Positions 1-64,000 of a DNA stretch of 64,000 nt are shown here, in pieces (positions within the stretch are counted from its first letter, which is position 1; each line of letters starts with the position of its first letter). Source of the stretch: Gibbula magus. Taxonomy: Eukaryota; Mollusca; Gastropoda; Trochida; Trochidae. The DNA is taken from NCBI GenBank assembly GCA_936450465.1, contig OW388290.1:22185457-22249456 (forward strand), in the 5' to 3' direction. Below the pieces are notes generated by a model. That model ran no database searches and was not told the DNA's origin. It was given only the letters and a program-made list of their open reading frames with translations. Position numbers and translations under genes: made by a program.

Positions 1-216
1 AGTCTGAGGGATTCATGGTTGATGAACACTGAAGCATGTGTAAATTGCGAACCGGGAACACCTACCATTAACCCCGAAGGGGAGGTCGGTAAATTATTTA
101 CACAGCTGGTGTTCACAGAGAGTGGACGTGTATTGAAAAACTGAAGAAATGGATGACGATAGTGAACGTTACGTTTTCTTAGTCAGGCCGTTGACATTGT
201 TGAGGAGAGGTTCGAA

Positions 217-1205
217 ATGTCGGGCCTGACACAGAGCACCCACACACCTCTAACAGGTAATAAACCTAATATTAACCTTTTGGTTATTTTGTAAAATCGC
301 AGGTTTAGATTGAAATAAATTGAAAGTACACGCAGTATAAAAGAAAGTACCGCCTAAGTTGATTTCGAATAATTCAATATTTAAAGAAAAAAGAGATGCA
401 TTTGATTATGGCATGATACGATTATACATATCTGCAGTAGTTTGAATGAATTATATTGGTGACTGCTTAATTTTCAGTTAAAATATCGTTGTTTAAGGTT
501 GACATGCGCAAGAAATGAAATTTACATCAATATGACCCCTACAGTGTTTAAAATGTTGTAAATGTGTGCAGAATGAGGCATAATATTGATTTCCACAAAG
601 AAGATGCCTTATATGTCGATGAACAGTTGTGTTTTATCCAACAAAAATTCCATTTAAAAAAAAAAAAACACGTATTCCTTGGCTGATGACTAAACGCCTG
701 CACCTTTCAGTTTTAGAATACGACGTCAAAAACTTAAGATATGTGTAATTGAAAATCATACATATAATAAAACCAACTGAGGTGTGTACTTTCTTTTGTA
801 CTTCAGTTTATGTTTTATCCTTTTTAGGCGTGTTTTCGGTAATTCAAATGAATGAAACCAACACAAAAACTGTGTTGTTGCAAGGGTCATATGGCAAGGG
901 AAATAATAGGTGTTGGTATCAATAAGTGAAATTGCATGTGCGACATGAACTCATGTTCTCAAGCAGAGAGATGAAAACACGTGTATCTGAAACTGGTAGT
1001 TTACAAGCTCGTTTTAATGTCTTTCTTTTTAATAGTTAATGCATTGTTTGCAAATTATATATTTTTCTTGTCTCTAGTGATTATTTTAAAGTGTATGCCT
1101 TACTCATTATATAGCCAATGTGTGATTTTTAATTTCAGAACCAAAAAGCCACGATCCTCAGGAAGACAATGCCATTGTTTCGGGACACTGTTCCAGATAT
1201 CACAG
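217..1205 (+). CDS. Candidate first two exons of an unidentified gene
   Basis: I do not recognise this gene. An ATG at 217 opens a frame of 13 codons plus one base, ending at 256 before a GTAATA donor. A second exon, 1139-1205, follows a pyrimidine-rich acceptor (TTTAATTTCAG) and ends at a GTGAGT donor. The phases agree: the G at 256 joins AA at 1139 to make a GAA codon, and the joined frame is open through about 35 residues, ending around SGHCSRYH. The peptide is hydrophilic and rich in Ser, Thr, Pro, Asp and Glu. An earlier ATG at 152 lies in another frame that stops after 26 codons. No later exon could be linked, so this is either the 5' end of a host gene that continues in unseen exons or a chance pair. 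Evidence is limited to splice sites and phase. Confidence 0.3.
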
Positions 1206-2941
1206 GTGAGTTATTTGTCGCTAATTAAGTTAACGTTATCATACTATAGAAAGAGTAAAAATGAATTACTTACTTTCAAAATTGAGTTTTGTTGTTGACT
1301 CTGAATGATTTGAGATGAGAAGTAACGCTAACTTTTTCAATATCTAAAAGGTTTATTTGAAATTATTCTCTAAAAATATCACTAGTCTCAAACGGAGCTT
1401 AAATTACAGAAAGTTTGGGCTGTATTTTCGGATTCTCTTTTAAAGATTTTCAGCCATATTGATCAACAAAATCATAACCTTCTTGTATTTATGAAACTAG
1501 AAAATTTTCTAAACTTCCAGCATCACAGTGTAATGCCATATGCCATGCTGTGATCAGACCGATATGGCTGAACTAGCTAGATGGCCCATCTCGTATGGGG
1601 TGCACTAGGACGAAACAAGTCACGACAAGTGTGTAAACTGTATGTTCCAGAGATAATCTTTACTTTATGCTACTTCGGAGTTCTGTTAATATCAATGTTC
1701 CTTATATCCAATAAATGAATATAAAATCCATAGTCCTCTTTTATTTTGTAAATGTTCTACACTTTCGGTATCAAACCGCGAGGTTGTTTCTCATGCTGTG
1801 CCTGTGACCGATGTCGTTAAACAAGGAAACCCATCACAACAAGTCAAGACCGGTATGTGAATTGTTCATTCTGTGTCTGTCTTGAATGATCCAATAAATA
1901 CATAAGTGGTCCAAATGTTTACAGTTTGATTCAGGTTATGACATTGAAAGTAATGTTCATATCATAAATGTCACAGGGGTGTGTATCACTGAGAAATAGC
2001 GTTTGAAAGACATATACCTGTATAGACTCTACCCTATTAATATATAAAAGGAAAGGGATGACACGGCGAAACCACCCCATGCTCATTCAAAGTCATATTT
2101 GGCATCAACATATTTTTATGGCACAGTCGATGACTACGTTATGAAAGCTTAATGATTTCCCTACAACTGCACTGTAGAAAGCTGATGGTACTGAATGCAA
2201 GGGTGAAGTCATGCTATAAATAGCCTGTGGCATTCAACGTCATCTCAATAGTAATGGATAAATGGATAAAATGTCGATTCCTTCACTGATGTTGTGTTTA
2301 AGAATCTGAAGATGACCATAGACACACTCATGCAAGAAGAGTGTTCTCAAGGTATTGGAATTCAAAAGAAGCAGACAAAACCAAATCACAACTGAACATG
2401 CATAAATACTTTGGAACAAAGGACTTTTAGGGATGAGCATCCCTAAAGTCCTGCAGATACCATGATTTGGCTGATTGGGATTAATTTCGGCTTAAGGACA
2501 GATGGGACGCAGAAATCGAACTCGCTTATGGTAACATTTTGTGAAAAAGTCTAAAAATATATGGATTACCTTGTTTTGGACATTGGCTTATCCGTACACT
2601 AATTGAAAGCCCTTAAATTTACCGTAACGCCTTTTAAACGGTCATTTGACGACATGCCGCATAACGTTACCGCAACCTATTTTCGCGGTAAATATGTTAC
2701 TGTGTGTGTTATTCGAATTACATGCATGCCTCACGTTAGTGACAAATTAAAATCGCCTGATATATAATCAACTGATAGTTATTCTTTCAGCATGCACTCT
2801 TAGATTGATAGTATGTTCAATAATGATTACACGGTCCACCGTCAAAGTTACACTTGAAATCATCAAAACTACCGTGACGTCAGGTTTTTATATTTATGTA
2901 GGTAATTTAAAAAATGACGTTAAAGTTATGAAAAACATTCC
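1206..2941. other. Non-coding stretch, nothing recognised
   Basis: AT-rich sequence with no convincing exon, inverted repeat or tandem repeat. The longest reading frame is about 66 codons and looks spurious. Confidence 0.5.
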
Positions 2942-3350
2942 ATGATCCACTATCATTATACCCCAGACCAAAAAAGGTTGGGGGTTTATAGTAATACAAA
3001 CGATTCCGTCCGTCCTTCCGAAGACAATTTCTGTCCGATCCATTACAGAAAAACTATCATTCTATCTCATTCTTTTAAAATTTTGTACATGTCTACTTCA
3101 CCACTAGGAGAGGTGCATTGCGAAATGTAAACTGATTTGGTGAATGTTTTAATTTTTGGCGATTTAAAATTTTTTTGAACTTAGTCAAATTCTGAGCATT
3201 TTTTGTCCGATCGATTACAGAAAAAACTATTCATCTTATCCTTTTAAAATTTGGCACGTTTTCTTCACCACTGAGACAGGTGCAATGCAAAATGTAACAT
3301 GATTTGGTGATTTTTTTTATTTTTTTTACTTCGTCATATTCGGGGCTAGA
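2942..3350. repeat. Two-unit tandem dispersed repeat with CCGTCCGTCC start
   Basis: Two diverged units of roughly 160 bp lie in tandem. Each contains a GTCCGATC[CG]ATTACAG block, then a TTTTAAAATTT block, then a TTCACCACT...GGTGCA block and an ATGATTTGGTGA-like end. The first unit is preceded by CCGTCCGTCCTTCCG. This is the same style as the repeats at 9.64, 29.0 and 61.5 kb, a type common in mollusc intergenic DNA. The 62-codon frame inside it is not a gene. Confidence 0.55.
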
Positions 3351-5266
3351 ATGAATGCAGCTACTTCTTTGTTGTGATTTGTTAACGTTATCATTTTCTT
3401 TTTCATGTAACTTTCAAAAGCTACTTCTGTGTTCTTGTTGATTTTACTATTTTATATTTCCACCGGTTTTATTTTGGAAAAAGTTTAATTTCCTTTCCTT
3501 TCAGCCATAAACTGCTGTATATCCCTCACTGTGTTTCCATGTACCTGATGTTGCAAGTCACTCGAATGGATCATTATGATGGATTAATTTCCAAAATACA
3601 CCTAGATTATATTATAGAGGAGTTAAATCGGACAACTACGGAGCAGTCACCAGCAGCAGCGGGGTAAAATATATGCAAACGAAGTTGCAGCAGCAGCAGC
3701 CTAATAATAGATACATACATTTGTATATCCTTACGCTGAAAAGCTGGACATAAATTATATGCCGAAATAGTCCCACTGATAGATGGAGGGAAAATAAGAT
3801 CCAACTGAAAAGTAAGACCCCTAAATTTAGAATATTGGTATATTAATATAGTCCCATAGACCCGTATATGTGACCCTCCATCAAAACCCCCTATAGCGCA
3901 ATAGGACCATTTATGGTACCAAACTATAACCCCACTAACCTCATTGCTATTTTAAAAAATGACAGATTAAATCAAGTTGAAAATCATTTGTCCAGAACCC
4001 CTGTCAACTAAGCTTCAAGTTGATACCACTTCTGTGCAATATAAAATGATTCTTACAAAAAACCGTGATTAAGAAAGTTAGTCCCCTTTTGTCATGGTGC
4101 CATTGTCTACCTCTCTACATGACATATCTAAATGTTTACAAGTATTACCGAAAAAGAACAATGTAACACAAACAATCCAATACACCAAAACAATCTACAG
4201 TGTGTCTAGTTTTTAAATCACAAGCTATTAATTACAAAAGAGTGGACCCTGTAATCCATAATCAAACAAAAATGTCAGATCTGAATAATGGCTATCTTTG
4301 TTGGGACTACAGGAAAACTGCTATGATGCAAAACCTGTATCAATTTTCACAAAATGTAAACAGCAAATAAAACACGAATGAAAATGCAACTCGGCAAGCA
4401 AAAACATGCCAAATATTATATATGAAAATCGACGATCGACTATTACTTACTCCACTTGAAATAAACAAAATGGCCTGTCAACTTGGCTAGCGAGGGGAGC
4501 ATGCCTAATGATCATTTTGATATTTTGACACATTCCCGATTTGTTTCACCAAAATGAATGGTTGAATATTTTGCTATAATTGATTTTAGATCTTTAGGTG
4601 AATTCTACCGTGTAAAGCGCCGTATGTCACAGTGTTACAGCTTGTGTCAAATAAAGTAAAGGCGTCAATGGCAAACTTGGCTGACAGACAGGATTGACAC
4701 GGTTCGCGATTTCAAGTTTGAGTTCCCGTTCACGGGGAACAGATTATCATTACCTGAAATTACTATCAACAGATAGTGTTTTGAATTTTGTTTATGTTTC
4801 TGTCCGTGATGTTCTTGTAAGATGCGTTTAACACGGTTAAATTGTCCTTTTGAAATGCACTGAATGTGAATCTGTTGGTAGTCATTGTTGACAATATGGC
4901 GGTGACACTGCAGATACCACTTTCCAGAAATCTTATTCCAATTAACTAATTTGTGATACGGACATCTGATGCCCATCATAAAATAACCAATAATATTCTT
5001 CGTCATCTTATGATTTTAACATTATGTTTGCTATTATGGATCAGGAAAAAAAATCATCGAACTGCACAATGTCAAGTGTTAAATTTTTTTGTTATTCTGA
5101 AAATATAAATTTTAAGAGTTTACCTATCAAAATTAATGTCAAACATTCAGGAAAAGTGTCAAGCAGTTACTAACGTATCATACATTTAATTTTAAGTTGA
5201 AAGGGGTAACTCAATACATTAATTTTAGGGATAAATAACCAGAGATTGAGGAGAGTTTGTTTGAAG
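3351..5266. other. Non-coding stretch with short CAG runs
   Basis: No gene or mobile-element ends were recognised. Around 3640-3700 there are short CAG/AGC runs. The 113-codon minus frame at 4665-5006 has no supporting domain or splice context and is not annotated. Confidence 0.5.
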
Positions 5267-5270
5267 TTAA

Positions 5271-8200
5271 AGCGCAACTCCCGGATAAAATGGACCAAAA
5301 TTCGTTTGACTAAACCAAGCTAAATTGTACACTAATGTGCATCTGTATGCATAGTATCTAGCTAAATATGATTTTTCGTTAGGTCATAAATTTTTTAAAA
5401 CAATAGATTATTTTATTATTTGCGATTATAAAAAATAGCGTCATTTACTTGCCGCGATCGTTTTGTTCCGGTGATGTAACCGGATGTGACGTCAACTGGG
5501 GCAAACAAACGTGACGTAACAGCCACGTGACAATGTAAACAACACAGCGCTTCACTTCGGTGATCGCGTTTTGACGATTTTGGTCACAAATAAAGTTAGA
5601 CTGAGAGTGAAATTCGAATATCTGCTGTATGAAAGTATAATGGCAACGAGGAATTAGCTAAATATTTGTTTTGGTACATAATTATGAGAAGAATTCATGA
5701 TCCGAAAGGACAAGTCAAATTCTGTAGCCTAGTGAAGCAGTCGTTGTCCTCTGTCGACACGGAATGATTTCGGTAAGTGGGTCTTTGATGTCTTTCTTCT
5801 AACGATGCATAATTTGTTATGTGAATGGACATGTTCTTTCGAAAATATAAATATTACTTGAATTTTCAATCTGAGTCGAGGAAAACAACATTATCAGTCT
5901 GTCAAATCGTGGCTCTCGTCGAGTGTGTTTTGCAGATCCATTTTTCGATACGCGCTCACAATCTTCCAAAGTGATTTTTTAAAGAAATTTGTCTGGCCCA
6001 CAGGGATGGCAGTATCCAAATTTTGATAACCATAGTAATTTTTACTAGCCTCGGTCTGAATGACTGGTGTTAATTTTAGCCCAGAGATTCATTAACATGT
6101 CAATTATGAGAACTTATACTTGTAATTAATTTGCACCATTTGCCTTTTTAAAAAACGTTTATAATTGATTTGTCATCAACTTCAGGAAATTATTTTTTAA
6201 ATATCGACATTTGCTTTAAATTAAATACATTAGACAGATATCAAATTCAAATCCATATAACAATGTAGTAGAAATTACTACTGGTATTTAAAAATTACAA
6301 ATTAGAAGCCATCTGAGTTAGTGATCTTGGTTTAAACATATTTGTATTTCATAAAATGTAATAAGGATTGGTGAACAAGCCACAAGGCTTATTTGAACAC
6401 CGTTCCTTTTTAGTGATCATGAATGTATATGCATATTTAAATTTTCAAAGAAATGGCTTTCCATAAAAGATTTCAATAATTTGTTTGATAACTATTCATT
6501 TGTTTGTGATGAAATTAGACTGAGGCTGTAGATGTTTAGAATTATTTCACTTGTCTGACATAAAAATATCAAAGGTCCTATACCAAATACCAAAACAAAA
6601 ACATGTTATGAATTAATCATGTGTAAACATATGCAGCATCAAGAAAGATTTATTATTGTTGTTACAGGTGATGGGAGTCCCTAATACAAGAGAACACATC
6701 AACAACAAAAACCCATTAGGAATGGACTGTATGTGCAGTAAAATATTGGTGCTGAAGGTCTTTGATATCAGGAAATGATATATATAAACATTGTCATAAG
6801 AAGTGATATATGCTGATTGTGTGAACTGATATCCAAATCATTATCTTCTCTTGGATATGAGAATGTGCCAATGTTTTAGAAATATTGTATTCAACTTTGC
6901 AGCAAACTTGAGCAAGACTACACAAAATAGTGTAATAGTAAATCAAATTAAAATTCAATTTAATTATGAGAGTAAATAAAATCAAATATTTCCCAAATTA
7001 TTTAAAAATAAATTTTATGATAAAAATTAATTTCATGTGCACTGTTCCTTTGTTATTCCTAAAATGCAAACACTTAAACAAAATAATGTACACAAAATAA
7101 TGTTCAATACATGTATACTTAGTTGAATAAATTTGGCTCTTATATTTGTTGTTTTATTCATGATTAAAAAGTGGAAATGCAATATTGCATCTAAAGTGAC
7201 TTTAATGTCACAATAAAAATAGAAAACTTGAACATAATTTCTTTTCAGAATTCTTAGGTCGGTTTCAAGGTAAGTTTATTTGATATGCAGGTAGGTGTAG
7301 GCAAATGTAAAAACACAAGTCATGCTTACATAGGTATTTACACACTGTTACAAATCTATTTTATATAAATACATATCTTTGTCCCTTTGGATTATGCTAT
7401 TTACAAAACTAATCATATGCATTGTGATGAAGTATATTTTTTATTTTTTATATATATCTGTAACTGAAAATACAGGTTAGTTAAAATTGCAGATTATATC
7501 AATAAATGTCTGAATTTTCCATTTGATCAGATAATATATAGTTGACAAATAAACTCATAAAATATTATGTAAACTTTGAAATGAATAATGATTATCTTAT
7601 CATTTAAATGAGATATCAATCACCAAAAATTCCATTATTCTTATTTATTTTATCCACTAAAATACAGATCAGTTAGATAAAATATTTTCATTCTTTCTTT
7701 CAATGTCTTTCAAAATTTATGAAACAATATCACTACAATTAAATTATTTCTATTGCAATACACTATTCATCCTAAAACAAAATTGGGTACGAGTTCAGCG
7801 AAACGTGTGGATATGCATTGGAGTTCACTGCATCCCGAGAAGATATCACGTGACCATGCAGGTACGGTAAAGTTATTTCGCCAAAAATGAAATAACCTTT
7901 ATATTATAGTCACCAAATTACAAAATATTTAACTACATTCATACACTATTAATGATGTATCTAAAATACGTAAGTTTGCCAGATATATCAGCACTGAAAC
8001 ACGTATGATATCAGCTGTTCGGTTAATTATTTGGGAATTTACTTCCGGGTTTAGTAAGAACCATTTTTAAAACTTTATCGCTGATATTGAGTATATTCCT
8101 TTTCTGATTCTCTTCAAGTTGTCATATGCAAATATATGGCAAGTTTTTACATTCAATGGTCGACTGGTTTGATTCCTATTGCCCGCGCAGTTTACTAGTC

Positions 8201-8525
8201 TGATAGTGTTAATGCTACGGGGGCCGCCATTTGCATTGGTTTGTGTTCTCCAGTTGACGTCATACATTCCTTCGGGGAAAATCGAGATTTTTCCGGTGTT
8301 CTCCGTAAAACAAGATGGCCGACACGTCAAAAAGCGACGTAAACAGACAGTTTTCTGACTTCTTTTACGATTTGCTAAAGTCACACATGATTTCAATGGT
8401 AATGGGATGCGAGAATTTGTTGTTTATAAACCGATTCACATAATTTCCATGTCTTTGCAATGTGCATGTAAACCATAGGCAGTTACTTGAAAGAAATTGG
8501 AGCAAAATCATCCGGGAGTTGCTCT
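5271..8525. mobile_element. TTAA-flanked DNA transposon, no recognisable transposase
   Basis: The left end reads AGCGCAACTCCCGGAT and the right end, on the opposite strand, AGAGCAACTCCCGGAT; about 25 further bases match imperfectly. Each end is directly flanked by TTAA (5267-5270 and 8526-8529), the duplication made by piggyBac and Kolobok families. The ends lack the CCC start usual for piggyBac, so Kolobok or an unclassified TTAA family is equally possible. The 3255-bp interior has GC-richer blocks near 5440-5620 and 7780-8400 with CRE-like TGACGTCA-type text, but I see no transposase, THAP or DDE motif. The 109-codon minus frame at 8067-8396 is unrecognised. It is probably a non-autonomous derivative. 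Ends and duplication are directly visible; the family is inferred. Confidence 0.6.
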
Positions 8526-9574
8526 TTAAAATCGAATGTTTTATTTGGCGCGAAACAATCTTCAGCTGTATGGTAAACAGAACGAGGCGAGACGCATGAC
8601 GATAAACCCGCGAGGTTTGTCGTCATATCCGGAAGTGAAACACGCTCAAAATGCCGCCTTAGTAGTGAGGAAATCTTTAGTTGTAACGTCAACTAAATCT
8701 ATATAAATTTCGACATAATGAAAATTTGATTTATTGTCATCGATATTGGAAATTACAATTCAGTTGATATTTTCATTGTATATACAACTGTCATGGCGGA
8801 CAAATTGAGTAAGTAATGTTACCATGAATATGTTCACGAAGGTTTCAAAACAACAAAGGTAAGTATCTCATGAATATTAATGAGCTCGTGAGGTAAGTAA
8901 TCAGACTACATCTAATACTAATTTCGCGGGGGTTTCAAAGCCTCTTTTGACTATGGACATGATGGAGGTATCTTCGAGCTCTGAGGAGGAAGGGACGTCA
9001 TCGCATGACTCCCGCATGGAAAACAGGCCGGGGGCTTCTGGTTACCGGTAAGTTGAGATGATAATTATTAAATAGCATTTTAAAATTTTTGCCCAAATAT
9101 TTTAATGTAGAAATATAAATTTGAAGTTTTGCTCCCTCGACCGGGACGCGGGAGCTTCTGCCCAATTTTCTTATTTAAAAAAAAAAATTAAGTTCAATAT
9201 AAAACATACTACATCCAGACAATTTAAATATTACAACAATGTTTATACATTGAAATCAATATAATTTATGCTATTGTATAAGAAAATACTTTGAAGTGAG
9301 TTTACTTATTCTAAATTGTAGATTAGGTAATAGGTATTACTTGAGATAACTCTGATAATAAATCAATGAAATCATAATGAACAACAGAGTCAATGGCTCT
9401 ATTGTTGCGAATGACTGATAACATGTTTTCTCTAAACCTTAATTACATCAATGCTTGGACTGAGTTCTGAACAGAGACTACTACTTAATTGTAGAATTGG
9501 TTACTCTATGACCCCAAATATTGATCACAAGGGTCATTTTGTTTTACATCGATCTTCAACCTCAGAGAATAAAT

Positions 9575-9632
9575 AAATCACCAAAATCCTTAACTTATTA
9601 TTATCTGTTGCTCATAAGGATTTTGGTGATTT
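9575..9632. repeat. Short inverted repeat, 18-bp arms
   Basis: Arms 9575-9592 and 9615-9632 are perfect reverse complements (core CACCAAAATCCTTA) around a 22-base loop. It lies in the piggyBac-like intron just upstream of a tandem repeat. A transcribed copy would form a stable hairpin; I see nothing that assigns a role. Confidence 0.6.
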
Positions 9633-9637
9633 TTATG

Positions 9638-10150
9638 CCCCCGAATCGGAGATTCCGTGGGTATATTGTTTTTCACCTGTCCGTCTGTCTGTGTGTTTGT
9701 CCACAAAAACTTTAACCTTGGCCATAACTTTTGATAGCTCGGAGCTAGGGCTTTCATACTTGGCATGTGTATACCTTGTGATGAGACCTTTCAGATGAGG
9801 TCATCATATTTGACCTTGACCTTGTCGCAGTGGACATTTTCAGAAAATTTTAACCTTTGCCATAACTGGATTGCTCAGAGCTAGGGATTTCATACCTTGT
9901 GATGAGACCTTTCAGATGAGGCCATCATATTTGACCTCGACGCAGTGGACACTTTCAGAAAACTTCAACCTTGGCCATAACTGTGGATTGCTCAGAGCTA
10001 GGGCTTTCATACTTTGCATGTGCATGCCTTGTGATCAGAACTTTCTGATGAGGTCATCATATTTGACCTTGACCTTGCCGCAGTGGACATATTCAGAAAA
10101 CTTTAACCTTTGCCATAACTTTGGTATATCCGGGTTTAACAAACACATCT
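9638..10150 (+). repeat. Tandem repeat, about 3.4 units of 115-139 bp
   Basis: It begins GCCCCCGAATCGGAG and a GTCCGTCTGTCTG run. Units then start near 9705, 9843, 9958 and 10096. Each begins with a variant of AAAACTTTAACCTT and contains GCCATAACT, GAGCTAGGG, CCTTGTGAT, TGAGGTCATCATATTTGACC and CGCAGTGGACA. The middle unit lacks two short blocks. It lies in an intron of the piggyBac-like pseudogene and is of the type dispersed in mollusc genomes. Confidence 0.75.
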
Positions 10151-10726
10151 TGTTTAACTTATCACTTATTTTAATACATAAATCCATTTAAACATTTTAA
10201 CAACACATGTATGGTGTATTTAGAGTTATATAATTGCCTATGAGCTACAGTAATGTAATATTTTATTTCAGGTTATGAATCCTGCTGACTCTCAATCACC
10301 GCCCCTGCCCACCTTTCATGCGGGAGTTCAACTCACCGTTTGGTCCTGTAAACCCCCCAGGTAAGTCATTTGATACATACATAAATAACTTACTTTATTA
10401 GTTATTACATTAACAAGCATAAAGCAGAACATATATTTCATAGTATTAAAATTAAATTAAAAACAAGTCATACGATTTTCTCATTATAGTTTGTTTGTAC
10501 TAATTAAGCATACAATAAATGAGTAATATTATACAATTAAAAGAAATTGATACTCCAATCTTTAATTTTTTGTGTTGTATCAGTACTATAATGATATGTA
10601 ATTTGAATGCAACTTTGATTGTGCTTCATGTATGAATTGCCTTATTTTCTATAGGCCCAGATGATGACGGAAATGCCCCTTCCTCCATTGCTTACTTCTA
10701 TCGACAGCTGGCAAGGAGGGGGAAGA

Positions 10727-11029
10727 GTGAGTGAGTGAGCTGTTGGTTTAAGCCGCTTTCAAGAGTATTTCACTTATATCGCGGCTGCTAGTATTACGGC
10801 AGGGAGAAAGCCCGCAAAGCCTTGCGGTGAAACCTGCGAGCAACGGCTGGAACTAGCGAACCATGGGTGGTACTACTCTGAAATTCAGTGTAGCATTGCA
10901 CCCAAACCTTACTGCGTGTAGAACAGTTCTCTACTGCAGACAAAGTTGCCGTGCCCCTGGCGGGATTCGAACCCCGGACCTCTTGATCCGAAGCCGAACG
11001 CGCTAACCACTGCGCTATCCCGCCCCCCT
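10727..11029 (-). mobile_element. tRNA-derived SINE inserted in piggyBac-like exon 3
   Basis: On the minus strand the head (about 11025 down to 10950) is tRNA-like. It has an A box TAGCGCAGTGG, a B box GGTTCGAATCC and the GGCGGGATAGCGC start of a tRNA acceptor arm. A central domain follows, and the element ends in a CTCACTCACTCAC run, matching the mollusc SINE type whose tail reads GTGAGTGAG...GCCGC on the other strand. It is bounded by a perfect 11-bp target duplication GAGGGGGAAGA at 10716-10726 and 11030-11040, so the insertion edges are firm. Copying by a LINE reverse transcriptase is inferred from the family. It splits exon 3 of the transposase gene and is therefore younger than that gene. 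Confidence 0.88.
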
Positions 11030-12768
11030 GAGGGGGAAGATCTTTATGACCTGTTGGCTAGGCAAGTGATTAATTTGATATATATACATGTCCAATGGTT
11101 GAACTGCCACTTTTTGACTTTCCCTACCACAATGAAGTTTGTCTCAGATTCAGTCATTCTTGTTATTTCAGTATTGAAACAGAAGTAGATGTATAAGAAG
11201 GGTTTTGTGTTTTTATATTAATTACCGGATGAAATAAATAAAGTATTTGTCAAGGGAAATGTATTAGCTCTGTTTTCTTTTTAGCATGATCAGGAAGGAC
11301 AATTCCAGAGGACGGTCCGTGGATGCTCCTTCCGTGGTCCATGTATACAACCAGACCATGGGAGGGGTTGATCTTGGTGATCAATTTGCAACGCTATACG
11401 ATCCACGGACCAGGTCAATCAAACTCTGGAGGAAGGTCCTCTTTCAACTCCTCCTGACTGCATCTGGTTAGTTTTGGTTTCTTCACTGAATACACATCTA
11501 TAATAACTTTAAATTATGAATTGGTAATTTTTAAAAATAAATGTCAGTACTGGCAACATTATTATTGATAGTGAATTCTAATATTAATTTCCTGTCTCGT
11601 ATTACTATTGATACATATCATATGTCATATATTTATATGAAACTAATTTGATTGTAACTGTATCTTTCTAAACTTATTTCTTAACTAATTACTTCTTTCA
11701 TCTGTTTCCAGTGAACGCATGCGTGGTGTACCGGTCGAGCATGGAGGTCCCCAGGCAGATGGGGCGCCTAGCCTTTCAGGAATCCCTCGTTGGGGACTAC
11801 AACAGGTCGCGTCGGGCTCCTCGTCTGAGGAGGGAGCCCTGTCCCGTTCGTTTGACCGGACGTCATTTCCCAATGAGGGGACGGAAGCAATGTGCTGTTT
11901 GCAGGACCAGATCTAGAGTCAGGACTTAGTGTCCAGACTGTGGTTGTGGTCTGTGCATCAACAATTGCTTCCGGATCTATCACACGGTGTTCAATTACCG
12001 ATCTCATAATGCTGAAGAGTAATTGAACTGTTGATAGATTTGTTTTGATGTATTATATTGGGAGATGATATTCATACTAAATTCTTAACCCATTTTCAGT
12101 AAACATTCATTTTGAATTACTTTCCTTTAAAATATAATTATTTTTGTTTTCTGCCATGACTTTTACCTAGAAACTATAATTTACAAAATACAAAAAAATT
12201 TCCCCTGGCTTGTCATTCATGCAGGCATATATCCCACACATAATTAACTTATACATATTGAGTTATTAGTTTCATTTCATCCCCTGTCACTAAATGAAAG
12301 GGGTGCTCTTCATTCACCCATGTGTCCGTAATAGATTGATCCGAGACAATTGTTATACATCAGCTAATTGGTAAATTATTGATTTCATGAATAATAGGTA
12401 AGAACTATTAAATTTAAAAAAAAATCCAAATTAATCCTTATCTTCTTTATATTTATATTATATATATGTTAAAGATTAACACTGCCTGTTCAGTGTTTCG
12501 ATCATTGTTTATAATAAGTGTATTATTTCATATGTAAGTCTTATTATCTAATGAATTAGGTAAAACTTGATGAGCTGCAAAGCCAATGGCTTTTTTGGCT
12601 TTATTTTTGTCCTTAGTTTAGAAGTTGCTTAAATAATTAGATTGTACATATATTCTGGGATGTCTGCCACTCTGATATTTTAAACTGTTGTCTTTTGATA
12701 TTCTATTTATATGCAAATTTATAATAAAAAAAGAAAATGGTTTATTCACAACATTCTCCCTTTTTAAC

Positions 12769-13165
12769 AGCTCCGACTTAGTCGGAGCTTTCAGTTTTTG
12801 CGCAGTTTCTGTGGCCGTCGCCGCGTTTTGTATTGGCTATAATTTTTCCCTAGAAGGTTTAGTGAGAACTCATATACATAACAAATAACTTCTTACTTAT
12901 ACCTCTGGGGAATTTTTTTGACATGATCACATTCAAGGTCAAGGTCACGAGTTCTTAAAATCCTAAAATAATCCTTGTAAACACGATAACTTGAACAATA
13001 TTTGTGCTATCAGGCTCTTCTTTGGTGTATATCAACTATGGAGAAGTCCAAGATTTGAAAATGTTTCACTAACATCCGTCAAAGGACAAGGTCATGATAT
13101 GATAACCAGTTCTGAAATCACTAAGTAACCTTTTCCCATGAAGATATTAACACCTCATATAGATA
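12769..13165 (+). repeat. R1 dispersed repeat, left part of interrupted copy
   Basis: It opens with a palindrome (AGCTCCGAC...GTCGGAGCT), then TTTTTGCGCAGTTTC, TTTTGTATTGGCTATAA, CTAGAAGGTTT and AAGGTCAAGGTCACGAG. The same order occurs in the uninterrupted copy at 45226-46410. The copy stops at the 14-bp duplication before the 13166-15005 insertion and resumes at 15020. It has no coding content. Confidence 0.8.
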
Positions 13166-13356
13166 AATTTAACCATGATCTTGTGGACATATCAGGGCCC
13201 GTTACTACCTTTAAAACACATAGTGTACACAAACACCCGTGTTCAAATGCCTTACCCTTTGTTCAGCATACCTATGTGACGTGACGTGACGTCACTTACT
13301 TATGTAGACATATTGCTACATTGTGACGTCATAATCACCTCACTCTAAGGGCCGCC

Positions 13357-14096
13357 ATGCCGCGCGCTAAGCAGCACATAATATGTAAAACGTGTGGAGC
13401 CCGGCTTTCCCGCCGGGACAGCCTTAAAAGACACAATAGTGTTAATCACGGACACACTATTTTCTGTTGCAAACTTTGCGACAGCACTTACAAAAGAAGC
13501 GATGATGCGAGGAGGCATGTCAAAACCAAACACATAGGTATTACAGACATCAATAATACCATTGACTTACGCCTCAAACCCACAAGTATGGAGAACAGCT
13601 CCATCCCGGGACCATCTTCAACACCACCGCTGATACAATTCAACAGTGAGATTGTGGTACGACCACCCGCCAGCCACACCCGTCATCAAACTTTATAATT
13701 CCTAAAGTTATAAAAATTAACTTTAACTGTGAACCTCCAGTTTCGCTACTAAAACTCCGTGAGGTTCCACCCACGAAGACAATCGCCTCATCATCCGCAG
13801 CCTCTCCTACACCAGTAACACCGGTAGGACGCCCTCTGTCACAAACCACTTTGGGACATGGCAGATGTCCATATGTTATTATGCATGGACAGGTCCCAGT
13901 TCCACCATTAAGCAACTGGGACCACTGCATAGATCATTCTGATCTAATCACAGAGGCCTGGGAGGTCCTCCCCAGCTTTAATAAGCACAATGTGCCTGCT
14001 AAGATCCCTATCCAGAAGGTGTACGCCTATACACCCAAGGAAGACAACCCCCTCACCCTTGCCATGAGGGCCACACTGGATGTTCAAGTACTATAG
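13357..14096 (+). pseudogene. Two-C2H2-finger protein frame with one frameshift
   Basis: The first frame, 13357-13698, starts MPRAKQHI and holds two C2H2 fingers in its first 55 residues: CKTCGARLSRRDSLKRHNSVNH and CKLCDSTYKRSDDARRHVKTKH. A Ser/Pro/Thr-rich linker follows. A second frame is open from 13650 to the TAG at 14094-14096 and reads as its continuation: basic and Pro-rich, then GHGRCPYVIMHGQVPVPP, a Trp-containing stretch and KVYAYTPKED. The overlap at 13650-13698 suggests a single indel, either a real mutation or a sequence error. Joined, it would be about 245 residues. The fingers predict nucleic-acid binding; I cannot name the family and do not recognise the C-terminal half. It lies inside the 13166-15005 insertion and so is probably element-encoded. 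Confidence 0.6.
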
Positions 14097-14722
14097 TAAC
14101 TTTTCATTAACATAATGAATAAGTATGTTCCAAGTAAACTCTCCTTACTTTTTTTAATAGAATATAAAGTCATATATTCTTCTTTCAACACCATTTGTGT
14201 TCCTTCATATTTGCTATGACGCAAATTAAACATATACTCTTTTACACTATATGTTCACATGTCTTCATTCGTGAGCCTTTATCAAACTACTTTAGAATGA
14301 TAAGGGCCCCCGAGCCTACATTCCCCTAGGGTTTATAGGCAAAACCTACGAAGTTAAGTTCATTTTGAACAGTACTTACGTACCCTAATGTTGAGCAATT
14401 TGTTGTAAACAAATCGTTTATCTCTACTCACTACACCTTCAAAACTATTCAAACTTCATGTTTAGTTTTCCTATTTTCAGTTTCAAAAGATAACAAAACT
14501 CGTTCTTCTTCTACAGCTGCCCATCTGAGAAGGATAAAAAAAACTTTATTTCTTCAAAACTGCATATGGTCAAATACCTGAAACATATGAAATATATGAC
14601 ATTATATATATTACAATAACTAACAAAAGACATACACTTTACCTGGTCACACATAATCTCCCAAGTTGTAAATTCTTAACTACAATCTGAGTTTGAATTT
14701 TTCGGGAAATTTTGAGTTATAC

Positions 14723-14884
14723 CACCGGAAATACCGGAAGTTACACCGGAACCGGAAGTCCCACCGGAAGTTATCACCGAAAATTTTCGGCAAATCCCAC
14801 CGGATCCGGAAGTCCCACAGGCATACCACCGGAAGTTACACCACCGGGACCATAGGTCACGTGACCACACCTAAGAGTATATAA
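14723..14884 (+). promoter_or_regulatory. ETS-type motif cluster, E-box palindrome and TATA box
   Basis: Seven CCGGAA cores, five of them extended to CCGGAAGT, the consensus of GABP/ETS factors, occur within 14723-14846. The palindrome GGTCACGTGACC with a central CACGTG is at 14855-14866, and GTATATAAGG at 14877-14886. Spacing predicts a start site near 14905-14912, on the hammerhead-like core. The arrangement resembles a polymerase II core promoter or an LTR-like regulatory end. Activity is inferred. Confidence 0.55.
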
Positions 14885-14897
14885 GGAGAGCCAAAAC

Positions 14898-14960
14898 CGA
14901 TGCTTAGTCAGAGTCTGATGAGTCTTACAATAAGACGAAACTAGTTTCTCAAAGCAATCG
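14898..14960 (+). ncRNA. Hammerhead-ribozyme-like motif
   Basis: CTGATGA at 14915-14921 is followed by a perfect hairpin (GTCTT...AAGAC, 14922-14936) and then GAAA at 14937-14940. These are the conserved core and stem II of a hammerhead ribozyme in exact order. GTC at 14907-14909 would be the cleavage triplet. TTAGT before it pairs with ACTAG after GAA, with one G-U pair, as stem III. An outer CGATGCT/AGCAATCG pairing with one bulge extends that stem across an internal loop. This is a type III layout. The weak point is stem I, only AGAGT (14910-14914), giving one pair and a 3-base loop. It may be a degenerate or permuted copy, and catalysis is unproven. Confidence 0.5.
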
Positions 14961-15019
14961 AATCCAATTGCCCCTCAACAGTTGCTAGGGTCACCCCACC
15001 CTTAAACCTCATATAGATA

Positions 15020-15568
15020 GCTTCTTTCTTATAAACCTGGTGAATGATTTTGACATGTTCCCATTCAAGGTCAAGAGTTCTGAAATCACCTCACAATCCT
15101 TGTAAACATGTTAACTTTAAACTTTTTTGTGTGCTATCAGGCTCTTATTTGGTATATATGAACTATGGAGAAAGACCAAAATTTGAAAAGGTTTTCGCTA
15201 AAATCTGTCAAAGGTCAAGGTCACAACTTAAACATGCTTTTGTGAATATGCTGTATTTTAACTATGAACACTTCGAGTCATTGCATATACACAATGAAAA
15301 GTGATCTTTGATGATGTGAACTTGAAGGTCAAGGTCATGAGATACTGGTTAAGGCCACGTTAATCCTTTGATCAAAGTTTGAAATAAGAAATGGGTTTTA
15401 AGAACAAACTTGTGAAAAGTGACCCCAGTGATGATTGGTAATAACTCGAATAATGAACAAGTTTTTGTTAAAAAGAATTGCCATTTTATTGATGCTGGCG
15501 GAATAGGGAAAGCACCTAAGTTTCGGAGCTTCTCTGCTTTATGCGGTGTTCCGCAAACGCTCATCTAG
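15020..15568 (+). repeat. R1 dispersed repeat, right part of interrupted copy
   Basis: It continues the R1 order seen at 45800-46410: AGCTTCTTTCTTATA, AAGGTCAAGAG, CTATGGAGAAAGACC, GTCAAAGGTCAAGGTCAC, AGTGACCCCAG, then CCATTTTATTGATGC, GTTTCGGAGCT and CCGCAAACGCTC, ending CTAG at 15568. The 86- and 71-codon frames inside it are spurious. Confidence 0.8.
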
Positions 15569-15640
15569 TTTCTTTACAGTTTTTATTCTTTGTTACTTTC
15601 TTTTATACTTTTAATGTTGATGAAGTGTTACAAATTCTGT

Positions 15641-15780
15641 AACCAGGGGCTAAAAAATGTTAATTAAATGTCAAGTGAATTATATCTTCTTTTAAACAGT
15701 AACTATGTTTACAGATCAATTAATGCAAAACAATCAAAACAAGTTACCATTAAATTTGTAATTCTTTTTAACCCCTGGTT
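15641..15780. mobile_element. Small inverted-repeat element (MITE-like), 140 bp
   Basis: The left end reads AACCAGGGGCTAAAAAATG and the right end, reversed, AACCAGGGGTTAAAAAGAAT, with further partial match inward. The interior is AT-rich and non-coding. No target duplication is clear, so the family is unknown. Confidence 0.5.
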
Positions 15781-16285
15781 GCACAATACACCAATCCAAA
15801 ACTTCGCGCATGCGTAATTTCAGCCAATCAGAGCGGCGAGATTACCACGCGGCTTTGTCAATTTTACTTCCGGGGACAAACAAACCGATTTGGCGATAGT
15901 TAGGTGGTTGCAGATTTCAAAACATCTTGACGTTCCTTTTAACTTTAATGTATTTATTTCACGACATGGTGGTTTCTTATTATGTAAGGATTAAATTTTT
16001 GCCGTTTTGAATCGCTGACAACGTGGGAAACACTCATCATCCGATAAAAAAAACACTATAGCGTGTCTGACGTCTGCTCTTACTCTTAGGTGAGAATTTG
16101 CACGAATTTTACAGTTTTCAAATCTCCGATATATAAATTTAGCAAGATGACAGTTCAAACAATGTTTTGATTATAGATATTTAGGACCTCAATATTTAAA
16201 AACAATCTTATTTCGAAGTTTGCTTAGATTCTTACATAAACTATAACACTTTACATTTTGGCATTTTTTTAAAAATCTGCAACCA
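15781..16285. other. Non-coding stretch, possible GC-rich promoter-like block
   Basis: 15795-15870 is GC-richer and contains CCAATCAGAGCGGCGAG, an inverted-CCAAT-like context, and ACTTCCGGGG. No reading frame follows that I can support. Confidence 0.3.
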
Positions 16286-16440
16286 AGTAAACCCAGCAGG
16301 CACAAGACGTCTATTAGACGTCTAGATGAGGTCTATATCTGGTTTAGACGTATAACAACGTCTTTTAGACGTTGATTCAACGTAGCCATTTCGACGTTTA
16401 ATCCTAGATGTCAATTCAACGTCTAATAGACGTCTAAAGT
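16286..16440. repeat. GACGTC-rich repeat, short copy
   Basis: It starts CCCAGCAGGCACAAGACGTC and consists of imperfect AGACGTCTA/TAGACGTCT palindromic units. The same units and the same bounding motif (reversed) appear at 26010-26491. It has no coding content. Confidence 0.65.
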
Positions 16441-18549
16441 TCGACCAGCACATTTTCACATTTTGTGATGTGTTATTGTGTATTTCAGCTTGAAGTGTTG
16501 TTTTCTTCAATGTGTGTGTATAAGGTGACCTTTCTATTATTAATTGAGTAAAATTTAAAAAAGGTATGTTGTTTTTAATGCTTTTCCAATATATTTTGTA
16601 GATTTGAAAAAATAATTTATATTACATATAGTTTAAACTTTGAATAAACATTGACATTATGTAAAAAGCATGCTCAAAGTATTAATGTATTCTTTTAAAA
16701 ATATGTAAAAGTAATGATTTATTCTTTTAAAAAAATATGAAAATATTCCCTTTTTGAAGGGATTTGAACTCTATCCGGTTCGATAATCGTATGTGTAGTG
16801 CAGTTGTTATTCCTACACCTCTAGATGTCGCTGCGTATGTTCACGCATGCGCTGTAAATCACAACTTGCGTCGTCTGCAATGAAACGAGTGCTGTCAAAA
16901 TCATTGAACCGGATGGCAAACGTCGAACAAACTGGTCAACATCTCTCATCGAGGAGGAAAAAAAGCCCCAGGATCGTCTGTTAGTAAAGTTCAAAGGATA
17001 TGAAACAGCCCTGATGAGAGGAGATTGTCCGTGTGACGCTGTGTTCTCGACAACATTTACCGGTATGTAGACCGTTAGTAAAATTGGCGTAGCGTTGTGT
17101 ACATCGATTCTATATAAAACAAAATCAAAACATAGATGTTGCCCTATGAAATACAAGACTCAGCCTAATGTAGTAAATAATAAAATGCCACTTATCGAAA
17201 TAACGGCCTGCATGCCTGCCAGAGACAGTCTACTTTTCTGTCGGACTGCCTTGAATTTTTCCTCCCCAGTCCGACTGTCTGACAGTCCTCAAACAAGATA
17301 CAACTTTATTTTGAATATTACCATCCATGTCTTCGAGATGTTCCAATAAACCCCTCCAACTTCGAAAGATACCGAGAAATATTCAAAGTGTGCATCATGA
17401 CTAGTAAATCGTGTGTTCAGTTACACTGTGGTAAAAAAAATATAATTTGACAATGGCAGTTTACAATAATTACAGTCACATTGTTGGCAATCACTTTTGA
17501 AAGATACTTCACACACAATTATATTAATTCCTCTTAAAAATTGTCATTCATATATATTTAAGAATGACCTGCATTTAAATAATTACATTGAAAACTGGCA
17601 TGGGATTTTCCGATCTATTTTTAGAGTTTGAGCTTACCTAATATTTCAACAAAGTTCAATCAAAGGCAATATCCCTTTGTAATGACAATATTTGTTACTA
17701 ATAGATAATATGAAAATCAATAAATAAATAAGATAAATTCGGCTTAATAGATAAAACAGAAACAATAACACAGCATGATAGTTACGGCAAATGTTCTTGC
17801 TTCATGAAAGTGTCGGCCTATTTGTTCATGGGGGAAAGAGGGAGGGGGGCAACTTTGAGAAGGAGAGTAAACCATCTTCACAGAACATTTGTTTATATAT
17901 TTATAATAGTTTTCGTTTTGGATACTTTGAAAACAAAACAATAGATAAACTATGATTATAGTTTTACATTTTCAATATTACATCAAAAGTTAGTTGGCAC
18001 TATATAATATATATTACTGTACCCCTTTTACTATAATAGATTGTTCCAACACAGATTTCATGGAATTCAGTAAACAAATGATTGAAATCTCCTGTCTCAG
18101 CTTGAAGATCGACACAGTTAGGAATTATTTTAATTTAGATTCAATTCAAATGAATTTGCTTATGTCACACAGTCACATAATTGTTTAAACTAATTAAAAT
18201 CCTGAAATGCACAAAACAGTATGTATAAGTGATATGTATACAGTATAAGGAATTAATGATAAAATTTACATGATTGAATTTGAAATTCATAAACTTATAT
18301 TCAAGAATGTTTTCATTCAACTTTCACACTGTGTTGATTATTGCCATCAGACTTTTGAAATTTACATTTAAGGCTTTTGAACATTTATTGTCAGATCATA
18401 AGTTTGAAATATTTACAATTATTATATAATAATGTTGAAGGTAATATATTTAAAATCTGCAGATAACTGAATTATAATTTAAGAATATTTAATCACCAAG
18501 AATGGTCATTTTGCATTAATCTTGATGTCAAGATGTAGACTTAGTAACA
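16441..18549. other. Non-coding stretch, nothing firm
   Basis: Short frames at 16821-17349 overlap on both strands and lack domains. The block at 16860-17065 is GC-richer and could hold an exon (ATGAAACGAGTGCTG at 16880), but it closes after about 34 codons. The rest is AT-rich. Confidence 0.4.
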
Positions 18550-18626
18550 ATTGACCCCTCCGCACAGAGCACGTAGCCACGCCCCCTCTTACGTCATGAT
18601 ACCGCCGTCACTTCCTTAGACAAACA

Positions 18627-20193
18627 TTGGACAAAATGGCGGCAGATTCAACGCGTCAAGCAGCGAAACTGACAGATCTTCCGGCCAATTTCTCCGTCAT
18701 ATTTCTAAATAACATCACTATTTCAATCAAAAGTAAACAGAAAGGGTTCAAGTACTTCAGTAAAGTTTTTTTCATTCCGTGTCAATGTGCATGGGTAATT
18801 GTATTTCTGTTAGTCCGAGCTGCTAGGCCTACTACCGAAGTCGGCAAAAGAAGGAAATGCTCACTCATTACATCTGGACGTCAACCTATCAAGATATCAT
18901 ATGCACACTGTAATTGTCAAGCAGGGTGAGTATTTCTATGATGTGTTTTAATGTGATGGCCAGAAATATATTCAAATCTAATGCAGTAATTACGTATTTA
19001 CCTAGGCCTACAAAGGTCTGCATTGATGGTATTCGCATAGCCCACTGCAGATTTTGGCCTTATCATTTCAACAATAATTTCATAATTTGTTTTTCGGTAA
19101 AATTCATTATAATTCACGAATAAACAAGATTGTATTAATAATTTCAGGTAGAAAAACGTAGTCCCTGAGTCCCTATTAATTTTATTTGGATTTCCACAAA
19201 ATATTTCCTTTAACAAATAACTGATTTGGTTTGTCCCATTACATAGAAATATCTTGATTAATCAAATCATTATTTCAGCCAAGAAATATATATATTTATG
19301 TAACATAAAACATGTAATTCCAAAATTCATTCATTACAAAGTATAATTAGGAATTATTTCTGCTAATTAAATAAGAAATAATGAAATTGAAAAATTCCAA
19401 AATAAATGAAAATCACTCATCCCACTATTGAGCAACTAACAATGATTTTATTTTAAAGCACATATCCTTCAGCTGTTTATATACCTCCTCATTTTAACCA
19501 TATGTATTGCACTTTTGCACTCAATATACATTTGCCTTGTAACCTATGGGAACAAATAAATAAAATAAAATAAAATTATTCGGATGATTTTAAGAAAACT
19601 GAAGCTAAACTAGGCCTTCTGAACGAACTTAATCCAGTTTAAAATGGTTATCTGTGGGATTGACAATGTTGTAGTAAGCTGGTAGAGTTGAAATTATTCA
19701 TGCTTCAGGTATTGGCCCAGCATATTGTTAAAAATCCTGATAATATACATACAGACCTCAAAATACTAATCAACTGGAAGCATTTGTTTCCTGTAATTTA
19801 AAGTTGAGCACACATGCTGATTATATAATTTGAAAGTCTCAATTCATAAGTTCTCCTTGCAATTCTTTTTTTGTTCCTAAACATATGTAAGGAGCTTGTT
19901 CACTCCTAGACTAAACTGTTTACTTGGGTCTTTGAGGCCAGTAATATATTCTGATCATATATTGTCTATCTTTAACAGCGTTGTTGGATCTTGTTCCCAC
20001 ATAGTTGGCCTGACCATCGCCTTATAACAGTGTCAGCTGATGCACTACCTGAACAATGGAGCGTGCCCAGAGATAGAGCCGGACGATGTCCGAGCCGGTC
20101 GATGTCCGAGCCGGTCGATGTCCCTCATCTCATCTTCGTAAACCAAAAACCAGACCGAAAGAAAAGGCTAATACAGAACACTCACAGATTGCA
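18627..20193 (+). pseudogene. SWIM zinc-finger gene fragment (YqaJ-partner type), frameshifted
   Basis: Exon 1, 18627-18925, starts ATG directly after the left inverted-repeat block and ends at a GTGAGT donor. Exon 2, 19979-20193, follows TTTAACAG. The phases join to give CNCQAGVVGSCSHIVGL, a SWIM zinc finger (CxC...CxH). An in-frame TAA follows almost at once (TIAL then stop). The sequence downstream is coding-like in another frame (SADALPEQWSVPRDRAG), so at least one indel is present. A 15-base unit, GATGTCCGAGCCGGT, is repeated around 20085-20120 and adds frame damage. SWIM fingers bind nucleic acid or protein and, in this transposon-linked family, precede a YqaJ exonuclease domain; that domain is not found here. 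The first 60 residues of exon 1 are unrecognised and may include a retained intron. Confidence 0.55.
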
Positions 20194-20500
20194 GGTATTT
20201 GTCATTTATTAAAAATTGTATTACGATTTTGTACAATTTACCTTGTCATAAACTTAAAATAGGGCTTTTGCCAAATACAATAGACACAAGTAACACAACA
20301 GAGTAAATAGGAGAATATTTGAACAAAGTTTTTGACAATGATACACTGAAGCACAGTGCATTATGATCAGCTTACACCTGATAGCTGCCACAAGGAAAAG
20401 TTTTTAAGCATCAACAAAATATATTCAAAACATTTGAAAAGCAAAAAGCCAAATCTTGCTGGTCAATATTGTTTTTCAATCTATAGAGAGTAAAAAATAC

Positions 20501-22610
20501 CTGTTTATTTCCTGTATAACACAATGGTTCATTTTGATATCCTGTATAATTATGGAACAGGTTTTCTTGTTCTAAATTGGAGTCAATATTGAAAGTGTCA
20601 GTTTTCATTTTCTTGAGATGTTCACATTCAACTTTGTCCAGAGTGTCCTTGGCTAGTTCCCTCTTGATCATCTAATTTTCAGCAAAAAGACCCATTGAAT
20701 CCATTGGCTCCACCCCTGAAATAAATCAATAACAAGAAAGTGATAGTGTTACCATTGCATATTATGTTTAGTACTTTCATTATGACAAAAATTATTTTAT
20801 TCTTCCAGGCAAAATTCTTCGAACCATGTGAAGTCCACCCAGTTTTCACCCCTGACAAGTGATCAGTCCACCACTGCGACAAGTATTACACAAGTGCAGT
20901 GTGAAGCAATAGAGGAAAAGAGCAGAGGTCAAGCTAATAAGTCTGTTATTGAGTGCCTTGCCCAAGGACACAACAAAGTATAGATGGAAATTACATACCC
21001 ATATAGTGATAGGGATATATACATAAATGAACCTTTTATATCACCACAATTTTGTTTCAAAGAATGATGGGGTTTTCTTTATTATTGAGAACTAATTCCT
21101 AGGTAGTAATAGTAATACTAATAGTGAATATATTTCATAACTTACAGTTTGCAGTAGTTTGAGAGTCACAGGAGGGGTTTGTCCCATCTTCTGTTGCCTC
21201 TTCTTCCTCAGGCTTCATTGTCATGTCATCACTAGAACATAAAAGAAATATGAATTTCATTATACTAAATTGATCTAAATTGAGGGGATAAACAATAGTT
21301 ATCAGAGATAAGTCACAAAATGTTGCATTCATCATGACAGGCATGTAGGTATTGCAAGATATAATATATATAGTTTGTTATTTGAAAACTGTAAAATAAC
21401 TATTGTCAGATAAGAAATGTAACAATTAATAGTATTGCCATTGTTTTTATTTTAGGGATATTCATAATAAATTATTAGGGGATGGTTTAAGTTGTTTTGT
21501 TTCAAAAATATTGTTTAACACTTAATCTGTAGTGATCGTTTCATGAATGACCTTTTTGTACTGAATAAATATCTGTTGACTTCAAATATTTGTCTGTGTT
21601 TTTATATATGCAGAGCTCCAGAGAATATATACTGGCCTAATATCAAGACTATCAGCAATTGCTGTAGACTTGCAAAAGTTGGATATGCCTAGGCCAGCTT
21701 TGTTAATTTTTAAATCTTCATTAACAGTTGGATATGAACTTTAAGATGTGTTATTAGGTGTGAATAGATAAAAAATAGAATCAAATTCAAACTAACACAG
21801 GTTTTTTTTACACCAAGTAGGCTGGAAACAAAACTGCAGATGCAAGGTAATTTATATCTGACATAGATGGTTAGATATATCAATATTTGCTTTTGGGGAA
21901 GGGGCTTACAATTTATGATGAGAAAAATGAGGTTAACTAACCTTTGTGCAATAATTTCCACAGGATGCATGAACTCCCTCATCATGGGGGCCTTGCAGTT
22001 GCTGAATATATCTGAAAATATCATTCGTATGTGCATAAAACAATGACAAAATAAATTCATGATATTATCAGCTAACGAAGATATAAAAAATTGTATGTAG
22101 CCTCGGGGTAGAATCTAAGCTTATATATATATAGACATAGAAAATAGACAACTTGAAAATTTATTTATTTTATTTGTCATGTAGATAGTATGGGTTAAAA
22201 ATCATATGGAAACTGAACACGTCATGTTTTAGTAAACGAGCAGTTTGACAGATATCAAAACAAGCCACGCCTACTGTATCATGTAGGCTGTTGCTATTTA
22301 TAACCGGGATGACCGATACCGTGATAACAGACATGTCTCGTCAGAAATGTTAATTGTTTCGTTGCAAGTCGACAATAATGTTAATAAAATCAATAATTTT
22401 CTTCTGTAATTAAAAATATTACCTTAGTACAGATTATATCTGTTGCTTTAATAACGGATGCATTCAGTTGACTGTCAGTGTGGTCCATCGTAGACACTTT
22501 TCTCGGTTGGTTTTTGGCTCAGGGAAGTGAATGAACTTGATGTCACCTTCCATCCGCTCTTGATATCGGTCGTCTGTCTTACACCGGCCATGACTGCAAC
22601 GTTTTACCAT
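20501..22610 (-). pseudogene. THAP-domain transposase gene fragment, frameshifted
   Basis: Exon 1 (22610 to 22423) starts MVKRCSHGRC and contains FIHFPEPKTNREKCLRW, the first part of a C2CH THAP finger. A 1-base-type shift follows, because TDSQLNASVIKATDIICTK, the expected second part, is in a different frame. Further exons are 22009-21941, 21231-21146 (acidic, MKPEEEEATEDG) and 20671-20501. The last contains NLFHNYTGYQ, resembling the (F)YTG block that opens the helix-turn-helix/DDE_Tnp_4 region of THAP transposases. Splice signals are present at each edge, and exons 2 and 3 agree in phase; others do not. The catalytic region is missing. THAP domains bind DNA, here presumably the element's own ends. 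The gene converges on the SWIM gene of the same element. Confidence 0.5.
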
Positions 22611-22835
22611 GCTTTACGACAAATGACACACGGCAGTCAAATCCTTCGCTCAGACAAGTTTGTCTAAGGAAGTGATTTCCCGCGATAATGTGCGCGCGCA
22701 ACTATGACGTGTAGCATGATGATTGGTCTACTCGATCATGTGACCATTTCTTGCGGAGGGGTCAATTAAAAAGGTATGTTTAGAGTTGAAAATATGTTGA
22801 ATTTCAATAGAGGAAGACAACCTGAAACAGGGATT

Positions 22836-22984
22836 GGGTAGGGGCCATGGGCCCTTTTGCACATTGGATGACAAAATGGCCTATTGAAATTTTTTCTGTT
22901 GCTATAAAGGGGAATTGCCCATTTAAAATTTTGAAAATGAATAAAAGCCCTATGAATGGCCCATTGTCAAAGGTGCCTCCCTGC
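22836..22984. mobile_element. MITE-like repeat, copy 1 (inverted relative to 39092)
   Basis: The order of blocks is the reverse complement of 39092-39267: CAGGGATTGGG, GGGCCATGGGCCC, TTTGCACATTGG, then AATGGCCCATTGTCAAAGGTG and CCCTGCTG. Outer ends are poorly preserved here. It is non-coding. Confidence 0.6.
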
Positions 22985-23769
22985 TGAAATAACAGATATT
23001 TAACTAAATGTTTAAAAGAATTAAGAACATGTTAAACCTTTTGTTTTCTAAAGTCAGTTCAAATGATTAAAAATGGCTACTGTGACTGAGACAGACTGAC
23101 AGCTGATGAAACCTTCTTTTTTTTTAAAAATAGAATTTAATATAATTTTTTTTTATCAATATTGGAGTTTAAAATTATAAAATATAATCCAACAGTGCGT
23201 TCATATACATGTTAGTTTATCATATTTTAGATCTATGTCAGCCAATCACAGAAAAGAGAAAACAAATTACTTTCAAATAATTTAAATTGTGTATAAAAAT
23301 ATCGGAGAAAAGAAGGAAATTGTTCTTTCTAAATGATTTAAAAAGTCATATACATGTAGTAAAATCTGGCAATACTTTATTATTTAAAACCAAATATCTA
23401 TGTACATTTTCATATCAATTATCATTTACAAAATGTCATCCCTAGTATTAATTTTAGGTCATTGCTTACAAATAGAACATTAATTAATTTAATATTATGT
23501 ATCATGTCCCTGACCCATGAATGATATTACCTGGTATTGTGTATACATATCAATCGATACACAAACTAAGAATCACAATAAAGTTTATGATGGGTATTTC
23601 AACATGTCAATGTTGCTTTAGTTTTTTTTATAGACTATCATTTTAAATTGAGAAGATAACAGAAGAAATGAACACTTTCAACTATAATCAACAATATAAG
23701 CAACATAATGTAAAATTTGGGAAAAAGATGGTCAGACATTTCATAATATTTTCTTTGGTTTTGTTTCAG
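22985..23769. other. AT-rich non-coding stretch
   Basis: No gene, repeat boundary or inverted repeat was recognised. Overlapping short frames at 23638-23907 are explained only in part by the exon at 23770-23844. Confidence 0.4.
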
Positions 23770-23844
23770 GAAATCCAGTTGGTTACAAGAACTGATGAGA
23801 AAGTGGTGAAAACAAATGCCAATTTGACAACACAAAGCATAGAG
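23770..23844 (+). CDS. Candidate internal exon of an unidentified gene
   Basis: It is preceded by TTTGTTTCAG and followed by GTAAAA. The exon is 75 bases and open in the frame that starts EIQLVTRTDEKVVKTN, with both junctions in phase 0. The peptide is hydrophilic and unrecognised. It may belong with the exons at 25014-25380, but the phases do not join directly, so at least one exon would be missing between them. Confidence 0.3.
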
Positions 23845-24066
23845 GTAAAAATAAGTTATTATAACTATAAAATAGATACATGGTTCATTATTGGTTTAAT
23901 TTTGTGATGTACTCAAGTCAAATTTAGTGCAAAAAAAATCCTGTCTTGCATGAAATTTCAATATAAAAATTAGAAAAATTTAAAAATTTGGCAATTTCAA
24001 TTTTAAAATGATCATGCATTTGCAGAGAATATTTACCATCTAATTCAGTAAATGTTACATTAGTAT

Positions 24067-24130
24067 AATAAAATAAATAAATAAATATATAAATAAATAT
24101 ATAAATAAATAAATAAATAAATAAATAAAA
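24067..24130. repeat. ATAA/ATAAATA microsatellite
   Basis: Runs of AAAT and AAATATAT units cover about 64 bases. Confidence 0.9.
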
Positions 24131-25013
24131 GGTACATGTACTTTTAATTTGACAGTTTTATTAATTTAATCACATTTTGTTTAAATTGATTCAGAATCAG
24201 AGTTGTTTATTCAATTTGATAAATTCAAATTTCAAAATGTGATATTTTAATAAATGATTATGTCTTTGAGCATATACAGAACAATTTTCAAATTCAGGGC
24301 AGTCACATTTACATTCGCAACCATGCAGTTCATATATGAATGCCGCCGTTTTCTCTTCCAAAATTTTAAATTTTGATAATTCCAAAAGCTTGTTTGAAAG
24401 GTTTAATAGATAGAGCCCAACGAGTATCTTTCTTTCCTTGATATACCATGTTTATATCATTCGGTGAGGTAAAAGAAGTATATATTTCAGCCGCGAGTGA
24501 AATATTATTTTTCTAACTCATAAGATGAGTTAAACACCATAATTTCACTGTGACCAGTGACTGATGTGATTTGACGTCATGAAACAATGGTCTGACGTAG
24601 CGCATTCGCTTATGACGTCACAGAGGTACTGTGGTGACGGGCTGTTCCCAGCGGTCAGTCAACATGAAAATAACCATCTTTTGGCATAATTACTTGAAGG
24701 GTAACATCATAATATAATAACTAGAATTTTATTTTATTATTATGATCCAAAGAGATTGTAAAAGAAGGCTCAGGGGTATTAGTGAGCCACACTCACGTTT
24801 TTGCTTCTTATAATTAAAAATCTATTACTTAACATAAATGAGTTGAAGCTTTTAACAATTTTCAACACTGATCTTGTTATGAAAGATTGGTTAGAAAATA
24901 AAGTTTCATTGTACAATAAATTTCCCAATACCCACTTGGTACTCTGATTGCCCGTTTTCATTTGAATTAAGAAAATGCATCATTACATATTTATGTATTT
25001 ATGTATTTTACAG

Positions 25014-25380
25014 TCAAGGACAAGCCGGATGCTATTCATCGGCCGAAAAACCGATGGTGATTCAAAGTTCCCCTATCCTTCAGAAGGCTTCTCTACCAGA
25101 ATTCAAGTTGATCGAAGATTTGGCAGAGAGGTCTACTTTACAGAGCCTGGCAGACGGTTTTGATTCGGAAGGTAAGTGAGCGAAACAACTAAATATATAA
25201 AGAATATACCAAAGATAAATATTAACACTATTAAATAATCAAATACAAGTAAAATGTTTGAGATTTTACCTGATAAATGTATAAAGTATTGAACATATTT
25301 TTTTTCCAGATACTACCAGGAAGACCTGGAAGGAGGTCACTCAGGACATGGTTTTCAATGACAAGGCCAAATTCTTTTAA
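25014..25380 (+). CDS. Last two exons of an unidentified gene
   Basis: Exon 25014-25171 follows TATTTTACAG and ends at GTAAGT. Exon 25310-25380 follows a long T-tract and CCAG. They join in phase (GAA G|AT) to a frame that stops with TAA at 25378-25380. The 76-residue C-terminus begins QGQAGCYSS, contains ASLPEFKLIEDLAERSTLQS, an amphipathic Leu/Glu-rich stretch, and ends MVFNDKAKFF. A different frame over exon 25014-25171 encodes 50 codons but does not connect to the last exon. A poly(A) signal lies 352 bases downstream. I do not recognise the family. A host gene is the simplest reading; it could also be the end of an unknown element. Confidence 0.42.
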
Positions 25381-25731
25381 AATGCTTCTGTAAGATGCCG
25401 AAACTATGAATATTTTGTTACGAGTATTCACATGAATACGTTTGTACATTATAAGACTATAAGTGTCAAATTTTATTCGTTTTAATTGTACATTTAATTT
25501 GTATGCCATTTCTTTCTGTTAACCAAAGACTCATCTTCAATCAAATAGAAAATATGAAAACACATTGTATTTCAGTACCTCATACATTCTTTTGTTATCA
25601 GCTGCAAGACACTGTTGTGTACCTCAGGGGAACATCTAAGTGTATTTTTCCCTGTCACAATGTATGGTATGTTAAATATTTTGGCATAACCTCAATGTGA
25701 AACAGATTTTACAGTATGGATTGATACACTG

Positions 25732-25737
25732 AATAAA
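25732..25737 (+). terminator. Poly(A) signal AATAAA
   Basis: Canonical hexamer in ACTGAATAAATTAG, followed by a T/G-rich stretch (GGCTTGTTTTATTTC), 352 bases after the stop of the 25014-25380 exons. Confidence 0.45.
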
Positions 25738-26009
25738 TTAGTTTATATTCTATGGCTTGTTTTATTTCATTGTTAATTACTACATTGTTTTATTTTTAAG
25801 GCACAAATGCACATATCTTACCTGTTAAATAAGTTAAATTAAATCAACATGATCCATTGTTTCTAAAACATTACAGTGAAGTCAAAATCAATAAATGTTG
25901 TTTTGTTAGAAATGTGAATTATCTTTAAAAAGATGCTATATTCCACATTATATCCAATTTCATTAAGAATGTGTGCAATTGTGCCTTAAATGCGGAATTT
26001 ATTGTGGAA

Positions 26010-26491
26010 TTTGACAGCATCGCATGGTAATAAGGAGACATCTTTTAAATGTCTATAGACATATTTTAAACGTCTTATAACTGTCTTTTAAACGTCTTAT
26101 AGACGTCTTTTATACGTCTAGTTCAGAACTACCTTCAGTCGTCTAAACAACGTCTAGCCTTCAACGTCTTTTAAACTTTCATTTTAGACCTATATTTAGA
26201 CGTCTTTTCAACGTCTTGAGTAGACGTCATTTAGACGTTTAATAGACATCTTTAAACGTCTATAGACGTCTTTTAAACGTCTATAGACGTCTTTTAAACG
26301 TCTTATAAATGTCTTTTAAACGTCTTATAGACGTCTTTTAAACGTTTAGTTCAGGACTACCTTTAGTCGTCTAAACAACGTCTAGGCTTCAACGTCTTTT
26401 AAACTTTCATTTTAGACCTATATTTAGACGTCTTTTCAACGTCTTGAGTAGACGTCATTTAGACGTTTAATAGACGTCTTTGTGCCTGCTG
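26010..26491. repeat. GACGTC-rich repeat with 228-bp internal duplication
   Basis: Dozens of AGACGTCTTTTAAACGTCTTATAG-type units, mostly palindromic around GACGTC or AAACGT. A block of about 137 bp starting GTTCAGAACTACC at 26121 recurs at 26349 with few changes. The repeat ends TTTGTGCCTGCTGGG, the reverse of the motif that opens the related copy at 16286. It is non-coding. Confidence 0.75.
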
Positions 26492-27147
26492 GGAACAAAC
26501 CATGTCAAACGTACGTTGTGATGTACATGTACGTACTCAATGTCTTGAAATTAGATACGTGTATGTACGAGCTAGAAAAGATAGTTATATGTAATTTTTT
26601 AAATATATAATTGATGTAATCAAACAACTGACAAGTTTGCAGTATTAAATATTCCATGTAGGCCCTATGTAAGTTAATTTTAAAAAACAATTGGGATAAT
26701 ACATATCCATGTATGCAGGATTTTTTTTTTTAAATATTGGTACGTAGTAGAAAAATACCAAGAAAATATGTTCATCTTTCAGTGGAAAACTAATATTAAT
26801 TTTGCTGATTTTGTTCAAGTTGTCTAATTAACACATATTTAAAACTATAGCTTTCATTTCTTCATCACCAAGTTCTTATCTGGTCAAAAATAATCCCGTA
26901 TAACTCATATTAAAGGCTATGAATTTGTTTAAATAATTGTTTGAGACATTGCCTTAAAAAAATTATGCCATTAAAAAAAAAAAAAAAAAACCTTTTTATA
27001 AATAAACAGGAGGTTATGTGATATGATTAAATGTTTTAAAGAGGGGGATAAATAATTACCTTTCAATTCACATTATAATTACTTAATTTACTTATAATAT
27101 TGAATGTCAAATACAAGCTCAGTATTTTATAATTAAACATAGTTCAA
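26492..27147. other. AT-rich non-coding stretch
   Basis: Contains poly-A and poly-T runs (an A-run near 26973-26990). Nothing else was recognised. Confidence 0.5.
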
Positions 27148-27305
27148 ACCTATTTTTTCAGTTTTCATGGTCAGGATGTAGCAGATCAGAGGATACAATC
27201 AGACACTTTCTAAATGATAAATAAACATTTATTTATCATTTAGAAAGTGTCTGATTGTATCCTCTGATCTGCTACATCCTGACCATGAAAACTGAAAAAA
27301 TAGGT
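27148..27305. repeat. Perfect palindrome, 78-bp arms, 2-bp spacer
   Basis: Bases 27148-27225 and 27228-27305 are exact reverse complements around CA. The outer edge is ACCTATTTTTTCAG; the inner edge is GATAAATAAA. I checked every base by eye and found no mismatch. It is non-coding in both directions. Confidence 0.93.
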
Positions 27306-29007
27306 ATATTATATATAAGTTGTAGTGAAAACCTTATCAATGATTTATAAAAGTGTATCCAAAATCAGTTGCAACAAATAATCATGTGTGTATCATAAGA
27401 AAAAATAATGAATCAAACTTTTATTTACCTAATGTATTCAACTGAAATTAAACTATGTTATTTGTTTCCAGAAATATTATTCTATCAAAATAAACACTAT
27501 TCATTTCTATTCATGGCTCTAATGTGCACATATAACATTACTCTTTTCTTAAAACTTATTCATGATTTTAATGACATATTTAGAACATTTTACAGACAGA
27601 TATACCAAAATCCAGGTTCAATAAATGTGACACTCATTCATATGTTGGTCCAGCAGTGATATAGACAGGAATTTGCTTTCATATCTTGAAACTGAAATGT
27701 ATGATAAAACATTTTTAGTTTTTAAAAAAAAATATATTATTATATTTCATTTATATTAGTAATAATTCAGACCAGCCTATTTTGTGAATACATCATCTGC
27801 CTTGCAATTTACATTGTGTAAATATGCTGTTAATCAATTGCATTTAAAAACAAATTATGTGTCTAATATTTTAAAAAGAGTACTTAGATTATTAACTAAT
27901 GAAGGCACGAACAGATAATTGCGTATTTGAACAAAGAAAATGATGTGTATCTGAAGACCTGTAGACATACATGTGTAGGTTTAATATTATTTTCCCAGAA
28001 AAGGTAGCCTAGGCCTACAATGGCCTAATATACACAAACATTTTTTAAAAAATACATAATTACAGTCATAAATCTAAGATCAGTAGTTGAATTCAAAATT
28101 TTGAATACAAATGCAATTTATTGAAACCAATTCTATTTTTATTTTACAAATAAATATTGTTCAACAGAGGCTGCTTTTCTGAGTTTTCAAGTAGTGAAAC
28201 TGTCAACAAGCGAAAGCGACCTTGACCTCTGCTGATTTCAGTCCTTCGCTTCCGAGGTTTTTCTCACTGAAAGGAGTAGAGCTGTACTAGATGATTATTC
28301 GTGAAATCATTTTAAACACATGTTAATGTTAAGCTGGAAATATTATGGATAATAATGACTTATAAGCGAAGGATGTGTACCTCAAAACGTGTTTGTTTAC
28401 AAAATGATCGAGCTTGAAGTTGAATGGACCTCGATCGCTGTGTTCGCGGCTGATTAAAAAGTCCAAACACAACATGAGTTTTGATAAAATGCAAGTTTAT
28501 GGATTCAAAATTTATATCTTATTTATAATATTTACATAATTTAAATGTACAAACAGCTTCAACCTCAACGAAAGCCGAAATCATAGCGTGTGTCGTGTTG
28601 AGTTTCGCGGCCCGACTCGCTCTGAGCCTGTAACTTGTCCCCCCTAATATTTCAGCCAATCGCGTTGAAGGGGCGGGGCTTATACTGGATCGGTGTATTG
28701 TGTTAAGATTGTAGGTCATATGGCTTGTCAGGGTCAACATTATTTGCAGTTCTAAAATATGCAAACATTTTACGGTCATTGTTTGACATTGACGTCACCG
28801 TGAACAATGTTTAACAAAATGATTACAAAAAGACAACTTGTATTTGTTCGTGAACTAAAAGTCGCATGTAGAAAGTAAACACATCATCGTGATCACTGAG
28901 TTTCTCTCTTGGAAAATAACAACTAATTAATATGTTTACGAACAAAAATTGTAATTCTAAACTGTTCAACGATGAGATGCACATACGCTGCCATTGGTAA
29001 TTATACT
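27306..29007. other. Non-coding stretch with a GC-richer block
   Basis: 27306-28160 is AT-rich. 28160-28830 is GC-richer, with GACCTTGACCTCTGC and CCAATCGCG (inverted CCAAT-like) text, which could be a promoter region. No reading frame there has a domain or splice support. Confidence 0.4.
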
Positions 29008-30050
29008 CCCGCCTTACAGCGTACGCGGGGGTATATAGCGTTCATTCTTTCCGTCCGTCCGTCCGTCCGTCCCAAAACTTTGTGCGGAGCAGATCTTCCA
29101 AACTATACATGCTAGCATCACCAAACTTCATACACATGTCAACCATGATCTCTAGTTGTGTTTTTTGAGGGTTAGAACTATTTCTGAATTTTAATTTTTG
29201 CGGTTTCCATGGAAACGTGACTAAAAAAAGACTCTTTGAGGAAGTCATTTTGTGCGGAGCAGATCTTCAAAACTATGCATGCTAGCTTCATCAAACTTGA
29301 TACACATGTCAAACAGGATCTCTAGTTGTGCCTTTTGAGGGTTAGACCTATATCTGAATTTTATTTTTTGCGGTTTCCATGAAAACGTGACATAAACAGG
29401 GACTCTATAGAGGAGTCTTGTTGTCCGGACCATATCTTCCATACTATGCATGTCAGCTTCACTTAACTTCATCAAACTTGATACACATGTCAAACAGGAT
29501 CTCTAGATGTGCCTTTTGAGGATTAGACCTATATCTGAGTTTTATTTTTTGCAGTTTCCATGAAAACGTGACATAAACAGGGACTCTATAGAGAAGTCTT
29601 GTTGTACGGACCGTATCTCCCATTCTATGCATGTCAGCTTCACTTAACTTGATACAGATGTTAACCATGATCCCTAGATGTGTCTTTTGAGGGTACGACC
29701 AATATGCAAATGCTATTTTTGGATGGTTGCTATGGAAACATGACTTCAACAGTGACTATGTAGAAGTCAGTTTGTCCTAAGCATATCTCTTGTACTACAT
29801 TTGAAAGCACCACCAAACTTGAAACACATGTCAACCATGATCCCTAGATGTGCCTTTTGACAACTGGACCTTAATTATATAGCTTACATCTTCCAATATT
29901 ATGTAGAAACATCTGAAGCTATGTGATCCACTTCATCAAACTGTATTGATATGTTAATCAATAGCCACAGATTTATAATTTGCTTATTTGAAACTTCTTT
30001 GACCTAAGCGGGAAGCGGGGGTATGTGAGCTTTGCTCGCTTCTACACTTG
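29008..30050. repeat. Tandem repeat, about five units of 175-180 bp
   Basis: It opens CCCGCCTTACAGCGTACGCGG and a CCGTCCGTCCGTCCG run. Units then start near 29080, 29260, 29430, 29610 and 29780. Each has a CAGATCTTC or ATATCTC block, ATGC[AT]AGC, AAACTT[CG]ATACACATGTCAA, TGATCTCTAG and GGTTTCCATG-AAACGTGAC. It closes AAGCGGGAAGCGGGGGTATG at 30007. Three overlapping minus-strand frames of 68-96 codons are translations of the repeat and not genes. Confidence 0.85.
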
Positions 30051-30383
30051 TTTACGCGAAAAACGTCTTTGCCATTTATAATCAATGCATATTCATTTTT
30101 ATACTGAAAATTTGTTGCAAAAAATTAGATAGAGAGATACAAAACTCGGTATCTTTCAGTTTAAATTTCATGATTTTATGAACATGAATAACGCCTTGGT
30201 GACATTTTATGTACAACGTTGACCTATATCTGGAGTGACTCAAAAAGGTTAGCGGCACGAAACGGCCGGGCACCAAGAATCCCGCCACACCAATAACATT
30301 TTTTATTACCAAAGACATGTACATAGCCATAAGCTGGCTGGTCCTGTGAAGAAAGAGAATTTAATGAAGAAAGGCAAGTTCGG

Positions 30384-30386
30384 GTG
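30384..30386. repeat. Target duplication GTG, left
   Basis: GTG abuts the first base of the left inverted repeat; the same triplet abuts the right end at 37051-37053. Three bases could match by chance, but 3-4 bp is the size expected for Academ-type elements. Confidence 0.6.
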
Positions 30387-30519
30387 TAGGCCAGTAGGAA
30401 TTTCCCTGAATTTAAATGAACCCGGACATTTTCGATAACAGACAAATACCTTCAAAAAATGAAAGTTTACATGTCCCTCAATCTCAGAAAAAAACCCAAC
30501 CAAAATCAACCCTTGGCAA
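30387..30519 (+). repeat. Left terminal inverted repeat
   Basis: Three conserved blocks at 30387-30402, 30421-30446 and 30495-30519 match the right end in inverted order, with diverged spacers of different length. Shared inner blocks may be transposase-binding sites; that is inference. Confidence 0.85.
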
Positions 30520-30686
30520 ATATGTTTATTTAGAGTTGAAAAATCTTACTCTGTCACTTCAAGTTGATAATATTACTGTAAGTAGTTGTACCTCAACAGT
30601 ATGTTGTGAAGGTAAACAAACATGGCTGACAGCTCCCATACATATGTTTGAGAGGGATTTTAAAGGCTTTTTAGATGTCAGCTGAC

Positions 30687-33600
30687 ATGGAAACATCTTC
30701 TGAAGACACAACAGGTAAGTGAAATCCCTATGATTTAATCATACCTAAATCTAATAATGATGTGATTGAAAAAAAAATCAGAATTAGGCAAAGTTTGTGT
30801 AGTGACTATAATTCACATAGCATCAACCATGTAAATCTGCTTCATCATGCTATACATAACAAATACCCACAACATCAACAGCAAAATGCAATAAACTGTC
30901 AGTAGTTACCTTAATCTCAATGACAAACCAATCTAAATTTTAAAAAATAAGCAGCAATGTAGTGCATATTACAGCTAAGCAGCCTAGCAGACGCCGCATT
31001 AGAGATACTGCTTTCTCATCAACATATTATGATAGTGGAAGTCTTCTGTTGACCTGAGTATATAAAACAATCAATACATTTTTGTGTGATTCAAAGCCCA
31101 AAAAAACATGTTTAATGTATTGTATACTTGTCAGAAAATTATATTTCATCATGTTTATGTAAAAAGTATTTTGCAAAATGAAATTAATAATCCTTTTCAT
31201 ATATCTTAATTTGAAATTGTAAGTGACATAAATTCTGTAATTATATGAAAAAAATTCTAAGATAAATAACAGCGAGTCATAATGTAAAATGATTTAAAAA
31301 TTTAATAATTTAAGTCATATTGAAATAGAGAAACAATTATTGATGACATTCTATGATCATATAAAAAGGATTAAGATTAATATTTATATTTAAAAAAATA
31401 TTTTTTGATTAATTAATTTATTCACAAAAAATAATTAAATAATTAAAACATTTCATTTTTGTTATCTTGAAGAGATACACTTGTACACACTTTACATCAG
31501 TAAATGATTATGTTAAATTCTTATTTCTTTTTCATGACAACACTTCTTTCAATGTTACATGGCTATTAAAATATAAATGGCAGTCAAACTGCTGTAAATT
31601 GTCTACTTGTGAGATGCATAGTGAGTGATAAACTTTTGCAGATATATATTCTTGCTTTTCTTACAGACATCTATACTTTGAAATGCTTTTTTAATTATGA
31701 ATTCATAAAATATATTGAAAATCAAAAATTTATATTTTTACGTCCTGCATAATGGATATTTCTTTTTCAGATGAGCAATTCTTCTGCCTGATTTGTGGCT
31801 TGACTGGTGCTGAAGTGCAAGTTTCTAACAAAGGCCTGTCAACTTTGTCCAAAGTATCTCTGCAGCGCGAAGATGGACTCCATGAGGGAATCGCAAGTGT
31901 TTCAAATGTTGGAATATATGTGCATGAACAATGTCGAAAAAGTTACACTGCTAAAAAGAACATTGCAAAATCAACTCAAGTGGAGACAAGTTCAAACGTT
32001 CGAGTTTTAAGAACACTGTCAAGCAACTTTAATTATGAAACAAACTGTCTGATATGTGCTAAAGAAATTGACTTTGAATATGTGCGTAAACATCCAGCTC
32101 CATCTGAGACCATAAGCAACATTGAGTATGTCAAAGACTTTGGGAAATTTGGTAAAGTTCAAACTACATTACTTGAACTTTGTAACAGCAGACAGGATGA
32201 GGAGTCGACCAACATCAAGGCCCGCATTGCTGCAGCAGGTGATCTCTGTGCAGCAGATTCCAAGTATCACAGATCATGTTTACAGAGATTCCTATCAGGG
32301 CGTGGGACCAGTTTCCAATCCCGAAATACAAGAAATGAAGACTCCGTCAACAACGATGCTTTCTTGTCTTTAACCAGATGGTTAACTTCAACTCAACTGA
32401 ACAATCAGTTCACATTGCAGGATCTACAAAAGAAGCTAAGAACCTATCTTCCTGAGGATGTTGACCCTTACAGCACAAAACACTTAAAGAGACGTTTAGT
32501 AAATCATTTTGGTGAAGAAATCACATTTGCAGAAATTGATGGAAAGACAAATGTTGTCACCTTTTTGGACAAAGCCAATTCAATAATACAAAATTCTTAT
32601 TTGGAAGAAGAAGATGATATTGAGGAGAGAGTGAAGCAGGCCAACATCCTTGGACAACATGTGAAGAATCATCTTGAAGATACAGCCTTGAATGAAAACA
32701 GCCATTACCCATCACCTCAAGACATCAGTATTGACAAGCTGGAGTCCATGATACCAGAAGTTCTCCTTGCTTTTGTCACTGGACTAATGAGGAGCACATC
32801 ATCAGAAAAAGCTAAAGAAAAACAAAGACTTGAAGTGGTCTCACTGTGTCATGCCTTGATTCAAGCTTCTGCACCTCAACCCTTTCTTTCACCCTTGATC
32901 TTATCAACAGGGCTCTTCATCCATCAAACTACGAGATCCAAAGTTTTAATGAATGCCTTCTCTAAACTTGGATTTTCAGCATCCTATGATCAAGTGATGG
33001 AATTTGAAAAAGCAGCCGTGCTGTCCGAGTCTATCGACGACCTTCATCCAGGTATTGAAACGCACAGCGGTGGTGGTGGATTTTGTCAGTGGGTAGCTGA
33101 CAACTTCGATTACAATGAGGATACCTTAACAGGATACAACACAACACATGCTATGGGAATTATTGCTTGCCAGACTCCAGCGTCAAAACACAAGATAATG
33201 ATACCACGACAGTCTTCAATCAAAAGTGCTGCTGACATTGCATCTTCTGGAGATTTTAGGAACATCATCCGGCCATACAAACCAGGAGATTCTACTCTTC
33301 TACCCAAACGGAAATTTGAAAAGTTGGCAAACATAGAGATTGGATCAATGAAGAACTTCCTCATGCTGGATCAACTTTGGATGCTTTCTAATTCGAGGTT
33401 TCAAGTTACACCAAACTGGCAAGGATTTATGTCAGAGATAACTCATGGACAATACCTTTGTTCGTCAATTTTGTATCACCCAGTCCTTCCACTTAATCCA
33501 CAAACAGATGAAGCGGTATACAGCACTATGGTGTTTATTGACAAGCAGAGACAGAAATCCGGACAATGCTGTGCAATGTTGACATTTGACCAAGCCATAT

Positions 33601-36149
33601 ATGCTAAGGGGTACAAGATAAAAGCAGAAAATCCAATTGACTTCAAACACCTACAACTGCGTTTGGGAGGATTCCATCAACTAATGTCTTTTCTAGGATC
33701 TGGCTGTAAATCAATGGAAGGTTCCGGTCTAGAAGAGGTATGGTCCACCGTTTATGCCAGGAACACATTAGCAAAGATGTTTGAAGGAAAAGCCTACACC
33801 AAGACTCTTCGAGCCTGCCTCTTGACTTGTGGAGCTCTGCACACCTTAGTGATGACACATGGAGAAAATGATCAGCTCGAAGATGAAGACTCAGAAACAT
33901 CTACTAGTGCTAACATGTTCAAGGAACTTGAAGAACTGAGTGCTAAATTGCTTAGTAAAGAGCAAGTGATCCGTGATGTCACCAACAGTCAGATTTTGGA
34001 GGATGCGTTTAGCAGGATGGAAGAACAGAAAACACACTTAGAACATTCAAGAACTGCCAAATTATGGATGAACTTCATGTCTTTCATATCTGTTGTCCAG
34101 ATGTTCATACGAGCTGAAAGAACAGGGAACTGGCAGCTTCATCTTAAGGCATCTCAAGATATGTTGCCTTGGTTTGCTGCAACTGGTCACAACAATTATG
34201 CGAAATACTGCAGACTCTACCTTCAAGACTGGATGAATCCATGCACATGTCTTATTGGACCCCTGAGAGATGGTTTATTCACAATCCGAAGGAAAGACAA
34301 TCTTTTCTGGAGTGGCACATGGAGTGATATGCCTATTGAACAGTCCCTTATGAGAGCTGGGAAGACACAAGGAGGTCTCATCAACATCACCCATAGAGAT
34401 GGAGCACGAACCAAGTGGTTGCTGTCTGCTCATGTGATAGCACAGTACACGGATGCGATACGTGCCTTGACAAAAACTACTTCCAGTTGTTGGTTTGATC
34501 ATCACCGTGATCTTAATCCTGGACGTATCTCTCAGGATTTCAAAGATATGCATTCCATCATGGAATTTCTAAAGGCTCACAACCCTTTCAAAGGTGGAGA
34601 AAATTCCCAGCTCAGGAACATAGCCACTGGTCTCATTGCTGACGATCGCGTCAATGTCGACAAAGTCTTGACAATAGGCAACGTAATCCAAGAAAATCTA
34701 ACCAACAAATGTTTTGGAGAAGTTACATTGAAAAAAAGCAACCAAGCAGTTACATTTGCTGTAATGAAGAAACCAGTGAAGCTTTCAGATGGAGATATTA
34801 TCCGTATGTCGTCCACGGAGATGTACCAAAGACTGTTGTCGCTTGCTTGTGTCTCAGGACCTCCATCTGCCAGTGTGTTCAGCTTTGAACTTGCAGCTGT
34901 TGCCCCTGCACTTTTTCACGAAGATGGTTCAATGAGAAAGTCACAAAAGTCTCAACTAGCTCGTCATATCATCAACCTAGATGCGAAGGTAACTGTGACA
35001 GAGATAATAAAGACAGGAGTAACAGTGTTTGATGGTTGTGCAGTTCTCCAACAGATGAAATGGCCAAAAGTTGGGACTCTTCATGATGTATGCCTTGCTT
35101 ACAAAAGTACAATTCTATACAAAGCAATCAGTTCAGCACCCTCATTAGTTGTATTTGACAGCTATGAAGTGACAACGACAAAGGAACTTGAGCAGAAACG
35201 CAGAAGAATGATGAAAACATCTGAAGCTGATGTTGTAGTTGAGGCCAGAACACCTGTTCCATCTGATCAAAGTTCCTTCCTTGCGAACAAGAAGAACAAG
35301 CAGAATTTCATCAATTTGTTGTCTGGATACCTTCAAAGCTCAGGAATAGAAGTAAAACATGCTGGTATGGAAGGTGATGCAGATGTAGTGATAGTGAGAG
35401 AGGCAATCAGATTGTCTAGATCCAACCAGTCAGTTCAGCTAATCTCTGATGATACTGATGTTCTTGTGCTGCTCATCCACCATGTTGATAGAAGGGCATC
35501 AGTCTACATGAAAACAAGAACTTGCACAATTTCAATTCAACAAGCTCAAGTTGCAATTGGAGAAAGCATGTGTAAGTTACTACCATTTCTTCACGCCATC
35601 TCTGGATGTGACACCACATCCTCAATCTATGGATTTGGAAAGGTCAAGCATTTCAACTACCTATCCGCATCTTCTGCTCTTCAGGAAGAGGTACAATTCT
35701 TTGGAGATTCTGCTGCTTCTAAGGATGAAATTCAGAAAGCTGGTGAAACCTATGTTTCAGGACTCTACCCTGGAGGAGGTCATGGGCGGACTTTGAATGC
35801 TTTACGGTATTTGAACATAGCCTCCACTAGGTATGTTCCGATTGAAAGAATGCCACCCACATCCCGAGCATGCTTCTTTCATTCCCTGCGTGTTCATCTC
35901 CAGGTTAACACTTGGCTACAACTGAGGACTGTTCTGTGCAAAGAAGAATATGGCTTCAATGAGTCAGGAGCAAATCTATGTGCAGTGATCACTGACAATA
36001 AGCCAGCTCCCCCTGAACTGTTGAAAGAGATCCGCTGTGCCTGTAAGAGCACAACAAAACTCTGTACCTCTTGTAATTGTCACAAGATGAGGATCTCTTG
36101 TAGTGTCCATTGCAAGTGTGAGGGTGTTTGCCAAAATGGAATTGAGTAG
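30687..36149 (+). CDS. Academ-like transposase with XPG/FEN-type nuclease domain, two exons
   Basis: Exon 1 is 30687-30714 (METSSEDTT plus G) before GTAAGT. Exon 2 is 31771-36149 after TTCTTTTTCAG, and joining gives Asp-Glu in frame. The product is about 1468 residues. The unspliced frame from 31752 (1465 residues) has a weaker start inside the intron; residue numbers here use it. Cys clusters are at 12-15 and 99-102, with a C...H...C pattern to about 190. The central part has conserved blocks likely to carry the DDE triad: DNFDYN (D450/D453), FDQ (D613), WSDMPIEQ (D859/E863). A FEN/XPG-like region spans about 1130-1300: VVFDSYE (D1136), EGDADVV (1207-1213), SDDTDVLVL (1232-1240) and HAISGCDTTS (1281-1290), resembling the helix-hairpin-helix. 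The tail from about 1429 is Cys-rich (CTSCNCHKMRISC). It would cut and rejoin element ends in the nucleus. Catalytic assignments are inferred from motif appearance. Confidence 0.85.
30715..31770 (+). other. Intron of the Academ-like transposase gene
   Basis: GTAAGT donor at 30715 and TTCTTTTTCAG acceptor ending at 31770, 1056 bases, very AT-rich, phase 1. No reading frame of note lies inside. Confidence 0.7.
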
Positions 36150-36411
36150 CATTGAGTAAGTGCTTAACTGACCAGTCAAATTGTGAGAGAAATAATGATG
36201 TTACTTGTTTGATATAACATTGACAATGCATTGACATTATTACAGACAGTTGGGAATTGTGTGGTCTTTTGCATTCAATTTCATCCATTCTGTAAAAAGT
36301 TTAAATAATTAATATTCAATCAAAAACATTTGATCTGTGATGTAGTATCTACTGTCAACACTATCTCTATGAGCATTGAATAGATTTCTTTTTAAATCTA
36401 CAGATTTCATT

Positions 36412-36940
36412 TTTTTTATTTTTATGTTTTTGCCCCAAAATTAGCATGTTGTTAATTCAATATCATCACTGACCTTTAGAAGTATGAAATGATGCATGAT
36501 CTATTATTATAAGCATTAAAAAGTTATATTATACAACAATTTTTTTTTTTAAAAGAATATCCCAATTTTCTTATATCTTTTTTATGTTTTTCCCCCAAAA
36601 TGAGACATGTGACTCATTCAACAATTTCAATTACCTTGAGAAGTATGCAATAATACATGATCTATCATTCATATTGTTAAGGGTGTGTATTATGCAACAG
36701 ATATAGTGACTATTAAATTATTCCAATTTTCTTTCATTTTTTATGATATTTTACACCAAAACAGTCCTGTTAGTCACTCTTCAGTATCAGTGCATTTAAA
36801 AAGTATGAAGTGAAGTATAGCCTATCATTTAAATCATTAAAAAGGTATGTTCTGCAAGAAATATAATTTGTAATAAATTTTTCCAATTTTCTCTCGTTTT
36901 TAATGGTTTTTGCCCCAAAAATGCATGTTGCCAATGGTTG
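36412..36940 (+). repeat. Subterminal tandem repeat, about 160-bp period, 3.3 units
   Basis: A TTTTTATG-TTTTT-CCCCAAAA block recurs at about 36431, 36591, 36751 and 36911, followed each time by a GTATGAA/GTATGCAAT block, a CTAT(T/C)AT block and CCAATTTTCT. Divergence between units is high. The last unit runs into the right inverted repeat, so the repeats are part of the transposon. Confidence 0.75.
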
Positions 36941-37050
36941 ATTTTGGTTGGGTTTTCCATGGTTCATCAGCACTGCTATAGGGACCATTTAAACGTAAAA
37001 TTTGTCTGTTATCGAAAATGTCCGGGTTTTTCATAATTTCTACTGGCCTA
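36928..37050 (-). repeat. Right terminal inverted repeat
   Basis: Blocks at 36928-36952, 37000-37025 and 37035-37050 match the left end in inverted order. The last base, 37050, is followed by the GTG duplication at 37051-37053. Confidence 0.85.
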
Positions 37051-39091
37051 GTGGGAAGGGCGGGGATTTGAAGATATGACACTGTGATCGTGTCGACGAA
37101 GATAGCGCGAATGAAGCTGAGCAGCCGTTGAGAATTTCACATGACGTCATTGGTAACTGGTTAAATTGGATAGCGCAGCGCAATTGATTGCGGGTGCTAG
37201 GTGATGGAAAGAACATGTGGAAGTAAGTGGGAGGGAACGGAAATTAATACGAAGAGTAATAATAATTTTGCTAACCTCGATAAATGTAATTAAATATATT
37301 ATCATTAAATTTAAAGTAGACCTCATGCCTTCAAATCCCATCGAAATACAAACTAATCTGAGAAATAACTAGCAAATAGTCTTCATATTCATTCATGCAT
37401 TCATAATCAATTCTTGTTACATTTATTGAACAAATCCCCAAACGTTTTCATCAACACTTTGATACTTTGTAGTATTTTTCATTTTCAAAAACATCAGTGA
37501 GAAGTAAAAATTTACAATCAACATCAATAATGTAAGAAATGGTTTCATTGACATGTGTTTCACTCCACCAGTCCCAATGGCAATTGTCTGTTCTCAAAGG
37601 AACAATGTTTCAAACTGAAAGAAATGCTTAATGACGTCAAATACTTCACCTATACAATTTCATTCTGGTCTTTTCCGATGATTTAAACAGCTATAGGCTA
37701 TATAAAATATGATTTTTGTTTGCTTTGAAACACTACCTAGCTGCATCAAATAAATACAACTTGACATTTACAACAGTTCTTCTGGGGCTGTTATAATGGA
37801 GCGTTTGATTTTGTGAAAACAGTTTTTATAGTTCAGAAAACAGGTTATTTCCTGTTTAAGAGCATGCTATTTTTTCTTATGAAATGAATATTTTGTTTGG
37901 CCACAAAAGATACAATTTTTTATTAGATTTGACAGAAGATACAGTTGTATAAGTAGAGACAAAACTACTAGAACTTGGGGCTGTATTATTTCACTCATAA
38001 TTAACAAATCAATGATCCAATGTGAATACATACTTGGTGAGTTTTGTATACATTTCAGTAAATTCAGAGTGGTTCAGACATGTTTAAACGGTGTGAATTT
38101 CATTGGTTTGAAAGACCCTATCTCAGTAAATTTCGTTTGAAGGAAGAAACTATTTCTCTAATCTAAACCTTTTACAAATGAAACTTTTACTTCAAAGAAA
38201 TGAAACTTTTGATCGACTTTTTGATTAACTTTGATCTAGGTTTATTCTATTCAAACTACTATTTGGTCAGTCCCGTAACATATAAAGTTCGTAGTAAAAG
38301 TAACCTAAAATAATTCAGGTTTGTTGAGTACACAACTAGAATTGAAACTAGAGTGAAGCATTTAGTTACAGCGGATGAAATAACAGAAGTCTATTTGAGA
38401 GTGTCTGATTTAGAACTTTAAATTTTGTTAAAAGCAGGAGAGAGAACGGTAAAACCAGTTCCATTATCGTGTTAATACATAGGATAAGACTAATAGAAGG
38501 ACTCTTTAAACTCTAACTGAAATATGTTTATCGACCAACCTAGTATCACGACTAGTAGAGAAAGTGATTTAGAATCTTTAAAGGTAATATGTAAAGACTG
38601 AAATGTGAGTGGTTTATGCCACGAGACAAGGAGATCAAATGTATGCAGACTGCAGCTCTTCCACGCTATATGGATACTGACGTTTCTTAGATATTTAAAG
38701 TAAACTTGGTATGCTTATGAATCTGCGCACGGTCAGCCTGGGCCATAGACAGGGAAGGATTTTATTTTGGACCAGGATATTAAATATGTAAGAAAACTTT
38801 GTACATGTATGAGAAAAATAAGTGATAGGCGTTTTGGTATTTAAGAGATTTAAATTAATGTTCTTTCCAAAAGCGAGGGATACATTCGAATGTGTGGCAT
38901 ATCAATTTAACGGTAAACCAATGCGAATTTATTTTCAAAACAATATGGTCGTCTAAACCGTTGGATGAATTCCGATGAAGATACTTCAATGATATACACG
39001 GCCTTCTTGTAAGATGTTAAGTTTAATTCGGCCTGACTGATGTCTTTATACTCAAAGAAGATATTTTGGTATTTCGTTCTTTAAATCATTT

Positions 39092-39267
39092 GCAGGGATT
39101 GGGAAAGACACCTTTGACAATGGGCCATTTTTAGGGCTTTTGGTCATTTTCAGAATTTCAAATGGGCCATTCCCCTTTGAAGTAATAGTAATATTTCAAA
39201 TTTGAATGGGCCATTTTTTCAACCGATGTGCAAAATGGCCCATGGCCCTGCCTTTCCCAGTCCCTGC
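39092..39267. mobile_element. MITE-like repeat, copy 2, with inverted ends
   Basis: The ends GCAGGGATTGGGAAAG and, reversed, GCAGGGACTGGGAAAG form a terminal inverted repeat. ATTT flanks both sides (39088-39091, 39268-39271) as a possible 4-bp duplication. The interior repeats GGGCCAT several times. A second copy in opposite orientation is at 22836-22984. Non-coding, 176 bp. Confidence 0.7.
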
Positions 39268-42050
39268 ATTTGTAAACTCCTTTCTTTTATTTAGTGTCAT
39301 TTATAATTGATTTCATATAGTGTATGTAATTTCCACCAAAATTTAAATGAAATTCGGCTTTCATGACAAAGATATTAATTCTTCAGACGACTGGGAAACA
39401 AATTAGATTAAAAGTACTCGGGTGATACCAAGGGGCAAAAGAAACAATACCATACAAAATACAAGATATATCATTCCACGAGCGATACATACAACTGAAA
39501 TAGAGTTACATCATGTTTTCATAAACCACCTGAGTACTTTATTTCTGAGAAACTCAAGTTTTAAGAATTTTCTCCTTTATTAGACGGGATAGGAGAGTCA
39601 AAAGGGGCTTTTTGTTTTATGGCATCCTATAGAAATAATGTGGCAATAAAATCATTTATAAGTTCATTATTTTGATCAAAACATTATTGTTGAAATAACT
39701 TACGGCTGCTGATAATAATCAAAAGTGGTATGTGTCACAACACCAACACGTAGCAGCTTTACAAATGATGAGCAAATCCTTTAAAGAGAACGATAAACCT
39801 GTTAACTGTTAACCAGGATCACGGTAAACAGTATCGGAATTTGATCCTCTCTAAGGTATAATCTAAACAAAATATAGACTAGAGAGTAATCCGTTACATC
39901 TAAACACAGCTAGTGTCAATTACGGTTCTAGGGAAAGAACTATCGATTCAATTTCCTTACCCAGGCAGTACTGTTTCATTATCTTCAAATGAGTAACACT
40001 TCATTATTGATTTGTCTATGCTGAAGAAGGAATGGTAGTGAAAGCAACTGCAACTGCTTGATTTAAATTTATTTAGTTCACTCATTTAAATGTTGAAACA
40101 TTTAAATTGGTATATGCTGATGCTTAAACGATGACACTAAGCTACTATTTCAGGATACCTGCAAAATTTGTATCTATTAAATCATGTATGTGCATCCTTG
40201 TGATTATTTGTATAACAATTATTTTGATCCCCGAGTACATCACACATGTACATCACTCAAATCAAATCAATGATCCCTTTTCTATGTAATAATAAATTCT
40301 CAAGTTTAGTTTTAACATGTGGTAAAAGGGCATCAGAAGACATTTGAAGACATCTAGGAAAGCTTAAAAATGTCCTCAAATGTAATCGTAAATGTAACTC
40401 AAATACATTGGATACTTTTAAGTAGGTTCATGTGATTATATGTATGTATGCATGGTATAATCAAAAGAAAAAAAATAAAGTAATACTTTTCTGAGAAAAT
40501 GCATCAATGATTGAAAACAAAGGTAATTTTACATAAGTGTGCGATTTGAAGTGGAACCCATAGTAAAAACACTATCAGAGGTCCTTGCATGAACCTTGAA
40601 ATTAACTGATGGAAGATACTGATTGACTTTTATGCAAGTGTGGAGTAAATGATGATCTCACACGGATTCGACCTAACTGTCGATAGGCATGTACGTAAGC
40701 TCCACAGCTTGGATGTATAGACATTCATCTGATTCATATCTTAAGACACGAATCTCTGCTCTAGATATACCACAGAATCTGATCAGAGCTCAACAGGAAA
40801 CCAACACACAAGTCAACTACACCATCAGCCAAAAGAAACGACTACTTGAATTTCGTTAAAATGAAAAATGAAATAATTTCTGAAATATAATCAATGGTGG
40901 TCTCCACATTATGCTGATCAATACTTGAAATGAAAGTCCATTGAAATCGTGGCAAAAACGAGTCAATAACATTCATGAAAACAACTCCCAATGAATACCA
41001 CTATTTCCAGTTTATTCACTTGCGCACCGTTACCACATACATCTGCAGCATCAACACAATGCGTGTTTATATTGTTGCTTTTGATTGTATGAAAATATGT
41101 TTCAAATGGTTTCCTGATCAAGCACTGATTGAACGCTAAACAATGTATGTTGTCTCATTTCAACAATCACCATTCTTTTGTGACATGACAACATCTGAAA
41201 TTATAATATATTATACAGAAATGGTGCAACTTCATAATACTATAATATTGCTAAACTGGTGCCGACAGTGTACATGGCCCCAGTCATGTCACACACCATG
41301 TGACTGCGTCAACACAACATATAGCTGTTGAACAACAGGAAATTAAATGAATAAAAAGTAAATGAAGAAAATATCATCTTTTCCTCACGCAAATTATCAA
41401 AGTGTTGGTTTACTCAGCTGGTGATTTGTTTCTAATGGAATATGTAATCCATCTAATCACTGGTCGAAGTAGGTCAAAGGTTCATGCTCTTTGGGATGAT
41501 GAACTTGAGTGAAAAACGTTTGAATGATATGCTCTTATTTCAAATGTTAAACCTCTCTGTAATATCTGCAAATATTAAACAAAATATTATTACTGTACAA
41601 CATTCAACATTTGGTCACAGTTGAAAATCGTCCGGATACCAAGGTGAACGGTTAAATGAATCATCATTTGCATAGGAATGTATATAGCATATTTGAAATA
41701 CTACCTTGTCGATGGTCGGGGTTCCAGATATACGGGGTCTGGTTAAACGAGATCTCACTCTACATACTTTTATCTGTCAGTTATATGTAAGTTTTATGAC
41801 CTGTTTTTCGAAACATCCATAATCAATTTCAGAAATTCCTATATATAATATCTACTATGGATCTTTCAATATTTTGCCACAACTATTCAACATTATTTGT
41901 CACAGTATTACCGTTTTATATCAACAAATAGTAAATGAAAGTTAAAATGTCTACCGACCTTAAACTACTGACGTTAAATCTAATTTAAACTCATCTTATC
42001 TATATTTTACTAATTTAACAAACGTCTCATCTTCATTTATGTAGAAGCTC

Positions 42051-45038
42051 CAATAGTCGTTCTGCCTTTTTGGTTGTTGTAAGCGGCATTTGACGTCGGC
42101 GGCCATTTTACCGGACACATTTGTTATTATTGTTATAAGCGACAATGCTTAGTTGACGCTAAAAACATACGATTTCTGGTTCCCTTTTCTCGCTCGCATT
42201 ATGATTTGTCTGGACTGTCAACGGTAAATTATACTTTGATTTTGCTTCCAAAGGGTAAATAAACATATATAAATGACATTTACTGTTTTCTGATGCTTTG
42301 TTATGTCTATTTGAGTGTAACTCCGGCCAGTGTTCAAAGCGTGACCGCGACACTGGTGATTCAATGACAGGATACATCGGACAGCGTCCATAAAAAATGT
42401 CTTTTGTCGGATGTCATAGTCATAATTTTCCTCTTTGATTGTATTTAATAATCTGTGAATGCCAGACTGACTGGTTAAAAAAAATTAAATCTGTAGACTG
42501 TAATGTTGATTCGACATCGTCCTAAAAAAAGCAGCAGACCCTGATTTTTAAAATTTATTTCACAGCGACAAGTGCTTCTAACCGTGTGTCCCATAACCAG
42601 TACAAAGGATATTTCAGGATTCATTGTAGACATACATGTATTTATGTTATTTTATATATAATTATAGATTTTAGATTTGAACTCAAGGGAGTTGAATAAT
42701 TTGAATTTATTATTCCAACTATTAGTCTTGAGCTGACAACACAGCTAGATGAGTGGTTATATTTGTAAGACTTCTTCAGAATTGAGTTGAAATATATTGT
42801 CCTGTACTTTGCATGTAATTTTTTTTATTTAATTGAGGGGAAAAAGTCAGAATTTAAACCAAACTCAAGGTAATTGGTCCACCAGATAATTGCTCAAAAT
42901 TATTTTTTATGATACACTTCTACCATAAAAAAACCCCCATATTTAGTCAATATGTTGGTGTATTTATTCTGTTCATTGCATCTATAGCTAGATTTATCCT
43001 TACCCTGTCAGTATAAATTCAAATCACATTACATATGTAGATGATATTAAGATTTTTAATTTTTTTTAAATATAGTTCCCAAAGTGTGTTTGAAGAATAT
43101 TCTGCATGTAAGGAATTTGAAAAAGGGGCCAACATTTTTCACTTGCAAAAATGACTCTGCACAAAATTCATTTAATATATTGAAAATGTAATGATTTTTA
43201 TAAACATCCAAATAAATGAAAGTTGAATTTATATTTTCACCAAGTTAATTCTACTCTCATTCTGTAGTTTAAATCTCTTCAGAAAATCATAGCTGTACAA
43301 CCACAGGTGAAGTTTAGCGCAAATATGTTGCGCAACCTAGATGAACGACCAGTTTTCCCTATGTGCGAACGAAGTGAGTGCTCGTTCATCTATGTTGCGC
43401 AACATATTTGCGCTAAACTTCACCTGTGGTACAACGTTACATTCAGGATTCATACATGTAATTAATGACTGAAAAATATACAATTAATTGTCAATTTTGC
43501 TAATCAAAGGTTGGAGTTATATATAATTAATGAATTATCAGAATATAAATTTACACAAAAATAAAACTTCCACTTATCATCACCACACATACAGAATAAA
43601 TATCTTTTTCAGATTATGAATCAGATTTTGAAAGGAATGGTTCGAGCTTGTTATTTACATATTGAACTGGGCTATTTTGAGTCTTAATTAAATATTACAG
43701 CTTCTTCTCATGTTAAATTTGAAGTGAATTCAATGTTTAATTGTCATATCTCAATTTCAGCTCAATTCTGATGACATGTCAGTAGAATTTATATTTGGGA
43801 ATGAATTATAAATGTGTCAAATCATTTGTGAAAACAGTCTCTTTCAATGTGATTAAAAGGAGTTTTTTTTACTACACATAACATTTGACAACTAAATTAA
43901 CAAAATAAGTTCACAGAAGTTTGAGTATTCCTTAATATTGTGACAAAAAGATTGAATCTATTAGGTAAGTAATTTCATATAAAATGAAAAAATCAGAGTA
44001 AAATCAACATCGATGTCTAAAACTAATTCCCTGATGATTAATAAAATATTTCCATCATGAGGCCAGACAAAATTAATTACTTTGTTTACAGATTTCTTAA
44101 TTTGGACAAAATGTCTATAGGCAATAGGCACAATAAGCAACTTTGCTCCAGTGTAGATGAAACATTTTCAGGTAAGCACAACAGGTTAAGTTTTTTTCAG
44201 GGACAAGATCTGACAATTGTTTTAAATGGGGGGAAAACTTGGGATTGTGGAGGGATTGTAGCATTTCTTTTCAAAATTTTTCAAAATCAAGTAAATAAAT
44301 TTGATTTTTGCCTGATGATTTTTAAAAATACAACAACCCTGTCTTTATGAAATTATATCAACTTTTGTGTTATGGAAAATCTAATTGTTGTATTTATTTG
44401 TAGTAGGTACCGGTACATAAAACAACCTGTGTTGATGAACTTTGATCAATTCATTAAACATATACATGTTTTCATTTTTTTCTAGGTATAAATTTTTGTA
44501 ACAGTAATCAAATTCTTCTGTAGTTTGATAAATTTTTACCCAAATCAACATATAGTATTTTCAATAAGTTTTGATAGTTGTAAACATATTTTCAGGATGT
44601 GTGAAATGACTTTTGTGTGTGTTAAAATAATATTTTGAAAAAAATTTTTTTTATGCACTTTAATCCATTTTTCGACATTTTTATTTATTAACACATTTAT
44701 TGTAAATGTTTAACTTAATTTACAGAGTTTGTTAACTTTTAAAATATAACCAATATCATGTTTTTGTTTAGATCAGCTGTGACATTGTCATTGTACTGTA
44801 TGGGGGTGAACTGTGCACGTGAAGTGATAAAAAAAAAAAACTGGAACTAAAATATGTTATGCTATAATTAAATACAAAGGTCAAGTAACACCTTGAAGAA
44901 AGATTTATTAATTATTTGACGTACATTCAAGACGTTATTAGCATTCATGTAACCAGGAAGTGCCTGCCTCCCAGCCAGTTCAATGCCAGTCAAAAGGGAG
45001 GTAACTCTAACTCGACCTTATCGGCAGAAGGTCTATTG
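42051..45038. mobile_element. 3-kb insertion with inverted ends, absent from duplication copy 2
   Basis: The left end CAATAGTCGTTCTGCC and the right end, reversed, CAATAGACCTTCTGCC form a short inverted repeat. In duplication copy 2 the sequences on either side (about 57935 and 57950) are nearly adjacent, so the segment looks inserted after duplication. Near the left end is GGCGGCCATTTTACCGG, a YY1-type motif on the minus strand. I see no transposase, so this is probably non-autonomous. No convincing target duplication is visible. It contains the foldback element at 43301-43429. Confidence 0.5.
43301..43429. mobile_element. Foldback MITE, 48-bp arms, TACAA duplication
   Basis: Arms 43301-43348 and 43382-43429 are reverse complements with one mismatch (outer end CCACAGGTGAAG, inner end GATGAACGA). 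A 33-base loop separates them. TACAA flanks both sides at 43296-43300 and 43430-43434, a 5-bp target duplication. It is non-coding and nested inside the 42051-45038 element. Confidence 0.82.
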
Positions 45039-45225
45039 CAAGATATTTACCTTTCTTGATTTCTTCTTCGATTTCAACAGCTATTATTGAAATCTAATGG
45101 TGTCAGATAATGTAATCATAACAGATATGTTTCAGAAAGCAATATAAATCTATACAAACAGATAAAGTGGCTTCAAATGTATATTTGATTTCATGTCCTT
45201 ATTTATAGATTTTCAGCTTATTAGC

Positions 45226-45273
45226 AGCTCCGACTAAGTCGGAGCTGCTATCAGTTTTTGCGCAGTTTCCGTC

Positions 45274-45317
<44 letters not shown>

Positions 45318-46410
45318 TTTGTATTCGCTATAACTTTTTTCCTAGAAGGTTTTGAGAACTCATATACATAACTTCTTACTTATGCCCCTGGGGAATTTTT
45401 TTGACAGGTTCACATTCAAGGTCAAAGGTCAAGGTCACGAGTTCTGAAATCGCTAAAACAATCCTTGTAAACACGATAACTTGAAAAATATTTGTACTAT
45501 CATGCTCTTTTTTGGTGCACATCAACTATAGAGAAAGGCCAAGATTTGAAATGGTTTTCGCTAACATCCGTCAAAGGTCAAAGTCACAGCGAGGGCACGA
45601 CTTAAGTATGCTTTTGCAAAAATGTCTTATTTCAACTATTAACACTTTGAATCATTAAATGATTGTTATACACAATGAAAAGTGATCACTGATTGTGTGA
45701 CCTTGAATTTTAAAAGTCAAGGTCACGAGATAGGGTCAAGGTCAGAGGTTCTGAAATCACTAAATAACGTTTTTCCATGAAGGTATCAACACCTCATATA
45801 TATAGCTTCTTTCTTGTACACCTGGGGAAATATTTTGACATGCTCACATTCAAGGTCAAAGGTCAAAGTCATGAGTTCTGAAATCACTAAAAAAATCCTT
45901 GTAAACACGATAACTTCAACAACTTCTGTGCTATCAGGCCCTAACTTTGTATATATCAACTATGGAGAAAGACCAAGATTTGAACACGTTTTTGCTAAAA
46001 TCTGGCAAAGGTCAAGGTCACAGCAAGGTCACAACTTAAACGTGCTATTGTGAATATGCCTTACGTTAACAATGGACACTTTGAGTCATTGAATGATTGT
46101 TATACACAATGCAAAGTAATCATTGATGGTGTGACCTTGATGGTCAAAGTTCAAGGTCATGAGATATTGGTTAAAGCCATGTTAATCTTTTGATCCAATT
46201 TTGAAATCAGAAAATGGTTTTAAGAACAAAGTTGTGAAAAGTGACCCCAGTAATGATTCAACTTGTTAGAATAACTTGAATAATGAAAAGAAATTTGTCA
46301 AAATAAATTCCCATTTTATTTATGCTGAGGAGAAGGCGGAACAGGGAAAGGCGAGACCCAAAGTTTCGGAGCTGCTCTGCTTTAGCGGTGTCCCGCAAAC
46401 GCTCTTCTAG
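45226..46410 (+). repeat. R1 dispersed repeat, full copy
   Basis: The copy runs from the AGCTCCGAC...GTCGGAGCT palindrome to CCGCAAACGCTCTTCTAG. Inside are two diverged sub-units of about 400 bp (roughly 45380-45800 and 45805-46205), each with AAGGTCAAAGGTCAA, AATCCTTGTAAACACGATAACTT, CTATGGAGAAAGACC and AGTGATCA blocks. It is absent from the matching place in duplication copy 2, hence a later insertion. The 79-codon frame inside is spurious. Confidence 0.8.
45277..45316. repeat. GCC trinucleotide run, 13 units
   Basis: Uninterrupted GCC/CCG run inside R1. The R1 copy at 12769 has only GTCGCCGCG here, so the run expanded in this copy. Confidence 0.95.
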
Positions 46411-49400
46411 TTTTATTTCATTTTAACTTAACGGACGAACTGGCCTTGCCATTCTGAGTAGATAATGGAAGAAATTATAAAATTAAATCAAAGGTTAATG
46501 GTTTATTCATGGACACAATGTCGACATGGTTACCTGTCCACCACACGAGCTTCATACAACACTAAGGTGAAACCAATCTGACATGTTGATCAGTTGAAAG
46601 TCGTTTTATCACTTCTGTGCTAATAAACAATTGACTTGTACAGACGCATATACTTTTTACACTACTCACAGTCTTCAGAACATAAGATTCTAACGTTGTT
46701 TATAAGATATGAAATATTCGAACCATCCCTTCGAATTTTCATCTATATATATACTGTCCTGTTTTGGCATCATTAATTTACAGTAATTAACAGTTCAACT
46801 ATGACAATGTATCTTTGACATTTGAGTTGAGGTATATGTTTTATCTTCTACATGAGTCCCAAATCACACGTTGGTAAGTGCAATACAATTTCATACAGTT
46901 AACGAACCGGTTATAGACATAGCCTGAAGACATTACTAGGTTTCAGTCAAACTAACTGAAACATGGTGTGCCTGTAAGCATCCTTATACATATTGTCCCA
47001 TGACGAAATTATAAGGTTTATGATCCGATGTTTGCAATACTTTCCAGTAAAATCCAAACCAAAAAACGTAAAAAATTCAGTGTCTATGATCATAATTATC
47101 ATTTTTGTTGATTTTGAATTCGAATCAATATACGTTGTTAAAGATTCATGAACATTTTACCTCGCTGTCTGGTTCCTTATGGATAAGGTTTTCCTGTGTA
47201 CCTTCAAAAATGCCAAATGCCCCTTGACAAAGATGTTTATACTCCTCTCAAACTTTCGTTTACTTTCTAAAATATTAGTTTACGAATTGGACATTAACCC
47301 ATTTTACTTTTTTTCAAAATAAATTTTCGCTCGTTTTACAATATGTCATTATAATCAGATGTTTTCTGTGTATTCATTTAACACATTTTTATCCTGTCTG
47401 TTGTAACAGTAAGTCAGTAAGTAGCTGAGGTTAAGATAAGTGGGCAAGCTGATTAAACTTTAAAATCCCATTTTGAGTAATAATGTTAAATCATCTTGTG
47501 AAGCTTACCATTTTTCGCATTCATAATTAAGAATTTCTCACCTGGGGGACACCCGGTAATCTATCTATCATGTATGGTCTGCATTTGCCTCTGTGTTTTT
47601 AGAAGATGAAGTAACATGAAGTTAATCAACACTCGCCACGTGCTGGACAAAGCATTATTATTTTGCATGTTTAAAAGTATGTTTTTCATCATGAAGATAG
47701 ACAAATTATAGATAGATATAGACAGTCATTATTCTTATTTCAAATAAAACTACTAAAAAGTTTCGTTGTGTTTATCAGGGATGTGATTATTACTTACTAG
47801 AAATGATTTATTTTGCCAGTTGGTTTAATTGGAAACGAAGTGAATCTGAGTAAAAACCTAGCTTTTTCATACAAACATTAGCAAAAAATGATATGCATAA
47901 TGGAAGAAAAGAAAAGATTTTGATATTAGCACTGGCATGGCATGATAGTTTCCGAGCCTTTATAAAAGAAACCCTCAGAGGTATTTAAATGGTATACCAA
48001 TTGGGGCCATATTATCGTCGCCCAAAGCAACGCAACATTCATGCTGTATAACAGATAAAGCCATATTATAACAAACCCATGCCAGTGCGTGGACATTTAA
48101 AGATTGTCAATTTCAAAGTCGATGCTTATGTTCATCACGACTGGAAGATTGCCCAATTATTTGAACCATGAAATGACAATATGTATCCTAAGAAAGAGAT
48201 CATATTCAAAATAATAATAGAACAGATTCAGCAGTAGATATTTCAAATGGAATTACACCCAAAGGCCAGATGTAAGTCCATAGACACATATAATACCTGC
48301 CAAGCAATTCTCCTCACTCATCAGATCTAACCAGGCTAAATGTTATTATGGATACTCCTTTGATTTCCCTTTAATTTGTACAGGAATGATACCGATAGGA
48401 AGACAGAATTATATTATTGATGTAAATGGGATTAAAGGTGATATTGAGTTACACTCATTACTTTTAATGTTATCTCAAATGAAATGATTAATGGGAGTGT
48501 TGATACACAACCGTCGCAATTATGCCATTTATAGTTAACATGTAAAGGTTTTTCGACGAACTGTGGAACGTTCGTTAGAATTGGAACTAGAACTAGACGA
48601 CTTAAGATGTGTGACTGACAAGTTTAGTGAATGGAAATTCAAGAATATGCTGACTGAAGCACACAACATAATAGAATACAATAAAAAGTATTGTTCAGTT
48701 TGTGGTCTGACAGCAGTCTCTGAAGGCCACTCTCGTTACAATATGTCACGATAGTTATTATATCTACCTTTATAAATGGCAACGTCACGTAGAATTTTGA
48801 TAATGATAATTTTCCACTGATTTGTATTGACTTAAGGTGACTAATCAATTTAACATGAAAAACATTTCAAGGACTCTAACATTCACTATTGTTGCTGGAC
48901 AACAAAGTTATTCTTGCGCATGAGAAAACAGGACACTGTAATTCAAATTATATCATCTCTGATTTCTTCTTCGCAAAATATGGGCAGAATTATTCATAAA
49001 GTTAAACCATTCAAAATTTAACATTGTTCTAAAACAATATTAGCTACAGCAACTAAAATTCAAATTCTAATATAGAGCTGCCAATGCCAATTTGAAAAGT
49101 AATCTATGAAAATGGGTTAAACATCAATTGTCAGATACGCTGAACAGATCATGTCTTGATTTTGGTACAATTATTTATTTAGACAAACCATCTAAATAAA
49201 ATGTGAATTTGAAAAGTAATATATGAAACAAAGGGTTAAACGTCATATGCGCCGATAAGTTCGTAATTTGTCAAGATCGAGTGTATAACAGATAACATGA
49301 GATATGAGACCTACACCTACGCTATTTCATTTCCTGCTATTTCATTTCCTAATCTATAGGGCAGTGTAATGATGATATCCACCCAGTATTGTAGTGACAG

Positions 49401-51910
49401 ATCATTAACCATGAGTATGACTGATGAAGGTTTGATCCTTCCAATATAGGTTAAAGGTTCTTTCTCATATAATTGAAATAATATTTTCATTTTGAGGTTG
49501 AACGCTTGAATTGTTATTAAGTGAACAAAGGTTTTGGCATCCAATAGAAATACAATGTAACCATAACAGCAAGTAGCAAGATGATCTAAGAGCATGGACA
49601 GGTAGCAAAGATGACATAGATGTAGCACAAACGATCAATCACGGTTAAATATCAATGAAGAAATTCTGTACGCTTTCATAAATCTTTTTCCAATTTTTCC
49701 AATTATTTATACAGTTTTACAACAGAATTATCTCCTTTCATAACACTTCTTACATCACATTAAATCCAACTTGACATTTACGACAGTTCTCTCATTGTTA
49801 TCATGTGTTTTTAAATTTTCTGAGAACAGCTTATTTCCTATTTCAATAGTATGTCATTTTGTCTTTCTTGTAACGAATTAACAAATATGTTTGTGACCAA
49901 ACAGACGGTTTTATCAGTAATTTTATTATTTTTCACAAAACATAAAGTTACATAACTTAACGCTAACCTTTTACAACTTGAGACTATACAGTTTGACTTA
50001 AAAATTTAAAAAAAGATTCAATGCAAGTACATTCAGTACAGTTCAGTATGCATTTCACTTAATTCATTAAAATATTATGATTATAAAAGAGCCACTTTCA
50101 AAAAAAGGAGGAAAATATATCTCTAATTTTTACAAATGAAACTTTGGATCGATTTTAAAATTAACTTTGATTCGGTTCTATTCTACTCACACTACTATTT
50201 GGTCAATCCCATAAAAGATAAGGTACGTAGTAAAGGTAACCAATACAATAAGTATCATGTTTGTTGAATACAACTAGAAATGAAAGAGTGTGATGTTTAG
50301 TTACAGCGGCAGAAATAACAGGAGTCAATATTAGAGTGTCTGGTTTAGAACTTTCAGTTTTCTTAAACGTAGGAGAGAGAACTGTAAAACCAGTTCCGTT
50401 ATTGTATTAATACATTTAATAAAACTAATGGAACGAATCTTTAAAAACTAAATAAAATATGTTTGACGACCAACACAGTTTCACAACAAGTAGAGAAGGG
50501 ATTTAGAATCTTCCATCGTAGTTCGTGTCATATTATAATGCTTTAACCTAAGGATCAATGAAAAGTGAGTGGTTCATACCACGAGAGACAAGGAGATCAA
50601 CTGTATGGAGGCAGACTGCAGCTCTTCCACTACTGACGTTTCTTAGATATTTAAATATTTATATTTATGGAATTAAACTAAGTTAAAGTTAACGGGCCGT
50701 TAAAGTTTAGTTAACGGTCCGTTAAGATTTAACGGGCTTTTGAACAACCGGGCCCAGCACAATTTCATGACTAGTACTGAAAATGATGAAGAATCTCAGA
50801 GTGTAGCATGTGATATTTTATAACGACTTATAAAGAGGATATTCCCTATTACACACTCAGGGTTATAGTAGTGAAGCGGATTGAAATACCCTGAGGTTCA
50901 CCTGATATTGTATGGAGAAAACATGCACAACCATTTTGTTTACGCATTGCAATGAAGTTTGTGTCGATATGAACTAAAGTACCGTGTATGATATTGCACT
51001 GAATAGAATAGAATGTACCATTGCAACTAAGTGTATCTGCTGTACAGTGATGCCTCAACCCATGGAAACGATACTGTTAGCTACCGGGGTCAAGGTGAAC
51101 AGTATCAGAAGTTAATCCCCATTGGTCTGATTCAAACACAATATTGGTTACTGAGTAATCCGTTACACCTAAAACACAGCTAGTCAATTACGGTTGAAGG
51201 AAAATAACTATCGATTCAATTTTTTTTTCTGCCAGAACTATCTTCAAAGTAGAAACGACTCAATATTGATTTAGTTACACTGGAGAATGAAATATATTAA
51301 AAACAACCGATCACTAAACACTTGAATGTCTGTTTGTTTACTTTAATCAGTAAGTTTAATTTGTATACATTTCATTGATAGTGGCTGGTGCTTAAACGAT
51401 GTACCATTCTAGTCCCGGCAAATCATATATGTGCATCCTTGTGATTATGAACATAACAACTATTTTGATCTCCAAGTTGAACATGATTTTAAAATACAAA
51501 CTTGAGACCTGTTTCATTTGCCCCTCAGTACAAGAAGTTGACAGTCAGAGTTCATTTATTGGTTCAGATTTTCAAAAATCTTTCAAAACAAGTGTCCCAG
51601 TAACCTATCTAACTATATTGATCTTCATACAAGGACCCACTGGCTCAGCAGGAACAAGATGAACATGGCAGAGGTGACTCTCAAAGGTTTAACTGAAACC
51701 ATTAAAATCGAGGTTTCATTAATTTTTTAGAAAAGGGTTTATAAGATGTCGCCATGACTAGATTAATGTTATTGTATCTAAATATTGCTATATAACCATA
51801 TGAAGTTTATTACACTTTAATATTCACTTTTCACGGTAAACTATATTGCCCTTATGCACATACACAGTAAAATCGACATGAACAGACAGACAATGTCTGA
51901 CAAGGGAATG

Positions 51911-52140
51911 AACCAGACATTGTCGGTATGTAACATTTTTAATGAACTTCTCGTTTAGACAAACGCATTGTGGGACTCTATATTCTCAGAGTCAGACACA
52001 ACCAGACATAGTCAGTATATAACATTTTTACTGTACTTCTCGTTTAGACAAACACATTGTGGGATTCTATACTCTTTAGTGTGCTTCTTGTACAGATACG
52101 CACATAGTTGGATTCAACATTCTCATAGTCAGGCACCTAT
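51911..52140. repeat. Tandem repeat, about 2.6 units of 90 bp
   Basis: Units start CAGACATTGTCGGTATGTAAC (51911) and CAGACATAGTCAGTATATAAC (about 52002). Each is followed by ATTTTTA-TG, ACTTCTCGTTTAGACAAACG and CATTGTGGGA; a third partial unit follows near 52083. Unit sequences diverge by a few per cent to over 20 per cent. Confidence 0.7.
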
Positions 52141-55100
52141 CGCCAAAACTGAATGTCTTTTAATATCAACTTCTCATCCACTGAGGACACAATAAAACGA
52201 CGAAAATATAATCACTTAAGGGGAGTAGTCTGAGAAATGTAACCTGGCACAGGTAATGTGTATCAAGAAATGTGTATTAGAAATACATTTAATTTCGACT
52301 CTGAACGAAACGTTATTTCATTATATTTAGGATGAAGATGTGTGATAGCATTATCCATTATAGTTTCTATCAACCTCAAAAGTAAGAAGCAAGTAGAGTA
52401 AGACACGGCATTCATTGTCAATTACAGCTGTGAATAGTTCAAATGTTGAAAATGTGATCAATGGTATGAGAAATGATTTCATTGTCAACATTGCTTCAAA
52501 GGTGAATTCTGACGCCACTCAGTTCCTATGACAAGTGTCTGTTCTTCCAGCTGAATGAGCTACTTAGTGACATCAGACACTTCACTTTTAACTAAAATTC
52601 TACAGTGTCTGTTCCATTTACATAAACACTAGGATAGTCTCATTTTATCACAATGCATCAAATCAAAAACAAATGATTAAAGTAACAGAGATGGAAGTGA
52701 ACATAAGACATTGCATTACCAATTTCTCCGTCATGTTTCCTAGTCTACAGATATACACAAGAAGGATTTTTTTTATACATTCCAATTATATTTTATGTCA
52801 GGATAATACAGAGCGTATCTCCTCCTCTCTCCTAGCCTTAAATGTTAGAGAGAAAAAATTATGTTGAACGATAAATTTTCATGAACCCCGACATGATCAT
52901 TGTGTTGTATTTAAATTTGATATGGTGAAGCATTAATTATTAATTATCATGACAGATGTACTGTCCGATGTGAGTATGCACAGCGGACCATGTTACATTA
53001 ATTCACACACATTTACAAAAATGAAAATGAAAAGAAACTTGTAACAGCAACACATTTGTCTTTAAACTGATACAGTTTATATTCCACTTTTGAAATAAAT
53101 ATCACATAGAAGCAATAAACGCATGTTCTTGAAAGAGGACACATGTTGTACTAATTCAATTGTTAAATAACATCTCCATGTGTATCGTATGTACATAGGG
53201 CATTGACACATGTGAACATAAATCCACGGAGGCACCAACACAGTCGACAAAGATATTTATGTCCCGACATTCAGGACAGAATTGGGAATCACTTTGCTTA
53301 AGATTGGTCTTGTAATTGTGATGGTGTGTGACCTGCCTGTTCTAGGTAATGGATAAATGTTTTCAACTGGAGATTAAAACTGGCTTATACACTCAAACCT
53401 AAGATAAACCTTGAGGTTAACGCAGTTAAACCGGGCTGTACAGTAACCATCAATATCAGCATGGACATACGAAGTTCAATTTCATCAATACAGTTGGCTC
53501 CAGTAACAGTACAGTTGATATCCCCAGCATGTAATAATGCCATGGTTTGCGTATACATAACATTCTTACAGAAGGCCTTTGCATTGACGTCAATATAATT
53601 GATTCAAAAAGACGGATGAGTAAAACCATTGTCTATGTTATGTGCTTTGGGCCATTTGGTTTTTCATATTGAATGAAACTGTCTGTCTGAAAACACGTCG
53701 TTCCAATAATTTCAGAACATTCTGATTGTACATAGTTTAGATGGTCAAAGTAGATACATACACTTTATTGAACTTTGCATCACCCAATTGTATGTTTGTA
53801 TCGGAAACACAAGGGATAGAAAGCGTCAATGGCAGAAATCAAACACCATTCATATGAGAAGCAGATTGTGATTAGGTCATAGTCGTTATTCATGGAGAGT
53901 TTCAGTCGACTGATGAAGACATTCCTTTATATTATTGACATTGGTATACTCTGTTTATCAGTGAAAAGTAACCCTCTAACAGTTACAACACTGTTACGAC
54001 GTCTCTTATGCTCTGTTAGCAGTTTTTGAAAAGCTCAATTGAACCACTGAAATCAATCCATTTCAACACCATACAAAGATATATTGCTATGATAATGAGA
54101 ATGTCTTGTGTCGTCAACACATAACTGCAATGGAGTACAAGTGTAGTATTTGCTCGATATTAAAACCCCTATCTAAGTCTTGAATTTTATGGATTTACTG
54201 TAGTCTGTAGCAGCAGGAGTATGTCAAATAAAATCCCCTTATTTTTATGAACCAAAACAGCATCAATAATAAGTAATATTAACATGTTATGAAAGGAGAT
54301 GGAAGCCATGAACATGTCTGATGATAGCGTTTGACAAGTTTGACAAATCGTACAGTTTGATACAATTTTTCTTTGTCTTACTAAATACGATGATGATAAC
54401 AATGTATGTTACGAACACAATAACGTTTATTTACTTTCCTTTTTTTATCATATAGGATAAACGGAATCGCCATGACGTGTCTCCCTAGTAACATTCAGAA
54501 TTGATAACACACTGAAATCCATTTTGAAAGGTAATCCAAGCTAATATAAAAATACATATTCTTTCTTTTATTTAGTGAAATAAAAACAACGTTTTACCAT
54601 GACTTACAACAAGCTACTTCAGAGAGTTTATTATTAATCATCCAAGCTCAAATATAAATTTATCTCACTACTTCTTGTCTGAAACTTTGCGTTGTTTTAT
54701 GTGAACTTATTTCCTTAAGCCAAAGGCAAAACAACTTTAAACCGGATCCGTCTGAGACAAATGCTTTTGTGACACTTACCTTTTTAAGGTAATATGTGTA
54801 TATATTGAATTTGTCCCAAAGACAATAAATCAACCTCTGATGTAGTGAAGGCGATCCTGCCGCTTTGATGTCATCAAACAGTGAATCTAACCATAACTAA
54901 ATTCTAGCATTTCATTATGATTGTTATCTCTAAGGTTGGGCTCTTATAAAGCCAATAAGCGGCAACGGTCTTAAATGAAAGTAGTATTTTATTACACAAG
55001 TTGTATCAAGTCAGTAAGTCTCTTGATGCCATGAAAAGAAATGGCGATACAGTTATAAAGTACAATGAATATGTTGGTAACTTAAGAAACAAGATATAAC

Positions 55101-57069
55101 TTTTCTTACTGCGTGTCTCGAGTCCCCCTGATCACAATGTATCAAAAGGAATACAAAACAGAAATACAATGTCAACATTTTACTGTATCATGCGATAGTA
55201 CAAAGTTATTTCGGAAATTAAAGTCTAACATTCACATTCAAATTATAAAAAGTAAAAACTAGTTTTATAAGATGAATGCTTTCCACAATTCTCTGCAAAA
55301 GAAGGTTTGGCTGTTTTTTACCCCTCATCCCGTCGTGACACGAGTTTCTTATGCTCTCAGAAGTTAAAAACTGATTAATCCATAAAGGTTGCAGGAAAAT
55401 TCAATTATTGGATGTTTAGATTGGCGTCGCAGCTCTCCTAAACGCTAATTCTCTCGTATCTTAAGTCTGTTTTGCAATATCATGTTAATTTGACAATTTC
55501 TTTTTGCCCAGTGGTAGGTTTTACTCAAATTTTAAAAACAATTCGGATTTCAATCCTTGACTGACCAAAGAAAACTTTGTTACAACTTAATGTTTTCTTG
55601 GTTGGTGAGATGCTATAAGAATTATTTCCGTTCATCTGCTATGTTATCTTTTTTTTGTTTTACCACTTTCAAGCTATATTCCATAGTTCCCTTTTCTTGA
55701 AGAAAAGTACTAGGAGAGTAAAGTAAACTTTGTTACAGTTCTTAAACGTACAATGCCGTGGTGTGAAATAATCCCACTCTGATACCAAAATCTATATTTG
55801 TCCTTGATAGACTGGATGGGAGATTGTTTGCATGTACAATGCTAGTTGAAGAGTATGCATTATTAGAGCTCTCTGCCACTTTAACCAGTGTGCACTCTGA
55901 CAGGAAGGTATTATTTGTGAGTATGACATATCATATGATTTAGTTATGATTGACTGGCTGAAAATAAAATGTTATATACTCAATATAAACTGAATTTTCA
56001 TTTTAGCAGTGAGCGAAACTTTATCATCACTCATTTAAACACTGGAAACTTAAAGCAGAAGCTGTCCATCTGATATGATGCTGAAAGGTGGTTATCTGAC
56101 AGCCATGTGAGACTGAATATTGATTCTCCGAAAGCAAGATATAGGTTTACGTGTCCCGAGGGAGTCCTGACTTACATGAAAAATGTACTTAAGACTCACA
56201 TCCAACTGTCATACTAAAGGTTGGTTAATAATCTTTCTAACAAGACCTTGTTTATTTTTTACAATGGAACCTGATAACTTAAAACATAACATATAACTTA
56301 ACTTAACTTATAACATGTAACAATATGCAAAATAAGCTATCATGTTTGCAAAGTATGGAAATTAGCCAATTAAAAGATTTGCCATGTTACTTAGACCAGA
56401 CCAGTCAAAAGCTGTACCTCATAAAATGGTCTTATTTGATATTGTATATACCTTCATAGAATAAGGATTGAGTCCTTCAGATTCACTTGCAAATTGCAAC
56501 CAGTGGTATGAACACTGTATATAAAAATATAGTGCACGTATGACTGGTTGGTATGGCGAACATGACGACAGTGAATGCATACAAAAGTGAAATATCCATA
56601 CTACAATTTTACATAGAAATGAACTATTTACAATATGAGGAATGTAATTACGACGCATACATGTTTATGATAAGTGGAAGTTAGCAGTTTAAAGTTACAA
56701 TTTTCAACTTTGTTAAACATTTTAAGTAACAAATTCTCACGTTCAGTTAACATGTGGTAAAGAGGTCCAGTAGAAAATCGAAGACTTCTACATTTACACT
56801 GATTAGAAATGACACTGTGAATGAACGATTGAAAAAGCGAAATCCTAAATATAATCATAATAATAAATGTAACCCAAATTACATGTTATTGTTACACAGT
56901 AACTGTGTTTTATACCTCTGAAGTACGTCCGTGCCATTTGTGTGTCACTGTGTGTATTGTGATCATAATAAAACGACGAAAAAGAAAGAAATACATTTTT
57001 GAGAAGATGCATCAATGAAAAGGGTTGACATGGTTAAGTTTGGGATAACACTACCTTCAAAAGTACAAA

Positions 57070-57200
57070 TTCTTGTATTTTATCGGGCCGAGGCCTTGCG
57101 GAATTCGAACCCACACCCTCAAAGTAAGGCAACTATCGCCAGTACTGACTGTACCAACAGCTTACCATACAACCACGGGGCCTCGACATACATTGCGGGC
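57070..57200 (-). mobile_element. Possible tRNA-derived SINE fragment
   Basis: On the minus strand a B-box-like GGGTTCGAATTCCGC lies about 50 bases downstream of GGTTGTATGGTAAGCTG, weakly like an A box. Flanking text (ACATGGTTA...TTTGGGATAACACTA...GTACAAATTCTT) is present on both sides at about 57027 and 57331, so the segment lies between two copies of a 55-bp direct repeat. The matching region of duplication copy 1 lacks it. It does not fold into a clear tRNA, so I do not call a tRNA gene. Confidence 0.35.
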
Positions 57201-60200
57201 CAACAATCGGTAGTTAGCTAATTCTACTTTCAGTACCCGCTGATAGATTTAAATTAGCGCAGTTCCCAAGGATGAACTCATTAGAAATACATGTACATGC
57301 AATTTATATTAGACAGTGAACAAATATAACATGGTTACATTTGGGATAACACTATACTTACATAGTACAAATTCTTTTACTTTTTGACAAAGGTAGGTTT
57401 ACACAATTGTGCACAACTATCGGATGTCCTCACATCAACCTGGATATTGACTGATGAAAGGAACCGGTTTATTTACATGAAAGTGTGATCATTTTGGAGA
57501 GTCATTCACGTAACCAACTCACACGATTAATTGTACTTATACATTTATATGCATTCATCTGATCCATATTTAAAGACAAGATTCGATATGTTAGATAAAC
57601 TGCAGCAGCTGATCTGAGATCAACGAGAGATCAACAAGCAGGTCCAGCATCAGATTTACGTTCACAAACACCATGTAACTGTGTTGACATGGTGGATATT
57701 CCATCAATTGTTTTATCATAAAAAATGTAAATTAATAACATATACAGCGTTATTCTAAATGTTTCGATTGAACTTCCCTTTAACAGATGAATGAGTTCGA
57801 ATCATTCGGTCACGTTGACAATATTAAAAATTCAACTATACTCACATGGTCCTCTATTTTCTCGATATTAAACTATCGACAGTAACTCTATTCAAACTTT
57901 AGGTTTAGTAATTCAATAAACCTCTTATTTTGTCTCATGACATTTCTCTTTCTTGATTTGATCTCTGATTCCATCACGCATTAAGGAGATAAACTGTCAA
58001 ATTATGCAAAAGTAACAAATATGTTTCAGTATGTAATACATATTTTATAACGACAAATAAAATGCCTTAAATATTTAATTTCACGTCCTTTTATATGTTT
58101 ATACATATATTCTTAAAAAATGACATACTGAAGATTAACCTTCATATAAGTTCATTTCCGACCGGTTTCACAACATAGTGTTCATCAGGGAAACTTATAC
58201 ATTATACAATATATATATGTCATATATGGGTTGACATGCCATTTGGTACATATATTGGAAGAAATGAACTCGCAAAGGATATTTATGGAATAAGATGTTG
58301 ACATGAGTTTCTTTCTGTCACACAAGCTTCATACAGCACTTAGTCTAGCACCAATCTGACCTGTTAATCCCTTCACGGATTAGAGGGATGATCCAGGAGA
58401 GTTATGTATGAAAGTAAGATCAGGTAGCAATCCAAATGGTAAGAATTATGAATCTACCAGCACAAAATATTTATACACAGCTGCAATACCTAGCTACTCA
58501 CTGGAGAATCAACGTTACCTCGTCCTTCTCTGTATGTCGCATTTAAAAATGTATCATGTGGGTCGAGTGTCTATTGTGGACGAATTGTGGAAAGTGGAAA
58601 TCCACACATATACATGTACACAATAATTAGGCGCCATCAAGTTCAACATAAGAAGTGAACCCCAATTTAACGTGAGAGAGGGTGTTATTACTTAATACTA
58701 CCACCCATCTGTGTAATCAAGGAATGGTTAATTGAAAGTCGTTCCATCACTTCAGTGCTAAAAAGAATTGGCAGATACAGAAGCATATACTTCCTACACT
58801 ATTCACATCGTTCAAAACACTCCATTCTAACGTTGTTTATAATTTATATTTTCCATCTGTACTGCCGTTGCTGTCTTACACATGCATATTCGACATATAA
58901 ACTGAACTTAATGTGGTAACTTTTTATTCACAGAAATTATCATGTTAGTCTCAGTCAATCCATTTGTAAATACGGTGTGACTGGTGGCATCCGGTTATAT
59001 TTTGCAATACTCTTCAGTAACATCCATAATACAAAACGTACCGTATTCCGTGTCTATGCTCATATTAAACAAAACTTTTTTGATTTAAAATTCGAATTAA
59101 TATATCATTGTAAAAGATAGCAGAATATGTGGCCTTGCTGTCATGTGCCTTGAAGGTAAGGTTTTCCTCCTGTGTACCGCCATCATGTCAAGTGCCCCTT
59201 AACATAGACGTTCATACTCCTCCCAGATGTTGGTATACTCGCTAAAGTTTTTGTTTACGAAGTGGAAACGAATCCATTTTTGTGTATTCGTTCGTTTCAC
59301 AATATTTTGAATATTAAGTCTGTTTCTATGCATTCAATTAACACTTTTTTTGTCCTGTCTGTTGTAACTGCAGCTGTTGTAACTGGCAAGTGAAGGTAAC
59401 ATATCGCCCAAACAATGGGCAAGCTGATTAAACTTTAAAATCTCATTTTGAGTAATACGGTTAAGTCATCTTTTGAAGCTCACCATTTTTCGTATACAAA
59501 AGTAGGAATTTTTCACCCAGTAATCTGTTTATCATGTATGGTCTGCAATTGGCTCTGTTATTTAGGGGATGAAGTAACATGAAGTTCATCAACACATGCC
59601 ACGTGATAGAAAAGAACCTATTTTCTTTTGCAAGTTCAAAACGTGCAAATGTGTGTTTTAGCATTCTTTTATAAAAGTAGAATACTTACATTGGTTTTTT
59701 TCCAAATAAAGTTTTTTTAAATTTATTTTACCATTTATTTTGCACATTGGTGTAACTAGACGCAGTGAATCCGAGTCTTCAAAACACAGCTTTACTCATT
59801 TGTAAAGTAAACATCCCAACAAAATGAAATACTGCTGTCAGAGCAACTAGTATTTGAATGTATTTGATAGACACATGTTTTGTAAAGAAGTACTCAGAAT
59901 TTCATAAATACAAGTACTTTACTTTTATTTTTTTTTTATATCTGTTCAAATACACTTGGTGTGCTAAAATCGCTTTTTTAGTATATTATCATGTTAAGAA
60001 GATTCCAAAACGACGATTTCCTAAAACGCGTGTTTCTCAGAAATATGAACAGATGTTTTGCACGTTAGTTTAACATTAAAAAATAGAGATATGCTTAAGT
60101 TTGATATGAAAAATGTTTGATATTAACACTGACATGGCGGGCAGTTATATAAGAAACCCTCAAGTGTATCTAAAACGAATACAAATTGAGGCCATATTGT

Positions 60201-61539
60201 CCTCACTCAATGAGAGTATTATGAGACAAACCATTAAGGTGGTGTAGTAGATGAAACCAGGTTATAACAAATATGTTTACGTGGGAGTGAGTTGACAAAA
60301 TTCAAATTTCATGCGTATTTTCACCACAGATGGAACACTGCCAAATGAATTGATACATGGAGAACCCCAGAGGTATTATACTTAAAAAGCCGGAAGTAAT
60401 TCCACAAATACATATAATACCTGTCAGGCATTTCTCCCGACTCTTCAGATCTAACCAGGCTAATTGGTATAATGAATACTTCTTTGATTTCCCTTTAATT
60501 TGTACAGGAGTGATACCGATAGGAAGGCAGAATCATACTAACGATGTAAATGTGACTAACGGTGATCCTCCGTGTTATTAAGTTACTTTTAATGTTCTCT
60601 CAAATTAAATGTTTAACGGGATTGTTGATACAAAACGGTTGCAGCCATTGGAATTTTGTTTGAAAAAGAAGTAACTAACTTTAATTGCAGAATATCCTGA
60701 CTGAAGCATACAACATGAATGTAAACATAAATACTAGTCATATGACAAAATACAATAAAATAAAAAAATTTCACAACGTTTTTTTTGTTACAAAAAACTA
60801 CTGGGCGTTAGTGGTCTGACAGTAGTCTCCGAAGACCGCTCTCGTATGAAATCTATCTTGATAAATGGCAACGTCACGTAGATTGTTGATAATTTCTTCC
60901 ATTTTCTACTAATTTGCATTGACGTAAGATGACTAATCAAGTTTATTAGTGACTTTTTCTGGATTACAAGTTATTTTATAGAAATCATAAAGAAATCATA
61001 ATCACAGTTAATTAAATAACACTAATACCACAGTTTATGTTTTGAAAGCATTTAATCATTTCAAGGATTCTTATATTCCGTATCGTTGCTAGACAACAGG
61101 TGAATTCTTAAGTAAACATGGCATTGAATAACCAAATTAAATCCTCTCAGACTTTTCTAAGGTAGCGAATCAGATACAACTATTTAAAAAAATCTTGGTA
61201 GACTTATCTATTCAGACAAACTATTTGTAAATGAAAAGTATTTCTTATAAAATATTAGAGAACATCATCCCTCTCCAAGTGGAACTGATAACATTGAAAG
61301 TAATCTATTAAACACTAAATGTCACTTGTCAGGTCAGATGCGTTGATAAGATAGCAATTTGTCAAGATCGAATGTACGAGACCATGATACATATTAGGCC
61401 ATGATAAAATATCCTTTCAGAATCTCTCAGGCAGTTTAATGATTAGTTCTCCACAGAATTGTGGTGACAGATCATTAACCATGGGTGCGAGTGATGAACG
61501 CTTTGGTTCATCTTTCCAATGTAGCACTATTCATGTTTA

Positions 61540-61985
61540 TCTTATGTGGCTTATGGCATTGCATGGCATCCGGCGTCCGTCCGTAAACTTTTCGCTTTTT
61601 CGTCTTCTCCAGAACCAATCACTCCACAGAGCTGAAATTGTATGTGCATACTACTAGGCCAATGGAGAGACAATAAAGTGGTCGAAGTGTCGTGGTGACC
61701 TTGAAAATATGGTCAAGGTCACCAAAATGGACTGGTGTCGGCGTCATCCCCCAATGTAGCCTGGCACCAAATTTGAAGACTTTGGGTCCATCCAGTCATG
61801 CTATATCGCGTTAACAAGAGTTCGAACAGTGGTCAAAGTGTCGCGGTGACCTTGAACATAAGGTCACGGTCACCAATATCGACTGGTGTTTTCGTCTTCC
61901 CACAATGTAGGCTGACACCAAATTGAAGACTTTGGATAAAATGCTTCATGAGATATCGCGTTAACAAGAAATGTGACGTACGTAC
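61540..61985. repeat. Dispersed repeat with two units of about 150 bp
   Basis: It starts CATCCGGCGTCCGTCCGTAA. Two units follow, each with GTGGTC(A/G)AAGTGTCG, CGGTGACCTTGAA-AT, AAGGTCA..GTCACCAA, GACTGGTGT and CCAAAT(T)TGAAGACTTTGG, ending GATATCGCGTTAACAAGA. It belongs to the same mollusc-type class as the 9.6- and 29-kb repeats. Confidence 0.7.
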
Positions 61986-62317
61986 GGACGCTGCTGAATA
62001 CATATTTTAATGTCACATACCTTATTTCGCTGTCGGTGATGCTTTTGAACAATCTTAGCATGTTGTTTCTAGAAATCTTTCTATCTCTCTTCTATGCACT
62101 TTTTTGGACTTTTTTTCAAATATGTGAATATCCCTCGCTCTCACTTGGACAACGCAATCTCCTTCAATAATACAAGTATATACAATTGTTTACAAAAAAA
62201 CATATGACACACTTGCTTGGCAAATACTCAAATATAATTATAGTTAATAGGGAAGACGTTTCTCATGGAAGCCATGCAGTGGAATTTTCGAATAGTTTTT
62301 GCGTTCTTATTGCATTA

Positions 62318-63603
62318 CGAGGGGCGTTCAATAAGTGTTGCAACTTCAATATAAAACCAACTCGCGTAGTCAATTTTTTACTTTTATTTTTCAATATAGT
62401 TACCCTTCACCTCAATACACTTATTCCATTTCTCTTTAAGACTTCTGATGCCGCTTTTACAGAAGTCTTCCGTTTGCCCCCCTAACCACGCTTCTGTGGC
62501 AGCTTTGACGTCTTCGTCATCCCGGAAGTGCCTTCCGCGTAGGGCGGATTTCAGGTTTCTGAACAGGAAGTAGTCACTGGGGGCTAGGTCTGGGCTGTAG
62601 GCTGGGTTGTTAAGCTGTTCGAATCCACAATCACGTATAGCGAGCGGCCTGTGCAACTCTTGACTTGTGGACTGGAGCGTTGTCATGCAAAATCAGAACA
62701 CCACGCGTCAACATTCCATGGCGTTTCTGTCGAATTGTCTTTTGCAATTCTTGCATTAGGTTGGCATAATATTGACCATTCATTGTAGTTTAGGTTGGCA
62801 AGTAATCAATTAATAATATGCCTTTTGCATCCCAAAAGATTGTCGCCATAACCTTGCCAGGTGATGGTTGAGTGCGAAAGTTATGGGGAGGCGGTGAACT
62901 CCTGTGCTTCCATTGCTTGGATTCCAGTTTAGTTTCCGGGTCCCAGTGGTGGATCCAGGTTTCGTCACCTGTCACCAGACGAGACAAAAACCTGGCTTCA
63001 TCCGCATTAAACCGATCCAGGAGCTCCATGCAACTTTCGGTTCTTTTCTGGCGATCTTGTGCTGTGAGGTTTCTGGGTACCCATCTTGCAGGGACATACC
63101 AAGATGGTCATGAATTATTTTTTCAACACTTCCAACTGATATCTGGAATTCCAAAGACAGTTCAGAAACTTTAACACGGCGGTCAGCTAAAATTCGATAG
63201 CGGCAATAACTTCCGGTCGGGTGACTTCAGATGGCCTGCCTGACCGTGGGTCATTGTCTAAGGACTCCCTGCCCCGCTTGAACTGAAGAGACCAGCGACA
63301 AACTGTTGAAAAGTTAGGAGCATCCTTACCCATCACATTACACATACGATTATGTATTTCTGTAGCTTTGCATCCCTCTTTAGTAAGGAACTTGATCACA
63401 GCGCGTTGTTCATGTTTGAGAGAATCCATGATTATGGAGACCCCTAGGTCAGCGCAGCTATTATATCTAAATAATTGTTATGTCTAGAAATTGTTTTGAC
63501 ATGTGTCAATGTTATGTTTTGACTATAGTAACACCTGCTATAAGCTGACACTGTTTATGTAAACACCAAAGCCCCGCTTGCAACACTTATTGAACGCCCC
63601 TCG
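62318..63603 (-). mobile_element. Mariner transposon (D34D type), decayed, 1286 bp
   Basis: Terminal inverted repeats of at least 26 bp start CGAGGGGCGTTCAATAAGT at both ends. TA flanks both (62316-62317 and 63604-63605), as expected for Tc1/mariner insertion. The length matches full mariner elements. The single gene, on the minus strand, is broken. Ends are nearly perfect while the gene is dead, so this copy could still be moved by a transposase supplied from elsewhere. Confidence 0.95.
62384..63429 (-). pseudogene. Mariner transposase pseudogene
   Basis: It starts MDSLKHEQRAVIKFL at 63429 with the helix-turn-helix region (SGRPSEVTRPEV follows). It then shifts frame near 63190 and again near 63090. 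The catalytic part has GDETWIHHWDPETK (first Asp), HDNAPVHKS (second Asp) and YSPDLAPSDYFLF (third Asp). Ignoring the indel, 34 residues separate the second and third Asp, the D34D mariner spacing. A TAA at 62790-62792 interrupts after LLIDYLPT, and a duplicated 4-base unit (AGCG) at about 62637-62645 shifts the frame between the second and third Asp. The C-terminus ends KWNKCIEVKGNYIEK at 62384. With three shifts and one stop the protein cannot be made. Confidence 0.93.
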
Positions 63604-63605
63604 TA

Positions 63606-64000
63606 TATCTTGTTATATCGTGTTACAGATGGCATTTTCATTTTAGCTGATTACAATTAATTTGGAGCATTGGGCGCCGTTTGCGATATGCAAGTTGCAT
63701 TGTATAGCTTTATTCTAGTAATGTTTTGTGTCATATTTTTTATATTGACAGTTTGTTGTACGTTTGAAAAAAGTGAATTTGCTGTCACTCTTCAATGACT
63801 TGTTTTCTCTTTTGTTATGAGTCATAACTTCAAATATTTTATTAAATATAGATAGAAATTAAGCCAGAGTGCATTCAAAGATATTGAAAGCATATATTTA
63901 TTTCTTCCAATTACATAAAACAATGTAAAAAATTGAAATTCCATGGCCTTAGCACCAAACTGAATAAACTAATGGGTAGCATTTATGAGAACGTAAAGGT
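63606..64000. other. Non-coding stretch, nothing recognised
   Basis: AT-rich sequence after the mariner with no repeat edge or exon that I can support. Confidence 0.5.

Follow-up and report, generated by a model that had tools for sequence, protein, structure and literature searches.

A 1,840-bp insertion at positions 13166-15005 of a 64,000-nucleotide stretch of the Gibbula magus genome (the whole of which is hereafter referred to as the window; all oriented features described below lie on the plus strand) appears to be a dead, 5'-truncated and frameshifted copy of a Penelope-like element (PLE), because longer copies in the same genome carry a reverse transcriptase joined to an endonuclease (RT-EN) and tandem copies show the PLE layout. 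These elements make up a third, and still poorly understood, class of retroelements in eukaryotes. As far as literature searches reach, the element described here departs from the known PLEs in two respects, namely, a zinc-finger ORF (ZnF), under purifying selection, that lies behind paired CRE sites, and two fixed insertion termini, denoted A and B. We consider it highly probable that the truncated copy in the window derives from a full unit encoding both RT-EN and the zinc-finger protein, and that insertion of this element would involve nicking of both target strands, with reverse transcription starting at A and B.

The insertion, its relatives and the full unit

The insertion is bounded by a perfect 14-bp target-site duplication (TSD; ACCTCATATAGATA), with the left copy at 13152-13165 and the right copy at 15006-15019; the two agree at all 14 positions and can be extended on neither side. 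The window contains a second copy of R1, a repeat of about 430 bp, at 45217-46424 (the matching repeat is also given as 45748-46424), and this copy matches both flanks of the insertion, with the two matches overlapping exactly on the 14-mer at 45791-45804, which is present there once (13 of 14 positions). The fact that both flanks meet at a single 14-mer in the second R1 copy shows the insertion, as was already argued, from the duplication and the empty site, in an earlier reading of the window made from its letters alone (hereafter, the sequence-only reading). What that reading had to say on the features missing from the inserted DNA was borne out as well: neither inverted ends nor an LTR pair were found for the window element, there is no poly(A) at 15005, and the window copy itself contains no RT. 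Nor does it contain an EN. A second copy of the element was not found within the 64-kb window.

The genome-wide check proposed in the same reading, for copies, their ends and duplications, and longer copies with a polymerase, was informative on each count. The search of the species' own genome (1.47 Gb; 40 of 160 candidates scored) listed 43 matches. The exact last base of the element is the 3' end in 29 of these 43 scored matches, with one more match ending one base short and four ending ten bases short, and the 5' ends vary. Exact TSDs of 10-19 bp were identified at 19 of 39 loci; the other 20, among which L008, L011 and L012 share one flank, show no TSD of at least 10 bp in the 700 bp searched and, with the exception of L002, are outside the tally of insertions given below. 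From the 3' end shared by 29 of the 43 matches and the exact TSDs at 19 of the 39 loci, we infer target-primed reverse transcription (TPRT). Four copies (L002-L005) extend beyond the 5' end of the window copy: RT and endonuclease frames lie upstream of L002, and a GIY-YIG endonuclease lies upstream of L005. A GIY-YIG domain was detected in L009 and L010 (1.3e-6 and 5.7e-6), and in the distant relative L048, an RVT_1 domain (3.1e-9) and a GIY-YIG domain (5.5e-6), the latter C-terminal to the RT, are encoded in a single 488-aa frame (L048:2257-3720). The RT of the relatives contains the motif YVRFIDDIF, which we take to resemble the corresponding part of PLE RTs.

Further hallmarks of PLEs are present in these sequences, namely, pseudo-LTRs (pLTRs) arranged head to tail in a tandem or partial tandem (L052 and L051), a predicted minimal type I hammerhead ribozyme within the pLTR, and 5' truncation combined with TSDs of variable length and a fixed 3' end with a tail. 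The window copy (13166-15005), which has the common 3' end and lacks both RT and EN, is assigned to the PLEs because its relatives carry RT-EN upstream; in the classification used below, it belongs to the A-only type. LTR retrotransposons have TSDs of 4-6 bp and long terminal repeats, and such an element, or a solo LTR, is ruled out by the 14-bp TSD, the lack of an LTR pair and the GIY-YIG endonuclease of the relatives. LINEs encode an APE or RLE endonuclease and have a poly(A) or repeat tail, and a LINE is ruled out by the GIY-YIG endonuclease of the relatives and the lack of poly(A). A viral origin was dropped given that searches of IMG/VR with peptide and ribozyme patterns found no viral relatives. 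Among the three classes that the sequence-only reading had put forward, the 5'-truncated PLE stands, whereas the retrozyme-like passenger and the new type of retroelement find no support. By the refuting condition set in that reading, namely, that longer copies turn out to be an ordinary element, its view that the insert is of unknown class fails, although the longer copies are PLEs and neither LTR nor LINE elements.

The anatomy of the full unit can be traced in tandem and in-line copies. The order in the tandem L052 is the end of a zinc-finger ORF, four CCGGAA motifs, CACGTG, TATA, the hammerhead, an RS-rich frame, RT, GIY-YIG and a second zinc-finger ORF, after which the start of L052 is repeated at 97%, for a unit of about 5.1 kb. 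The partial tandem L051 shows the end of the zinc-finger ORF, the hammerhead and the start of the RT, in this order, and L053 and L054 contain RT, EN and ZnF in line; the RT is interrupted in L054, and likewise in L048, and L048 and L053 represent near-identical families. As predicted from these copies, the full unit consists of a pLTR (with ETS-type sites, an E-box, TATA, a type I hammerhead and a C-rich hairpin), the RS-rich frame, RT-EN, an internal CRE region, the zinc-finger ORF and the next pLTR. An ATG inside the hammerhead was considered as the start of the RT ORF and rejected for L052, where the frame that begins at this ATG closes and another one opens further on; L052 differs in this respect from PAc, a Poseidon/Penelope PLE of Anolis carolinensis, in which, according to the accessible text of the source, the RT ORF starts at an ATG inside the hammerhead. 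The same text (PMC11167929) describes features of PAc that are also seen in the Gibbula element, including an RT with a C-terminal GIY-YIG endonuclease, pLTR tandems and a hammerhead near the junction of the pLTR and the ORF.

Before the discovery of Terminons, PLEs were seen as compact, with one RT-EN ORF or with two ORFs and no EN, as stated in the available part of PMC6431247. Terminons themselves, as described there, are PLE relatives that resemble the Gibbula unit in having hammerheads and extra ORFs but are giant and telomere-associated, whereas the Gibbula unit is about 5.1 kb long, encodes a GIY-YIG endonuclease and inserts with TSDs.

The zinc-finger ORF and its putative promoter

The two-finger reading frame noticed in the sequence-only reading is present in the window copy but, compared with the single open frame of 256 codons in the relative L010 (L010:608-1375), is split over two frames. 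The first part (13357-13698) encodes two C2H2 fingers (approximately 13384-13449 and 13462-13533; Pfam zf-C2H2, E 3.4e-6). The second part, in the other frame (13650-14096), encodes a conserved GHGRCPYII...EAWEVLPSF domain that is 85% identical to the intact relative and for which no Pfam match was found. Searches with either window frame alone found no protein homologues at E 0.001 and also none at E 0.1. A profile built from five sequences yielded three matches among 4,103 candidates, all bearing C2H2 fingers and covering 21-37% of the query, and these matches probably involve the fingers only. Compared with PDB, the profile matched canonical tandem DNA-binding fingers, with the matches confined to the fingers in the 60 rows listed out of 121.

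The intergenic region between RT-EN and the zinc-finger ORF contains a conserved block, TAACCATGATCTTGTGGACATATCAGGGCC (13170-13199), which is found in seven of the eight aligned rows, the eighth (L046) starting beyond the block. Just 5' of the zinc-finger ATG lies a pair of TGACGTCA (CRE-type) sites (13287-13331), 37 bp apart, which form a putative internal promoter. Both sites are present in seven of the eight regions, with a spacing of 37-39 bp across the relatives except for L046 (25 bp); the eighth region, that of L052, is cut short and contains a sole site.

The zinc-finger ORF evolves under purifying selection. Between the two subfamilies (L001/L002/L007 and L003-L006/L016), the dN/dS ratios are in the range of 0.17 to 0.21, with dS of 0.41-0.55, and the changes between L001 and L005 are distributed over the three codon positions as 20/26/67 (p 3e-8). 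Three copies, L014, L017 and L029, are in neither subfamily and give ratios of 0.16 to 0.45 against the others. Within subfamilies, dN/dS varies from 0.12 to 1.6 on few changes and is greater than 0.2 for 10 of the 13 pairs, in line with the decay of individual copies. Given that dS between the subfamilies (about 0.5) exceeds the divergence of the adjoining non-coding parts, recombination or constraint may have affected parts of the element.

The zinc-finger ORF is retained in all four distant relatives (L045-L048), at 40-51% amino acid identity, with PLE sequence on one side and, on the other, a pLTR that shares the promoter motifs and the ribozyme. In L045 and L048, the EN is located upstream, on the same strand as the ZnF (together with the RT in L048); in L046, RT-EN is inverted relative to the ZnF; and in L047, only the end of the EN is present, in both directions. 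The genome was also searched for EN (150 hits scored of 2,679 candidates) and for ZnF (150 of 2,691 candidates scored, with 110 hits). Among the 150 scored EN hits, 13 have a same-strand ZnF downstream at a distance of 200-299 bp, 17 are head to head with a ZnF, and 120 have no ZnF match nearby among the ZnF matches listed; conversely, one of the 150 scored EN hits lies within 5 kb of 39 of the 110 listed ZnF hits. A stop at B could account for many of the EN arms, but the ZnF may be missing from some families.

Because its place, spacing and CRE pair are kept across families and dN/dS between subfamilies is low, we read the zinc-finger ORF as a gene of the element, which probably encodes a putative DNA-binding factor and is expressed from its own putative CRE-type promoter. 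The protein may serve in the regulation of transcription, the packaging of RNA or the choice of targets. Capture of a host gene fragment between PLE pLTRs, as in the case of Pen3a/NRPS in Adineta vaga, would imply that this ORF is not an element gene. Such pLTR-mediated capture is documented (accessible text of PMC3846280), the fingers match DNA-binding fingers of the host type, and for 71 of the 110 listed ZnF hits, no scored EN hit (of 150) lies within 5 kb, although the weak ones among these could be C2H2 genes with no relation to the element; yet capture does not readily account for the shared location, spacing and CRE pair of ZnFs that are only 40-51% identical between families, nor for the low dN/dS between subfamilies, and the fetched member of the C6 cluster (L045) is itself a PLE. 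We consider this alternative improbable. In the Adineta vaga elements, as far as the same text goes, the carried gene is a captured host gene, in contrast to the conserved ORF in Gibbula.

The impression of the sequence-only reading that a zinc-finger frame fits no known family well is upheld within the reach of literature searches: among titles and abstracts of the open-access literature, we found no PLE described as having a second ORF for a zinc-finger protein, nor one with a second, distant start site. A clade of EN-containing PLEs with a conserved ORF of the DNA-binding type, located behind its own putative CRE-type promoter, would widen the current picture of PLEs.

Two fixed termini, A and B

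Site A is the tail of the promoter region (pLTR) and, in the window copy, comprises the hairpin AGGGU-CACCCC-ACCCU and the 3' terminus (14987-15005) that is common to 29 of the 43 matches. Site B is located just after the EN stop (...CCCTTTGTTTCTCCAATT(T)). Each terminus lies just 3' of its own hairpin, that of B having the form GAAACA-...-UGUUUC. For both the A and the B hairpin, folding is predicted in four of the five representatives of the families, although one of each four is no better than shuffles.

Among the 18 TSD copies that were examined for a left arm (the nineteenth TSD copy being the window copy), 12 have, at the left TSD, a piece of inverted endonuclease region, the outer end of which falls within an 11-bp interval at B. 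The locus L002 is a single composite of about 6.2 kb in which the 14-bp TSD (found in L009) touches the inverted B end, and in L046 and L047, which represent distant families, an inverted left arm ending at B is accompanied by 15-bp TSDs. The opposite arrangement is seen in L055, a 5.6-kb insertion with a 17-bp TSD, in which an inverted A end and an inverted ZnF are followed by a direct RT-EN (an open frame of 758 codons) that runs to B. The layout of L056 (16-bp TSD) is similar except for a short A arm and no ZnF; in C4, a TSD of 17 bp accompanies an inverted A tail, and in C10, which lacks an A arm, the TSD is 11 bp long. All five additional RT-EN copies without a ZnF hit downstream, which were inspected by eye in partial sequence, end at B. 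Together with L055 and L056, this brings the RT-EN copies without a ZnF directly downstream that end at B to seven of the seven examined, which were picked partly for this very lack; the in-line copies L045, L048 and L052-L054 run through B into the ZnF.

Altogether, we tallied 26 TSD-flanked insertions: A and B lie head to head at the two ends in 18 of them, A alone is present in seven (L005, L006, L022, L030, L034, L036 and the window copy), and B alone in one (C10); the TSDs are 13-17 bp in length in 21 of the 26. The copy C15 looks B-only and is outside the tally, its sole TSD candidate being an AT repeat, and no TSD was found for C3 and C1 in the part that was fetched. An inverted A opposite A was found in none of the 39 loci by BLAST (E 1e-10) and a motif scan of the left flanks, which very short or diverged arms could escape. 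The fixed location of A and B at opposite ends of insertions points to two separate start sites of reverse transcription, with each strand of the target using one of them in insertions that have both arms.

Inverted structures joined head to head have been described in PLEs (PMC3846280) and from twin priming of LINE-1 (PMC2837659), in both cases as far as the accessible parts of these reports go, and the opposed arms could be ascribed to ordinary twin priming, or to later rearrangement, with no second fixed start site. Ordinary twin priming, however, is not expected to place the outer end of the second arm at a fixed internal position, whereas in all 15 insertions that have an inverted left arm (in the window family, L046 and L047), this end coincides with B, and the reverse view, with A inverted and B at the right end, is provided by L055, L056 and C4. 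Such an origin of the arms seems improbable to us, and two start sites remain the preferred explanation.

Two described systems are comparable in this respect. According to the accessible text of PMC11167929, PAc cleaves and extends both target strands, inserts into AT-rich targets, as seen here, and has an internal start at an AC-rich stem-loop; it differs in having a single ORF and a pair of start sites that lie next to each other and delimit its tail, whereas the Gibbula unit has a downstream zinc-finger ORF and a putative second start site far off, after the endonuclease. The Pen1-Pen6 elements of Adineta vaga, in the available portion of PMC3846280, share with the Gibbula element a pLTR with TATA and an initiator, an optional tail, TSDs (8-10 bp in their case), head-to-head inverted arms and the carriage of a gene between pLTRs. 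The inverted left arm in the Adineta vaga Penelope elements is a pLTR, in contrast to the Gibbula copies, where it runs to site B, past the endonuclease. Insertions with A and B opposed would provide natural end-maps of insertion by a PLE acting on both strands and offer testable start sites for the reaction addressed by the in vitro work on the Anolis element.

The pLTR promoter, the ribozyme and a possible route of replication

The promoter motifs listed in the sequence-only reading are all present. The pLTR promoter includes a cluster of CCGGAAGT at about 14720-14842, which we take to be ETS-type sites; 4 to 11 CCGGAA motifs precede the ribozyme in L045-L048, L051 and L052. The E-box CACGTG (14858-14863) occupies the same place in L045-L048 and L052 and was not found at this place in L051. 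The TATA box, TATATAAG (14878-14885), is located 32 nt upstream of the predicted transcription start, A14910.

The hammerhead-like core near the 3' end, also noticed in the sequence-only reading, is genuine and is predicted to be a type I ribozyme (14899-14960), with stem III ACTAGT at 14940-14945, a predicted cut at 14946/14947 and covariation across 25 distinct rows. The core (14902-14946) matches Rfam Hammerhead_3 with 30.7 bits, below the gathering score of 48.5 (E 7e-4 for 3 kb and 0.015 for the window), and 30 Markov simulations of 64 kb, scanned on both strands, produced one comparable core with a stem II of at least 5 bp. Pairing in stem II reaches 99.2%, and three of its pairs have changes in both strands; stem III is an invariant, self-complementary ACUAGU. 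The outer stem I shows a compensatory change (TTGCTT/AAGCAA in L045 and L047, TTGCTA/TAGCAA in L046 and L048) but is only 72% paired over the whole alignment, partly via one-base gaps that shift the helix. The inner stem I, 2-4 bp in length in the type I reading, is kept in 24 of the 25 rows, the exception being the window copy, in which the first inner pair is mismatched. The self-complementary stem III would suit a dimer, and minimal animal PLE hammerheads were reportedly found by Cervera and De la Pena in 2014 to work as dimers.

The covariation over the 25 rows favours type I over type III, and the Rfam match to the latter misleads: a type III hammerhead, of the sort present in plant LTR retrozymes, is the best Rfam match in the window copy and is nevertheless most unlikely, given that its helix III has no compensatory pair, that the pairs adjacent to the cut fail in 10/25 and 7/25 rows, that this helix is absent in all four distant relatives, and that the inner stem I of the type I fold is conserved. 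The type I ribozyme is shared with animal non-LTR retrozymes, in which, as described in the accessible text of PMC7229834, it is likewise part of a retroelement. A passenger of this kind, that is, a small circular-RNA hammerhead element moved in trans that had gained a gene, would agree with a hammerhead core near the 3' end and with the lack of RT in the window copy, but is scarcely credible for an element whose copies share a 3' end past the ribozyme, not at its cut, and whose relatives carry RT-EN: the same text describes retrozymes as short non-coding tandem repeats, with monomers of about 170-400 nt, whereas the Gibbula unit is about 5.1 kb in length and codes for RT-EN and a zinc-finger protein. 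The ribozyme cut was also considered as a general 3' terminus and rejected because insertions run past it.

In the mechanism that we propose for this PLE, the RT-EN protein would nick both strands of the target, reverse transcription would begin at internal positions of the RNA immediately 3' of a hairpin, namely, at site A for one strand and at site B for the other, and the two cDNAs would meet head to head. When one arm alone is kept, the outcome would be a simple 5'-truncated copy, such as the A-only copy in the window. The zinc-finger protein, produced from its own CRE-type promoter, would be a probable DNA-binding factor of the element.

That the ribozyme spans the predicted transcription start suggests that PLE hammerheads have a specific function: an RNA starting at A14910 would lack the outer 5' strand of stem I, whereas a read-through RNA would contain the whole stem. 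Because of this predicted difference, a bolder scheme can be entertained, in which replication would consist of two parts, with a separate RT-EN RNA that extends to hairpin B and a zinc-finger/pLTR RNA that extends to hairpin A. The first RNA would run from the pLTR start just inside the ribozyme through RT-EN, with an incomplete and uncleavable hammerhead; the second would combine the zinc-finger gene with the pLTR and a complete, cleavable hammerhead. The enzyme would then load the two RNAs onto the two nicked strands of the same target, one RNA per strand, yielding arms joined head to head, and the zinc-finger protein may organise the pairing of the RNAs or switch between the two promoters. 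We regard this scheme as possible but doubtful.

It was predicted beforehand that RT-EN arms start at the ribozyme-internal transcription start and end at B, with an inverted A outer end, and this prediction is supported in part only, so that our estimate for the scheme with two RNAs, already tentative, was lowered slightly. Among the five copies concerned, which were chosen for having no ZnF downstream, all five end at B, and the predicted start together with an inverted A tail was found in C4 only. The RT-EN arms of C4 and L056 start at, or within a few bases of, AGTCTGATGAG, the equivalent of A14910, 32 nt past TATA by comparison with L045. The start of C15 coincides exactly with the predicted ribozyme cut and that of C10 is inside the tail, neither copy having an A arm; the 481 bp obtained for C3 contain no ribozyme, and C1 has a whole pLTR upstream.

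Reading frames and 5' end of the related copies

In the related Penelope-like element (PLE) copies at L048/L049/L050, L009, L051 and L053, loci of the same genome, the end of an N-terminal RS-rich frame adjoins or overlaps the start of the frame for the reverse transcriptase and C-terminal GIY-YIG endonuclease (RT-EN), suggesting from frame arrangement that RT-EN may be translated as a second cistron. The RT of the L048 copy is interrupted by a frame on the minus strand (approximately 1040-3884 of the joined L049/L048 stretch, in L049), which we take to be a LINE-type endonuclease-RT. In a single case, the C15 copy (L057), an RT-EN arm has its 5' end precisely where the hammerhead is predicted to cleave, ACTCAAAAGC, as would follow from copying of a self-cleaved RNA.

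A second clade with a zinc-finger match

A second PLE clade in this genome is represented by endonuclease matches of about 60% identity (for example, C16:10426732-10427271); in it, too, a zinc-finger match occurs 200-225 bp after the endonuclease. Among the 57 endonuclease matches below 65% identity, drawn from 150 scored of 2,679 candidates, a nearby zinc-finger match is in line in 7 and head to head in 6.

Other features of the window

Two pairs of similar, collinear segments, 38198-40236 with 50134-51477 and 45039-49449 with 57936-61524, are offset by approximately 12 kb, show 67-83% identity and represent an old tandem duplication. The window also contains a tandem array of 22-bp units of the AGACGTCTTTTAAACGTC type (26036-26481), a bantam microRNA-like hairpin on the minus strand (27193-27265; E 0.0033, its 35.4 bits falling short of the gathering score), a 1,476-codon open frame with a Cys-rich C-terminus on the plus strand (31719-36149), and fragmented transposase frames, presumably mariner-type judging by sequence, on the minus strand (62384-63477).
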